Program-made: the position numbers and the translations under genes
Assembly (NCBI GenBank): GCA_025359915.1
Contig: JANYDE010000010.1
Coordinates: 1-53,797, forward strand
Direction of reading: 5' to 3'
DNA: 53,797 bases
Origin: Chamaesiphon sp. 336R_metabinner_41
GTDB lineage: Bacteria; Cyanobacteriota; Cyanobacteriia; Cyanobacteriales; Chamaesiphonaceae
Shown here: positions 1 to 53,797 of the stretch, in pieces
Numbering within the stretch: position 1 is the first letter of the stretch
How the letters are laid out: each line of letters begins with the position of its first letter
The notes under the pieces: model-generated
Seen by the model: the letters and a program-made list of their open reading frames with translations, nothing else
Databases searched by the model: none
What the model was told of the DNA's origin: nothing

Positions 1-101
1 AATTCGCTCCAGTAGCTTAAAAGAGAGTGGGTTAATTTCCCGAAGAAAAAGCATTTGTATTATTTGGGAATATCTGATTTAAAAAGTTGATTCATATTTT
101 A

Positions 102-536
102 TCACTTATTTGTGTAATTATTTTCGTCTAGGTACTTACCATGTTCGATTACCGTTTGAGCCAATGTAATTGAGCGTCCACCCCATGCCACACACACTTC
201 TATCAAGCAATAAGTGTCCCAAAACATACTGGTATCCATGACCAGGATTAGTTCTTGTCCAGTCCATTCTTTGAGAAATTGTCTCAGCAATGGAACGTAG
301 AGTACTTCATCACTAATCGACGGGTTATGCATAAAATACGATAATCGCTCCATATGGCTTCTGGCTTGACATTCCCTATGACTCAAGTATGGTATCCAGT
401 GCGAAGTACAACCACTTTCTGATTCTAATATCGCTGCTACTATCTCCGCACAGTTTTTTAAATGTCGTAAATCTTTTGGAATAATCCATTGACCAAGTTG
501 TTTCAGCAGTTGATTATAGAGTTGGGGCGTAGCCAT
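102..536 (-). pseudogene. Truncated IS4-like transposase (N-terminal part)
   Basis: The 144-residue product looks like the N-terminal third of a cyanobacterial DDE transposase of the IS4/IS701 type. It has an N-terminal helical region with QWIIPKDLRHLKNCAEI and a segment around LILVMDTSMFWD, whose Asp is the likely first DDE carboxylate. Family-like sequence stops after VIEHG near residue 132. It is followed by a short unrelated tail and a stop, so the catalytic core (second D and E) is missing. I infer a dead remnant left by deletion or rearrangement. The window edge is only 101 bases further on, so the rest of the element could have been separated by another event rather than lost. No terminal inverted repeat pair could be assigned. 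Confidence 0.7.
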
Positions 537-668
537 TTTTTGATGTGGTTCTGTTTTTCGCTAAAACTATCAAACCACGATGCAAGCCCCTTTCCTCTTA
601 ATTATTTTCCTCTAGACACCGTAAGCTTTTCAGGACTTTTCTGCACCACTAAGCGTAGTAACATTAAT

Positions 669-697
669 CTGTAGCGGCGGGCATGAAGCGGCTACAG
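669..697. repeat. Small inverted repeat downstream of raf1
   Basis: CTGTAGC and GCTACAG form a perfect 7-bp stem around a 15-nt loop, 17 nt beyond the raf1 stop. It could act as a transcription stop for raf1, but no clear T-run follows in the minus direction, so it is listed only as a hairpin. Confidence 0.4.
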
Positions 698-713
698 ATC
701 CTTTCCGTTATGA

Positions 714-1781
714 TTAGTCTTCGAGTTCCCAAAGATCTTTGGGATTGTCGGGATCAATCGGACGTTTAGGATGAATTACGAGTACTAACTTGCCGAGAAT
801 AGGCGTAGTTGGTTCGCTATCAAACCATTCAATTGCCAGCTTACCATCGCGATCGATCGCAAAGTAATTAAACTCATTCCATTCTGTCGAACTTCGATCG
901 ATAATGACGATCGTTTCCGGTGATTGATTAGAGATTTTGATCGGTAAATTGTCGAGATCGCCGATGATTGCGATCGGATCTTCTGCCTTACATAATACTC
1001 CCCAGCCAGGAAAAGTTACCCAGCCACCAGCCCAATTATTTTTGACGATCTGAAACGATCCAGTCGCGGATATTTTGGGGACATCTGCCAGACTAGTACT
1101 ATCGATCGGAAATGTTCCAACTAGCGGAATAGTGCGTGGTAGCTCCTCGTCAGCTTCCAATCGATAAATTGGTAATGCTGGTGCAGTGCGTTTTGGTGGT
1201 GCGCTCAACGCCATCAATAGTTTTTCCAATTCACTGCGAGCACCTTGAGAATGAGCAAACATTAGTCCCCGCGCAATCAGACGGGTTTTTTCAGTCATGT
1301 CTACTTGTTGTTTGACATACCGCCAGTATTGATAAGCCATCGCATCGCCAGGATGATGGGTAAAACCCGCTGGCGGCTGGCGCATATACGAAAATTCTTT
1401 AAATGCCTTGGCGACTTCCTTCGAGCCTTCTGAGTCGATACTGCGGTTGTGGAGGTAGTCTGCTGTCGCCGCACGATCCTCTTGATTGAGAATGCGCAAT
1501 TCGTAGAGACTATCGCTACCTTGACGTTGATAGTGAGCCTGTGTCGCTGGAGCTACTCCGACACTCATCATACTATCGAAAACTTGAGAGCCAACAATGA
1601 TTTGATTTTGGTGAATCGGCTCAAAGCCAGTCGCCTCAAAAATGTCTTGAGGGGTGAGTTTTAATTTCTGGAGTTGTTGGCAAGCTTTGCCCCATTCTAC
1701 CCAGTTGCTTTCTTTCCGTCGCAACATCAGCAATAGTGCTTCGGTATCGATGGGTGACTGATTTTCAGTGGATTCGGTCAT
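714..1781 (-). CDS. raf1: Rubisco accumulation factor 1 (Raf1), Rubisco assembly chaperone
   Basis: Raf1 is a dimeric chaperone that binds folded Rubisco large subunits (RbcL) and helps them form the L8 core before the small subunits join. The 355-residue length fits the cyanobacterial family. The N-terminal helical domain (about residues 10-195) carries the characteristic RRKESNWVEWGKACQQLQK start and the EATGFEPIHQNQI segment. A linker with prolines (about 196-215) leads to the C-terminal beta-sheet domain (about 215-345, GGWVTFPGWGVL and related strands). The ATG at 1781 gives the family N-terminus. No rbc genes are adjacent. It stands alone, divergent from the protease at 2114, but shares the window with the carboxysome genes whose Rubisco it would help assemble. 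Identification is by sequence recognition and I am confident of it. Confidence 0.93.
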   Translation of the reverse strand: MTESTENQSPIDTEALLLMLRRKESNWVEWGKACQQLQKLKLTPQDIFEATGFEPIHQNQIIVGSQVFDSMMSVGVAPATQAHYQRQGSDSLYELRILNQEDRAATADYLHNRSIDSEGSKEVAKAFKEFSYMRQPPAGFTHHPGDAMAYQYWRYVKQQVDMTEKTRLIARGLMFAHSQGARSELEKLLMALSAPPKRTAPALPIYRLEADEELPRTIPLVGTFPIDSTSLADVPKISATGSFQIVKNNWAGGWVTFPGWGVLCKAEDPIAIIGDLDNLPIKISNQSPETIVIIDRSSTEWNEFNYFAIDRDGKLAIEWFDSEPTTPILGKLVLVIHPKRPIDPDNPKDLWELED

Positions 1782-2113
1782 GATTGGGTCTTTTCTTTGG
1801 CGTAGTCTACCGGAGGTAATCGATAGATCTCTAGTATCTCACGGACTGCTCGTTGGGGGGGGAATGGGGGATGGGGGGATGGGGAGTGGCTAGAAATTAC
1901 AACTAAACCACTAAACCACTGGAAAGAAAGCCGAAATATCCTCGTATATTTGGCGTAGAGAGGATCTAAATAAGCTGAATCTCGATCGATCCTAATCGTT
2001 TTCGAGCCGTTTAGCTGATGATAAATTGCTGAATTTTTCATATTATGTGCGGATTGAGATAGCAACTAGATACCCAAATTATCAGATCCGACGATCGAGT
2101 AAAACCTTACTTT
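1782..2113. other. Divergent intergenic region with G-rich tandem and STRR copies
   Basis: This 332-nt spacer separates raf1 (-) from the protease gene (+). It holds a G-rich minisatellite around 1854-1887 (repeats of GGGGGAT/GGGGATG) and a short copy of the octamer CACTAAAC at about 1903-1919. The open frame crossing it on the minus strand is low-complexity and is not called. Promoters for both genes must lie here, but none is distinct enough to mark. Confidence 0.5.
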
Positions 2114-3424
2114 ATGGCTAAACCAGTTATCCCCGCACTTTTGGGTATTAGCGTCGCTACCCTATTGAGTCAACTTGTGCCTGTGCAGGCAATCGCAGCT
2201 ACTCCGACAGCAAATATCACCGATCGAATTGTCCTGATCAAAACTCGATCGGGACAAGGTTCTGGGGTCATAATTAAGCATACTGGCAATACTTATACCA
2301 TCTTAACTGCCGCCCATGTAGTGAACGATTTGCGCAGTTCGCCATTGCAAATTACCACACCCGATCGACAGCAGTATATTAGCCATCCCAGTGAAGTCAA
2401 GATCTCGACAGATTTACTCGATCTTGCCACTATTTCCTTTCAAAGCGATCGCGATTATGCTGTCGCCGAACTGGGAAATTCGGATACTGTCGTCAAAGGA
2501 CAGTCTATTTTCGCCGCCGGATTTCAGGGAGACTTATTAAAATTTCATCCTGGTACAGTCGTCGCCATGAGCCGCCAGTCTCAAGATTTGGGCTATGGAT
2601 TAGCCATTGGCAATGCGGATATTTTCCCTGGGATGAGTGGTGGGGGATTATTCAACGAGGCGGGTAGCTTAATTGGGATCAATGGCAAAAGTGTTGGCGC
2701 AATCGATCCTACTACTCAGCCGAGTGAGACACATAGCAATTTGAAGCCAGTTAGTGGTTTAGCAATTCCGATTAATACTTTTGCTAAAGTTGCCAGTAAA
2801 CTAAATGTCGATATCGGCGAGTCAATACCAGCCGCCAGCACATCGCCGCTAACCGCTGATGATTTTTTTATCACTGCTGGGAATAAAGCTCAAAAAGGTA
2901 ATTATCGTGGCGCAATTGCCGATTACGATCGAGTATTAACCATCAATCCGCAATTTGGAGAAGTCTATTTTCGCCGAGGCATCGCCTATAGTTTGCTGAA
3001 AGATTGGCGGGGAGCCGAAGCAGACTTTAGTCGCGCAATTTCCCTCAAACCTGGCTATTCCGAAGCATATCTGCATCGTGGCACTGTCCGCAATAACTTG
3101 AATAATTGGCGTGAGGCAAAACCAGATTTTGATATCGCCCTCGCCCTCAATCCTACTAGTTTATCGGCTTATGTCGGACGCGGAGTTGCCTCCTGTGAGC
3201 TAAATGATTGTAAAAACGGGGTGCAAGACTACAATCGCGCGATCGCCCTGAATCCAAGTTATGCTGAAGCTTATACTAGCAGAGGTTTTGCCTACTACCG
3301 ATCTGGCAATCGAAAAGGTGCGCTTGATAATTACATGGCAGCAGCAGAATTATATCGGCAACAGGGCAATGATCGGGACTATCTGGAAACGGTAACAAAA
3401 ATCAAGCAGTTGGTTAGGGGTTAG
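2114..3424 (+). CDS. Secreted trypsin-like serine protease with C-terminal TPR repeats
   Basis: The 436-residue protein starts with a probable signal peptide (hydrophobic residues about 5-29, AIAAT cleavage region). A trypsin-fold domain follows with the catalytic triad visible: His68 in TAAHVV, Asp103 in DLLDLATI and Ser175 in GMSGGGLF. Residues about 250-420 form five tetratricopeptide repeats with the typical A-Y-x-x-R-G and DYxxAIxLxP signatures. TPRs usually bind partner proteins, so the protease is likely exported to the periplasm and tethered to, or directed at, a partner. The PDZ domain typical of HtrA/Deg proteases is not apparent. The stop codon falls at the very start of an AGTGGTTT tandem repeat. 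The subtilase gene follows in the same direction after about 95 nt. Confidence 0.85.
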   Translation: MAKPVIPALLGISVATLLSQLVPVQAIAATPTANITDRIVLIKTRSGQGSGVIIKHTGNTYTILTAAHVVNDLRSSPLQITTPDRQQYISHPSEVKISTDLLDLATISFQSDRDYAVAELGNSDTVVKGQSIFAAGFQGDLLKFHPGTVVAMSRQSQDLGYGLAIGNADIFPGMSGGGLFNEAGSLIGINGKSVGAIDPTTQPSETHSNLKPVSGLAIPINTFAKVASKLNVDIGESIPAASTSPLTADDFFITAGNKAQKGNYRGAIADYDRVLTINPQFGEVYFRRGIAYSLLKDWRGAEADFSRAISLKPGYSEAYLHRGTVRNNLNNWREAKPDFDIALALNPTSLSAYVGRGVASCELNDCKNGVQDYNRAIALNPSYAEAYTSRGFAYYRSGNRKGALDNYMAAAELYRQQGNDRDYLETVTKIKQLVRG

Positions 3425-3446
3425 TGGTTTAGTGGTTTAGTGGTTT
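3423..3446. repeat. STRR octamer AGTGGTTT x3
   Basis: Three exact head-to-tail copies of AGTGGTTT begin inside the stop codon of the protease gene. The same unit, or its complement, recurs at about 1903, 10440-10465 (degenerate), 38447-38474 and 48394-48418 (variant). Confidence 0.9.
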
Positions 3447-3519
3447 AGCTAAACTGCCAAACCACTAAATCTTCAGCTATGCTAAAGATATTAATTAAGC
3501 GTAGACTCGATCGCTGGAT

Positions 3520-5292
3520 ATGCGAAAACTATTCATCTTGTGCTTATTTTGCTTAGGGATCGGCTTTGCCATCTTTAACTTCCAAGGATTGGCAACCAAG
3601 GGAGAATTTGATTCTCTAGTTATTGATTTTAAAGAGAATATTCCAACAGCGGAAATCGATCGACAATTGCAGATATTGACTGGGGAATATCACCTCGCAC
3701 CGCACCTAAATAGTCAGTTTTCCCAGCCCGAACATGTATATACCATCAAAGGCGATCGAGCATTGCTCGACAAACTGCGCGGATCGAGCTTAAATCAGGA
3801 TGTAGAATCGATCGAGCCAAACTATATTTATCATACTTCAGTTGCCCCCAACGATCCTCAATACAGTAAGCAGTGGCATTTGCACAATATCCATGCCGAA
3901 CGCGCTTGGGAAGAGACTCGCGGTAAAGGTGTCACCGTCGCAATTATCGATACCGGAGTCAGCAAAGTTCCCGATTTGGACAAGACAGAATTTGTCAGCG
4001 GCTATGATTTTGTCAACGACAAAACTAATGCTGATGATGACAACGGACATGGCACCCACGTAGCGGGCACTGTCGCCCAATCTACCAACAATAACTATGG
4101 GGTAGCCGGAATTGCCTATGAAGCCAAAATCATGCCCCTGAAGGTCTTATCAGGCAGCGGTGGCGGGACAATTAGTGATATCGCCGAGGCAATTCGATTC
4201 GCCGCTGACAATCAAGCTGACATCATCAATATGAGCCTCGGTGGTGGTGGTGAGAGTCAGGTGATGAAAGACGCGATCGAGTATGCTTATGGCAAAGGTG
4301 TCGTCATCATCGCCGCCGCTGGCAATGAAAATAATAATTCCGCCTCCTATCCCGCTCGTTATGCTCACGTCATCGGCGTTGGGGCTAGCGACGCACAAGG
4401 TGAACGCGCCGAATTTTCCAACTATGGTGCAGGGGTAGACATTGCCGCACCAGGTGGCGGACATGGCAGCAAAATTTGGCAAGAAACGATCGATCCCGAT
4501 ACGAATACACCAATGATTGCTGGTTTCCAAGGTACCAGTATGGCAGCTCCCCACGTCGCCGGAGTAGCCGCGCTGATTAAATCCGCAGGTATCACCGCAC
4601 CAGACGAAATCTTCGCCGTCTTGCAACAATCCGTCCGCAAAATTGAACAAGATCCCCAAAACTACTACGGTGCGGGACATCTAGATGCCGCCGCCGCCGT
4701 CAAGCTTGCTCAAACCGGAAAAATCACATTTAATGATTTCTTCCGCTGGTTGCGCGATAATGGTTATCTAAATCTCCGGTTCTGGATCGATGGTGGTGCG
4801 ATCGCTTTAGTCCCAAAACTAGCGATGGTATTAGGATCCTATCTCCTCGCCTTCTTAATCCGTACCTATGTCCCGTTTGGGTTCCCACTGATGAGTGGGA
4901 TGATCCTGGGCAGCAGTGGGTTGTTTTTCTTGCAGGGATTTTATATCTTCGACTTACCACAGGCACCATTTCGGATTCTCGGCAGTTCGATTCCCGAACT
5001 AGGGCATACAATTTTTGGTAACAATGGTCACAGCATTTTAAATCCAGTGTTTGCCAGTGTCCTAATTCCGCTACTATTAATGGTAGCTTGCTGGTCACTT
5101 CCTCAGGGAAAATGGTTTGCGGTAGGCACTAGTTTAGGGGTGTCGGCTTGTCTATTGGTGAGTGCAGTAATCTCGCCCCAGATGTGGTTATTAGGTGATG
5201 GGGAGATTGCCCGCATGTTCTTGGTGGTGAATGGATTGTTATGTTTTGGTTTAGCTAGGTTCGCGGCGAGAGGAGATTCTCAAACAGTATGA
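3520..5292 (+). CDS. Subtilisin-like (S8) serine protease with C-terminal membrane domain
   Basis: This is a 590-residue peptidase S8 protein. Residues 1-24 are a signal/anchor segment, followed by an I9-like propeptide region (about 30-105). The catalytic domain shows Asp144 (AIIDTGV), His177 (NGHGTHVAGT), oxyanion Asn269 (AAAGNENN) and Ser340 (GTSMAAPHVAG). After the domain ends near residue 400, residues about 425-585 hold four or so hydrophobic segments, for example ALVPKLAMVLGSYLLAFLI and VFASVLIPLLLMVACWSL. The protease would therefore be membrane-held with its active site outside the cytoplasm. All catalytic residues are present, so it should be active. Its last four bases overlap the start of the next small gene (ATGA), which implies translational coupling. 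The substrate is unknown. Confidence 0.9.
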   Translation: MRKLFILCLFCLGIGFAIFNFQGLATKGEFDSLVIDFKENIPTAEIDRQLQILTGEYHLAPHLNSQFSQPEHVYTIKGDRALLDKLRGSSLNQDVESIEPNYIYHTSVAPNDPQYSKQWHLHNIHAERAWEETRGKGVTVAIIDTGVSKVPDLDKTEFVSGYDFVNDKTNADDDNGHGTHVAGTVAQSTNNNYGVAGIAYEAKIMPLKVLSGSGGGTISDIAEAIRFAADNQADIINMSLGGGGESQVMKDAIEYAYGKGVVIIAAAGNENNNSASYPARYAHVIGVGASDAQGERAEFSNYGAGVDIAAPGGGHGSKIWQETIDPDTNTPMIAGFQGTSMAAPHVAGVAALIKSAGITAPDEIFAVLQQSVRKIEQDPQNYYGAGHLDAAAAVKLAQTGKITFNDFFRWLRDNGYLNLRFWIDGGAIALVPKLAMVLGSYLLAFLIRTYVPFGFPLMSGMILGSSGLFFLQGFYIFDLPQAPFRILGSSIPELGHTIFGNNGHSILNPVFASVLIPLLLMVACWSLPQGKWFAVGTSLGVSACLLVSAVISPQMWLLGDGEIARMFLVVNGLLCFGLARFAARGDSQTV

Positions 5293-5528
5293 TTACGGTG
5301 ATTGGTGGAATTGAACGTAAAGGTTTTGGTACTGGTGCTTGGGCATTGGTAGCCGAGGATGGGACTACTTATGAGTTGCTAGATTGCCCTCACGATTTGC
5401 GTCAAGCTGGATTACAGGTAAAGGCGCAGGGAATGCTCAATGATGATGTGATGACACTGGCGATGATCGGGAAAGTCTTCAATGTTAGTTCTTTTGAGAT
5501 CTTAGAGAAAGGTTCTTCGATCGACTAA
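5289..5528 (+). CDS. Small conserved hypothetical protein (DUF5818-like)
   Basis: The 79-residue soluble protein reads as a short beta-rich domain: GGIERKGFGTGAWALVAEDGTTYELLD followed by LQVKAQGMLNDDVMTLAMIG. This resembles the small OB-like DUF5818 family (known only as a domain of unknown function). The start ATG overlaps the stop of the subtilase gene by four bases, so the two are almost certainly co-translated. I infer a role linked to the protease, for example as an accessory or inhibitor-like factor, but nothing in the sequence proves this. Confidence 0.7.
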   Translation: MITVIGGIERKGFGTGAWALVAEDGTTYELLDCPHDLRQAGLQVKAQGMLNDDVMTLAMIGKVFNVSSFEILEKGSSID

Positions 5529-5681
5529 TAGTATAGTTTCAAATTCTAAAATATTGTCTGAACTGTGATGAGAATGATTAACGGATAGACTTTGATGAGC
5601 TGCTATATGAAAATCTTAGTCCATCTATATAATCTGATAAGTCATCGTTCAGACAGTCATTTTTTCGTGCAAATGCTATCC

Positions 5682-7139
5682 TTACGTCATCCAGCGGGGA
5701 TGCCAACCAGATAAAGGTAGTTGCTCCGCTTTGACAGCCGTAGTCGATTCGTGGATATTCGGCGGGATGGGTAGTAGCCAAAGAATGCCTGTACTGCCAC
5801 CTTGAATAATCTGATTGGTGTTGTCGCCTTTGTCTATGCCATCGAACATTACCGCCAATCCATCGGGTGATAAACTCATCTGAATCCCCTGTTGAATCGG
5901 CAATAAAGTCATCAATAAGATTTTTTGGGTTTTGATATCGATCGCAGTTAAATAGGGTTCTTCTCGGCTATTCTCGCCCGTTGTTTTTAGTTCTGTTGCC
6001 AGACAATAAATAATATCTTTACCTGGCGAAAATCTCGCATCCAAAATCGAACCATTCGTCTTAAAAATCTGCTGTTCGTTGCCTTGGTTATTAACGATAA
6101 ATAATGATTTGGTATAGTCACTATTGTATTGCACCATTGCGGCGGCGGAGCCATCATGAGCGAAGCTCAAGACGTTACCAAATTTTGGCAAAAAGTCCAG
6201 ATTGCTACCTGTCGTCGGTGTGAGTGGAAAAATTGAGACACCTTGTCCCACTGATGCGGCGACTTCGCTACTATCAGATGTGATCGCAAAATCCCCACTT
6301 TGTTTCAATTTTACCAGGGGAGCCGATTTATCTAAGGTGACTACCCACAGCGCAAAGTCGCGAGGATCTTTACGGTTGATTCTTTGTACGACTAGTTTAT
6401 TACCGTCGGGTGCGAGATCGAATTTGACGTTTTGATAGTCGCGATTGTCGAGGATTAATTCGAGTTTTCCAGCGGGGGTAAATTGTGTGTCATTATCGCG
6501 TGGGACAATTCCAGTAGTAACACTATAAACCTGTTGACTGGCGATCGCCGGTTGATTATTTTGCAGTGTTTTCGTATCGGCTGCGGTGAAGATGATTTTC
6601 TGACTTTGGCTATCAACTTTGAAGTCAGTCACCACTAATCCAGCAGGGGTGATGATTGTCGGTTTCTGCGTCTTGAAATTGTAGATCGTAATTCGACCTT
6701 TGTCGGCTGTCGCACTGCTAATATAAGCAAACATTCGATCGGGTGTTCTAAATCTACCCTGAAATTGCACAATTTCTTTACCTGTGCCTTTGCCGATTGC
6801 CTCTCGCACGCCTTGTAAACTGACTTGATAACGGTTTCCATAGGGAGCCGGATTCGAGAGCGTGTAAGCCAATTTAGACCCCGCCCAGCTAATTTTCCCT
6901 GGTAACGGTGGCTGGATTTTAAGCTGTTTCTCGACACTGGCTCGATCAATCGATCGATTAAATGTCAAAGTAAAGGCAGTATCTTCGGCACTAATATTCC
7001 GATTTTGCCAATTAAAATCGCGCACTTGGGGCAAGGTTCGATCGCCACTCCATAATAAAATTATGGTGATCATCGCCAATCCTGCCATTAATGTTAGCGC
7101 AATTCGATCGATCGGGAGTAGGGGTTTGCTGGGGTTCAC
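5682..7139 (-). CDS. Membrane-anchored protein with Ig-like and beta-propeller-like regions, unknown function
   Basis: I do not recognise a specific function. The 485-residue product begins at a GTG and has one N-terminal transmembrane helix (about 13-30, LTLMAGLAMITIILLW). An Ig-like/Big_5-type domain follows (about 40-130; FTLTFNRSIDRASVEKQL and WAGSKLAYTLSNPAPYGN). The remainder is a repetitive beta region resembling WD40/TolB-type propeller blades (SQKIIFTAAD, GNKLVVQRIN, SSEVAASVGQ, DGSAAAMVQY, GKDIIYCLAT, DGLAVMFDG). It is probably periplasmic and attached to the inner membrane. It stands alone on the minus strand. A heptamer STRR lies just upstream of its start. Confidence 0.75.
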   Translation of the reverse strand: MNPSKPLLPIDRIALTLMAGLAMITIILLWSGDRTLPQVRDFNWQNRNISAEDTAFTLTFNRSIDRASVEKQLKIQPPLPGKISWAGSKLAYTLSNPAPYGNRYQVSLQGVREAIGKGTGKEIVQFQGRFRTPDRMFAYISSATADKGRITIYNFKTQKPTIITPAGLVVTDFKVDSQSQKIIFTAADTKTLQNNQPAIASQQVYSVTTGIVPRDNDTQFTPAGKLELILDNRDYQNVKFDLAPDGNKLVVQRINRKDPRDFALWVVTLDKSAPLVKLKQSGDFAITSDSSEVAASVGQGVSIFPLTPTTGSNLDFLPKFGNVLSFAHDGSAAAMVQYNSDYTKSLFIVNNQGNEQQIFKTNGSILDARFSPGKDIIYCLATELKTTGENSREEPYLTAIDIKTQKILLMTLLPIQQGIQMSLSPDGLAVMFDGIDKGDNTNQIIQGGSTGILWLLPIPPNIHESTTAVKAEQLPLSGWHPRWMT

Positions 7140-7151
7140 GGGGTGTTGATT

Positions 7152-7175
7152 AAGTAATAAGTAATAAGTAATAAG
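7152..7175. repeat. STRR heptamer AAGTAAT x3
   Basis: Three copies of AAGTAAT plus a partial one lie 12 nt upstream of the GTG start of the propeller-like gene. The unit is the reverse complement of the ATTACTT repeat expanded at 12476-12559. Confidence 0.85.
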
Positions 7176-7228
7176 TTATTTTATAATCATCAAAATCAAT
7201 AATTTACTGCACCCTTTCCCCTTCCCCC

Positions 7229-7951
7229 CTATTCCTGATAAGGATTTTTCGGTGTGGGAATCGGTTTGATTTCGCTGGCTTCGATGACTAGCTGACGACT
7301 ACCGGAGAGGGTTTCGACGATCGCTTTACCTTTGACTTTGAACCAACTATCTTGAGGATAGGATGTGCGAGTACCAGTAATTTTGACTGGTAAGGCGACT
7401 GGATAAGCATCGGCGGCGCAACAGGTAATCACAAATCTCGATAACATCAGATAATTATCAGGGAGTTTGGTATCGTGAAAGGCGAACCCATTAATATTAA
7501 TTTTTTGCCCTAAATATGCGTCTGGTTCGGGATAATTATTAAGGGTTCTGATCCAATCTACCAGGGTTTTGGATTCTGGTTTTACCGTGGTGCGAAAGGC
7601 TTGGGTTTGACTGCGGGTGACAGTGACAGCTTCCGATGATACACCCCGTTGAACAGCAGCATGACTGGTAAATAATTTGGGCGTAATCACTAATCCAGCG
7701 ATCGCAGTACCCAATAATAACATCGTAGTTACGCCTTGTGGAAGTAAGCTGCTATGGAGTTCTTGAGATTTAGCGATTTTCCCGCGATATAGTCGCCAGC
7801 TTTGGAAGATCCCAATTAATAATAAACAGACACCAGTGATGGTGACTAAGAGATAATAACTAGGATGAACGAGGATGTATAAAGTTCCATCGATCGCGTA
7901 TTTTATTAGTAATATACCCCATGCCGTCACCGCCGATATATCTAACCACAT
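7229..7951 (-). CDS. TIGR03943/DUF1980 family membrane protein, permease partner
   Basis: The 240-residue protein has transmembrane segments at about 5-25, 31-52 and 76-95. A C-terminal soluble domain follows (about 130-235) with the family hallmarks NINGFAFHDTKLPDNYLMLSRF and VITCCAADAYPVALPV. Proteins of this family (YcgQ/DUF1980) regularly pair with DUF318 permeases such as the gene just upstream on the same strand (8118-9110), and the pair is thought to form a transport unit. The Cys pair in ITCCAADA suggests metal or thiol chemistry; this is an inference. The transported substrate is not known. A long perfect hairpin sits between the two genes and may uncouple their expression. Confidence 0.85.
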   Translation of the reverse strand: MWLDISAVTAWGILLIKYAIDGTLYILVHPSYYLLVTITGVCLLLIGIFQSWRLYRGKIAKSQELHSSLLPQGVTTMLLLGTAIAGLVITPKLFTSHAAVQRGVSSEAVTVTRSQTQAFRTTVKPESKTLVDWIRTLNNYPEPDAYLGQKININGFAFHDTKLPDNYLMLSRFVITCCAADAYPVALPVKITGTRTSYPQDSWFKVKGKAIVETLSGSRQLVIEASEIKPIPTPKNPYQE

Positions 7952-8010
7952 AATCTCGATCCTCGCAATATTTAATCTAAGATAATGCCTGCGATTGAAA
8001 TCGCGGCTTA

Positions 8011-8075
8011 TGATGCGAAGTCCGCCTACGCGGACTAATTTCTTATCTTAGTCCGCGTAGGCGGACTTCGCATCA
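8011..8075. repeat. Long hairpin repeat (28-bp stem, 9-nt loop)
   Basis: The arms at 8011-8038 and 8048-8075 are exact reverse complements and contain AAGTCCGCCTACGCGGACT. Each arm is itself partly palindromic (AGTCCGC/GCGGACT). The short flanks GCGATTGAAATCGC and AACGGTTTTAACCGTT are additional inverted repeats. A shorter relative occurs at 53418-53443. This is a cyanobacterial REP-like intergenic element placed between the permease gene and its partner. Confidence 0.9.
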
Positions 8076-8117
8076 CTAGCAACGGTTTTAACCGTTGTTA
8101 CGATTGATGGATCTGGA

Positions 8118-9110
8118 TTAACTAACATTGAAGTTCACAAATAGAGTAAACAAAAAAGTTAATTGAGTTGCGATCGCAAATATATAAAAAATTGCTTTAG
8201 GCTTGAATATCGACAACATTAATCCAATACTCTTGAGATCGAACATCGGTCCAAATACGAGGAAGGCAAGCAGCGAACCACTAGTAAATGTTGCCGCAAA
8301 AGAGAGGGCAAAAAATGAGTCTACCGTAGAACAAATCGAAATCGAACCAGCCAAAATCATCATGACAACGATCGATAAAATTGGCCCTTCACCTAAACTA
8401 ACAATTAGTTCTCGTGGTGTCAGGGTTTGAATCGCCGCCGCCACTGCACTCCCTAATACTAATACACCGCCTAATTCTCGCAGTTCTTGGATGACATTAT
8501 CGACGACTAAATTAATATTATCGCGGATCGATCGCTTCGGTGGCTGCATCATTTCCTGAGTCATTCTCTTTGCTGCTGCACCAGCATTTCCCAACATAAA
8601 ATCGCCCCCGTCTAGCAAACTAGAACCAGTCTTAATCTTTGGTTGCGATCGAATCATCCCTAAAGCAATCGCTGGCTGTAAAATCGGTTTAAGATCCTTC
8701 TGCACACTGAAAACATAACCGACAATCGTCGCAATGATCAGCGAGAATACCACCCTTAATATTACTATCTCTGGTCGATCGCGAAAAGCAATCCAAGTAG
8801 ACCAAATTACAATCGGATTCACCGTCGGAGCTGCCAACAAAAAGCCAATCGCCACAGGCATCGGCACCCCCTGCATAATCAATCGCCGCGCCACAGGGAC
8901 ATTTCCACACTCACAAACAGGAAATAGAAAACCGATACAGCTACCCACAAATGCCCCCAAAACTGGATGTTTGGGCATGTGTTTAATGAGCCATCTTTCA
9001 TCTATAAAAATCAGCAGCACACTCGATAACAACACCCCCAGCAAGAGGAAGGGGATTGCTTCAACTAGTAAGCTTAAAAACAGGGTAAATGCGTTATTAA
9101 GCTGTTCCAT
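8118..9110 (-). CDS. Permease of the DUF318/ArsP_1 (YraQ) family
   Basis: This is a 330-residue polytopic membrane protein with about eight hydrophobic segments in two blocks separated by a cytoplasmic loop (about 140-215). It carries the family signature FPVCECGNVPVARRLIMQGVP followed by GFLLAAPTVNPIVIWSTW. Relatives include the organoarsenical exporter ArsP and other permeases of uncertain substrate. The conserved Cys residues in CECGN are typical of the family. It lies in tandem with the DUF1980 partner at 7229, which strengthens the assignment. The substrate cannot be told from sequence. Confidence 0.87.
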   Translation of the reverse strand: MEQLNNAFTLFLSLLVEAIPFLLLGVLLSSVLLIFIDERWLIKHMPKHPVLGAFVGSCIGFLFPVCECGNVPVARRLIMQGVPMPVAIGFLLAAPTVNPIVIWSTWIAFRDRPEIVILRVVFSLIIATIVGYVFSVQKDLKPILQPAIALGMIRSQPKIKTGSSLLDGGDFMLGNAGAAAKRMTQEMMQPPKRSIRDNINLVVDNVIQELRELGGVLVLGSAVAAAIQTLTPRELIVSLGEGPILSIVVMMILAGSISICSTVDSFFALSFAATFTSGSLLAFLVFGPMFDLKSIGLMLSIFKPKAIFYIFAIATQLTFLFTLFVNFNVS

Positions 9111-9164
9111 CTTAACCGTTGATTATTTGTTAGTTATTGTTGGTTATTTACAGCAGATTGTTCC

Positions 9165-9220
9165 CGCAAGTGAATTTAGTAGGGGTAATTCATGAATTAC
9201 CCCTACTAAATTCACTTGCG
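9165..9220. repeat. Perfect 56-nt palindrome without loop
   Basis: Every base from 9165 to 9220 matches its reverse complement, centred between 9192 and 9193 (ATTCATGAAT). It lies 17 nt after the rimM stop and 54 nt before the permease start, so it may end rimM transcripts. No T-run follows. The inner words GTAGGGGT/ACCCCTAC are shared with the palindrome at 19523-19558. Confidence 0.95.
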
Positions 9221-9236
9221 ACGGAGAGATGAAATT

Positions 9237-9872
9237 TTACACCTCTTCCTGCTTGGCTTTCCAATTAGGGAAATAGATTTCTAACAATCCGGCTGGAGGT
9301 AAAATTTCAATTCGCCCATGAGCAAGATCGACAATCGGGACGATTTCCTTGACAAAAGGGATCATTGCTTCTGCGATTTTACCATTAGCTTGCTTGGCAC
9401 TGACGACTAAAATCTCATGCCCAGCCGTAAAAATATCTGTAACTACCCCAACTTCCAAACCAGTCACCTGATCAAAGACAGGTAAACCAATCAGATCCTG
9501 ACTATGATACTCCCCCGATCGCAATTTTGGTCGATCGCTAGTAGGAAGCAATAACATTTGCCCCCGCAGATGCTCCGCTTGATTGCGGTTGAAGATACCT
9601 TCTAACTGCACCACATATAGGTTTCTACCAGGAATCATATACCCTTTCTTGAGTTGGATCGATCGCGGCTCCGCATCCTGACTCCCCCATAACCACCGCT
9701 CTCCCGCCTGTTCAAATCGTTCGGGGAAGTCCGAGTTCGGATGTACCTTCACCTCGCCTTTAATCCCCTGTGCGCCGACGATCGAACCAATTTCCATCCA
9801 ACCATCAGGCGGTAGTAATGGAGCTTTCCCTGAGGGCATTTCAGGGGTAGATTGAGACGGTGAATTAGTCAT
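9237..9872 (-). CDS. rimM: Ribosome maturation factor RimM
   Basis: RimM helps mature the 3' domain of 16S rRNA during 30S subunit assembly and binds ribosomal protein S19. The 211-residue protein has the N-terminal RimM beta-barrel (about 25-120; IGSIVGAQGIKGEVKVHPNSDFPERF and RNQAEHLRGQMLL). The C-terminal PRC-barrel follows (about 125-205; YHSQDLIGLPVFD, GHEILVV, MIPFVKEIVPIVDL). The first 25 residues are a Pro/Ser-rich extension. In many bacteria rimM is with rpsP and trmD; here it stands alone, which is common in cyanobacteria. A perfect palindrome follows its stop codon. Confidence 0.95.
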   Translation of the reverse strand: MTNSPSQSTPEMPSGKAPLLPPDGWMEIGSIVGAQGIKGEVKVHPNSDFPERFEQAGERWLWGSQDAEPRSIQLKKGYMIPGRNLYVVQLEGIFNRNQAEHLRGQMLLLPTSDRPKLRSGEYHSQDLIGLPVFDQVTGLEVGVVTDIFTAGHEILVVSAKQANGKIAEAMIPFVKEIVPIVDLAHGRIEILPPAGLLEIYFPNWKAKQEEV

Positions 9873-10123
9873 GAATCAGTCGGTAGGGAAAGAAGATCGA
9901 TCTATATGTTAAACCAACGCGAGTTCAATAGTCGTAAATCGAGACGGAGGGAAGGGGGAAGGGGATATGCTCCACCAACGAGATTGCCAACAACTATCAA
10001 CTATCAAACAGCCAGTTGAAAAAGTGGCTACTTTGGAGATCGATCGATATTTATCCAGTTTAATATTGGCATATCAACAGAAATAAATCATTCATCAACT
10101 AGCAATAACCGGAGAATATTCAG

Positions 10124-10402
10124 ATGCAACAGCTTAATGCTCAAAAAGATAGTAACGCGTGGATTATGCAAACTTGGGCGGCATTTTTTCTGTCAATCGG
10201 GATGACAACTACGGGAATTATTTGTCTACCTGTAGATTTTTGGACTAAAGGTTTTATGGGGATGGGTTTAGGCTTTTCGGTAGCATCCACTTTTAGTTTG
10301 GGAAAGACCCAAAGAGATCTATACGAATCAACAAGATTAACCTCGAAAATTGAAGAAGCAAAGGTTGAGCAAATTCTTTCTCAACACGGTGTCCTTAAAT
10401 AG
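10124..10402 (+). CDS. YiaA/YiaB two-helix inner membrane protein
   Basis: The 92-residue protein has two predicted transmembrane helices (about 16-36, AAFFLSIGMTTTGIICLPV, and 45-62, MGMGLGFSVASTFSLG) and a short charged tail. This matches the YiaAB two-helix domain family, whose function is unknown. A good ribosome-binding site (CCGGAG) precedes the ATG. It is a single-gene unit between rimM and the glycosyltransferase run, which are both on the other strand. Confidence 0.8.
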   Translation: MQQLNAQKDSNAWIMQTWAAFFLSIGMTTTGIICLPVDFWTKGFMGMGLGFSVASTFSLGKTQRDLYESTRLTSKIEEAKVEQILSQHGVLK

Positions 10403-10482
10403 CGATCTTTCCTAGTGTTAAATTAGATATTTAGAGTAGTTTAGTAGTTTAGTGACTAGTGGTTTATCGCGATCCTAGTATT

Positions 10483-11256
10483 CTATTCACCTCTCCCCCT
10501 TTGTTCGGCTTCAATAATATGAATTGCCAGCAACAGCTCTGCTAATGTTCGTTGAAAGGCATAATACCAACCTTGCCAACCGTCGAGAATGCCACATTTA
10601 AAAACTAAGCAATAGATTAAAATAATGAATGGGGCGAAGATTTTGCGTTTGCGAATTCGATCGCCCCAACTTAATTCTCGATCGGGTGTTTCTAATAGTT
10701 TTTTGGCTTCGATGATCATATATCGATCTTGTGCCCACAACCACCGACTGAGTGACTTGCGATCATCATGGTGAATATATGCCTTAAGCTGCTCAGATCG
10801 ACCTTGAAGGCTGAGTAATTGAGTATGTCCATCATCTATATAGATGGCACTATCTGTTCTAAACAAAGCTAAACGCGGTGGTAGAATTGTCCCTTTTAGG
10901 GGCTTCCCAAAAACACAATATTTAAAAGGGATTGAGTAACCATTAATTTCTGGAGCTACTAAAGTATTAAATGATTGAATTAGTTGATCCGTCAATACAT
11001 AGTCTGCATCTAAAGATAAAATCCATTCTGACTTAACTTGTTCTAAACCATAGTTCCATTGTTGAGTATGGGTGTCAAATTTACGTTTAAATATTTTAAC
11101 TTGGGAATACGACTGGAGGATTTCTAATGTGGCATCATTGCTATAACTATCGATCGCAATAATCTCTTTCGCCCAGGTGAGTTTCTGGAGTGTCCGATCG
11201 ATATTAGGCTCTTCGTTATATGTTAGGATGAGCGGTGTAATGGTGTTAATGTTCAT
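10483..11256 (-). CDS. Glycosyltransferase family 2 (WaaE/KdtX-like)
   Basis: This GT2 enzyme (257 residues) would transfer a sugar from a nucleotide donor to a surface glycan. The N-terminal GT-A motif is ITPLILTYNEEPNIDRTL, with WAKEIIAIDSYSNDATLEI next and a DAD metal-binding motif in ILSLDADYVL. The spacing resembles LPS-core WaaE-type transferases. The frame extends upstream to a TTG at 11286, but the ATG at 11256 gives the usual family start and is preferred. That start overlaps the end of the upstream glycosyltransferase gene by 11 nt, so translation is probably coupled. The C-terminal part (about 195-240) is hydrophobic and may associate with the membrane. Confidence 0.85.
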   Translation of the reverse strand: MNINTITPLILTYNEEPNIDRTLQKLTWAKEIIAIDSYSNDATLEILQSYSQVKIFKRKFDTHTQQWNYGLEQVKSEWILSLDADYVLTDQLIQSFNTLVAPEINGYSIPFKYCVFGKPLKGTILPPRLALFRTDSAIYIDDGHTQLLSLQGRSEQLKAYIHHDDRKSLSRWLWAQDRYMIIEAKKLLETPDRELSWGDRIRKRKIFAPFIILIYCLVFKCGILDGWQGWYYAFQRTLAELLLAIHIIEAEQRGRGE

Positions 11257-12460
11257 CAGTGTTGAGTGAAGATATCGATTCCGCAAGGCGGAGGCTGTGC
11301 CAACGATAGACTTCGATCAGCTCGATCGCTATTTTATCTCGATCGTAATATTCGATCGCAAATTCACGAGCACGTTTGCCCATTAGGTTCGATCGATCTA
11401 AATCAGTTAGATGTCTATTTATTGCAGCGGTAATTGCTGCAATATCTAGATCTACGACATCACCAAGATTATGCTCTCGGACAACATCAGCTAATCCAAT
11501 CCCTGGGGTAATTAATACTGGCGTACCAGCTACTAAAGCTTCTAAAACAGCAATCCCAAAGTTTTCTGAATGTGAAGTCAAAGCAAATAAATCCGCGCCT
11601 TGAATTAATAAATCTTTTTGCTTGCCTTCTACAAATCCCAGTATCTTGGTGCGCTGGTTAATGCCAGCACCTTCTAATAATAGCTGAATTTCAGCTTCAT
11701 ATTCCAGCGTTCCCGTTCCAGCAATTACGAAGGTAAATGGATGCTCTTGGAGTTTACCTAGTGCAGGAATTAGATAATCTAATCCTTTCTTGTAATGCAG
11801 TCGCGCTAGAAATAAAATTATCGGTTCATCTGCGAGACAATTCAAACTTTGATGTAGCAGATTTCTCGCATCTGGAATCAGAATGGGAATCTCTGTCAGA
11901 GCTAGTGGTAATATAAATGTGGGAGATTTAAAGCTTAAAGCTCGTAGATCGTCTTGCTCTTGCTGACAAGTTAAATGGATCGATCGAGCACGATCGAGAT
12001 TGGATCTTTCAATTAAATTGAGATAGGCTTGCTTTTTCTGTCTACTTTGATTTAGCGACCATTTACATAGTAAACCATGTGGGGTAACTATATAAGGAAC
12101 TTTCTTTAATCGAGCAATTGTCATTGCAACCGTAGAAGTATATGAGAATAACGCATGAACGTGAATTAACTCATACTTCCTGATATTCTGGAATAGCCAA
12201 ATCGTAAACGATACTGAAATCGCAAATTCTCGCAATGCGGCAAACGGTGGCGAAAAGCGAGCGAAAAAGTAAGTGGGGATTCGATCGACTAAAGTACTCG
12301 TTCCTAATGGTATATCTAAAAGACGATCGCCATCATCATTAGTTGTGGCAATTTCGACATCGATTTCTTGAGATTGTAAAGCATGAACCATGTCAATAAT
12401 AGCTCGACTTGTTCCACCCCTTGCAGGTGAGATAGAAGGAATAATATGTAAGATTTTCAC
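11246..12460 (-). CDS. Glycosyltransferase family 4 (group 1)
   Basis: The 404-residue GT-B enzyme begins at a GTG (KILHIIPSISPARGGTSRAI is the canonical first strand and glycine-rich loop). The C-terminal Rossmann domain has IILFLARLHYKKGLDYLI, VIAGTGTLE and the nucleotide-binding E-x7-E region SHSENFGIAVLEALVAGTPVLIT. It would add a sugar to a lipid- or polymer-linked acceptor at the cytoplasmic face of the membrane. It overlaps the following GT2 gene and belongs to the surface-polysaccharide run. Immediately upstream is an expanded heptamer repeat that separates it from the next transferase gene. Confidence 0.88.
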   Translation of the reverse strand: MKILHIIPSISPARGGTSRAIIDMVHALQSQEIDVEIATTNDDGDRLLDIPLGTSTLVDRIPTYFFARFSPPFAALREFAISVSFTIWLFQNIRKYELIHVHALFSYTSTVAMTIARLKKVPYIVTPHGLLCKWSLNQSRQKKQAYLNLIERSNLDRARSIHLTCQQEQDDLRALSFKSPTFILPLALTEIPILIPDARNLLHQSLNCLADEPIILFLARLHYKKGLDYLIPALGKLQEHPFTFVIAGTGTLEYEAEIQLLLEGAGINQRTKILGFVEGKQKDLLIQGADLFALTSHSENFGIAVLEALVAGTPVLITPGIGLADVVREHNLGDVVDLDIAAITAAINRHLTDLDRSNLMGKRAREFAIEYYDRDKIAIELIEVYRWHSLRLAESISSLNTDEH

Positions 12461-12475
12461 GGTTATATTTCAGCT

Positions 12476-12559
12476 TACTTATTACTTATTACTTATTACT
12501 TATTACTTATTACTTATTACTTATTACTTATTACCTATTACTTATTACCTATTACCTAC
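12476..12559. repeat. STRR heptamer ACTTATT, about 12 copies
   Basis: About twelve head-to-tail copies of a 7-bp unit (ACTTATT, the last ones ACCTATT) fill the gap between two glycosyltransferase genes. The repeat extends into the upstream gene and provides its last residues (GNR) and stop codon. Copy number is probably variable between strains. Confidence 0.95.
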
Positions 12560-13609
12560 TCCGTAGAGCGAGGTGCGCCATCGATCTACCCAAATCTTCG
12601 TTCCATAGGGTGCAGCTAGCTCCTGGGAGCGTTTACCCCATGCTGGTAAGTCGTTTTGGTGGTGGAAGGTGAGCAAGGATTGGGTGAGGCTACCGACGTT
12701 ATCTTCGGGAATTACTAAGCCGTTGTAATAGGGACGAACAATTTCGACGGCGGAACCACAGACATCGGTGCAAATAATCGGCAATCCCGCTGCGGCGGCT
12801 TCGACGATCGCTAATGGCCAAGGATCGAAGCGACTTGGTAGAATAAATGCACCCGCAGATTGCCAGACGGATGTCATTTCAGCAGGTTGTAAAAAGCCTC
12901 GATCGATAATACCTGGTTTTCCGACTAATTGCGATTTTAGTTCACCTTGACCGCAACAGACTAATTCCCACGGATCTGCGACTCGATCGCGATAAGCTTG
13001 ATAAGCGGGGATTAATATATCGATCGCTTTAACTGGGATATAACGTCCGATAAATAGGAACGATCTCGGCCAATCTGCTTGCGATCGATTATCCCACAAC
13101 GGCACCCAACTATCGTAATCGATGCCGTACAATCCTCGATCGATTCGACAGGCTTCAAAGCCCAATCGTTTTGCATATTGCCAACTTCGTTCTCCAGTCA
13201 CGACCACTCGATCGATCCGGTTGAGGTAAGATTTTAATACAATTGGGGCAAATCGTTGCCGCCAATTATCTTGCCACGGTGTATCCATGCCCATCACAAA
13301 TGGGGTATCTTTGAAGGCAGATCCAGTCACTAATTTGCAGTAAGGTGGATGCAACCAACCACAAACAACGATCGCATCAGGGCGTTCTGAGAGTACTAAT
13401 TGTTCGATTAGGTTTGAGTCTTGCCGATCTTTTAAGTCGAGTAATTGACAGGGAATACCCTGCATTAATCGATCGCCAAAAGCAGTTTCTGTCAATGCTT
13501 TAAAGGCAATCACAAACAGATCTATCTCACCTGAATTGTGCAATGCTCGCCAGCAAGCAGCCATATAGCCAGAAATATCTGACCAGCAAAAGACAACTTT
13601 TAATTTCAT
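12545..13609 (-). CDS. Glycosyltransferase family 4 (group 1)
   Basis: This GT-B transferase of about 354 residues has an N-terminal domain beginning MKLKVVFCWSDISGYMAACWRAL. Its C-terminal donor-binding domain contains FLFIGRYIPVKAIDILI, LVCCGQGELK and SRFDPWPLAIVEAAAAGLPIICT (the E-x7-E type motif). The open frame reaches upstream to a TTG at 13654, but the ATG at 13609 places the first beta strand correctly and is chosen. It is part of the polysaccharide gene run. The final codons and stop come from a tandem heptamer repeat, so the exact C-terminus is probably not conserved. Confidence 0.83.
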   Translation of the reverse strand: MKLKVVFCWSDISGYMAACWRALHNSGEIDLFVIAFKALTETAFGDRLMQGIPCQLLDLKDRQDSNLIEQLVLSERPDAIVVCGWLHPPYCKLVTGSAFKDTPFVMGMDTPWQDNWRQRFAPIVLKSYLNRIDRVVVTGERSWQYAKRLGFEACRIDRGLYGIDYDSWVPLWDNRSQADWPRSFLFIGRYIPVKAIDILIPAYQAYRDRVADPWELVCCGQGELKSQLVGKPGIIDRGFLQPAEMTSVWQSAGAFILPSRFDPWPLAIVEAAAAGLPIICTDVCGSAVEIVRPYYNGLVIPEDNVGSLTQSLLTFHHQNDLPAWGKRSQELAAPYGTKIWVDRWRTSLYGVGNR

Positions 13610-13663
13610 CGGATCTGTCTTAATTCTGGGTGATTGATTGAACAGCATTGTCAATATTCATAC

Positions 13664-13778
13664 TAGTACTAAGCGGCGGAAGTCAGGATACCATTTATTT
13701 CTCCCAGTCCCCAAGTCCCCAAGTCCCCCCGTCCCCATCTCCTCAAAATAGTAACTAGATTTACGCCGCTCAGTACTA
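13664..13778. repeat. 15-bp inverted repeat flanking a C-rich STRR
   Basis: TAGTACTAAGCGGCG (13664-13678) and CGCCGCTCAGTACTA (13764-13778) are inverted copies with one mismatch. They bracket an 85-nt stretch containing AAGTCCCC/AGTCCCCC tandem units. The layout is MITE-like. The right arm includes the stop codon of the methyltransferase gene. Confidence 0.8.
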
Positions 13779-14435
13779 TGAAGGAAGTAGCCCCTTCTTA
13801 CATTCGATCCCCAATTCATTTTTCCACCGTTGAGGATCTTCCAACTCCGCAAATTCGGAGCTATCAGAGTCGCCAAATTGAGCGCGACGGATATCCTGAA
13901 AACCAACATTCTCCAGCTCTCGCGCTAGCGACTGATAATCCCACATCCACAGATGTTCGCTACCCCGCAACCACTCCGTCAAAAAACCGCGTAAATTGCG
14001 TTCTCGCTGTTCGACACCCATCAAAGTCACCCGCATAAATTTGAGTGCAGCATCAGGATCTGTCGAGTTGATATATTGTTGAGCCATAAATTCCAGATCT
14101 GGGAGCACAAATCGGAAAATTCCTCCAGGTTGAAGATATTGATAACAGTGATGAAGTGCTTGACGCAATTCCGTTAAAGTGAGATGCTCCAATACATGAG
14201 AACAGTAGAGCAGCCTAACACTGCGATCGACAATCGGCAATCCTTTGACAATATCGCCATATTCGACATTTGCTGGAAAACGTCCAAACTGACCAACAGG
14301 AGCAAGTGCGCCAATTACAGGCAATTTTTGGAGCCTGAGCGCGACACTCGCATCAAAGTTTTGCCATTGACTAGGCGCGCACAATCCACAACCAAATTGA
14401 ACCATCGCAGAAATATTTGTACTTTTATCCAACAT
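13776..14435 (-). CDS. SAM-dependent methyltransferase (class I, Methyltransf_11-like)
   Basis: The protein (219 residues from the chosen start) shows the later half of a class I methyltransferase fold: IVKGLPIVDRSVRLLYCSHVLEHL, then LQPGGIFRFVLPDL. The early SAM-binding glycine motif is poor (VQFGCGL), so the N-terminus may be divergent. The frame extends 44 codons upstream, but that stretch contains a 45-nt intergenic repeat (14481-14525). I therefore take the ATG at 14435 as the start. It sits inside the glycosyltransferase run, so a sugar or glycan-end methylation role is likely (inference). Confidence 0.75.
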   Translation of the reverse strand: MLDKSTNISAMVQFGCGLCAPSQWQNFDASVALRLQKLPVIGALAPVGQFGRFPANVEYGDIVKGLPIVDRSVRLLYCSHVLEHLTLTELRQALHHCYQYLQPGGIFRFVLPDLEFMAQQYINSTDPDAALKFMRVTLMGVEQRERNLRGFLTEWLRGSEHLWMWDYQSLARELENVGFQDIRRAQFGDSDSSEFAELEDPQRWKNELGIECKKGLLPS

Positions 14436-14480
14436 TAGCTTTCGGATGGTGTGTTCGCGACAGACGCATGAATTAGCAAT

Positions 14481-14525
14481 GGTTTTTAAAAATGAAACTG
14501 CTACAATCGGCATTCTCTCGTCAAC
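14481..14525. repeat. 45-nt dispersed repeat, copy 1
   Basis: This block (GGTTTTTAAAAATGAAACTG at its left end, TCGTCAAC at its right) recurs at 28596-28640 with 42 of 45 bases identical and in the same orientation. In both places it lies just upstream of a minus-strand gene. It resembles no named element I know. Confidence 0.9.
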
Positions 14526-14576
14526 AAATAGAAATGAGTTTGAATTTGGAATTGCTGCATCTCCCATCTCCCATCT

Positions 14577-15740
14577 CTATCCAAATTCCTCAAAAGCAGT
14601 AATTAATCGATCGACACAACAATCCCAAGTATATCTAGATACATGTCGATGACCCCTGTGAATATATTCTGCACGTAACAGTGGCATTCGATCGAGATCT
14701 ACTAATATATCTACAATAGCTTCCGTCATCGTCGGATCGACAATAATTCCCGCATCTCCAACAATTTCTGGTAAAGATGCTCGATTGGCGACGACTGCTG
14801 GAACCCCCGCCGCCATTGCTTCCACCGCCGGAATCCCAAATCCTTCGTAGGGTGAAAGGAATAGTAATGATGAAGCACATCGAATTAAGCGGGGTAACTC
14901 CAAATCCGAGACTATTCCCAGTAACGTAATATTTGGATGCTCCTGAGCGGCGGCTATATATTTAGGCTCAGAAGCTCCCGCAACCACAATCTCCAAATCA
15001 CTCCTGCGTTGGCTCAGTACCCGCGCAACGGCTAAAACAGCCTCTGCCCCCTTTTTCTCCCGCAACCCACCGACAACGACGATATAGGGCGACTGGTGAG
15101 TTGGTTTGAGGCTGATCGGATCGATCTTGGCAATCTCAAAGAAAGATGCATCGACACCATTCCCAATTACGACAATTTTTTGGGGATTTGCACCCAAAAG
15201 ATCGACCATCCGCTGCTTAGAAAACTCGGACACAGTAAACACGACGCGACAATCATCCAATGCTTTGCGCACCCACTTACCCCATTTATACGCAAACCAC
15301 CGATGTTGCCAAGTATGCGACCATGCTAAGTTAGGCTCAAAGGCTTGAATATCGTGCAAAGTCACCGCAACTGGGCATTTGGAGACAGGGATATAGGTTT
15401 GCATCGGTGCATACAGCCAATCTGTGTCATTGGGGATATATTTATCCATGCGCGGAAATCCCGCTAATTTCCACGTTCGTTCGGTGGTGTTTTCGGCAGT
15501 GGGAAAGGTGATAAATGGGAGTGTCGATAATGGCGAACGCGGATCTAGTTGATGACTCGAAGTCAGCCACTGTTGGGAAAATAATAGTTTGATGGCGATG
15601 TCATCTCGTTGGCAACGCCTGCGCTTTGCGCTTACGGAACGAGCATCGATCGCGCCCAACAACATATTATTAATATGTTTACCAATTCCAGTACAGGGCA
15701 GATATGTGCTAACTGGATGAATGTAAGCGATAATATTCAT
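14577..15740 (-). CDS. Glycosyltransferase family 4 (group 1) with repeat-derived insertion
   Basis: This is a 387-residue GT-B enzyme. The N-terminal domain starts MNIIAYIHPVSTYLPCTGIGKHI. The C-terminal domain has IVVVGGLREKKGAEAVL, IVVAGASEPKYI and LSPYEGFGIPAVEAMAAGVPAVVAN, the canonical GT4 donor-binding motif. Residues about 33-45 (ARSVSAKRRRCQ) are encoded by a REP-like inverted repeat at 15605-15643 and appear to be inserted in frame into an otherwise ordinary N-terminal domain. Whether the enzyme tolerates this is unknown, but the frame stays open. It belongs to the surface-polysaccharide run, with an adjacent GT-A gene 9 nt upstream. Confidence 0.87.
   Translation of the reverse strand: MNIIAYIHPVSTYLPCTGIGKHINNMLLGAIDARSVSAKRRRCQRDDIAIKLLFSQQWLTSSHQLDPRSPLSTLPFITFPTAENTTERTWKLAGFPRMDKYIPNDTDWLYAPMQTYIPVSKCPVAVTLHDIQAFEPNLAWSHTWQHRWFAYKWGKWVRKALDDCRVVFTVSEFSKQRMVDLLGANPQKIVVIGNGVDASFFEIAKIDPISLKPTHQSPYIVVVGGLREKKGAEAVLAVARVLSQRRSDLEIVVAGASEPKYIAAAQEHPNITLLGIVSDLELPRLIRCASSLLFLSPYEGFGIPAVEAMAAGVPAVVANRASLPEIVGDAGIIVDPTMTEAIVDILVDLDRMPLLRAEYIHRGHRHVSRYTWDCCVDRLITAFEEFG
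15605..15643. repeat. REP-like inverted repeat inside a coding region
   Basis: CTCGTT and AACGAG bracket an internal GCGCTTTGCGC palindrome. This is the architecture of cyanobacterial intergenic REP elements, but here it lies within the glycosyltransferase gene 14577-15740 and its 39 nt keep the frame. Confidence 0.75.
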
Positions 15741-15749
15741 TAGAAATTA

Positions 15750-16478
15750 CTAAAATTCGTATTCACGCTCGTAAAATTTTAGTAATCGATCGAGTAAAAA
15801 GTAACGTGGTCCTTGAGTCATCCTCAGTGATAAAGATCTCCACATACTGATCGGTTGTTCTTGAGATCGAGGCTTCTGTGTCCAAGTACCTCTGCCATGC
15901 GAAATATACTCTTTGTCATGCTCGTTTAGCAGCACTGTATTGTAATTATAATTCCATTTCGGATCGATTATTTTGACGATGGATGATTTTTTGGCTAGGT
16001 TGATGACATGACCATTTTCATACAGACATCGATCGGATGCTGGTAAAAACATCGTTGGGATATCTGCTCTCAACAAAAGCTGTTTGAAAAACTTGATCGA
16101 TTTTCGATCGTTGACAACTATCATCACCCCTGAGTTGAATCGACCGGAAGATTCTACACTCATGTAAATAAATTGATCATCGCAGAACACAGATGATATT
16201 GGCGGTGTTCGATCGTAAATTAAGGCATCTCCATCAATAAAGAAGACATGTTCGTATCCTTTTTCCAACGCGCTTAAAATAATGGCAACTTTCAGCCACG
16301 CAGAATTCGTGCCGGATATTCCACTAGGTGGCGATTTTGTGAATGCTATATATTTGTATCCATGTCTATTTGCATATGCTTGATGACTATTGAGACAATC
16401 CTTGAAGATCCGATCGTAACCATTAGTGGCAATGCTAAATAATAATGTCTGTTTATCGATCGATTCAATTTGAGCCAT
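15750..16478 (-). CDS. GT-A type glycosyltransferase (GT34/GT8-like)
   Basis: The 242-residue protein has the look of a galactosyltransferase-like GT-A enzyme. LLFSIATNGYDRIFKDCLNS is followed by HRQ-type helix NRHGYKYIAFTKSP, then WLKVAIILSALEKGYEHVFFIDGDALI. The DGD at residues 82-84 is the metal/nucleotide-sugar binding DxD motif. FNSGVMIVVNDRKSIKFFKQLL matches the acceptor-side motif of the GMA12/MNN10 group. The donor sugar cannot be named. It lies in tandem with other transferases of the run, 9 nt from the next gene. Confidence 0.78.
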   Translation of the reverse strand: MAQIESIDKQTLLFSIATNGYDRIFKDCLNSHQAYANRHGYKYIAFTKSPPSGISGTNSAWLKVAIILSALEKGYEHVFFIDGDALIYDRTPPISSVFCDDQFIYMSVESSGRFNSGVMIVVNDRKSIKFFKQLLLRADIPTMFLPASDRCLYENGHVINLAKKSSIVKIIDPKWNYNYNTVLLNEHDKEYISHGRGTWTQKPRSQEQPISMWRSLSLRMTQGPRYFLLDRLLKFYEREYEF

Positions 16479-16512
16479 AACTTAACATTCCCGAAGATCA
16501 ATCGTCAATCTA

Positions 16513-17478
16513 CTATTTTAGGTGGTGGTAACAGCGATTAATGGTTTTGTTTGTGCGAAGGATATTAACACAAGATTCTAGCAAAAATCCGACCGCAATT
16601 TTCCCGTGCATCATCAAAGCAGATCCAATCGATCGATTTTGCAGAAAATATCGATCGAACAAATTTCGATGGGGCATCGTTGCACTCAGCTTGTATCCAG
16701 CCCAATGAAGCAACACAACTTGTTTTTGATGATCTAATCCACCATAATCCCACAATCGATATTCGCCACCAGATTGATATATTGCCCCAGATGTACGCGC
16801 CCAAGCATTTTCGCAAATGCCCCCCAGTACTTCGGCAAGATGTCCGCAACGTAAAGGTTTGATGTCGCAACAGTAATTGATAAATGCTTGATCGGTATTG
16901 CGAGGATTGAGTTGTGCGCGAATCTCTAATGCTGCTGCTGCTAATAATTCAAATTCCTCGATCGAGAATAGCCCTGTTCGCGCTGCCCACAACCCAGACA
17001 GAAAACCTCTTCCTCGTCCCTGTTTCAACAGTTTTTGACGAAATTTACCCGATTGATACACTTGATCGATCGCGCAATCATAATGCAACAATTCAAAATC
17101 AAACTCATCTAAAGCGGTAATCATCGGCGTGAGATCGGCTAGCACAACCTGACGGACATCTAAATACATAAACCGCTCTAATTCTCCCCAAAATGCCGCA
17201 TAGCGTCTAAACCAATATTTACTATTGGGCGTATGTCCGAGTTCAAAAGCTTTTCCGATTGCTTCTAATCGATCGAATGCCGGATCGATATATATGTCAA
17301 AATTATATTGGGACTGAAGCTGGAAGATGCGATCGCAATTATCATTAAATGGAATTAAAATTAAGCGGAGATCTGGATTGAACTTTCTAAAGCTATTCAA
17401 AAAAGCAATCGCCCAATCATAGACCAAATCGTTGGCTGAAAAATACACACCAATTTTTAGATCTGGATCTGTTTTCAT
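16513..17478 (-). CDS. Putative GT8-like glycosyltransferase, divergent DxD
   Basis: The 321-residue protein begins with KIGVYFSANDLVYDWAIAFLNSFRKFNPDLRLILIPF, a GT-A first strand. FWGELERFMYLDVRQVVLADLTPM follows at the position where GT8 enzymes carry the DxD. Here the motif reads DVR (Asp107, Arg109), so metal binding may be altered or lost. The C-terminal part has the HWAG motif (VVLLHWAGYK) found in many GT8-like proteins. It probably acts in the same polysaccharide pathway. Whether it is catalytic is open. Confidence 0.7.
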   Translation of the reverse strand: MKTDPDLKIGVYFSANDLVYDWAIAFLNSFRKFNPDLRLILIPFNDNCDRIFQLQSQYNFDIYIDPAFDRLEAIGKAFELGHTPNSKYWFRRYAAFWGELERFMYLDVRQVVLADLTPMITALDEFDFELLHYDCAIDQVYQSGKFRQKLLKQGRGRGFLSGLWAARTGLFSIEEFELLAAAALEIRAQLNPRNTDQAFINYCCDIKPLRCGHLAEVLGGICENAWARTSGAIYQSGGEYRLWDYGGLDHQKQVVLLHWAGYKLSATMPHRNLFDRYFLQNRSIGSALMMHGKIAVGFLLESCVNILRTNKTINRCYHHLK

Positions 17479-17483
17479 TTCAA

Positions 17484-18452
17484 CTAATAGCCGAGCATCT
17501 TTGACAAACTTTTAACTCCTGAAAACAAAAACTCGGCAAATTCAGTGCCGAATAGCCGCACTAATATCGGATAAGGAGTTTGTCCGACAACACAACTGTT
17601 CGCCGCTAATTGACGTGCTTTTCTAAAGTACAAATTAGCTTCTGTAGCTGCACCCGATCGCAACACACTTCTACCGTATCGCCATAGGCGTTGGGCAAGA
17701 ATACTGCTAACTTGAGGCGTTAGATCTGTATCTGTATACTGCTGAATCAGTTGGATCTGTCGATCGATCGTCTCATAATCCACCAACGCACTTTTTTGTG
17801 TATAACCACGGTTGCTAATTCGATCTGGATCATTATATTCACGATAATAATAAACCGGATGAGGATCGTGAATAAACGTCACCCCTGACAATACCAATCG
17901 TAAATGTAAATCGTGCTCTTGACCACGAGTTAGAGTCGGATCGAAACCGCCAATTGCGGCTAAATAAGTCTTCTGATGCAGTGGACAGGATGTCAACGGA
18001 CAATTCGATAATATTTGCTCGATCGGATCGATCGTCGCCTGAAGAGGCTGTAAGGGATAGTTGGGAAGTAGATTTCCTTGCCGATCGATCCTCATTGCAT
18101 CACCATAAATAATAGCTTGTAAATTGTCGGTTAATTTACCCGCCTGAAGCACCTGACGCTCGATACTGTCTGGCAATAAGATATCGTCACCATCTAGAAA
18201 TTTAATATATTTACCCTGCGCTAGAGCAATACCTCGATTTCGAGCTGTCGGTGCGCCTTGATTCGATCCAGTTTCCCAGCGAATTTTATCGCCAAAGCGA
18301 CGAACGATCTCCAGACTATCATCTTGAGATCCATCATCAATGACAATTATTTCTACATTAGGATAGGTGAGATCTAACGCACTTTCAATTGCTTCCCGAA
18401 TAAAGGATCGATTGTTGTAGCAAGGAATAATAATTGACACTAAAAATGACAT
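17484..18452 (-). CDS. Glycosyltransferase family 2
   Basis: The 322-residue GT2 enzyme has all the usual motifs: VSIIIPCYNNRSFIREAIESAL at the N-terminus, IIVIDDGSQDDSLEIV, APTARNRGIALAQGKYIKFLDGDDIL (DxD motif in LDGDD) and the acceptor loop TRGQEHDLHLRL. It would transfer a hexose or similar sugar to a growing glycan. It starts 18 nt after the gshB stop in the transcribed direction and ends 5 nt before the next transferase, so the cluster is probably one transcript here. An ATTACCTATT-type repeat lies in the short gap before its start. Confidence 0.9.
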   Translation of the reverse strand: MSFLVSIIIPCYNNRSFIREAIESALDLTYPNVEIIVIDDGSQDDSLEIVRRFGDKIRWETGSNQGAPTARNRGIALAQGKYIKFLDGDDILLPDSIERQVLQAGKLTDNLQAIIYGDAMRIDRQGNLLPNYPLQPLQATIDPIEQILSNCPLTSCPLHQKTYLAAIGGFDPTLTRGQEHDLHLRLVLSGVTFIHDPHPVYYYREYNDPDRISNRGYTQKSALVDYETIDRQIQLIQQYTDTDLTPQVSSILAQRLWRYGRSVLRSGAATEANLYFRKARQLAANSCVVGQTPYPILVRLFGTEFAEFLFSGVKSLSKMLGY

Positions 18453-18470
18453 ATCATTATCTATTACCTA

Positions 18471-19436
18471 TTACTCAAATTGAGCCGCTAACCACTCCAT
18501 TACTTCCTGCCCTAAACTAACATTATTCAATCGATCGATCTCGCGAATTCCGGTGGGACTGGTGACATTTACCTCAGTCAAATAACCACCGATCACATCG
18601 ATACCCACAAAGTATAAACCAGCAGCTTGAAGTTTTGGAGCCATCTCCGCACACATCTGATATTCTCGATCGGTAATAGCGACTTTTTCACTTCGTCCAC
18701 CCACTGCCATATTGCCCCGAAATTCTTTCCCCGTGGGAATCCGATTTACCGCACCCAAAGGTTTCCCATCGAGCACGATAATCCGTTTATCCCCATCTTT
18801 TGCTGCCGGAAGAAACTGCTGAATCATCAGCGGTTCGCGATTTTGTCCGGTACTAACTTCAATCAGCGAATTAAAATTTTTATCGTCTGGAGTGAGGAAT
18901 AAAATCCCTTCTCCACCCTTGCCACCTAAGGGTTTCAAGACTGCCGCGCCATGAGTTTCCACAAACTGACGAATTACCACTTTATCTCGCGAGACGATCG
19001 TTGCTGGCATCCATTCGGCGAATTGCAATGCAAACATCTTCTCATTCGCATTGCGCAATCCCGATGGACTATTTATCACCAACGTCTGGGTTGGATCGAG
19101 ACAGTCCAGAATAAAGGTGGTATATAAATAAGAAACATCCACAGGGGGGTCTGTCCGCATGAAGACGGCATCCATTTCCCCTAAAGCTTGGAAGACTACA
19201 TTTCCGAGCTGATACCAGCCTTCCTGAGCCACCCAGCGACCATTCTGAAGCTCTACCGGAGTAAATTTTACTGGTTGAAGAAATCCCCAAGCTTCCCCGC
19301 CGACAACGCTCAATTTTTCAGCCTGAGTAATCCACACCTGATGCCCTAGTTGATCGGCCGCTTCCATCAATGCCACACTGGTATCATGGGTAGGATCTAA
19401 TTTGGCGATCGGATCGATAATAAATGTTAGTTTCAT
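18471..19436 (-). CDS. gshB: Glutathione synthetase
   Basis: GshB ligates gamma-glutamylcysteine and glycine using ATP to make glutathione, the second step of the pathway. The 321-residue length is typical. The N-terminal domain starts MKLTFIIDPIAKLDPTHDTSVALMEAA. The ATP-grasp domain shows VLKPLGGKGGEGILFL, LMIQQFLPAAKDGDKRIIVLDG and the C-terminal VTSPTGIREIDRLN. The product is cytoplasmic. It follows lexA on the same strand with a palindrome between them, so co-transcription is uncertain. Glutathione also serves the class III alcohol dehydrogenase encoded at 26689. Confidence 0.96.
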   Translation of the reverse strand: MKLTFIIDPIAKLDPTHDTSVALMEAADQLGHQVWITQAEKLSVVGGEAWGFLQPVKFTPVELQNGRWVAQEGWYQLGNVVFQALGEMDAVFMRTDPPVDVSYLYTTFILDCLDPTQTLVINSPSGLRNANEKMFALQFAEWMPATIVSRDKVVIRQFVETHGAAVLKPLGGKGGEGILFLTPDDKNFNSLIEVSTGQNREPLMIQQFLPAAKDGDKRIIVLDGKPLGAVNRIPTGKEFRGNMAVGGRSEKVAITDREYQMCAEMAPKLQAAGLYFVGIDVIGGYLTEVNVTSPTGIREIDRLNNVSLGQEVMEWLAAQFE

Positions 19437-19522
19437 CAGGTCAGAATTTGAGGGGATAAGATAGCTCTAGCTGAAATTCTAGGTGCGATCGAGGTCTGGA
19501 CGCAAGATCGTCTACCGATCGA

Positions 19523-19558
19523 GGACACCCCTACATCATCGATGATGTAGGGGTGTCC
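19523..19558. repeat. Perfect 36-nt palindrome without loop
   Basis: All 36 bases are self-complementary around a central ATCGAT. It lies 40 nt after the lexA stop and 86 nt before the gshB start. It shares the word ACCCCTAC/GTAGGGGT with the 56-nt palindrome at 9165-9220. Confidence 0.95.
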
Positions 19559-19598
19559 CAAGGTTTCCGCAAGCATAAAGATTAGCGCGAGCAGAAAT

Positions 19599-20216
19599 TT
19601 ATCTTTTCATCGGCTGATAACCACGCCAAACACCGATTAAAACACCTTGAACCTGAACTAGATGAGCTGCGGATTCGATCGGTTGATACTTGGGATTGGC
19701 AGCTTGAAGGGTAATATGTTCGCCCTGACGATGATAACGCTTGAGGGTAGTTCCTTGACCATCTACTTGCGCTGCGACGATCGTGCCATTCTTCACCTCA
19801 GTGGAGTCCTTAATGGGCTGCATGATAGCCATATCACCTTCGACGATCGAATCCTCGATCATGCTATCTCCCATCACTTGGAGGGCAAAATAGTCGGACT
19901 GATGAAAAAATGGCGATAAATCTAATCTTTCAGTGACATCATTCGCAAATGGTTCGACCAATCCCCCTGCGGCAATTGTCCCAAAAATGGGCACACCACT
20001 CGCAGCATATTTAAGAATTTTAATCGTCCGTGCTTTTCCTTCTGCCCACTCAATAAACCCCTTATTGCGCAGATGCTCCAATCGACTTTGAATCGGCGCG
20101 GGGGATTTGAGATCCATCGCTTGCATCATCTGGCGAATCGATGGTGCGTGTTGATTTTCCCGAACATAATCTACTAGCCAATCGTAAAGTTCTTTTTGGG
20201 CTTTTGTTAATTCCAT
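19599..20216 (-). CDS. lexA: LexA-type transcriptional repressor (S24 peptidase)
   Basis: LexA represses target genes until self-cleavage. In several cyanobacteria it regulates processes other than classical SOS, including carbon metabolism and redox genes (established for some strains). The 205-residue protein has an N-terminal winged helix (about 1-65, APSIRQMMQAMDLKSPAPIQSRLEHL). The C-terminal S24 domain has the Ala83-Gly84 cleavage bond in TIAAGGL, Ser118 in MGDSMI and Lys159 in TTLKRY. The complete catalytic set means it should be able to cleave itself. I did not find a convincing LexA operator (AGTAC-type palindrome) upstream; only a TAGTAC half-site is visible near 20265. Confidence 0.93.
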   Translation of the reverse strand: MELTKAQKELYDWLVDYVRENQHAPSIRQMMQAMDLKSPAPIQSRLEHLRNKGFIEWAEGKARTIKILKYAASGVPIFGTIAAGGLVEPFANDVTERLDLSPFFHQSDYFALQVMGDSMIEDSIVEGDMAIMQPIKDSTEVKNGTIVAAQVDGQGTTLKRYHRQGEHITLQAANPKYQPIESAAHLVQVQGVLIGVWRGYQPMKR

Positions 20217-20438
20217 GATTCTACACTCTCAAATTCAATATATAACTACTATAGATCTGTCGTACTAGCAAAGTCCACTGAATTTTTAGTAATTGTTTGA
20301 ATTTGATAAGGGTGGATAGTGGATAGTGAATGGGGTTAATAGTGGGTAACGGTGGTTGCATGATTTAATTAACCTAATCGATGCTTCTTTGGAGACTTCA
20401 TGAGTTTTATCCACTATCCACCATTCACCATTCACTAT

Positions 20439-21323
20439 TCACTTACTCTTCAAATTGTGAGCCTTATAAAAAGTTTCTAAACTATTAATATCGCCGACAA
20501 ACCGCCAGTGCCAAGGCTCATAGCTAACTTTTTGAATATTATCCTTGGGGAAAGATAGCTCAAAACTGTAGGTTGCGGCGTTGGCTTTTAGCCATTTATA
20601 TGCGGGTGTCGTGTCAAAATTTTGATTCAAATTAGTAGCAGGAACAGAACTATCGCCGAGATCGACGGCATAGCCAGTATGATGTTCGCTGTATTTAGGC
20701 GGTGCGCTGACTTCGGCGCGTTTTGTCGGTTGTTGTCTGCGTTCGGCTCCAACCCCAAAAAACAGCCGTTTCTGATCGTCAACCGATCGAAATGCCGAAA
20801 TTGTTGTAATATCGACACCACTAGATCGAGCCGCACTCACCATTGATTGAAACTTCGTCGCAGCAGTTTTGCGCAAGCGATAACCACCACCAATCGATAC
20901 TAATTCATCGTTGGGAGCTTCGGCATAGGAAAGATGATTCAAGAGATTATCGACATTTGGCGACTGATTATTATCAGTAGCTGGAATACCCGCATTTCCA
21001 GAATTACTCGCACTAGCGACAATGGCTGTTGTCGGGGGATTATTCTGAGCTGTTCTGGCAAATGTAAAAGCAGCTCCACCAGCGAATAAAATTCCCAATC
21101 CGATGGCAATTCCCCCCAAGGGTAGTTGTGGGAAAGATGAAATGTTTTGAAGGCGACTGGCTTGAATTTTACCTCCATCCCGCAAGGCTGCTGGGATATC
21201 TTCGGCTTTACCTAGATTAGCCGATTTATTTGCTGGTCTAGACCGATCTGAATTACTCAACTGCTGCTCCTGCCACGCGACTATATTGCATTTTGACACA
21301 TCATCGATGGTTCTCGATCGCAA
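20439..21323 (-). CDS. Membrane-anchored D-Ala-D-Ala carboxypeptidase (VanY/M15B)
   Basis: The 294-residue protein has one transmembrane helix at about 66-89 (LPLGGIAIGLGILFAGGAAFTF), so the peptidase domain faces the periplasm. The M15B domain (about 140-285) carries the zinc ligands in SEHHTGYAVDLGD (His and Asp) and EPWHWRF (catalytic Glu-x-x-His). Such enzymes trim the terminal D-Ala of peptidoglycan stem peptides. The frame opens with TTG at 21323, and the true start could be slightly downstream because no ATG fits well. It begins 23 nt after the FHA-kinase gene ends, so the two are likely co-transcribed. Confidence 0.88.
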   Translation of the reverse strand: MRSRTIDDVSKCNIVAWQEQQLSNSDRSRPANKSANLGKAEDIPAALRDGGKIQASRLQNISSFPQLPLGGIAIGLGILFAGGAAFTFARTAQNNPPTTAIVASASNSGNAGIPATDNNQSPNVDNLLNHLSYAEAPNDELVSIGGGYRLRKTAATKFQSMVSAARSSGVDITTISAFRSVDDQKRLFFGVGAERRQQPTKRAEVSAPPKYSEHHTGYAVDLGDSSVPATNLNQNFDTTPAYKWLKANAATYSFELSFPKDNIQKVSYEPWHWRFVGDINSLETFYKAHNLKSK

Positions 21324-21344
21324 ATATTGTCAGAATTTGCCTCT

Positions 21345-21364
21345 CCTATTCCCTATTCCCTATT
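21345..21364. repeat. STRR heptamer CCCTATT at a gene end
   Basis: About three copies of CCCTATT overlap the end of the FHA-kinase gene and encode its last residues (IGNRE) and stop. Confidence 0.85.
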
Positions 21365-22533
21365 CGCTTCAGAGCCTGAATTAAATCTACCGCAGTCAGA
21401 TAACGATCTTTCGCGCGACGTTGGGTGACTTTATCGATTAAAGCTTGCACTGGCGGCGTAATCGTTGGAATCGCCGCAACATTAAAACGGTAGCCATCTG
21501 GTTGAAACTCTAAAAAATCGGCCGGATTGCGCCCTGTCAAGAGAAATATGAGTGTGAGACCGATCGCATATAAGTCTGACTGGGTGCAGGGTTGACCACT
21601 ATTTTGCTCTGGTGCCATATAGTCTGGTGCGCCAATTTTGGTGCCACCAAGAGTACCAATTTCTTTGACTGCTCCAAAATCAAGCAAAAAGATTTGTTTG
21701 TCAATCGCGCGCACGAGGATATTCGCTGGTTTGACATCGCGATGAATTAGTGGCGGTTGTTGCTGATGAATATAACCCAAAATCCCGCACAATTGAATCA
21801 TCCAGTCGATCGCCTGAGCTAATGTTACGGTGCCATGCTCGATGATGTATAGATCCAAATCCTGTCCGTGGATTAGTTCCATCGCCAGATATTTACGTCC
21901 AGTTGCGACGAAAAAATCATAATATTGGGGGATGCCTGGATGGTGAAGGGTTTGGAGGATTTTGGCTTCTCGTTCAAATAATTCCCGTGCTTTGGGAATT
22001 TCGACCATATCCGCATTCATTTCTTTGAGTACCAATAATTTAGCCAGATCCCATGCTAAATAAGTCGTACCCATGCCACCGATTCCAAGGGTTTTGAGGA
22101 TCTGATATTTACCGATCTGATGACTGACTGTCATTGGTTGTCCGCAGTGTCTACAAAACAACGTATCAGCAGGGTTGTCTAAGTGCTGGCAAATAACTGG
22201 GGCGACTATTTCCACATCTAGCCGCACGGTCAACAATACGCCATCTTTGGCTAGTTGAAGGCGATCGTCATTGGTCAATAATACTTTATTTATCGATAAA
22301 CTATTGACAAAGGTGCCATTGGTACTGTGATTGCTAATTTCCCAGTAGCCACCACCCTGGCGTAAACTAGTATGAGAAATCGTCGCGTGAAGTCTGGAAA
22401 TTGACGGTCGATCGATGACGATTTGATGTTCTGGAGATCTGCCGATTTGAATCGCTGCTGGCGGCACAAATTGCCACTGCTGCAAGATGCGACTCCGGCT
22501 CTCATCCCACAACGAAATCTGAATATTTTTCAT
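21346..22533 (-). CDS. FHA-domain serine/threonine protein kinase
   Basis: This 395-residue kinase combines an N-terminal FHA phosphothreonine-binding domain (about 1-110; IQIGRSPEHQIVID, SRLHATI, STNGTFVN), a short zinc-ribbon-like linker with CRHCG, and a Hanks-type kinase domain (about 142-390). Catalytic motifs are intact: GIGGMGTTYLA glycine loop, Lys in LVLKEM, HRDVKPANI, DFGAVKE and APDYMAPEQ. It is probably a cytoplasmic signalling kinase. It sits between a VanY peptidase and a large membrane protein whose partner genes are often kinases or FHA proteins. The last five residues derive from a tandem repeat. Confidence 0.92.
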   Translation of the reverse strand: MKNIQISLWDESRSRILQQWQFVPPAAIQIGRSPEHQIVIDRPSISRLHATISHTSLRQGGGYWEISNHSTNGTFVNSLSINKVLLTNDDRLQLAKDGVLLTVRLDVEIVAPVICQHLDNPADTLFCRHCGQPMTVSHQIGKYQILKTLGIGGMGTTYLAWDLAKLLVLKEMNADMVEIPKARELFEREAKILQTLHHPGIPQYYDFFVATGRKYLAMELIHGQDLDLYIIEHGTVTLAQAIDWMIQLCGILGYIHQQQPPLIHRDVKPANILVRAIDKQIFLLDFGAVKEIGTLGGTKIGAPDYMAPEQNSGQPCTQSDLYAIGLTLIFLLTGRNPADFLEFQPDGYRFNVAAIPTITPPVQALIDKVTQRRAKDRYLTAVDLIQALKRIGNRE

Positions 22534-22592
22534 GAAGACCGCCGCAATTTACCAGTCCTTTCCAAGACAGCGCACCAAGCAGGGAGACTAAG

Positions 22593-22673
22593 ATCCGGTT
22601 CCCCCTTTTGAAGGGGGGTTAGGGGGATCCAGATCTCCAAATCATCTCCAACAGACTTGTGTATACACGGTAG
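22593..22673. repeat. Composite intergenic element with hairpin and TATACAC end
   Basis: A C-rich/G-rich hairpin (CCCCCTTTTGAAGGGGGG core) is followed by AGATCTCC and ACTTGTGTATACACGGTAG. The same order, in inverted orientation, recurs at about 36264-36350. Related hairpins with AGATCT and ACCCCACC appear at 33824-33877 and 53497-53548. The element fills the 151-nt gap upstream of the FHA-kinase gene. Confidence 0.75.
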
Positions 22674-22684
22674 ATCCCCTATCC

Positions 22685-24712
22685 CTAATTACGACTCGAA
22701 CGAGGTACCAAGAGCAACCGCCAATCAGCCACATAGGAACGAGCATCGCCGTAAATGGGACTGCGCCGACCGATTGTAGCAGCTAATTCGATCGCATTAG
22801 AGATATTGCCCTGACGATAGATGGCAATCGCTCGATCTAGCGTATGTCGATCGGCAACTTCTTGTAGTTCCAAGCTCCAGTAGCGAACTTCTGCTTGAGC
22901 ATCTTGATAGAGCGATCTCCCAGGTGTAATTCGATTGGCAACTGTAATCGCCTGGGATAAATGCCCTTGTCTAGCTAGTTCAATCGCTTGAGCCAAAATT
23001 GGTCGATCTTCAACTACCTGAATTTTTTCATTCCATTCAGCTACTGACGTGGTAATTTCTTCGCCCAGCGGACGATCTTTGGTAATCTTTCCGGCGAGGC
23101 GAACGGCAGCTTTGAGATTGGCGAGGGACTCACCTTTACTAACTATTTGTTTGGCTTTGGCTAGGATTACTCGATTGTCAACAGTTTCAATCTGCTGACT
23201 CCAGGTGGCAATTTCCGACTGGATTGTTTTGCCGACATCGCTGTCAGCGGGGACTTGTTTCGCCGTTTGGATTGCCATCGCCAGAGTTGCAGGCTGCTGG
23301 AAGCTAGCAATGGTTTTTGCCCACTGGAGTTGGGTTTGCTGTTTGAGCATTCCTTGCCAGTTGGACTGTTTTGTCCGCGCCAAGGTATAAATCGAGCTAT
23401 TTTTCGGGATTTTCTTGGCTTGAGAGATCGCATCCATCAATGCTAGCATGTGCCGTTTGCCCGCCCAGATATGCGCTTGATTGAGTTTGACCCAATCTTG
23501 AGCTTCGGCGTAACTAGACACGTCCTGGGGCACTTTTTGGGCGATCGCAATCGCTGCATTAAAGTTCTGAGTTTTGTATAAATCGACGCTTAATAGCACC
23601 AGATGTTTACTCCACTTACTCCGCAGCACTTGCCCCTCTTGATAGACATAGGTAGTCTTGTCGATTTCATTCGCCAGTTTCATCGCATTCAGAATCGGTG
23701 CTGGCTCCTTTGGTAAAGGTGCTTCGACAACTTTTTCTTTCTTCGCTGCGGCTTTGACGGCTAAGGCGATTCGCTTGGCGCGGACATTATAGTCATCACC
23801 CTCTTTCGTTTCTAGCGCGTCTTTTGCCTCTTGGAGTCGATCCCAACCATCCCGCTCTCTAGCGAGCTTGGATGCCATTTTGTCATGCTTGTAGCCGTTC
23901 CAATAGCTGCCTTTCATCTGCTGTACTGCTTGCAGAATCACAAATGCCTGATTCCAATCGCCGCTTTTCATCGCCTGCTCGAATCTACCATCGATCTTGC
24001 TACTATCCAAAGACTGAATCGACCATTTAGCGACTGTCGCCTGAGCGCGATCGTAGACGGGACTACTAACTGGTACGATCTTTATGGTCGCGATCGCTTG
24101 CTCGATATTACCCTCATTGAGTTGCTTGCGCCCAATTTTCATCAAGTCTTCAGACCAAGATCTCAGCAACCGTTGGGACTCACCATAGAGTGGGTGCCGA
24201 TCTGTCCATCCTTTGACTAGATCCACTGCACTGCGTAGCTTGGGTACTTCCTTCGTTTCCGCGCCAACTTGAGCGCAATACAGCCGTTCGCTATCTACCG
24301 AAATTGGTAAAACGCCCTGACAATTGGGCGTAGGTGGCACTGCAATCAATAACAAATAACTAGTAACACCCGTACCACCTACCATTGCGGCTAGAACCGC
24401 CCAAAATGCCGACCAAGGATCGACATTTACTGTCGGTAGATTGATCCGACTAATCGGTGCCACGATATCGCTAAATAGGTCGCGAGCGGCAATATTGGTA
24501 ATGGTTGAAACTTTCTTGGAGGTATCGGTGTTCAGCACCTCTGATGCTGGCGAACCACTGCTATGAATAAAACTGTTGCCAGTCTCCATCGGCTCTGATA
24601 AATCTCCTTCTATCTGCTTTACGGCTCCATTCCTAGCTGCTGGCTGAAATTGGAATCTTTTCCAAGCACCGATTAACTGAGTTCCAACCTTCTGCTCTTT
24701 ACTGTCTTGCAC
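22685..24712 (-). CDS. Large helical-repeat membrane protein, conserved in cyanobacteria
   Basis: I do not recognise a function. The protein (675 residues from the chosen start) has a soluble N-terminus, one transmembrane helix (about 102-130, FWAVLAAMVGGTGVTSYLLLIAV) and a long extracytoplasmic region of degenerate helical repeats. Each repeat reads roughly A-I-x-x-A-x-x-V/I-x-x-x-S/R-x-x-Y-x-x-A-Q/R-x-x-V-x-x-W, with at least nine copies (for example ITPGRSLYQDAQAEVRYW). This resembles TPR/Sel1-like scaffolds. A strong Shine-Dalgarno GGAGGAGG lies 5 nt before the GTG at 24712, so that start is preferred over the TTG at 24727. The FHA-kinase gene follows on the same strand. A scaffold role in signalling or envelope organisation is only a guess. 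Confidence 0.75.
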   Translation of the reverse strand: MQDSKEQKVGTQLIGAWKRFQFQPAARNGAVKQIEGDLSEPMETGNSFIHSSGSPASEVLNTDTSKKVSTITNIAARDLFSDIVAPISRINLPTVNVDPWSAFWAVLAAMVGGTGVTSYLLLIAVPPTPNCQGVLPISVDSERLYCAQVGAETKEVPKLRSAVDLVKGWTDRHPLYGESQRLLRSWSEDLMKIGRKQLNEGNIEQAIATIKIVPVSSPVYDRAQATVAKWSIQSLDSSKIDGRFEQAMKSGDWNQAFVILQAVQQMKGSYWNGYKHDKMASKLARERDGWDRLQEAKDALETKEGDDYNVRAKRIALAVKAAAKKEKVVEAPLPKEPAPILNAMKLANEIDKTTYVYQEGQVLRSKWSKHLVLLSVDLYKTQNFNAAIAIAQKVPQDVSSYAEAQDWVKLNQAHIWAGKRHMLALMDAISQAKKIPKNSSIYTLARTKQSNWQGMLKQQTQLQWAKTIASFQQPATLAMAIQTAKQVPADSDVGKTIQSEIATWSQQIETVDNRVILAKAKQIVSKGESLANLKAAVRLAGKITKDRPLGEEITTSVAEWNEKIQVVEDRPILAQAIELARQGHLSQAITVANRITPGRSLYQDAQAEVRYWSLELQEVADRHTLDRAIAIYRQGNISNAIELAATIGRRSPIYGDARSYVADWRLLLVPRSSRN

Positions 24713-24726
24713 TAGCCCCTCCTCCA

Positions 24727-24949
24727 AGAAATATAATTTTTAATGTATTACAGAAATATAATTTTTATAATTTAAGACTGACTTGTTGCAATGGCATTAC
24801 ATCGGATTGAATTTATGGATTGAGCGATTGGATGCTCTCAGAATCTGGATTCTATCTAGATTTGCCGATTTTTTTAGTATCTTAACATTTATAATGTTAT
24901 TTTAAACTACGTATAGTATTAATAAATTATCTATATTGACTCTCTAAAT
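24727..24949. promoter_or_regulatory. Divergent promoter region with direct and inverted repeats
   Basis: This AT-rich spacer separates the helical-repeat gene (-) from crr6 (+). A 16-nt direct repeat AGAAATATAATTTTTA occurs at 24727-24742 and 24752-24767. A 7-bp inverted repeat TAACATT-TAT-AATGTTA lies at 24884-24900, about 50 nt before crr6. The latter could be an operator; no regulator is assigned. Confidence 0.4.
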
Positions 24950-25423
24950 ATGACAACCATTTGTGTTGATACTGAGGCGATCTTGAGTTTAGACCTATCC
25001 TCGATCGCTAATTCGATCGAATCGTGGTTAGTTACAAACCCTAAACAATTTGATTTGGAGTTAAAATTCTCGATCGACTACAATCGAGATCCTCAAGATC
25101 CGCGAGAACTATCGGAAATTCCAGAGATCCGACTGTGGTTTCTCCGGTTGGATGCTCGGTACCCCTATTTACCCCTACTCCTAGATTGGCAAGCCGGAGA
25201 ACTCAGTAGATATGTCGCGATGTTGATTCCCCATCAATTTAGCCGCAAGGAAGGAATCCAATACAATCCCGAAGCTTTAGAGCTGTGGGTAATGCACAGG
25301 GTATTTCTCATCACAGATTGGTTGCAGTGTCAACAGATTGAGGATCGATCGAAACTCAAGTTTATGACCCAAATGCTAGGCTACGAGTTAGACGATGGTC
25401 TGTTTGAATTGCTAGAACAATAA
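24950..25423 (+). CDS. crr6: CRR6 family NDH-1 (NdhI) maturation factor, DUF1817
   Basis: CRR6 is needed for assembly of the NdhI subunit into the peripheral arm of the photosynthetic NDH-1 complex in plants and cyanobacteria. The 157-residue length and the motifs DPRELSEIPEIRLWFLRLDARYPYLPLLLDW, ELSRYVAMLIPHQFSR and EGIQYNPEALELWVMHR are characteristic of the DUF1817/CRR6 family. The protein is soluble and cytoplasmic. It stands alone on the plus strand. The link with this window is functional: ndhF4, ndhD4 and cupB at 48.5-53.4 kb encode NDH-1 parts. Confidence 0.9.
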   Translation: MTTICVDTEAILSLDLSSIANSIESWLVTNPKQFDLELKFSIDYNRDPQDPRELSEIPEIRLWFLRLDARYPYLPLLLDWQAGELSRYVAMLIPHQFSRKEGIQYNPEALELWVMHRVFLITDWLQCQQIEDRSKLKFMTQMLGYELDDGLFELLEQ

Positions 25424-25572
25424 CAGATCTTCTGGTAAAGTCGATGCCAAATATTGCCAATATGTTCCATCAAAGTTAGCACAGACCCACTCTAAATCAA
25501 CAAAACAGTCAAGAATCAGTTGTTGCTGATTTAAGGTATGGTTTGCTAGTTTTGAAACCAATTAGATCCCCT

Positions 25573-25590
25573 AGTCCCCCAGTCCCCCAA
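25573..25590. repeat. STRR AGTCCCCC units in the leader of the dehydrogenase gene
   Basis: Two AGTCCCCC(C/A) units abut the start codon of the following gene (ATG at 25592). They occupy the place where a Shine-Dalgarno sequence would be. The same C-rich unit occurs at 13707-13735 and twice near 47136-47225. Confidence 0.75.
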
Positions 25591-25591
25591 G

Positions 25592-26641
25592 ATGAAAGCA
25601 CAAGTATTTCGTGGAGTCAACAACCTCAGCTACGAAGACATTCCCATCCCTGAATTAGCCGCAGATGAAGTCCTGGTGCAGGTAAAGGTAGTGGGGTTGT
25701 GTCAGTCAGACATCAAGAAAATCCTTTATCCGCTATACGAGCCGCCGCGAATTTTTGGACATGAAACCGCTGGAGTCATTAGTAAAGTAGGTGCTGATGT
25801 CCGCGATTGGCAAGTGGGGCAACGGGTAGTCGTGATGCATCATATTCCCTGTATGCACTGCAATTACTGTCTCCACGAAAATTATTCGATGTGCGATGTT
25901 TACAAAAATATCACGACTACGGCTGGATTTACACCTAGTGGTGGTGGCTTTGCAGAATATGTCAAAGTACCAGGACATATCGTTTGCAATGGCGGTTTGA
26001 TTCCAATTCCAGATCGAGTCACCGACGAACAAGCCAGTTTTGTGGAGCCAACAAATTGCTGTCTCAAAGCTGTCAAGAAAGCTAATATTCAGGCGGGAGA
26101 TACAGTCTTAATTACTGGAGCTGGACCGATTGGGTTAATGTTTATTATGTTAGTCAAACATTTTGGAGCCAGAGCAATCTCGACGGATTTAATTCCCGCT
26201 AGAGTCGCCAAGGCTCTGGCTGTAGGAGCTGAAGCAGCTTTCGACGCAAGAGATCCAGATTTGACTGCCAAAATTCACGCTTTAACTGGGGGCATGGGTG
26301 TAGATACATCGATTCTCGCGGTGCCTAGTGATAAAGCATTTTTTCAAGCCTTAGATTGTACGCGAAAAGGTGGGAAAATATTGTTTTTTGCCGAGTTTCC
26401 CGATGAGTTAGAAATCCCCATCAATCCAAATGTTTTATATCGACGGGAAATTGATTTGATGGGTAGTTATAGTTCTTCGTTTAGAGTACAAGCTTTAGCT
26501 GCAGATCTAGTCTTCAATCATCGAATTGATGTCGATGCCCTAATTAGCGATAGGTACCATCTCAAAGATCTGGACAAGGCTGTAGCTCAAGCCACGAAAC
26601 CCACACCGGAAACTTATAAAATCCTTCTATATCCAAACTAA
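25592..26641 (+). CDS. Zinc-dependent medium-chain dehydrogenase
   Basis: The 349-residue protein belongs to the zinc alcohol/polyol dehydrogenase (MDR) family. Catalytic zinc ligands are visible at Cys37 (GLCQSDI) and His57-Glu58 (GHETAG). The structural zinc set is Cys87, Cys90, Cys93 and Cys101. The NAD(P)-binding motif is VLITGAGPIGLM (Rossmann GxGxxG), and TDLIPARVAKALAVGAEAAFD follows. It resembles threonine- or sorbitol-dehydrogenase-like members. The exact substrate is not decidable. It is a single gene, convergent with the class III alcohol dehydrogenase downstream. No ribosome-binding site is visible because the leader is made of C-rich repeats. Confidence 0.85.
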   Translation: MKAQVFRGVNNLSYEDIPIPELAADEVLVQVKVVGLCQSDIKKILYPLYEPPRIFGHETAGVISKVGADVRDWQVGQRVVVMHHIPCMHCNYCLHENYSMCDVYKNITTTAGFTPSGGGFAEYVKVPGHIVCNGGLIPIPDRVTDEQASFVEPTNCCLKAVKKANIQAGDTVLITGAGPIGLMFIMLVKHFGARAISTDLIPARVAKALAVGAEAAFDARDPDLTAKIHALTGGMGVDTSILAVPSDKAFFQALDCTRKGGKILFFAEFPDELEIPINPNVLYRREIDLMGSYSSSFRVQALAADLVFNHRIDVDALISDRYHLKDLDKAVAQATKPTPETYKILLYPN

Positions 26642-26688
26642 TTAAATTCTATCTCCCTCCCAGCTCCTCCCTCCCCCCTCCTCCCTCT

Positions 26689-27798
26689 CTAAAAAGTAAG
26701 AATCGATCGAATAGATTTACCTTGATGCATCAGATCGAAGGCATCATTAATCCGATCGATCGGCATAATTTCACTTACCAAATCATCGATATTAATCTTC
26801 CCGTCCATATACCAATCGACGATTTTGGGGACATCTGTTCGCCCTTTTACACCACCAAAAGCAGTGCCCTTCCACACCCTGCCCGTAACTAATTGAAAAG
26901 GCTTAGTCGAGAGTTCCTGTCCTGCTCCAGCGACACCGACAATCACACTTACACCCCAACCTTTGTGACAACATTCGAGAGCTTGGCGCATCAGATTGAC
27001 ATTACCAATACATTCAAAACTATAGTCAGCACCGCCCTTGGTGAGATCGACTAAATAGGGCACCAAATCACCTTCTACTTCCTGCGGATTGACAAAATGA
27101 GTCATCCCCAATTTTTCAGCCAAAGGACGTTTTGCGGGATTGATATCCACACCGATAATCATATTTGCCCCCACCATCCGCGCAGCTTGAATCACATTCA
27201 AACCCACACCACCCAATCCAAACACAACAACATTGGCACCTGCTTCAACTTTGGCGGTATTAATTACCGCGCCAATCCCAGTTGTTACACCACACCCAAT
27301 TAAACACACCTTTTCAAATGGTGCGTCGGGACGAATTTTAGCCAGGGCAATTTCGGGAACCACCGTATAGTTTGCAAAAGTAGAAGTCCCCATATAGTGG
27401 TGCAACATCTCCCCCTCATATGAAAAACGACTGCTGCCATCGGGCATCACCCCGCGCCCTTGAGTGAGGCGAATTGCTTGACAGAGATTGGTTTTGCCAC
27501 TGACACAGTAACTACAATTACGGCACTCTGGGACATATAATGGAATCACTCGATCGCCTGGTTTTAGGCTGGTGACACCCGCACCAATTTCGACAACTAC
27601 CCCTGCACCCTCATGTCCTAAAATGGCGGGAAACAAGCCTTCTGGGTCGGCTCCTGAGAGTGTATAGGCATCGGTATGACAGACTCCAGTTGCTTTGATT
27701 TCGACTAATACTTCTCCCGCCTGGGGTGGCGCGAGGTTGACGGTGGTAATTTCGAGGGGTTTACCAGCATGAAATGCAACAGCAGCTTTGACTTGCAT
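26689..27798 (-). CDS. frmA: S-(hydroxymethyl)glutathione dehydrogenase / class III alcohol dehydrogenase
   Basis: This enzyme oxidises S-(hydroxymethyl)glutathione, the adduct of formaldehyde and glutathione, and usually also reduces S-nitrosoglutathione. From the ATG at 27798 it has 369 residues, the normal family length. Motifs: [17 protein letters not shown], Cys40-His-Thr-Asp, GHEGAGVV (His62/Glu63), the structural zinc stretch [18 protein letters not shown], and [12 protein letters not shown] for NAD. The open frame continues 22 codons upstream, but that part is encoded by a dispersed repeat (27826-27874) and is rejected. Glutathione would come from GshB (18471). No S-formylglutathione hydrolase gene is adjacent. 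Confidence 0.93.
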
Positions 27799-27825
27799 GA
27801 TAGATGTAGAGTGATGTAGTGATTT

Positions 27826-27874
27826 AGCGAAAAGTGCGGTCTTGGGGTTTTCCCAAGGGAGCACCTTTTCAAGA
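27826..27874. repeat. 51-nt dispersed repeat family, copy 1 (inverted)
   Basis: Read on the minus strand this is GTCTTGAAAAGGTGCTC, a CTTGGG(G)AAA(A)CCCCAAG hairpin core, and GACCGCACTTTTCGCT. Sister copies are at 31514-31564 and 47157-47207. It lies in the leader of the class III alcohol dehydrogenase gene and is followed by TTTAGCGAAAAGTG, a partial duplication. Confidence 0.92.
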
Positions 27875-27904
27875 CAGTGGTTTAGCGAAAAGTGAATACT
27901 AATT

Positions 27905-28492
27905 TTACGATTCTAACCATTCAAATAGTTGACCGACAGTTAGTTGAAATGACTCGGCAAATTCAGGCACGGGTAACAAATCTTCCTTGTTTTCAAAGAC
28001 TGAAATCTTTGGTTGTTGGTCTAACGTTCCTAGATTATCGGCAAAATAGACAAATACTAATTCTTCGTCTGGGTCGATTAACCAACCCATTTGAGTGCTG
28101 TGGGTAAGACACCGGAGAATATTTCGGACGACTTTTGTTTGACTTTGTTCGGGAGAAAGAATTTCAATCGTCCAATCAGGCGCGAGGGCAAATACATTGG
28201 CAACTTTTCCATCATTATCGCGAGGGATATGTTCCCACGAGAACACCGCAACATCTGGTACGATGGAACGTCCGCCAAAAGTACAGCGTAATTCTGGATA
28301 AGCGCGGGCAATCTTTTCAGGCTTGAGTGCGGCATTAATAGCAGGGACAAGATCTCCTTGAATGGTACTATGTTTTCCTTGCGGCATCGGTTTTTGGATA
28401 ATTTGACCGTCGATAAACTCGCTCGCAGGTTTGGTTTCTGGTAGAGTCAGGAATGTATTGAGATCGATCGATTTAATTGGTGTTTGAACCAT
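27905..28492 (-). CDS. Uma2 family endonuclease-fold protein (DUF820)
   Basis: Uma2/DUF820 proteins are highly amplified in cyanobacteria and have a PD-(D/E)xK nuclease fold. Their biological role is mostly unknown. The 195-residue product has [24 protein letters not shown] at the N-terminus, then [22 protein letters not shown] (Asp of the active site in VPDVAVF) and [20 protein letters not shown] (Glu/Lys region). All core motifs are present. A 45-nt repeat shared with the methyltransferase leader lies about 100 nt upstream of the start. The gene stands alone. Confidence 0.9.
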
Positions 28493-28595
28493 TGCCGATA
28501 AGGTGATTGGTTAGTTATATTTTATCGAAAATCGGAACTATGATTAATTGTGATCGATGCTTTTACAGAGCGACTCCGCCAACGAATCTGATGCT

Positions 28596-28640
28596 GGTTT
28601 TTAAAAATGAAACTGCTATAATCCGCATTCTGTCGTCAAC
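28596..28640. repeat. 45-nt dispersed repeat, copy 2
   Basis: This is the same element as 14481-14525 (42 of 45 identical, same orientation). It contains CTGCTATAATCC, a good -10-like TATAAT on the plus strand in this copy; copy 1 has TACAAT. Confidence 0.9.
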
Positions 28641-28679
28641 GATCTGAAAGGTTAATCATAATTAATCATAGTTTCGACA

Positions 28680-30080
28680 CTACGATGGCAATTGACTCAT
28701 CTGTTCCAAATCCAATACCTGCGCCAACAATTCTGGCTCCATTAATCCTTGCTCCAACACAATTTGACGCAACGATTTACCTGTAGCCAAAGATTCCTTC
28801 GCCACATGCGCTGCATTCAAATAACCGATGTGAGTATTCAGTGCGGTTACGAGTGCCAAACTCCCCTCCGCATAATCGCGACAGCGTTCGGAATTGGCGG
28901 TGATGCCGACGATACATTGATCCGTTAAAGCCTTAATCGCATTGCCCAAAATCTCGATGCTATGAATCAGATCGTAGGCAATCAACGGCATCATCACATT
29001 CAATTCTAATTGTCCCGCTTGAGCGGCCATTTCGATCGATCGATCGAATCCCATTACTTGAAAACACACCATCGAAATCATTTCGGCCATCACCGGATTG
29101 TACTTCCCAGGCATGATCGACGAGCCAGGTTGGACGGGAGGGAGTTGGATTTCTTTTAAACCTGTCTTTGGCCCTGAATCCATCAATCGCAGGTCATGGG
29201 AGATTTTAACCAGGTCTGCGGCGAGATTGCGGAGACTACCAGATACATTCACAAATGGTGCCATACTTTGCATGGCTGCCATCAAATGCGGTGCAACAGT
29301 CAGCGGTTGTCCGATTAATTCTCCCAAAATTTGGGCAACAGTCGATCGATATTCAGGATGAGTATTCAAGCCTGTACCCGCAGCACTTCCACCTAAACCT
29401 AATTTAGTTAAGTCGCCTGATGCAGTAGTAATCCTAACTTGATGATCGCGTAAAATCTGCGCGAACGCGCCAAAACTATCGCCCAATCGCACGGGTACCG
29501 CATCTTGCATGTGGGTACGTCCAGATTTGACGATCGAGTGAAATTCTACCGCTTTTTTGTCCATTGCGGCGATCGCACCAGCCAACGCAGGCAATAAAGT
29601 ATGACTGAGCGCGAGCAATCCTCCCACCCGAATCGCCGTCGGAATCACATCATTGGTAGACTGTCCGTAATTAACATGATCGTTTGGATTCACCCGTTGA
29701 TAGTTGCCTTTAATATCACCCAATATTTCCAGCGCACGGTTGGCTAATACCTCATTGACATTCATGTGGTGAGAAGTTCCCGCACCAGCCTGATAGACAT
29801 CGACAACAAATTGTTCGCGCAGATTTCCTTGCAAAATCTCATCGGCGGCGGCGACAATCGATCGAGTGAGTTCGCTATTAATACAGCCTAATTTACCATT
29901 GGCAATCGCAGCGGCTTTTTTGATGAGAATACAAGCATCGACATAGGTAGCCAGTGGTTTCAATCCACTAATTGGGAAATTCTCGATCGCCCGCAAAGTC
30001 TGAATGCCATAATAGGCGGATTCAGGGATCTGACGTTCCCCCATCGAATCCTGCTCAATCCGGTAATTATCTTGATTCAT
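28680..30080 (-). CDS. aspA: Aspartate ammonia-lyase
   Basis: The enzyme converts L-aspartate to fumarate and ammonia. The 466-residue length and the N-terminal YRIEQDSMGERQIPESAYYGIQTLRAIENFPISG point to AspA rather than fumarase. Superfamily signature regions are TSHHMNVNEVLANRALEI, GQSTNDVIPTAIRV, SGRTHMQDAVPVRLG and the catalytic serine loop GSSIMPGKYNPVMAE. The enzyme is a cytoplasmic tetramer. Class II fumarase is the nearest alternative, but the first 60 residues favour aspartase. The gene lies directly downstream of the carboxysome locus on the same strand, about 60 nt after ccmO. Read-through is possible, although no metabolic link is obvious. Confidence 0.88.
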   Translation of the reverse strand: MNQDNYRIEQDSMGERQIPESAYYGIQTLRAIENFPISGLKPLATYVDACILIKKAAAIANGKLGCINSELTRSIVAAADEILQGNLREQFVVDVYQAGAGTSHHMNVNEVLANRALEILGDIKGNYQRVNPNDHVNYGQSTNDVIPTAIRVGGLLALSHTLLPALAGAIAAMDKKAVEFHSIVKSGRTHMQDAVPVRLGDSFGAFAQILRDHQVRITTASGDLTKLGLGGSAAGTGLNTHPEYRSTVAQILGELIGQPLTVAPHLMAAMQSMAPFVNVSGSLRNLAADLVKISHDLRLMDSGPKTGLKEIQLPPVQPGSSIMPGKYNPVMAEMISMVCFQVMGFDRSIEMAAQAGQLELNVMMPLIAYDLIHSIEILGNAIKALTDQCIVGITANSERCRDYAEGSLALVTALNTHIGYLNAAHVAKESLATGKSLRQIVLEQGLMEPELLAQVLDLEQMSQLPS

Positions 30081-30143
30081 AGTCGATCGATCCTAAGCAC
30101 AAGCTTATATTATATCGAGCGATGGGAAATGGAAGAATAGATT

Positions 30144-30938
30144 CTAATACAGCTCGATCGAAGATTCTCGTTGACGTAGTTTTTGTCCAGAACCGTCGAT
30201 TAATAACTTTTGTTCTAATTCTACTTGTTCGGCTTCAACCAGCTCCACTTCTACCATTGGTGCGTTGACTGATTGTGGTAGTCTCAGTGGTAATACTAGT
30301 GGTTGTTGTTCGGGAATGACTAAAGCTTGTTCAATCCAATAACTAGCTGTAGGAATAGTTCGTTCTAAATCTTCTAATGGACGCGGAATTACCATGATGG
30401 AGCGAAGTTCGCCAATCCGCTCGGCGACTGACATTCCAGCATCGAGCGCAAAAGTAACATTGGAAACTGTCCCCCGAATAATTGCCGTACAAAAGCCCGC
30501 ACCAGTTTTTTCATAGCCAGACACATGGACATCCGCTGTCTTGAGCATCGCATCCATCGCTCCTACCATCGGTGGGAATCCGCGGGTTTCGAGTAACCCA
30601 ATTGCAAGATTAGTCAGCTTACTTTTGCCGACAACTTGAGCTAACATGCGATCGCTAATTGGCAACACCGCATTAAGATTAGGTGAAGGACGCGATATTA
30701 CTGATTGATAAATCAATTCATCCATCTGAGCCGCGACTTCTGCGCCTGCGGCTACTGCTAATCTGACATCGGGGAACCTACCGCGAATCACCGCAGTACA
30801 ATAACCCCCCCCAATCTTTTCATAGCCAACCAAAGTGACATCGGCAGATTTGATCATCATATCTGCCGTTCCCACCATCGCCGGAAAGCTCCGAGTGGAT
30901 ATTAACCCGATGGCACTTTCGGCATGAATGTTCGACAT
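30144..30938 (-). CDS. ccmO: Carboxysome shell protein CcmO (tandem BMC domains)
   Basis: CcmO is a beta-carboxysome shell protein with two fused BMC domains that forms pseudohexameric trimers in the shell facets or edges. The 264-residue product has BMC1 at about 8-95 ([35 protein letters not shown]) and BMC2 at about 112-195 (AIGLLETRGFPPMVGAMDAMLKTADVHVSGYEKTG). An acidic Glu/Val-rich tail of about 60 residues follows. It is the last gene of the minus-strand ccm run. Four copies of a GTTGATA heptamer end 9 nt before its ATG, and no Shine-Dalgarno is visible. Confidence 0.95.
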   Translation of the reverse strand: MSNIHAESAIGLISTRSFPAMVGTADMMIKSADVTLVGYEKIGGGYCTAVIRGRFPDVRLAVAAGAEVAAQMDELIYQSVISRPSPNLNAVLPISDRMLAQVVGKSKLTNLAIGLLETRGFPPMVGAMDAMLKTADVHVSGYEKTGAGFCTAIIRGTVSNVTFALDAGMSVAERIGELRSIMVIPRPLEDLERTIPTASYWIEQALVIPEQQPLVLPLRLPQSVNAPMVEVELVEAEQVELEQKLLIDGSGQKLRQRESSIELY

Positions 30939-30946
30939 GTAGATTA

Positions 30947-30974
30947 GTTGATAGTTGATAGTTGATAGTTGATA
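30947..30974. repeat. STRR heptamer GTTGATA x4 upstream of ccmO
   Basis: Four exact head-to-tail copies sit in the ccmO leader, occupying the ribosome-binding region. The same unit (complement TATCAAC) recurs at about 9990-10006 and 31617-31637. Confidence 0.95.
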
Positions 30975-31076
30975 GTTAAAAATCTAGTCAATTTTCGACT
31001 ACCAACTTGCTACAGTCAATCTTTTGATTCGATCGATCTTCCAGCAAAAAGACTACCCAAAAGCTATTACTAGTGA

Positions 31077-31424
31077 CTAGCTAATACGACCTTCAACTTG
31101 GTCGCGGAATTCTTGGACTTCTTCAGTATAACCAATTGGCAGAATTCGCTCAACGTTGGGATGGGGACGAGGAATGATTACCCAAGATTCGAGGGTACCA
31201 CCATAGACTTTCTCAACTACCTCTACACCAGCCGCCATTGCCTGTTTGACCTCAGAAACGTCTCCACGCACGTTAACGGTAAATCTAGCACTACCAGCCC
31301 GCAGGTAGCCCACTAAGGTGACACGTCCAGCCTTGAGCATAGCATCAGCAGCAGCCAAGACAGCCGGAAATCCTTTGGTTTCGATCGAACCAACCGCCTG
31401 TTGAGAACTCAATGAATCAGCCAT
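31077..31424 (-). CDS. ccmK4: Carboxysome shell protein CcmK4
   Basis: This is a 115-residue single-domain BMC protein. The sequence [51 protein letters not shown] is typical of CcmK4: LRAGSARF rather than the EKIGSGRV of CcmK1/K2. CcmK4 is a minor shell paralogue that forms heterohexamers with CcmK3 and tunes shell permeability (established in other cyanobacteria). ccmK3 lies upstream on the same strand, separated by 217 nt of repeats. An AAGGAA ribosome-binding site lies upstream of the ATG. In most beta-cyanobacteria ccmK3-ccmK4 is a satellite locus; here it is inside the main cluster. Confidence 0.92.
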
Positions 31425-31641
31425 TAAAATATATTCCTTGTAATAATAAATTATTCGTTCGCGTAGCGTCTCTAGTTGAGTGTGTTGGGTTTCATTCTTC
31501 TGCTTGGTGCGCTGTCTTGAAAAGGTGCTCTACTTGGGGAAACCCCAAGACCGCACTTTTCGCTAAACCGTCGGGGAACCCGACGAGCGCGCATCCGCAA
31601 CCCAACCTACAGATCTATCAACTATCAACTATCAACTAATT
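31425..31641. repeat. Repeat-packed spacer between ccmK3 and ccmK4
   Basis: Within 217 nt there are: a GCGTAGCG REP fragment (about 31450-31460); GTTGGGTTT (about 31480) and its inverted partner AACCCAAC (about 31601-31608); the 51-nt dispersed repeat (31514-31564, hairpin CTTGGGG-AAA-CCCCAAG); a CGTCGGG-GAA-CCCGACG hairpin (about 31569-31585); and three TATCAAC heptamers (31617-31637). These hairpins may reduce read-through from ccmK3 into ccmK4 and ccmO. Confidence 0.85.
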
Positions 31642-31965
31642 TCACACCCAAAATTCTTCAGATTCTGTTGTATATTGCATCGGCATGACGCTATCTAGGT
31701 TTCCGGTTGGATGAGGAACGATATAGTGACTGACTAAAGCACCTTTTTTGGTAGCTTCACAAGCCAAAACACCAGCCGCAACAGCTTGATTCACTTCGGA
31801 TACTGGACCGCGAATCGAGATCATAAACTCGGCGCGTTCTGCCAAACCATAGTAAACCAATGTGACATTCCCAGCTTTGAGCATCGCATCAGCAGCAGCT
31901 AACACAGGCGGAAATCCATCGGTTTGAATCGTCCCGACTGCTTGTCTGGAACTTCGAGTTGCCAT
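31642..31965 (-). CDS. ccmK3: Carboxysome shell protein CcmK3
   Basis: This is a 107-residue single BMC protein. [53 protein letters not shown] matches CcmK3: the VYYxLAER stretch replaces the [10 protein letters not shown] pore-side sequence of CcmK1/K2. CcmK3 does not form stable homohexamers in other species but assembles with CcmK4. A strong GGAGGA ribosome-binding site precedes the ATG. The gene starts 101 nt after the mcdB stop, so it is probably expressed with mcdAB. Confidence 0.92.
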   Translation of the reverse strand: MATRSSRQAVGTIQTDGFPPVLAAADAMLKAGNVTLVYYGLAERAEFMISIRGPVSEVNQAVAAGVLACEATKKGALVSHYIVPHPTGNLDSVMPMQYTTESEEFWV

Positions 31966-32066
31966 TGAAAAATATCCTCCTGCTCGATCGACTAATAACC
32001 TTTAAAATAAGCTTAGAGAGGAAGACAGCGATAATAACTGAGATCGTCTCTAGCCGTTACATTTTT

Positions 32067-32477
32067 TTAGTCCAACCAACCGATATCAGTGTTATTCCGA
32101 CGGCGAAGTGTTTCTTCACGGGACTGAGTAGGACGAGCCGTCAGGGATGCGTGAGAAGTATCTTTCTTTACAATCGCTGTGGTAGCTTTAGCTTTAGCTG
32201 GAGCTGCTGCTGGTTGTTCTGACAATTTTACAATCATTGCCTTAGCATCATTCAACTCTTTCATCAAGGCATCAAATTTCTGCTGTTGAAGTTTTGCTTC
32301 CTTCTCTTGAGCAGCTTTGGCTTGAGCGTCGTCGTTGGTTGGAGGTGTCATATTCGTGGTGGTTATAGGAGTAGGCGTTGGACTGGGTGCGGTAGTCTCC
32401 CGTGTGGGGATTACTAATGGTTGCTGCATTTCCTGCCGCAACACATCAGATGCTGATGTTTTTTTCTTGACAGTCAT
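32067..32477 (-). CDS. mcdB: McdB-like carboxysome positioning protein
   Basis: McdB loads onto carboxysomes and stimulates the McdA ATPase, so carboxysomes become spaced along the nucleoid. The protein (136 residues from the ATG at 32477) has the expected layout: a basic N-terminus (TVKKKTSASDVLRQEM), a Thr/Pro-rich disordered stretch (about 25-50), a Gln/Glu/Lys-rich coiled coil (about 52-90), an Ala/Lys linker and a conserved end IGWLD. The Trp is three residues from the C-terminus, in line with the invariant C-terminal tryptophan of McdB proteins. A TTG at 32489 would overlap mcdA; the ATG is preferred. Identification rests on context and layout, as primary sequence is weakly conserved. 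Confidence 0.85.
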   Translation of the reverse strand: MTVKKKTSASDVLRQEMQQPLVIPTRETTAPSPTPTPITTTNMTPPTNDDAQAKAAQEKEAKLQQQKFDALMKELNDAKAMIVKLSEQPAAAPAKAKATTAIVKKDTSHASLTARPTQSREETLRRRNNTDIGWLD

Positions 32478-32479
32478 AT

Positions 32480-33139
32480 TTAGTTCCAATCTTTCCAGAT
32501 TTCATTGACAACACAACGGTAATCAGCGGCTGCGGGTGCGGCTGCGATCCCTTTACACTGACTAATTGGCAATCCTGACATTGCAGCACGTTCGTGAATT
32601 TTCAAATTCCTGATTACTGTATAATAAACCGGAATCTGACACTGCAATAAGGTTTGTTGGGCTTCTTGCGCTTCTCTCAAACCGCGAGAATTTACCTTAG
32701 TCAGTAAGACGCGATGGCTAATCTGGGACGGAATCACCACCTGTCTCACCGTGCGAATCAATGCGGCTAGATCCATTGGTGCGGGAGGAGTTGGCAACAG
32801 CAAGTAGTCTGCTACGGGCATAATCGCCTCGTAAGCCGCAGAATCGAGCGCAGGCGGCATATCTACAACCACGATGTCGTAATCTGCCCACTGTGCCCGA
32901 TTCACACCCTTTAAGTCAGCCAGTGCGGTAGTCTCAAAGCCCAAATCTCGACCTTCAGACTGCTTTACCCACCAACTCGCCGAGCCTTGGGAATCGGCAT
33001 CGACTAGTAGTACCCGATGCTGTTCGCCAAAGATGGCGGCGATATTAATGGCGGTTGTCGTTTTCCCCACACCGCCTTTACCATTCAATACGACGAGAAC
33101 TTTGGTAGATTTGAGTTTTGGTAGTGCTGTTTTTGGCAT
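32480..33139 (-). CDS. mcdA: McdA-like ParA ATPase for carboxysome positioning
   Basis: McdA is a ParA-family ATPase that coats the nucleoid and moves or spaces carboxysomes together with McdB. The product (219 residues) has the deviant Walker A box NGKGGVGKTTTA, including the signature lysine Lys21 and Lys26. VLLVDADSQGSASWW and the Walker B-like DIVVVDMPPALDS follow. The signature lysine is the mark of the so-called Type 2 McdA, whereas Type 1 proteins lack it. The open frame extends back into ccmN to 33295, but the ATG at 33139 (MPKTALPKLKSTK) is the proper start, 4 nt after the ccmN stop. mcdB follows with almost no gap. Confidence 0.9.
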   Translation of the reverse strand: MPKTALPKLKSTKVLVVLNGKGGVGKTTTAINIAAIFGEQHRVLLVDADSQGSASWWVKQSEGRDLGFETTALADLKGVNRAQWADYDIVVVDMPPALDSAAYEAIMPVADYLLLPTPPAPMDLAALIRTVRQVVIPSQISHRVLLTKVNSRGLREAQEAQQTLLQCQIPVYYTVIRNLKIHERAAMSGLPISQCKGIAAAPAAADYRCVVNEIWKDWN

Positions 33140-33143
33140 GATT

Positions 33144-33803
33144 TCAACCATTGGGGAAAAGCTGGCGTTTAAGCCTGTCGAAACTAGCACGTCCAGCGAC
33201 ATATTCGTTCGAGCGATGTTCGATTTCAACCGTTTCTTCGACATACCCACCCTCAAAGGGAATCGGTGGGGCTTCTGGCTGGTAAGTACTCTCAACAGGT
33301 GGCGGCGGTTCCACGATGGGTGCTTTCACCGTTGAGGTATCCCACGCATCACTGGTATCCCAGAGATCGGGAGGAGCGGAAGCATCTACTGGATCTGGCT
33401 CTGCAACTGGAGTGGGTACATCCAGTGTTTCCACCACAGATACTTCACCCCGACTGCTATCACCCAAGATTGAATGAGTAGGGACGACATCCCCATCCTC
33501 AATTCGTGGATTGACCACCGTCGATCCCGCGCCAATACAGACATTTCGCTCGATCGATCCAGTCCCGACAATCAGCACCCCGCGACCGATACACACTCCC
33601 GCCCCAATGTCAATATCTCCACCCGCTGCATGAACGATCGTTCCAGCACCGATACATACCCCCGCCCCGATCGTAATCCGACTATTCTCCTCGGCTTGGA
33701 GTAATACCCCAGGCGCGATGGCCGCAGTCGGATCGATCGAGACATTGCCATCAAGATGGACGGGTACTACCTCCCTGGATACTGATCGGAATTTGGTAAG
33801 CAT
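33144..33803 (-). CDS. ccmN: Carboxysome assembly protein CcmN
   Basis: CcmN links the Rubisco-CcmM core to the CcmK shell. The 219-residue protein has an N-terminal left-handed beta-helix of hexapeptide repeats (about 20-115: IAPGVLL, ITIGAGVCIGAG, IDIGAGVCIGRGVLI, IERNVCIGAGSTV). A Pro/Asp-rich disordered linker follows (about 125-195). The C-terminal amphipathic encapsulation peptide (about 201-218, VAGRASFDRLKRQLFPN) recruits CcmK shell proteins. Both functional ends are intact. In the usual operon ccmN follows ccmM; here it follows the SSUL-only gene. mcdA begins 4 nt beyond its stop, implying translational coupling. Confidence 0.93.
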   Translation of the reverse strand: MLTKFRSVSREVVPVHLDGNVSIDPTAAIAPGVLLQAEENSRITIGAGVCIGAGTIVHAAGGDIDIGAGVCIGRGVLIVGTGSIERNVCIGAGSTVVNPRIEDGDVVPTHSILGDSSRGEVSVVETLDVPTPVAEPDPVDASAPPDLWDTSDAWDTSTVKAPIVEPPPPVESTYQPEAPPIPFEGGYVEETVEIEHRSNEYVAGRASFDRLKRQLFPNG

Positions 33804-33823
33804 GGATGGGAGTTGCTCTGGAA

Positions 33824-33877
33824 AATCCCCTCCGAGGAGGGGTGCCCGTAGGGCGGGGTGGGTAGATCTACGCAGCT
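33824..33877. repeat. CCCCTCC-GA-GGAGGGG hairpin element before ccmN
   Basis: A perfect 7-bp stem (33827-33833 / 33836-33842) with a 2-nt spacer is followed by GGGCGGGGTGGGTAGATCTACG. It lies in the 139-nt gap between the SSUL-only gene and ccmN. It belongs to the same CCCTCCCC/AGATCT element family as 22593, 36299 and 53497. Confidence 0.75.
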
Positions 33878-33942
33878 AATCAAATCAAATAAACCCAACT
33901 GTTTACTAGTAACTTTTTGCTGTTAGTCGATCGTGTTAACGT

Positions 33943-34902
33943 CTAAGGGCGTTGGATGATTTCTTCGTGAACGCGACGTTTCGCTTTCTTATCGACTCCA
34001 ATCAACCGCACGTACTCACCCTCGTGATCGCTCAGACAAGCTTCGAGTTCCGAAATCGCATCTTGAATCCGAGTAGCCGAAACTGGCTTACAAGTGTGCC
34101 AAGAACTGCTCCGAAAGCGACGTAGGTCGGCATGTTCGGTACTGATTTGGTAGCTGTTTTCCAGCAGACGACGAACCGATGCGACGATTTCCGAACTGAG
34201 GGAAGTTTTGACACTACCAGCCGCAGTTGCGGTACCAAATGAACTATTGAAGGAGGTAGCACTAGAACCGCCTGTACTGAGCGTAACTGGCTCACCTGGC
34301 TTGTGAATCAAAAGTTCGGTGACACGGCGACGAGCAGTCGTATCGATGCCAATCAGACGAACATAGTCATTTTCATGTTCGGCGACCAAATTGGTTAATA
34401 ATGAGATCGCTTCATTTTCCCGACCACCTTGATAAGATGGACCACTAGTCCAAGATGTAGCGCGATAGCGACGAGCGTCCGCAAACTCAGTCCCAATTCT
34501 GAAGCCCTGATTTAGTAGTTGTTTGACGATTTGAGCGACATCGCCGCCGCCACCGTTACCGCCACCATTACCATTGCTTGCAGCGGCAACACTTCCACCA
34601 CCAGCACTCTTCGACTTACTGACTTGAGTCACCGCACCGTCAGGACGCTGAATCATCAGTTCTAATGTCCGCGTGCGCGTTTTGGTATCGACACCGAGGA
34701 TTTGGACATACTTACCTTGATTCTCGTCCAGCACAGCCGTAATGCTTGCTAATACAGCACTTTCACCACCTTGGGCGATGGGCGCACTAGTCCAAGAACC
34801 ACTACGGAAACGACGAGCATCAGCGTATTCCAAACCGACGCGATTGCCTTGGCTTAATAAACGACGAATTTCTTGGCGGACGCTATCACTAATATTACTC
34901 AT
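33943..34902 (-). CDS. Stand-alone triple SSUL-domain protein (CcmM35-like scaffold)
   Basis: The 319-residue protein consists only of three Rubisco small-subunit-like (SSUL) domains at about 3-88, 119-203 and 233-319. Each has the signature YADARRFRSGSWTS / FADARRYRATSWTS / HADLRRFRSSSWHT and the end VDxKxRxRxxELxIQRP. Gly/Asn- and Ser/Thr-rich linkers join them. There is no carbonic-anhydrase domain. This is the domain plan of CcmM35, which other cyanobacteria make by internal translation of ccmM and which condenses Rubisco through multivalent binding. Here it has its own gene between ccmL and ccmN, in addition to full-length ccmM. Its only cysteines are Cys271 and Cys289 in SSUL3, 18 residues apart. 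I infer a dedicated Rubisco condensing scaffold. Confidence 0.9.
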   Translation of the reverse strand: MSNISDSVRQEIRRLLSQGNRVGLEYADARRFRSGSWTSAPIAQGGESAVLASITAVLDENQGKYVQILGVDTKTRTRTLELMIQRPDGAVTQVSKSKSAGGGSVAAASNGNGGGNGGGGDVAQIVKQLLNQGFRIGTEFADARRYRATSWTSGPSYQGGRENEAISLLTNLVAEHENDYVRLIGIDTTARRRVTELLIHKPGEPVTLSTGGSSATSFNSSFGTATAAGSVKTSLSSEIVASVRRLLENSYQISTEHADLRRFRSSSWHTCKPVSATRIQDAISELEACLSDHEGEYVRLIGVDKKAKRRVHEEIIQRP

Positions 34903-34949
34903 ATCTTCGATTCCGAATTAAATCATTAATAACTTCAATAAATAATTTC

Positions 34950-35249
34950 TTATCGCGCATCTCGTTTGCTGTATGTCAAATCATTACCCACCGCAACTGT
35001 ATCCACGATCGCCACAATTAGCGCATCGACGGGATAATGGTCTTTACTGGAGACTTGACGCGCAGCACTACCCAGACTCACTAAAACTACTTCTGTTAAA
35101 CCTGCGCCCACACAGTCGGCGGCGACCTCATATTCTGGCAGGTCATTACCTGCCGCATCTAGCATTTGCACGAGCAAAAACTTAGTTCCAGTCAAACTCG
35201 GCTCTTTGTGGGTACTGACCACAGTACCCAATACTTTTGCTAGCTTCAT
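34950..35249 (-). CDS. ccmL: Carboxysome shell vertex protein CcmL
   Basis: CcmL is a 99-residue BMC-P protein that forms the pentamers closing the shell vertices. It matches the family in length and motifs: MKLAKVLGTVVSTHKEPSLTGTKFLLVQ, YEVAADCVGAGLTEVVLVSLGSAAR and PVDALIVAIVDTV. The gene lies 7 nt after ccmK1, so the two are co-transcribed. The SSUL-only gene starts 47 nt after its stop. No unusual residues were seen. Confidence 0.96.
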   Translation of the reverse strand: MKLAKVLGTVVSTHKEPSLTGTKFLLVQMLDAAGNDLPEYEVAADCVGAGLTEVVLVSLGSAARQVSSKDHYPVDALIVAIVDTVAVGNDLTYSKRDAR

Positions 35250-35256
35250 TTAGCTA

Positions 35257-35607
35257 TTAGCGGCGGCTACCCATTGCCAAAGGACCTGGACCATTTAAAC
35301 TGTCGCGGAACTTCTCTACATCTTCGGTGTAGTTCATAGGCAATACGTACTCTAAGTTCTCGTGCGGACGAGCAATGATGTGAGTGGACAATACTTGTCC
35401 GCCATTAACGCGCTTAACAGACTCAACACCTGCGGCTACGGAAGCTTGAACTTCAGATACATCACCACGAACGATTACAGTTACGCGACCGCTACCAATT
35501 TTTTCGTAGCCAACTAAAGTGACACGAGCGGCTTTGACCATAGCATCAGCAGCTTCAACAACTGCGGGAAAGCCCAAGGTTTCAATCATTCCAACTGCAA
35601 TAGACAT
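35257..35607 (-). CDS. ccmK1: Carboxysome major shell protein CcmK1
   Basis: This 116-residue BMC-H protein forms the hexameric facets of the shell. It is nearly identical to the neighbouring CcmK2 over residues 1-101 (differences at 11 and 71 only). It then carries a longer tail ([15 protein letters not shown]), the usual distinction of CcmK1. Motifs are [22 protein letters not shown] and the pore loop EKIGSGRV. It is 53 nt from ccmK2 and 7 nt from ccmL, clearly within one transcript. Confidence 0.95.
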
Positions 35608-35660
35608 TATTCAGTGACTCCTAAATTTTCTAGTTAATCTAATTATTTAGCAAAAGTAGC

Positions 35661-35969
35661 CTAAACGCGGAATTTTTCTACGTCTTCGGTGTAGTTCATA
35701 GGCAATACGTACTCCAGGTTCTCGTGAGGACGTGCAATGATGTGAGTCGATAAAACTTCGCCACCATTGACGCGTTTCACGGATTCTACACCTGCTGCCA
35801 CAGAAGCTTGTACTTCAGAGACATCACCACGGACAATGACAGTTACCCGACCGCTGCCGATTTTTTCGTAGCCAACTAATGTGACCCGTGCGGCTTTGAC
35901 CATGGCATCAGCAGCTTCCACAACAGCAGGAAAACCTTTGGTTTCAATCATTCCCACGGCAATAGACAT
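35661..35969 (-). CDS. ccmK2: Carboxysome major shell protein CcmK2
   Basis: The 102-residue BMC-H protein is the canonical main shell hexamer subunit of beta-carboxysomes. [50 protein letters not shown] is the expected sequence, with the KIGS pore loop. An AAGGA ribosome-binding site lies 8-9 nt before the ATG. A 429-nt spacer separates it from ccmM upstream, so a promoter for the K2-K1-L-SSUL-N run is likely there. Confidence 0.96.
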
Positions 35970-36398
35970 ATATTTTTCGTCCTTAGAGTAATTTTGTAGT
36001 CAACGACTTGCGCGTGTATTCGCGCCCAATCGATATTTATATAGAACACACCAATTTTTCTATAGATTTTATCTATGAAAAACCGAATACTTATATATTC
36101 GCTAAGGTCAAGCATAGACTGATACGTGACGCTTTGGCAATATAAGCAACAATTTTATTTTGTTAATTCACACATCAGAATATTTTATGTGCGAGACTGG
36201 GGATCGACAGTGCTTAGGATTAGCTAATTTCGATCGATTTCCACTAAAAATTCCTTCCTTAAAAGCTACGGTGTATACACAAGTTATTTGAGTTGCTGCG
36301 GAGATCTTTACCCCACCCCAGCCCTCCCCTTTCTAAGGGGAGGGAGTAAGAGCAAGCTTTTATACACGGTAGCTCCTTAAAGGAGGGATTTTCTCCGC
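35970..36398. promoter_or_regulatory. Spacer between ccmM and ccmK2: probable ccmK2 promoter and hairpins
   Basis: This 429-nt gap holds no gene. Near ccmK2, on the minus strand, are an ATAGAT-AAA-ATCTAT hairpin (36061-36077), an AT-rich TCTATATAAAT block (about 36036-36046) that could be a -10 region, and GCGCG...CGCGC (about 36010-36028). Nearer ccmM are a CTCCTT-A-AAGGAG hairpin (36373-36385) and a CTCCCC...GGGGAG hairpin (about 36326-36345) of the composite repeat family. They may terminate ccmM transcripts. Confidence 0.5.
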
Positions 36399-38072
36399 CT
36401 ATTTCACTGGACGGTGAACGACTTTCTCCGCCACACGCTTCTTGGCTTTTTGGTCTACGCCGATGACGCGGACGTAGGACTTTTGGCGATCCCGAACGAT
36501 CAATTCCAGGGATCTGACGATTTCGGCGGCGTTGTTACCAGCGACTTGTCCGCCAGTTTCCCAGGCGTTGCTCTTGTAGCGACGTTCGTCAGCAAATTCG
36601 GTGAAAATTGCACAACCTTGGGTGGCTAATCGAGAGATAGTTTCGATCGCATCTAGGGCTAAAACCGAGCTGGTGGTGTTGGGCTGAGTGGTCTTGGTGC
36701 CAGTGCTGAAGCTACTGTTGGAACCATTATTGCTGCTGCTATTGGAGCTACCAGATTGACCTGGACGATGGACGATTTGCTCGGAGACCCGACGCTTGGC
36801 AACAGGATCTACACCGATCGCGCGAACATAGTCGTTAGGATAGTTAGCAATACAGTCAGAAATTGCGGCTAAAATTGCACTTTCGGATTGAGATTCAATG
36901 GCGTAGCTATTCCAAGAGCTAGTTTGGAAGCGACGTTTGTCGGCACGTTCGATCGCGATTTTACAGCCTTGGTTGATGAGTTGACGAACAATTGTGGTTA
37001 GATCGGCACTCGCACCGCTGGAGCTAGCAGGGCTTACAGCATGGCTCGAACTAGGTTGACTGAATGAAGTGCTGACGCTGCGAACTTCAGACTGCCCTGG
37101 GCTGTCTGTGGGGCGTTGGATGATGGTTTCGAGTACCCGTCGTTTGGCATTGGTATCGATCCCGATCAACCGAACATATTCGCCGCTATGGTCTTGTAAG
37201 CAACTTTCGAGCTGCTTTAATAATTCACCTTCATTGTTGGTATTAAAAGACGCGCAGCTAGTCCAAGAACTGGTCTGAAAGCGACGTTTGTTGGCATGTT
37301 CAGTACCAACTTGGTATCCTTGGGCAATCAGGCTGCGGACGCTACTAATCACGTCTGGGTGGAGACGGGAATTCTGGCTATTTTTTTGTTGCAGTGGCAG
37401 ATCTAGGGTGGTGGGACCAGCGACAGATGAAGCTGCTGCATTAGCACTCTGGATATCTGCCACACACACAACATCATCGACACAGTGATAGCCAGAACGT
37501 AAAGAATCGTTAATGCTAATGATATGAGCGGCGAATTTCTTATCGTCAGGCTGTACTTCTGACAAGCGATCTGCTTGCTGCTGACTGGTAATGATTGCGC
37601 CTGAAGGCACATATTTTCCAGGCGGAATTTCGACATCCTGAATCAGGGCGTGCATCATCACCACACAACCATGACCGACCTTAGCATTAAATACCGTGGA
37701 ACGAAAGCCAATAAAGCAGTCGTTGCCCACATATGCAGGGCCGTGAATCAGTGCCATGTGGGTAATAGAACTGTTATTACCAATCCAGACAGAGTAAGGC
37801 GTACCATCATCGCCAGTCACTCGCCCTTGCTCTAGTCCGTGGATGACTGCGCCATCTTGAATATTAGTATTCGATCCGATCGAAAAAGGATTGCCTTCAT
37901 CGGCGCGAATCGATATCCCTGGCGCGATCATCACATTTTCACCGATCCGCACATCACCGATGATGTTGGAAAAAGCGTGAACGTATGCGGTATGGTGAAT
38001 CTTTGGCTCTGCCAAGTTCTGCGACCACGGTGTGGGCGGGGCGGCGGTAGCATTACTCCGAACTACTGTCAT
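36399..38072 (-). CDS. ccmM: Carboxysome scaffold CcmM (gamma-carbonic anhydrase + 3 SSUL domains)
   Basis: CcmM organises Rubisco and recruits CcmN and carbonic anhydrase. The 557-residue protein has an N-terminal gamma-CA left-handed helix (about 20-205). Its zinc ligands are His78, His105 and His110, and it has a Cys197/Cys203 pair equivalent in spacing to the activating disulfide of active CcmM carbonic anhydrases, so it is probably enzymatically active. Three SSUL domains follow (about 239-322, 357-437, 470-555). SSUL1 carries Cys273 and Cys291, 18 apart as in redox-switched SSUL1 of Synechococcus. No ATG lies between the two parts; only GTG codons near 201-204 could start a short form, and no Shine-Dalgarno is evident. 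The gene is displaced to upstream of ccmK2. Confidence 0.95.
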
Positions 38073-38448
38073 TATCTAAAATTTCCTTATATAAATTACC
38101 TTGCGACTACCCAGCCGCTCGACGGCGTTGGGTTTTGCGAACTTTGACCCAACCTACGCAAGTTATTTAATGTACTGTTTTGTACTGTTTTGAGTGGCAG
38201 TAAGTGTCGGTTAGATGTTTACGGACGCAGAAAAACGGAAGTTTTTGCCAATCGCAGTCAAAACTTGACATATTTTAATAGGTCGTAAAGTCTAAGGTCG
38301 CACGAACTCTACCATCAACAATACAGTTTAGGGGTTCTGTTTGGCAATATAGTATACAATTATTGTTTTCGATTTTCCCTATAAGCTGGGCTAATCAGAT
38401 GGGAGATGGGAGATGGGAGAGTAAAAGGACGCTGGCGTTCACTATTCA
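38073..38448. other. Spacer upstream of ccmM, with STRRs
   Basis: This 376-nt gap must contain the ccmM promoter. I see a GTTGGGTTT...ACCCAACC inverted repeat (about 38123-38155), a doubled TGTACTGTTT (38172-38191) and, at the far end, three GATGGGA units (38398-38418). No regulator site (LysR-type TTA-N7-TAA) could be assigned with confidence. Confidence 0.4.
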
Positions 38449-38474
38449 CTAAACCACTAAACCACTAAACCACT
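38447..38474. repeat. STRR octamer CACTAAAC x3.5
   Basis: This is the reverse complement of the AGTGGTTT octamer at 3423. It overlaps the 3' end of the large kinase gene and encodes its last residues (WFSGLVV) and stop. Confidence 0.95.
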
Positions 38475-41400
38475 GATCTTGGCTGAGTGGGAAGACAAAT
38501 GGCAGATCTCCACAGGGTAAATCGACGGTAAATCGACTACCAACACCGATCTCGCTGGTGACACCGACTCTCCCACCGTGCAAATCGACTAGCTCTCGGA
38601 TGAGATTCAATCCCAATCCAGTACCCTGGGCGGTGCGGCTCAAGGCACTATCAATTTGGACAAAGGGTTTAAATAATCGATCGAGATTTTCTGATTCGAT
38701 GCCGATTCCGTTATCAGTTACTGCAATTTGGATCCAAGCATGATTCTCAGCGACGACATGTGCCACTTCCAAGACGATTAGACCATTTTCTGGCGTGAAT
38801 TTGACAGCATTGCTAAGTAAATTAATCAAAACTTGACAAATCCGGCGTTCATCTACTAGTAAATCTGGCAGATTGGGAGGAATATTTATGACTATTTGAA
38901 TTCGTTTTTTCAGAGCCTGCGGTTCGACAAATAAGCTGCTGGTGTGGCAGAGCTGACTGATATTAGTTAGGGTGCAATCTAACTCTAGTTTTCCAGCTTC
39001 CATTTTTGCCAGATCGAGAATATCATCGATCAATCCTAGCAAATGTGTGCCACTACGATCGATTACTTGGAGGCAGCGGAGTTGTTGTGGATTGAGATCT
39101 CCATATACTTGTTCGATTAAACCTTCCGACATCCCCAAAATTGCATTTAGCGGTGTACGGAGTTCATGACTCATGTTATTGAAGAAACTTGTTTTGGTGC
39201 GCTCGGCTGATTCAGCTAATTCTTTAGCTGCTTTGAGTTCGATCGTGCGTTCTTCAACTCGTTGTTCAAGCAGGTCAACTGATGATTGTAATTCGGTATA
39301 GAGCTTGGCATTTTCAATGCTGATTGCTGCTTGGGCGACGAGAACTTGGAGTGTTTCGACTCGATCGTCAGTAAAGGATCCAGTCGTAAGTTGATTTTCC
39401 AAATATAAGATGCCAATCAATTTACCTCGATCTATAATCGGCAGACATAAAACGCTTTTGGGTTGATTTTCTTGGAGATAAGCATCTCCGGCAAAATCGA
39501 TAGATTGAGTCGCATCAACTAACAGAATTGGCTCTAAGCTATTTAGCACCTTATTGATCAAATTAATCGCAACATCGGTACTCAGATCGAAAGAAGTTGG
39601 TGATAAGAACTGGGCTTGCGTTCCAAGTGTTACTCTAGCGACTACTTGTAAATTTGTTTCTGCTTTAAGCAGTAAAATACACTTATCAGCTCCACCATTT
39701 GTAATAATAATATCTAAGAGATTGACAATCGTCTGATCGAGATTTACTTCTTGAGAAATAGTTTGGGAAGCTTTGAGCAAGCTAGCAAAATCCAACGATT
39801 TTGGGTCACAACTCACAGAACTTCCAATCGCATTCTTGTTTGTGCCAACAACATTTATGGAAGCTGAATCTAGGATAGACGAAAGGAGTTGAGGATAGAG
39901 TGCGGCTAAATGTTCTATCTTTGCGATCGCACCCCATCGATCGTAACAGTAATATGCCTCTATCATATAAACCTGGGCTATTTGTTCTTTGCCCCAGCCC
40001 AGATAAAACTTCGCGGCTAATTCGTTTGCTAATGCTTCTTCATGGACAAATTGATGTTTCTTGGCACCAGCAATTGCTCGATCGTAATGTTCAATAGCTG
40101 CGGCTTTCTTTCCGAATACCCGTTGCTTTTCAGCTTCAATCAAATCCCATTTGTGGAGATGATTCATTGGGGTCTCTTGTGCCCATTTATAGACTTCAGC
40201 TTGATAAATTTCGACTTGGGACAAACTTAAAAATCGATCCTGTTCGGGCTGATTGTCAGAAAGTGTTGTGCGCGTCAAAGCTGCATAAAAATTGAACATA
40301 GGCACCAAGATCATGCCTGTTACTGCTGGTAAATACGGTTCGCATTGCGTAATATTTTCTAGAGCAGCCTTGTACTCATCAAATAAATAAGCCAGCATCA
40401 ATTTATAGCTGTAGACAAAAGCGATAGCAATAAATTCACCATCTTGATGATGTCTAGGAATCATCATGTTTTCATCGTAAGCAGTGCCAATTAAACAATC
40501 TGGTTGACTTTCTCTCACCATTAAATTTATTGCTACCTGTCGCTTCATCGATAGATAAGCCTGAGCCGAATATTGTTTGAGCCGTTCTAACTCAATAGCA
40601 TATAGTGATATTTCCCGTTCCCAAGTATGCAGTTCAACTCCGCAGATCAGGTTTGCATCAAAGTAACAAGAACTGCTATAGCCCATAGCGAGAAGATCCC
40701 CAGATTCTCTGCTAGCGGTGTAAGCACATTTCAATATTGAGATAGTAGATCGAATTGATTCTCGGCGATGCTGAATCCAAGTAGCAAATAAAAATGAAAT
40801 TCTACCCTGAAACTCTCTAGCATTCAAAGAATCGACTAACGCCAGTGCTATTTTACCAAAACGATATCCCGTCTCAGGCTCTCCAAACAGAGCACTCAGC
40901 ACAAAGCCACAATTAACATAGCCCATGGCGGATGCAGGTATATTACCAAACTGGATTGACAGACTCACCATTTTAAAACTCAAAATGGGTAATAGGCTCG
41001 GTTTCACATTAAAAATAGGTGCGCTCAAATCGGCTAGCAGCTCCATTGTTAGCTGTGCCTGAAGATTCTCCAGCGGAGAGGCTATTGCTCCGCTACCGCC
41101 AATGCTCATTGTAGGTAAATTCAACAGATCTTCAATTTGTTGATGTTGAAGTTTGCGCTTGAGAATATCCAGTGCCTCGGCTGTCTTAGCTTCATTGGGT
41201 GTGGTGGGAAGTTCAAATCCCAATTGAGAAAGTACTATTGCGCCTCTGGAGATCGCTTCCTCCCCTCTACCGTTGGCGGTAAGAGCAGCGATTTGGATTC
41301 TGTAGATACTAACTGTCTCCAGAATCGTTCGTGCCGATCGCAATACTAGCATTGAAATCTCTTCCATTCGCTCTAGATTGCCTTCCAAATAGGCAGCTTC

Positions 41401-43839
41401 AGCAGCAGCAACATGGAGATCTAACGTTAACTGATATTGGGTTTCCCAACAGTTATCATCAAGGAGTTCGATCCCTGTGTGGAAATAAAGATTTGCCGCA
41501 GCATAGGCAGTAGATTTCCTTGCTTTTTTACCCGCATTAAAGTTAAGATCGACAATTCTTTGTCGATCGCATGGATCGGTAATTAGTTCCTTTGCGATAT
41601 TCAAATGCCCGACAATATCAAACAATCTTTCTTCTCTGACAATTTCAGAAAAATTTTGCTGGAGCAACTGTCCAATTCTGAGATGGGTTACTTGTTTTTT
41701 GCGATCGGGAATCAGGGAGTAAGCGGCTTGTTGAACGCGATCGTGTAGAAAGCGATAAACTGGATTAGCCTCGGTATTCAGTCCAGATTGGTGAGTTGAT
41801 TGGGTGAAAAATTTATATATTTCTGTTGTTGGAATCAATAAATTTTCTTGCAATCCGCTCCACAATACCGCCGCCGTGTCCTCAGGAGATCGATCCAAAA
41901 CAATTGCTAAGGTATGTAGATCGAATTGTGCCCCAATACAAGCGGCTAAAGCGATCGCTGATTGAGTTGCTGGTGGCAACTTTTGCAACTGTAATGCCAT
42001 AAATTCCACCACATCATCGGTTACAGCCAAAGCTCGAACTCGAACAAGATCGCAACTCCACCCGCCGACACCAATATTATTACTCAGACGATCGAAACTA
42101 ATTAGTCCATCTTCATATAATGCTTTGAGAAATTGAGTCGTAAAAAAGGGATTCCCTTTGGTTTTGAGTGCCACCAATTCAGCTAGAGGTTGAGCTAACA
42201 ATAGATCGCATTTTAATGTATCTGCAACTAACTGATTCAAATTTTGTCGATCGAGCAATTTTAGAGATATCTGATTAACTACTGTTCCAGTCTTAACAAT
42301 TTCATCGATCGCCAACATTGATGGATGAATTAGCGAAACTTCATTATCCCGATAAGCTCCTAATACCAGCAAATATGCTGTATCCTGCATAAGTAATTGC
42401 AGTAAGTTTAAAGACGCTGAATCAGCCCATTGTAGATCGTCGAGAAATAATACCAGTGGATGTGCGGCGGTGGCAAACAAGCGCGTAAATTTCTGGATCA
42501 GCAGATTGAATCGCTGTTGTCCGGCACTGCCGGATAATTCGGCGACTGGAGATTGCTGTCCAATAATCCGTTCTAATTCGGGAATAACATCAATCAATAC
42601 CTGCCCATTTTCCCCGACAGCCGCCAGAATTTGTGTTTTCCAGATTTGCAGTTGTGACTCTGATTCCGATCGCAATTGCCCCATCAAATCGCGGAAGGCT
42701 TGCACAAAAGCTGAAAATGGAATGTTGCGCTGAAATTGGTCGTACTTGCCCTTGAGGAAGTAGCCTCGCTGCCGCACAATCGGTTTATGAACTTCTTGAA
42801 TGACCACAGTTTTGCCAATCCCCGAACAGCCAGCTACCAGCACCAGCTCAGTTTTACCTTGACTGACTCGTTCAAAAGCATTGAGTAACATTTGGACTTC
42901 TGGCTCTCGTCCATACAGTTTTTCGGGAATGAGAAAACGGTCGCTCCGATCCTGCTCTCCCAATCCAAATAATTGAATTTTTCCGGTTGTTTGTAATTGA
43001 GCTAAACAAATTTCTAGATCGTGTTTTAATCCCAGTGCATTTTGATAACGATCTTCAGCATTCTTTGCCATCAATTTGCTGACGATCTGCGAAATTGCTA
43101 GGGGAATATTTGGCAATAGTTGATGGATTGGAATTGGTTGTTTGGCAAGATGACAATGTACCAATTCTAGTGGATCGTTGGAAATAAACGGTAATTGACC
43201 TGTTAGTAGTTGATAACAGGTCACACCCAAAGCATAATAATCGCTGCGATAGTCGATGCCCCGATTCATCCGTCCAGTTTGTTCGGGGGCAATATATGCT
43301 AATGTCCCTTCCAGCATATTAGCATTTTTGATTTCTTGAGTTTCTTTTGGCAATCGCGAAGAAATACTAAAATCAATCAGCTTTATTTGCAGTGTCTCTG
43401 GATTAATTAGAACATTATCTGGTTTGATATCTTTGTGAATTACCTGATGAATATACAATTCTTCCAGTGCCTGAGCAATTTGCACGGCAATCTGGAGAAA
43501 GGTGGTTAATGTTTGGGTATTCTGCCCCAAAGATTCCACTCGATCTAAGTAAGCTTGCAGTGAAATACTACCGCAATCCTCTAGGATCAGAGCGTAGGAG
43601 TTTTGGTAGGTTTCTAATGCCAGCGTTTTGATGATATTGGGTAGATCGAAATCTTTGCCAATATCATATTTATGTCTGAACTTGAGCAGTTCATTGGAGC
43701 TGGGAAATGGATTCCGTAGAATTTCGATTGTCACTGGATATAAATCGGACTCTCGGATTCCTCGATAGATGAGAGTCCGAGTGCCCGCATAAATCTCTTC
43801 AGAGATCCTATATCCAGGTATGCACACGATCTTTTTCAT
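38449..43839 (-). CDS. Ser/Thr kinase - AAA ATPase - GAF - histidine kinase multidomain sensor
   Basis: The 1796-residue signalling protein has the HstK-type layout. It has an N-terminal Hanks kinase domain (about 8-280), an AAA_16/STAND ATPase (about 305-560; Walker A GCSGIGKTVV, Walker B LVLFLDDLQWAD), a long helical TPR-like region (about 640-1330), a GAF domain (about 1375-1515), a HisKA domain with His1558 in SHELRTP, and a HATPase domain ending GTGLGLNLIREL. The Ser/Thr kinase domain has HKDIKPDNVL, but the VAIK lysine is Glu39 (VTIEIL) and DFG reads DFS. The STK part may therefore be inactive or act only as a binding module. No response regulator is adjacent. The C-terminal eight residues come from a tandem repeat. 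Confidence 0.9.
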   Translation of the reverse strand: MKKIVCIPGYRISEEIYAGTRTLIYRGIRESDLYPVTIEILRNPFPSSNELLKFRHKYDIGKDFDLPNIIKTLALETYQNSYALILEDCGSISLQAYLDRVESLGQNTQTLTTFLQIAVQIAQALEELYIHQVIHKDIKPDNVLINPETLQIKLIDFSISSRLPKETQEIKNANMLEGTLAYIAPEQTGRMNRGIDYRSDYYALGVTCYQLLTGQLPFISNDPLELVHCHLAKQPIPIHQLLPNIPLAISQIVSKLMAKNAEDRYQNALGLKHDLEICLAQLQTTGKIQLFGLGEQDRSDRFLIPEKLYGREPEVQMLLNAFERVSQGKTELVLVAGCSGIGKTVVIQEVHKPIVRQRGYFLKGKYDQFQRNIPFSAFVQAFRDLMGQLRSESESQLQIWKTQILAAVGENGQVLIDVIPELERIIGQQSPVAELSGSAGQQRFNLLIQKFTRLFATAAHPLVLFLDDLQWADSASLNLLQLLMQDTAYLLVLGAYRDNEVSLIHPSMLAIDEIVKTGTVVNQISLKLLDRQNLNQLVADTLKCDLLLAQPLAELVALKTKGNPFFTTQFLKALYEDGLISFDRLSNNIGVGGWSCDLVRVRALAVTDDVVEFMALQLQKLPPATQSAIALAACIGAQFDLHTLAIVLDRSPEDTAAVLWSGLQENLLIPTTEIYKFFTQSTHQSGLNTEANPVYRFLHDRVQQAAYSLIPDRKKQVTHLRIGQLLQQNFSEIVREERLFDIVGHLNIAKELITDPCDRQRIVDLNFNAGKKARKSTAYAAANLYFHTGIELLDDNCWETQYQLTLDLHVAAAEAAYLEGNLERMEEISMLVLRSARTILETVSIYRIQIAALTANGRGEEAISRGAIVLSQLGFELPTTPNEAKTAEALDILKRKLQHQQIEDLLNLPTMSIGGSGAIASPLENLQAQLTMELLADLSAPIFNVKPSLLPILSFKMVSLSIQFGNIPASAMGYVNCGFVLSALFGEPETGYRFGKIALALVDSLNAREFQGRISFLFATWIQHRRESIRSTISILKCAYTASRESGDLLAMGYSSSCYFDANLICGVELHTWEREISLYAIELERLKQYSAQAYLSMKRQVAINLMVRESQPDCLIGTAYDENMMIPRHHQDGEFIAIAFVYSYKLMLAYLFDEYKAALENITQCEPYLPAVTGMILVPMFNFYAALTRTTLSDNQPEQDRFLSLSQVEIYQAEVYKWAQETPMNHLHKWDLIEAEKQRVFGKKAAAIEHYDRAIAGAKKHQFVHEEALANELAAKFYLGWGKEQIAQVYMIEAYYCYDRWGAIAKIEHLAALYPQLLSSILDSASINVVGTNKNAIGSSVSCDPKSLDFASLLKASQTISQEVNLDQTIVNLLDIIITNGGADKCILLLKAETNLQVVARVTLGTQAQFLSPTSFDLSTDVAINLINKVLNSLEPILLVDATQSIDFAGDAYLQENQPKSVLCLPIIDRGKLIGILYLENQLTTGSFTDDRVETLQVLVAQAAISIENAKLYTELQSSVDLLEQRVEERTIELKAAKELAESAERTKTSFFNNMSHELRTPLNAILGMSEGLIEQVYGDLNPQQLRCLQVIDRSGTHLLGLIDDILDLAKMEAGKLELDCTLTNISQLCHTSSLFVEPQALKKRIQIVINIPPNLPDLLVDERRICQVLINLLSNAVKFTPENGLIVLEVAHVVAENHAWIQIAVTDNGIGIESENLDRLFKPFVQIDSALSRTAQGTGLGLNLIRELVDLHGGRVGVTSEIGVGSRFTVDLPCGDLPFVFPLSQDQWFSGLVV

Positions 43840-44030
43840 TTCCCAGTCCTCAATGAGTAACCATAACTATATTAAAGATGACTAGCAGGAATTTTTAATG
43901 CAAATGCTCTAACGCTTATGCGATTTAGCTTTGAGCGATTTAAAAAGTAAACTTACTAACTCTTCTAGGCTATATACTTATAGTATTCCCACCGAACTAG
44001 CTATAATCTAGATCTTTGGCAAATAAATAA

Positions 44031-45947
44031 TTATCGGATAAAGCATACCCGATACATTCCGTTGCAAAAATCCCACAGTGCATCAGAAGTCATTGCTAAT
44101 CCTTGCAACACCGCAGCCCGATCTCCATTTGAGTCGTCGATCTGGCGGGCTAGGGTCATTACTTCATCAACATGGTCAGCCTCTAACTCTCCGTGGAGAT
44201 AGAACCATGAGGCAACAGAACTATCCAATGTCGATCTAGCTAACTCTTTGTTTACGATCTCGTCTCTTTGCTCACCACGAATCTCCATGAGAATAGCTGC
44301 GCCTACACCTACATAAGGATTGGGATTGGAGTATAATGCATCCAACCCTTGGCTCAATTTAAAACCAGGTGCTAACATTTCTGTTGTGATAATTTCTGGT
44401 TTATGTGGTTCAAGACCTAGTATAAATCGATCAAATATTTCTTTGTGAATATGAGATACATTTCCATTTCCTAGTTCTTCATTCAACTGTTTTGCCAAAA
44501 CACAACGAACTAGATCGTTATCAATGTGAGCAATAACAAGCGCAAGTCTTCGGGTGAAATGGGCGACAATTCCCTCCTGAAAATTGGCAAATAACAACCA
44601 CATATTGTTCAGATTAGCAGGTTCTCGCCGCAATCTTTGAAAGAAAGGATGGTCTTCAACCGAGTTAACTTTATAGTATAAAACCATCTCTCCAAGAGAT
44701 GGTAAAGATCGCGCTGATTTTGCAGTAACTGTTGTGATAGGAGGTCGAACTGTGTTGACTTCTGGATTGATGTAAATACCGATCCGCCGTTGTTGCTGCT
44801 CTCGACGGAGAGAAGTATAAGAATGCATCCCCACTCCTGCTTCTAGCGGTCGTCGTGCCGTCAAAGATTGGATTGCTGACTGATATATAGAGATGGGCAG
44901 ACTGGATTGGATCAAGTATAGATCGAGTCGATCGCAGACAGCTCGATCGTCAGTCGCATAGTTAGAAATCGGGAGGTATAGCGTTCCACTTGAGGGAATA
45001 GCATCGTCCCCTTCGATGAGAGAAAAACAGGTAATAGCTGACTTGGCGAAGAATGAGGTTTGACCTGGTGCCATTGCTTGGCAGAATTCGATCGCATCTC
45101 CAGCGACATAGTTTCGAGCTGCACTGAGGGCTGATTCTAGCTCTGCGGGGGTAGCATCATGGTGACGGAGATAGACTTTGACTCGTGCGTGAGTATCCGC
45201 AGCGAGATCGAGGGAAAAGTAGACAAATTCGTCTTTGTCGGGGCCGCGTTGAGCTGCTGTCTCGGCTAATGTCGGCCAAGCATGGGTGAAACCGAGTCGG
45301 ACTAAAGATTCTTCGACAACTGCGGCAGAACCATTCGGGGATTGGGATTGGGGGTTGAGATAAAGTTTGAAGGCTGGTTCTTTGTCGGGGTAGAAGCAGA
45401 CAGCGTGCCACATCGAGAATTTGGCTGCTGAATTTGTGGGCGTAAATAGGTCGGAAATCTGCTCGAATCGATCGAGACTCACATGATATTTGGCTGCTAA
45501 ATATTTATTTAGTTCTAGTCCGGCTTGCCAATTGGACTGGAGATCGGCATTGCTACCTTGAGCTTCTATTAGGACGCGGAGTTCGACTTTATCGGGGTCT
45601 AAAGCTAGGGAAAACTCAAACGGGGCAAAATCATCGGAAACATCCGATTGCCATCCAGAGATGTCTCCAACGGCTTTGTCGCCCCAGGAGGTGGTGATGC
45701 CGCGAAAGATCTCGGTAATTTGTTCGATCTTACCGCTCAGTCCTACGGCATCACAGAGTGCTGTTAATTTTTCGACTCCACATTCAACATAAGTTTGGGT
45801 GGGGATTAATTTTTCGGGGTCGAAGCCAACTTGAGCCTGACGTTCGATGGAAGGTCGATTTTCTAACCCAAATTCTGTGTCACTTGAGCGATTTTCAGAT
45901 TGATCGATCGACTCTGATACTGTAGAGATACTTTCAGAATTAGTCAT
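44031..45947 (-). CDS. Putative DMATS-type aromatic prenyltransferase fused to heme-oxygenase-like diiron oxidase
   Basis: The product has 638 residues from the ATG at 45947 (a GTG at 45959 is possible). Residues about 45-398 show the DMATS (ABBA-barrel) pattern: Glu111 in PFEFS as indole-side acid, Arg124, KLYLNP (Lys194, Tyr196), RVKVYLRH (Arg255, Lys257, Tyr259), LYLPI (Tyr324) and GIYINP. These are the diphosphate-binding Arg/Lys and the tyrosine shield. Residues about 416-638 match the heme-oxygenase-like iron enzymes: Glu458, EELGNGNVSHIH (Glu491, His501), Glu555 and H-x3-E-x2-H (His585, Glu589, His592). I infer that an aromatic substrate, perhaps Trp or Tyr derived, is prenylated and oxidised. 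Substrate and product are unknown. The gene stands alone between two sensor kinases. Confidence 0.72.
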   Translation of the reverse strand: MTNSESISTVSESIDQSENRSSDTEFGLENRPSIERQAQVGFDPEKLIPTQTYVECGVEKLTALCDAVGLSGKIEQITEIFRGITTSWGDKAVGDISGWQSDVSDDFAPFEFSLALDPDKVELRVLIEAQGSNADLQSNWQAGLELNKYLAAKYHVSLDRFEQISDLFTPTNSAAKFSMWHAVCFYPDKEPAFKLYLNPQSQSPNGSAAVVEESLVRLGFTHAWPTLAETAAQRGPDKDEFVYFSLDLAADTHARVKVYLRHHDATPAELESALSAARNYVAGDAIEFCQAMAPGQTSFFAKSAITCFSLIEGDDAIPSSGTLYLPISNYATDDRAVCDRLDLYLIQSSLPISIYQSAIQSLTARRPLEAGVGMHSYTSLRREQQQRRIGIYINPEVNTVRPPITTVTAKSARSLPSLGEMVLYYKVNSVEDHPFFQRLRREPANLNNMWLLFANFQEGIVAHFTRRLALVIAHIDNDLVRCVLAKQLNEELGNGNVSHIHKEIFDRFILGLEPHKPEIITTEMLAPGFKLSQGLDALYSNPNPYVGVGAAILMEIRGEQRDEIVNKELARSTLDSSVASWFYLHGELEADHVDEVMTLARQIDDSNGDRAAVLQGLAMTSDALWDFCNGMYRVCFIR

Positions 45948-46400
45948 AATAATCCCCACTGTTTTGTAAGTAAATGCTTTATTCTACGGTAGTAAGATAC
46001 CTTAATTTCATACTAGCATATGAATATAGAAAAGCATACACTTACTATTTTTGTTACAACGAGTATACTGATGTTAGTATCTGTCTAAATTTAACGTTGC
46101 AGATTCACTAATACGGTTAAATGCTATGCTATGTCAGCTATCTGGCAATTATTTTTGCTAATTCAACTAGACTAGAGCGCGAAAAGCTTGAAAACTACTT
46201 ACAAGTATCAAAAAAGAACACTGACAACCGATCGCAGCTAATCGATTAAACATTTGACAAAATTATGTAGCTATTTTTACTAAAAACAAATTAACGTACA
46301 AATGTAGCTAGTTATTTGTTACAAAAGCAACAATTTTGAATTTGGAATTGTGGCTAAACCACGATTCACTCTAAATGTCTAATTTTACACAGGGAATCAC
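45948..46400. promoter_or_regulatory. AT-rich spacer upstream of the fusion gene
   Basis: This 450-nt stretch has no credible gene. Its AT content is clearly above that of the neighbours. A GGGG ribosome-binding patch lies 7 nt before the ATG at 45947. The long leader suggests that the fusion gene has its own promoter and perhaps regulated expression; no operator could be identified. Confidence 0.4.
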
Positions 46401-48296
46401 CTAAGTGCCCTGCAATATTGTTTCGATGGTGGAGACCAGTTGCCCTAATTTAACTGGTTTGGTCACATATTGATTCGCGCCAGCATCTAAGCATTTTTGC
46501 CGATCTGTGGGCATCGTCAGAGCTGTCAAGGCGATAATCGGGGTAGTTGCGTATGCCGGAATTTGGCGAATGCGTTGAGTCGCTTCCAATCCATCCATTC
46601 GAGGCATCTGAATGTCCATCAGAATGATGTCGGGACAGCTCATCAGAGTCGGATCTTTGGCGCATTCCTTCAGCAGTAGCACTGCTTGTTCGCCGTCTCC
46701 AGCTTCAGCCAGACGATAACCGCGACTGCTCAAATAGCATGTCATCGTTTCCATATTTGCATCGTTATCTTCCACAACCAAGATTAATGCTTTGGGCTTA
46801 ATCTTGGGCATGTTTTCCAGATCTGGTGTGAGGGGATAGACTGATGGCAATAATGATGGCGGGACAACAATCTCTGCGCTCGGATCGAATGGCAACATTA
46901 CGGTAAAGCAACTACCCCGATTTACGGTACTCTCGACGGCAACATTGCCGCCATGCAATTCGACGATCTGCTTAACTAAGGATAATCCTAGTCCTGTTCC
47001 GGCATATTGGCGATCGAGAGTACTATCGACTTGGACAAATGACTGAAATAATTTACCGATATTTTCAGGCGCAATCCCAATTCCAGTATCGACGATCGAG
47101 AAGGCAATCCGCCGCTGAGATATTCCAGATCTGCCAGTCCCCCCGTCTCCCAGTCTGTCTTGAAAAGGTGCTCTCGCATGGGAAACCCCAAGACCGCACT
47201 TTTCGCTCCCAGTCCCCCCATCCCCCCATCCATCAACAATTCGGACATCCAAGCTAATGCTCCCCCCTTCTGGCGTGAATTTGACCGCATTGCTGAGTAA
47301 ATCTACCAGGACTTGGCGGCAACGACGATCGTCTACTTGAATATTTAGCTGTTTGAGATATTCGGGGAGTTGCAGTTTGACGCTAATTTGCTGTTTGAGG
47401 GCAAGTTTTTCGATCGAGAGTAGACTACTTTGACAGAGAGATTGAATCGGGACATTTGTCAATTCGAGCTGGAATTCATTGGCAGCAATGTTAGAAAGAT
47501 CGAGAAGATCGTTAATTAGGTCTAGCAGTTGTCTACCACTCTTTTCGATCGTTGAAATTGAATGATACTGTCGATCGTTAATTGAGCCAAAAGCTGATGC
47601 TTGCAATGCTTCGGACATCCCCAAGATAGCATTTAGGGGAGTGCGAAGCTCGTGATTCATACTTGCTAGAAATTCATCTTTGAGTCGAGTTGCACGGGTA
47701 AGTTCTTGGGTGGAGATCGCTAATTGTCGATCGCGATCTTGCAATTGCGATTGAGCTTGCTCTCGTTCCCTGATTGCTGCCTGCAATTGCGCTGATAAGC
47801 TTGCCGATTGAATCGCGCTGTGCCGAATATTGACGGCTAAAGCCTCAGCTAAATTAGCTTGGAGACTTGCCTGAGTCAAGATCCCCATCGGATAATGTCG
47901 ATCGTCAACAACTGGTAGGTGGCTAATCTGATATTGTTGGAGTAACTCGATCGCTACAAACAGATCTGTAAAAGCTGATGCTGGCAGTGTAATTAGATGA
48001 GATGTCATCACATCACCGACCGTTAGTTGATCCAAATCCCCTTGTTTGGCAATAAGTTGCACAACATCTCGTTGCGTCATCATCCCCATCAATAGATCGT
48101 CCTCAACCACTAGAATACAACTAGATCCCGTCTGACTTTGGATTTGATTCGATCGATCCTTGCCATTTGAGCACGCTAAAACTCGATGAACACCACTCAT
48201 CCGAGCGACGACATCAATAACTCTTGTGTCGGGGGACACGAGGATCGCAGGTAGCAATGCTGAGAGCAGTTCCGACGGGGTTGAAAGATTCAGCAT
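46401..48296 (-). CDS. Hybrid histidine kinase: CBS pair - HisKA - HATPase - receiver
   Basis: This is a 631-residue cytoplasmic sensor kinase. Two CBS domains (about 20-150; GMMTQRDVVQLI, HLPVVDDRHYPMGILTQASL) probably bind adenine nucleotides. A coiled coil (about 160-205) leads to HisKA with His215 (NHELRTP). HATPase motifs are Asn336 (LSNAVKF), Asp403 (VDTGIGI) and the GTGLGLSL lid. The receiver domain has Glu509/Asp510, Asp561 (ILMDIQMP) and Lys613. All catalytic residues are present. Residues about 355-394 (GWGDGGTG...RSGIS) are an insertion within the HATPase domain encoded by a dispersed repeat and C-rich STRRs, in frame. No cognate regulator gene is next to it. Confidence 0.9.
   Translation of the reverse strand: MLNLSTPSELLSALLPAILVSPDTRVIDVVARMSGVHRVLACSNGKDRSNQIQSQTGSSCILVVEDDLLMGMMTQRDVVQLIAKQGDLDQLTVGDVMTSHLITLPASAFTDLFVAIELLQQYQISHLPVVDDRHYPMGILTQASLQANLAEALAVNIRHSAIQSASLSAQLQAAIREREQAQSQLQDRDRQLAISTQELTRATRLKDEFLASMNHELRTPLNAILGMSEALQASAFGSINDRQYHSISTIEKSGRQLLDLINDLLDLSNIAANEFQLELTNVPIQSLCQSSLLSIEKLALKQQISVKLQLPEYLKQLNIQVDDRRCRQVLVDLLSNAVKFTPEGGSISLDVRIVDGWGDGGTGSEKCGLGVSHARAPFQDRLGDGGTGRSGISQRRIAFSIVDTGIGIAPENIGKLFQSFVQVDSTLDRQYAGTGLGLSLVKQIVELHGGNVAVESTVNRGSCFTVMLPFDPSAEIVVPPSLLPSVYPLTPDLENMPKIKPKALILVVEDNDANMETMTCYLSSRGYRLAEAGDGEQAVLLLKECAKDPTLMSCPDIILMDIQMPRMDGLEATQRIRQIPAYATTPIIALTALTMPTDRQKCLDAGANQYVTKPVKLGQLVSTIETILQGT
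47157..47207. repeat. 51-nt dispersed repeat family, copy 3 (inside a gene)
   Basis: This is the same element as 31514-31564 and (inverted) 27826-27874, with the hairpin TGGG-AAACCCCA core. It is flanked on both sides by CAGTCCCCCC-type STRR units. It lies inside the HATPase domain coding region of the hybrid kinase, and the total insertion keeps the frame. Confidence 0.95.
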
Positions 48297-48545
48297 GTAT
48301 TGTTGAGGAGGATGCTTTCTTTAGAATGCCCTCAAAATTGCATTTACTCCCTTTCCATCCAAAAAATAGAGGATCGCAGTCTATTGACTATTCGCTAAAC
48401 CGCTAAACCGCTAAATCACTCTAGTTGAGTACACTTCGATCCCCGACTGGTAGATAATGAAGGATGGTCAGCCAGATCGATCGATTGTTGACCTTAAAAA
48501 ATGATTTTTTAACATAAACTTACTTATTCAAGTTGGGCGCGATTT

Positions 48546-50384
48546 ATGGAGCAGATGCTGCTAGACACAGGGTGGTTGATACCTTGTTATGGCTTACTGG
48601 GTGCGATTCTTAGTATTCCTTGGATGACAAGATTGGTACGGCGGACTGGGCCAAGACCTGCGGCTTATTTGAATATTTTGATGACAACGATCGCGTTTAT
48701 TCATGGTAGTCTGCTATTTCGGGCAGTTTGGAATCAGGCTCCGCACCATATTGTAATTAATTGGCTGACGGTGGCGGGGTTGGAGTTGAATCTGACTTTT
48801 GAGCTATCGGCGGTAAATGTGGGGGCGATGGAGTCGGTGACGGTATTGAGTTTGATCGCTCAGGTATTCGCCCTGGGCTACATGGAGAAGGATTGGGCAC
48901 TGGCGCGGTTTTTTGCGTTGGTGGGCTTTTTTGAGGGCGCGATGAGTATGGTGGCGATTAGTAATTCACTGTTGGTGAGTTATGGGTTGTTGGAATTGCT
49001 GACGCTGTGTACTTATCTACTGGTGGGCTTTTGGTATGCTCAACCGTTGGTAGTAAAGGCGGCGAGGGATGCGTTTTTGACGAAGCGAGCTGGGGATATT
49101 GTCCTGTTTGCGGGGGTAATTGCGCTGTCGAGTATTGCTGGTAGTCTGGATTTTGACGATCTGTATAAGTGGTGCGATACGGCGGATATTTCGCCTACGA
49201 CGGCGACGCTGATTGGGTTGGCGTTGATTGCTGGGCCGATCGGGAAGTGCGCTCAGTTTCCTCTACACTTATGGTTGGATGAGGCGATGGAAGGGCCGAA
49301 TCCGGCTTCGATTCTGCGGAATTCGGTGGTAGTTACGGGTGGGGCATATATTTTAATTAAGGTTCACCCGATTTTGTATCTGTCCCCAGTTGTGATGACA
49401 ACGTTGATGGTAATTGGGACGGTGACAGCAATTGGGGCTACACTGGTTTCGATCGCCCAAATTGATATCAAGCGGACGATTTCTTATTCCACCAGTGCTT
49501 ATTTGGGGTTGGTATTTATTGCGATCGGTGCTAAGTGGATTAGCTTCGCGCTATTCTTGTTGTTTGCTCATGCGATCGCTAAAGCTCTCATTTTCATGAG
49601 CGTCGGTTGTGTCATTCTGACGACCAATAATCAGGATGTCAACGAATTTGGCGGTCTGGCAAAGAGTATGCCTGCCACGACAATCGCGTTTATCGTCGGT
49701 ACATTGGCGATGACAGGGGTTTTCCCATTAGGTGCATTTTGGGCGTTCCAGGATGGCTTTAAAGGGCTGTGGCTAGACTATCCGTGGGCGATTGCGGTGA
49801 TCTTATTAGTCAATGGTTTAACTGCTTTTAATCTCACCCGTGTATTTGGCTTGGTATTCCTCGGCAAAACTCAGCCCAAAACCAGACGAGCACCGGAAGT
49901 ACCTTGGCCGTTAGCATTACCAATGGTGTTTTTGACAGTCTTTACACTAATGATACCTGCGGTGATGTGGCAGCTCTCATTATTACCAGATTTGGATGAT
50001 ATTAGTCTGTTGGAATATAGCTCGATTAGCTTATCTACCATCCTCGGATTTGTCGTCGGTGGATTGTTGTATTTTAGATCCGATCGCACCCCGATTAAAC
50101 TTTCTCTACCTTGGATTCAAGATCTACTAACTTACGATTTTTATGTAGAGACAATCTATCAGAATACGATCGTTTGGCTGGTTGTGAAATTATCAAAAAT
50201 TACGGCTTGGATCGATCGATATGTGGTCGATGGATTTGTCAATTTAGTCGGTTTCGCAACAGTTTTCAGTAGCGAAGGTTTGAAATATGGCACATCAGGT
50301 CAGGTGCAAAATTACGCGCTCACAATTACTGTTGGTGCTGGAGTTTTGGGCTTAACGATTGCCTGGTTATTCTGGAAGTTTTAA
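48546..50384 (+). CDS. ndhF4: NDH-1MS' subunit NdhF4 (CO2-uptake type NADH dehydrogenase subunit 5)
   Basis: NdhF4 is the distal antiporter-like membrane subunit of the constitutive CO2-uptake NDH-1 complex in the thylakoid membrane. The 612-residue protein has about 15 transmembrane segments and the proton-pumping family motifs: ELLTLCTYLLVGFWY, KRAGDIVLFAG, GPIGKCAQFPLHLWLDEAMEGPNPASILRNSVVVTGGAYILI and DIKRTISYSTSAYLGLVF. It is shorter than the respiratory NdhF1. The downstream ndhD and a cupB-type gene identify this as the F4/D4/CupB set rather than F3/D3/CupA. The ATG at 48546 begins the first transmembrane segment. Confidence 0.9.
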   Translation: MEQMLLDTGWLIPCYGLLGAILSIPWMTRLVRRTGPRPAAYLNILMTTIAFIHGSLLFRAVWNQAPHHIVINWLTVAGLELNLTFELSAVNVGAMESVTVLSLIAQVFALGYMEKDWALARFFALVGFFEGAMSMVAISNSLLVSYGLLELLTLCTYLLVGFWYAQPLVVKAARDAFLTKRAGDIVLFAGVIALSSIAGSLDFDDLYKWCDTADISPTTATLIGLALIAGPIGKCAQFPLHLWLDEAMEGPNPASILRNSVVVTGGAYILIKVHPILYLSPVVMTTLMVIGTVTAIGATLVSIAQIDIKRTISYSTSAYLGLVFIAIGAKWISFALFLLFAHAIAKALIFMSVGCVILTTNNQDVNEFGGLAKSMPATTIAFIVGTLAMTGVFPLGAFWAFQDGFKGLWLDYPWAIAVILLVNGLTAFNLTRVFGLVFLGKTQPKTRRAPEVPWPLALPMVFLTVFTLMIPAVMWQLSLLPDLDDISLLEYSSISLSTILGFVVGGLLYFRSDRTPIKLSLPWIQDLLTYDFYVETIYQNTIVWLVVKLSKITAWIDRYVVDGFVNLVGFATVFSSEGLKYGTSGQVQNYALTITVGAGVLGLTIAWLFWKF

Positions 50385-50744
50385 CAATTAAAACCATGAC
50401 ATAACGCACTAAAATCTACGATTACTTCCATACGTGGTATGGGCGGGTGTCTTGTCGTTTTTTTATTCTGGGGGAACCCCAGAATAAAAACGCCGCTTTA
50501 TGCTAGTCAGTCCAGATTTGCAACATTAATTATCAAACGAACCCGCCCAACCCCACCAGCAACAATCGATTATTATAGGAGAATTGTCAAAATCTTGGAT
50601 TTAGAATTGCCAAGCACATTCAGAGTTTTCTGGTGGGGTTGGGCGGGTTTTAAATTAAATCTCTGGCTACGTTTGAGTTGATGGTATAAACCCGCCCCTA
50701 CGGGTTGACCTGTATAGGTTTTCATATTTAAGATTATTTAATTT
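50385..50744. repeat. Spacer between ndhF4 and ndhD4 with hairpins
   Basis: This 360-nt gap has no gene. It contains a 14-bp hairpin with a 3-nt loop (50460-50473 / 50477-50490, TATTCTGGGG) and a perfect 20-bp inverted repeat (50540-50559 / 50630-50649, AACCCGCCCAACCCCACCAG) enclosing 70 nt, which is MITE-like. There is also an AAACCCGCCCCTAC word near 50689. The long repeat-filled spacer makes simple co-transcription of ndhF4 and ndhD4 less certain. Confidence 0.85.
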
Positions 50745-52253
50745 ATGCTTAGTGTTTTATTAATCGTTCCTTTATTAGGAGCCGCGATAGCCGCCTGGTA
50801 TCCAGGGCAGACTCGCTTGATCGCCTCCTGGATAGCAGTCGCTGTAATTGGTTGGACGGTGTTGTTATTAACAAAGTTCGATCTCGCCAATCCGAGTATG
50901 CAATTCGTCGAGAATTTCCAATGGATTGATGCGTTAGGTTTATCCTACCGTTTGGGTATCGATGGTTTATCATTACCCTTAGTCGCTCTAAATAGTTTAT
51001 TGACGTGGGTAGCAATTTATAGTAGCGATGAAAAGATCGATCGACCCCGACTTTATTACAGTCTAATTTTATTACTAAATGCGGCGGTGTCTGGAGTATT
51101 TTTAGCCCAAGATTTACTGCTATTCTTTATCGCCTATGAGCTAGAATTAATTCCGCTGTATTTATTAATCGCGATTTGGGGCGGACAAAAACGCGCCTAT
51201 GCAGCTACTAAATTCTTGATTTACACCGCTCTTTCCGGTGCCTTAATTCTCGCCGCATTCTTAGGTTTAGCTTGGTTTGGCGGTAGCAATAGCTTCACTT
51301 ACAATCCCGAACTAGCTCACGCCTTACCACTGAGTCAACAGTTTTTATTACTCGGTGCATTACTGCTCGGCTTTGGGATCAAAATGCCATTATTCCCATT
51401 TCACACCTGGCTCCCAGATGCCCACGTAGAGGCTTCCACCCCGATTTCCGTCCTACTTGCTGGAGTCCTGCTTAAACTTGCCACCTACGGCATCCTGCGC
51501 TTCTGTGTGGGACTATTTCCAGAGGCTTGGCAGATTGCCGCACCTTGGTTAGCAGATTGGGCAATCGTGAGTGTATTGTACGGTGCTTTGATGGCGATCG
51601 CTCAGACAGATATGAAAAAAATGGTAGCTTATAGCTCTGTCAGCCACATGGGTTATATCTTACTCGCCGCTGCTGCGAGTACGCCCCTAAGTTTTTCCGC
51701 AGCGATGATTCAGATGGTGAGTCACGGCTTGATTTCGGCGGCTCTATTTCTCTGCGTCGGCGTGGTATACAAGAAGACTAAGACTCGTGATATTACGATC
51801 CTACAAGGATTGCTCAATCCAGAGCGCGGAATGCCTGTAATTGGAAGTTTGATGGTATTGGGTGTAATGGCGAGTGCGGGGATTCCAGGGATGGTAGGCT
51901 TTGTCGCTGAGTTTCTGATTTTCCGCAGTAGTTTTCCAGTCTTCCCAGTTCAAACTCTACTCTGTATGATTGGCACGGGTTTAACAGCGGTTTATTATCT
52001 ACTACTAATTAACAAAGCCTTTTTTGGACGACTATCAGAAAAAGTCCAAAATCTCGAAGGTGTCTCCTGGCGCGAACGTTATCCTGCAATGATCTTAACA
52101 GCCGCGATCGTCATTTTCGGTTTTCAGCCAGGATGGATTACCCGCTGGAGTGAACCAACTATTTTAGCCACTCTTCATCAACCTACAACTCATCTTCTTT
52201 CTTCCTCTGCGCTCTCTGCGCCTCTGCGGTTAAAAAATCATGACTCAAACTAA
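50745..52253 (+). CDS. ndhD4: NDH-1MS' subunit NdhD4 (CO2-uptake type NADH dehydrogenase subunit 4)
   Basis: NdhD4 pairs with NdhF4 in the membrane arm of the CO2-hydrating NDH-1 complex. The 502-residue protein has about 14 transmembrane segments. The subunit 4 motifs are LGIDGLSLPLVALNSLL, FFIAYELELIPLYLLIAIWGG (the essential membrane Glu), KMPLFPFHTWLPDAHVEASTPISVLLAGVLLKLATYGILRF and DMKKMVAYSSVSHMGYILL. The last 15 or so residues (SSSALSAPLRLKNHDSN) are encoded by CTCTGCG repeats, which also supply the leader of cupB. It overlaps cupB by 14 nt. Confidence 0.92.
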   Translation: MLSVLLIVPLLGAAIAAWYPGQTRLIASWIAVAVIGWTVLLLTKFDLANPSMQFVENFQWIDALGLSYRLGIDGLSLPLVALNSLLTWVAIYSSDEKIDRPRLYYSLILLLNAAVSGVFLAQDLLLFFIAYELELIPLYLLIAIWGGQKRAYAATKFLIYTALSGALILAAFLGLAWFGGSNSFTYNPELAHALPLSQQFLLLGALLLGFGIKMPLFPFHTWLPDAHVEASTPISVLLAGVLLKLATYGILRFCVGLFPEAWQIAAPWLADWAIVSVLYGALMAIAQTDMKKMVAYSSVSHMGYILLAAAASTPLSFSAAMIQMVSHGLISAALFLCVGVVYKKTKTRDITILQGLLNPERGMPVIGSLMVLGVMASAGIPGMVGFVAEFLIFRSSFPVFPVQTLLCMIGTGLTAVYYLLLINKAFFGRLSEKVQNLEGVSWRERYPAMILTAAIVIFGFQPGWITRWSEPTILATLHQPTTHLLSSSALSAPLRLKNHDSN

Positions 52254-53361
52254 TACTTGCCATCGTTTTGCTAATTATATCGATCGATTCTATGATGGGC
52301 AAAGTCTATTACCAGATAGTCCTGATAACGTCAAAGAAGTTGTCGGCATCCTGGATAGTTATGGCTATGTACTGGATGCCTATCAAAAGAATCTCCAACA
52401 TATTGCCGATCGAGAATTCTTAGAAATATTCCCATTCTTCAAGTACTTTAATGATAAAGTATCGATCGATCAATTAGTCAAACATTTATGGCACGATCGA
52501 ATCAACTTCGAGTATGCCGAATACTGCATGAAAGTTATGCTCTGGCATGGCGGCGGTAAACTAGAGCAATATATCGAATCACCAGAATTTCGAGAATTAA
52601 TCGAACCAGCCATCCAAGCCAAAATCAAAGGTAATCCAGTAATTAAACTCTTGCATCGGATCTTTCCTGAATTCCTCCCAGAGCAAATACGTCAATCAGT
52701 TTATTACAATGCCCTCGGTCAATTTTGGGAAGTAATGTCTGATATCTTCCTCACATTAGGCAAGGCTTACGAACAAGGGAAAGTAACTAATATTCCTCAG
52801 GTAGTAGATTGGATTAAAGCTGGATTGGTAGCCGCTGCAAGTAATCCGATTACTTATGCGGTCGAAATCGATGGCAAATCCTATGATATCTTACCAGCCT
52901 CAGCAAATTTAACCTTCTTAATGGATGTCGCTGTGCCATATGTAGAAGCCATTTTCTTTCGCGGGACACCCTTTTTAGGGACAGTTTCTTACAATGCCCA
53001 AGCTCATCAAATTCCCGTCGAGCAGGATGAATTTACCTATGGTGCATTATATGCCGATCCGCTGCCGATCGGCGGTTCTGGAATTCCACCGACTTTATTG
53101 ATGCAGGATATGCGGCATTTTATTCCGCCCTATCTGCATGAGATTTATCAGAGTACCAAACGCCAAGAAGATGACTTATTAGTAAAAATTTGTCAAAGTT
53201 TCCAAAAATCAATGTACTGTGTAACTAGTGCGACAATCTTAGGTTTGGCTCCTCATCCCTTGGATAGTCAAAATCCACAGGACCAGGAAACAAACATGGC
53301 TTATTTTGAGGGCTGGATGGATCGGTTACTGACTTCTCAATTACCTAATATTCAAGGGTGA
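52240..53361 (+). CDS. cupB: CO2 hydration protein CupB (ChpX)
   Basis: CupB acts on the NDH-1MS' complex and hydrates CO2 to bicarbonate with reducing power from photosynthetic electron flow. The 373-residue soluble protein carries family segments such as SLLPDSPDNVKEVVGILDSYGYVLDAY, FFKYFNDKVSIDQLVKHLWHDRINFEYAEYCMKVMLWHGG and QSVYYNALGQFWEVMSDIF. The length and the ndhF4-ndhD4 neighbourhood favour CupB over the larger, low-CO2-induced CupA. The ATG lies inside the 3' end of ndhD4 (14-nt overlap). The leader is repeat-derived and lacks a clear Shine-Dalgarno, so coupling to ndhD4 translation is likely. Confidence 0.92.
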   Translation: MTQTNTCHRFANYIDRFYDGQSLLPDSPDNVKEVVGILDSYGYVLDAYQKNLQHIADREFLEIFPFFKYFNDKVSIDQLVKHLWHDRINFEYAEYCMKVMLWHGGGKLEQYIESPEFRELIEPAIQAKIKGNPVIKLLHRIFPEFLPEQIRQSVYYNALGQFWEVMSDIFLTLGKAYEQGKVTNIPQVVDWIKAGLVAAASNPITYAVEIDGKSYDILPASANLTFLMDVAVPYVEAIFFRGTPFLGTVSYNAQAHQIPVEQDEFTYGALYADPLPIGGSGIPPTLLMQDMRHFIPPYLHEIYQSTKRQEDDLLVKICQSFQKSMYCVTSATILGLAPHPLDSQNPQDQETNMAYFEGWMDRLLTSQLPNIQG

Positions 53362-53797
53362 ATATTTGATAATTTGATATCTGTTTCCTACCTGCGACTA
53401 AAGTCGTCGCTGATGATGCAAAGTCCGCCTACGCGGACTTTGCTTGCGAGTGGAGTTGTTTTAACCACTTTGATACTAATTTAAAGCTAGTAAACGACAG
53501 ACTAGCTCCTCCCCGCATCTTCGGGGAGGTTGGGTGGGGTAAAGATCTGTCGCTTCGATTCAAGGAATTGGTATTAGTATAGGTCGCAAATAGGCTAAAA
53601 CATATAGAACCCATTTGAGATCTTCTAGTGGGGAGGGCGGGTTTTGCACAGAAGATAATTGTGATAGACAAAGATTTTTAGCATAAACCCGCCCCTACGG
53701 TTGGTTTGTACGATCTTAATCCACATTTATTACGGGTCTGTAGGGGTGGGTTTATGCTGTCTAATCTCGATCTTACTATCCGATTTTGAACAAAACC
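53362..53797. repeat. Repeat-rich terminal intergenic region
   Basis: No gene is supported in these 436 nt. There is a GCAAAGTCCGC-CTAC-GCGGACTTTGC hairpin (53418-53443), related to 8011-8075. A CTCCCCGC...CGGGGAG hairpin element follows, with GGGTGGGGTAAAGATCTG (about 53505-53548). An 18-bp inverted repeat with one mismatch (53681-53698 / 53740-53757, GCATAAACCC ends) encloses 41 nt. A minus-strand open frame here consists of these repeats and is not called. Confidence 0.85.

Follow-up and report, generated by a model that had tools for sequence, protein, structure and literature searches.

A single open reading frame in a cyanobacterial genome joins a DMATS-type aromatic prenyltransferase and a haem-oxygenase-like dimetal oxidase (HDO) in one chain, and the fusion is real. 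It lies in a stretch of 53,797 nucleotides from Chamaesiphon sp. 336R_metabinner_41 (GenBank assembly GCA_025359915.1, contig JANYDE010000010.1), hereafter called the window. Both protein families are known; their architecture in one chain is undescribed within the literature that we searched. Judged from its sequence, the protein on balance appears to be a bifunctional biosynthetic enzyme that would prenylate tryptophan or indole and then oxidise the amino-acid part by Fe2/O2 chemistry. The gene and its parts are:

44031..45947, minus strand: DMATS-HDO fusion gene, 638 aa (open reading frame and translation, Pfam, orthologues)
44736..45947, minus strand: N-terminal part, residues 1-404, a variable leader (about residues 1-50) and the DMATS-type aromatic prenyltransferase domain (PF11991, TIGR03429, PDB 6zry, alignment)
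44034..44735, minus strand: C-terminal part, residues 405-638, a linker and the HDO domain (PF14518, BesC/CADD profile match, structure comparison of a low-confidence model)
44032..44054, minus strand: terminator-like stem-loop over the last codons of the fusion gene (weak)

The coordinates given in the first-pass annotation of the window are right, and the gene sits on the minus strand. It starts at an ATG at 45947 and ends with the stop codon at 44033-44031, and an in-frame GTG at 45959 is an alternative start that would give 642 aa. Terminator-like sites in the scanned region show a weak excess over shuffling (4 observed, 2.1 expected), and promoter-like sites are no more frequent than chance (6 found, 6.6 expected). 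We reject an assembly or frameshift artefact, since five other assemblies have the full-length frame open: the fusion is found, free of internal stops, in four further Chamaesiphon genomes, of which one is assembled into 3 contigs, and in a single genome from a different family.

Full-length fusions are present in five of the nine Chamaesiphon genomes (the window's own, G002, G003, G004 and G006) and, at 34% identity, in a genome from another family of the same order (G063); identity to the window copy is 34-66% in the five other genomes. The rarity expected in the first-pass annotation is borne out, with the fusion in 6 of the 388 genomes of the order sample. In the phylum sample of 386 genomes the fusion is confined to the window's own genome, and one other genome, G393, has a solo DMATS; PF11991 occurs in just two of 386 genomes of the phylum. 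These counts come from overlapping samples and a limited initial screen that could overlook rare copies. The four fusion-less Chamaesiphon genomes are 77, 82, 89 and 99% complete, so that absence is well supported in G005 alone; in another of them, G001, the kinase orthologue lies at a contig edge.

G088, G021, G070, G091 and G457 have solo relatives of the HDO half at 36-41% identity; those in G488 and G614 are more distant (30%). A second HDO-type match in G488 (C1:7560587-7561387) falls into two pieces of 40% and 27% identity in separate frames and is possibly a broken copy. Around some solo copies the gene order resembles an unassigned biosynthetic cluster: at two loci from two families (L054, 1805-8884; L053, 4046-10233) the solo HDO is followed, in similar order, by what look by eye like an FAD amine-oxidase-like gene and several others. 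In G091 (L033, 9508-19316) a solo HDO of 244 aa is followed by an abhydrolase-methyltransferase protein and, by eye, by more methyltransferase-like genes and one NRPS-like gene.

Both halves score far beyond chance in Pfam: PF11991 (Trp_DMAT) matches residues 98-276 with 51.4 bits (E 1.4e-13, cut-off 25 bits) and PF14518 (Haem_oxygenas_2) matches residues 461-623 with 60 bits (E 3.4e-16, cut-off 28.9 bits). By its matches the N-terminal half belongs to the DMATS-type aromatic prenyltransferase family. A single-sequence search of the PDB returned nine DMATS-type sequences at E 2.3e-42 to 2.9e-28, the best being 6zry (E 2.3e-42), and the solved matches include 6-dimethylallyltryptophan synthase, PriB and CymD. 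The NCBIfam model TIGR03429 gives 101.9 bits (E 4.7e-29), under its curated cut-off of 163.85, as is likewise the case for the solo DMATS of Calothrix (109 bits). The residues of note are E111, R124, K194, Y196, R255, K257, Y259, Y330 and Y392, of which E111, K194, R255, K257, Y259 and Y392 form six catalytic columns that are invariant across nine aligned rows of solo and fused DMATS; Y196 and Y330 are substituted in the Streptomyces row. We take the roles of the conserved Glu, the K-x-Y and R-x-K-x-Y motifs and the Tyr residues to be those known from FgaPT2. An AlphaFold model of the full chain, built on a four-sequence alignment (window, L016, L017 and L018, the last three being the contigs of G002-G004), reached a pLDDT of 34 and is too poor for an ABBA barrel to be read from it.

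The C-terminal half very likely carries a predicted dimetal site. A single-sequence search found no HDO in the PDB for this half, and scans of viral contigs to deepen the alignment returned no relative. When ten HDO domains, six of them fused and four solo, were combined into a profile, nine PDB matches up to E 10 came up, headed by BesC (4e-4) and followed by p-aminobenzoate synthase/CADD (0.007-0.013); neither AetD nor SznF is among the nine. E491, H501, E555, H585, E589 and H592 align to Glu, His, Glu, His, Glu/Asp and His in BesC or CADD, are invariant in the six fusions and four solo relatives, and correspond in CADD to what are presumably its metal ligands. Glu458 is present in all six fusions and, by eye, in the solo copies L048 and L049; L030-L033 and L047 have no equivalent at that place, L030 and L031 having a Glu one residue earlier. 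Glu458 may be the seventh ligand of the 3H/4C subset (SznF, RohS), in which an extra Glu is supplied by auxiliary helix 2. The residues picked out in the first-pass annotation, both those of the DMATS half (Glu111, Lys194/Tyr196, Arg255/Lys257/Tyr259) and the seven proposed HDO ligands (Glu458, Glu491, His501, Glu555, His585, Glu589 and His592), occur in the window protein without exception, and none of them varies across the six fusions aligned.

Modelled alone, the HDO half gave a weak AlphaFold model (pLDDT 51, pTM 0.51). VIA-align matched this weak model to HrmI (Z 10.9 over 169 residues at 4.5 A), FlcD (10.5), BesC (10.2), CADD (10.0-10.2) and UndA (9.3), Z values which in helical bundles may mean a common arrangement only. 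By title, the best 50 VIA-align rows are of HDO, TenA, PqqC or haem-oxygenase type, except 3bjd, which is titled as another enzyme, and the best Foldseek E value is 0.025 (CADD). These fold matches agree with the sequence result and lend it, and a putative seven-helix HO-like bundle, weak support that would not suffice by itself. A role of this half as a p-aminobenzoate synthase of the self-sacrificing CADD/PabS type, or as a lyase of the BesC type, without a link to prenylation is very improbable. BesC and CADD/pABA synthase are its nearest solved sequences, but it reaches just a small part of the curated cut-off scores (25.3 bits against 200 for the CADD/PabS family TIGR04305, 13.2 against 500 for the BesC family NF042919) and it is fused to a prenyltransferase.

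In the window the fusion gene lies between two sensory kinase genes:

38449..43839, minus strand: Ser/Thr kinase-AAA-GAF-histidine kinase, 1796 aa, downstream neighbour
46401..48296, minus strand: CBS-HisKA-HATPase-receiver hybrid kinase, 631 aa, upstream neighbour

Both are syntenic with G006 (67% and 60%), in which the counterpart of the upstream kinase is longer. Further away, at 30144-38072, the window holds genes for small proteins that by eye resemble carboxysome shell (BMC) proteins, with CcmM-like genes, as is ordinary for cyanobacteria. The gene had been described as standing alone between two sensory kinases and as possibly making a small molecule without a larger cluster. The first statement holds for the window but not for the genus, and the second is doubtful: in the four other Chamaesiphon carriers, hence in four of the five in the genus with the window as the fifth, a gene for a PLP enzyme of about 385 aa follows directly downstream on the same strand, at gaps of 16, 19, 34 and 161 bases (mechanically assigned start codons). 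Among the carriers seen, isolation of the fusion is therefore peculiar to the window genome. No close copy of the PLP gene was found in the window genome (best 24%) or in the four fusion-less genomes (best 28-29%), nor does the gap that adjoins the window gene contain a remnant of it (best chance match E 2.3).

Three of the PLP proteins are 71-73% identical to the fourth, and all four have an Aminotran_5 domain and the kynureninase C-terminal domain PF22580. The top NCBIfam family for the two copies scanned is kynureninase TIGR01814, at 109 bits against a cut-off of 246, with SufS-type cysteine desulfurase a close second. Compared with kynureninase 1qz9, the protein keeps the lysine and the arginine that we assume to bind PLP and the alpha-carboxylate, respectively. 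In G006 an O-methyltransferase gene comes after the PLP gene. The setting of the distant fusion in G063 (L028, 10876-16144) is another one: 7 bases upstream of the fusion lies the gene of an FAD oxidase whose domain is of cytokinin-dehydrogenase type and whose start resembles a TAT signal (16.5 bits, cut-off 16.7), and past it a divergent P450 gene stands on the opposite strand.

The two halves of the window protein have evolved unequally, which the first-pass annotation missed. In the DMATS half the window copy is 76-79% identical to its four sisters, which share 75% among themselves (95% in the close pair L017/L034). In the HDO half the window copy is only 46-50% identical to the sisters, which share 79-83% among themselves (93% in the close pair), and the break lies near residue 405. 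Nonsynonymous divergence follows the same pattern, with HDO-half dN of 0.42-0.46 between window and sisters, 0.10-0.13 among sisters and 0.04 in the close pair; DMATS-half dN is 0.14-0.17 (close pair 0.03). Window-sister dS approaches saturation (HDO half 1.5-2.2, DMATS half 0.9-1.3), and differences at fourfold sites (0.46-0.69 at 34-37 sites in the HDO half, 0.43-0.49 in the DMATS half) do not decide between replacement and acceleration. In the HDO tree the window groups with its sisters (support 90/92) on a branch of 0.76, and the sisters have a common stem of 0.34; in the DMATS tree, which has weak support, the window falls among the sisters without a comparable stem. The window HDO thus appears to have been either replaced or fast-evolving. 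Within the limits set by saturation, long branches and small trees, we tentatively favour replacement by a diverged relative over simple acceleration, since a long window branch alone would not yield the sisters' stem; our searches found no donor of a replacement domain.

The divergence of the window HDO half coincides with absence of the PLP gene. Its C-terminal domain could therefore be decaying after loss of the PLP partner while the prenyltransferase alone still works, a reading that we regard as quite unlikely. It would account for an HDO half at 46-50% identity to sisters that share 79-93% in this half, for an HDO dN of 0.42-0.46 where other comparisons give 0.04-0.13, for the missing PLP gene and for the unaffected DMATS half. 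Against it, the frame is intact, all seven ligand residues are kept, dN is below dS (0.42-0.46 versus 1.5-2.2), and the divergence of 0.34 on the sisters' common stem fits replacement of the HDO better than recent decay. Given the retained ligands and a dN lower than dS, the window HDO domain is probably functional.

In G393 a PatB/GntC-like PLP enzyme gene starts 9 bases after the solo DMATS, with scores below the cut-offs of those families. Among 72,556 plasmid records tblastn found 10 matches, none spanning 80% of the query; eight of the ten loci were inspected, two of them without listed genes, and plasmid gene tables are incomplete. On plasmid4 of Calothrix sp. NIES-4101 (AP018277.1) a DMATS gene of 43% identity is followed by BAZ36824, a protein homologous to AetD (PDB 8ji2, E 3e-43) that is annotated as hypothetical and has no Pfam match, and then by a flavin monooxygenase and an SDR. 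This region (L045, 7407-12042) looks like a plasmid-borne prenyl-indole, perhaps nitrile, cluster. Tryptophanase adjoins DMATS on two Streptomyces plasmids, and on one further plasmid, whose gene list includes no PLP gene, a P450 lies upstream of DMATS and an FAD oxidoreductase on the other strand. Among the plasmid loci with readable genes, an HDO-type gene was listed or found beside DMATS in Calothrix alone. The recurring, not universal, pattern is a DMATS with an enzyme for the amino-acid part.

Two further Streptomyces loci differ in their partners. On the plasmid NZ_CP030772.1 of Streptomyces sp. YIM 121038 (L046, 7971-9581) a single 536-aa frame joins a DMATS and a cupin-like part, and the gene table shows the cupin end alone; genes of aldehyde dehydrogenase, UbiD-like and aminotransferase type follow downstream. 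In Streptomyces sp. SAT1 the DMATS lies beside a PLP decarboxylase-like protein and a methyltransferase. Its class V-fold PLP gene was considered as a parallel to the kynureninase-like gene and rejected, as it scores as decarboxylase-type and has no similarity to the latter.

In the pathway that we propose, the DMATS (ABBA-type) domain would move the dimethylallyl group from DMAPP onto the indole ring of L-tryptophan or of a closely related compound, a tryptophan-like substrate being suggested by the relatives and the gene neighbours. Prenylation of tryptophan or indole is quite likely. The haem-oxygenase-like domain would build a dimetal site (Fe2, possibly Mn/Fe) from 3 His and 3-4 carboxylates and use O2 on the amino-acid end of the molecule just prenylated, N-oxygenating it and/or cleaving its side chain oxidatively. 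In view of Glu458 as a possible 3H/4C ligand, we give N-oxygenation and AetD/SktA-like side-chain cleavage about equal weight. That both steps act on one molecule is reasonably probable: the fusion has been kept at 34-66% identity in five other genomes with invariant ligands, and the linked genes encode enzymes that act on amino acids, namely the kynureninase-like gene in the genus, the PatB/GntC-like gene in G393, tryptophanase in Streptomyces and the AetD homologue in Calothrix. In the sister species the kynureninase-like PLP enzyme, and once also the O-methyltransferase, would probably finish the pathway. In the window lineage, with the PLP partner gone from the locus and the HDO replaced or fast-evolved, the product is probably unlike that of the sisters, and there the second step could be altered or absent.

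The halves could instead be fused for co-regulation only, the DMATS acting on one molecule (for example, indole or tyrosine) and the HDO on another, with the products joined later, which seems unlikely to us. Solo HDO relatives of 36-41% identity do occur in genomes without a DMATS match, which implies that a prenylated substrate is not a requirement of this HDO subfamily; solo HDOs adjoin kinase-like genes or a methyltransferase region (mostly by eye), and the sharp difference between the evolution of the window halves suggests that they are separable. However, the fusion is maintained across two cyanobacterial families, and DMATS lies beside another HDO subfamily in Calothrix and beside tryptophanase elsewhere. 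Returning to a joint function, we tentatively suggest that this could be the first polypeptide whose aromatic prenyltransferase passes its product straight to a dimetal HDO. From L-Trp, DMAPP and O2 the one chain would make a prenylated indole whose side chain has been remodelled (N-oxygenated, nitrile, skatole-like or carbonyl), with the HDO as a swappable cassette and the prenyltransferase kept.

The earlier statement that no described enzyme is known to have both domains agrees with our search of PMC full-text literature, by titles and abstract starts, which found no description of a DMATS-HDO fusion. The terms 'prenyl', 'fused' and 'fusion' have no occurrence in the HDO review PMC13108848. 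This review puts the number of functionally validated HDOs at about a dozen and counts finding the function of unassigned HDOs among the key tasks (PMC13108848). For an orphan HDO, being fused by nature to a prenyltransferase makes a prenylated aromatic amino acid the likely substrate, so that its chemistry can be tested directly. With the DMATS-AetD pair of Calothrix, the fusion hints at possible prenyl-indole pathways in cyanobacteria, a class that has received little notice. The HDO specific to the window provides a natural comparison of the domain-swap type; if the HDO is indeed a swappable cassette, as the window copy suggests, one prenyl-tryptophan would be turned into different products in related species.

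Compared with solved bacterial DMATS enzymes (6-dimethylallyltryptophan synthase 7w8u, PriB 5inj, CymD 6os3 and 6zrx-6zs0), the N-terminal 400 residues are homologous over 300-350 residues and share with them the Glu as well as the motifs K-x-Y and R-x-K-x-Y. The solved chains are 360-405 aa long, whereas the fusion adds 230 residues of HDO in the same chain. On the HDO side, BesC and CADD/PabS are the nearest solved sequences and align in the six ligand columns, but the fusion HDO half is far under the curated cut-offs of both families. The Trp nitrile synthase AetD and SktA, which are described in the 2026 review as HDOs acting on bromo-tryptophans (PMC13108848), belong to the same superfamily as the fusion HDO and are alike in the expected substrate type, a substituted Trp. 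An AetD homologue adjoins the DMATS gene in Calothrix, but AetD is of a different HDO subfamily and did not reach E 10 with the profile of ten fused and solo HDO domains. According to passages of PMC11611611, AetD has Phe48 at the place of an extra Glu that is E189 in SznF and E93 in RohS; the fusions have Glu458, its proposed equivalent. The 3H/4C subset was first seen in the N-oxygenase SznF, which, unlike other characterised HDOs, has an extra (cupin) domain, as stated in the review (PMC13108848). SznF and the fusion are hence both multi-domain chains with an HDO part, with Glu458 as a possible seventh ligand as in SznF and RohS, and they differ in the partner domain, which is a C-terminal cupin in SznF and an N-terminal prenyltransferase in the fusion.
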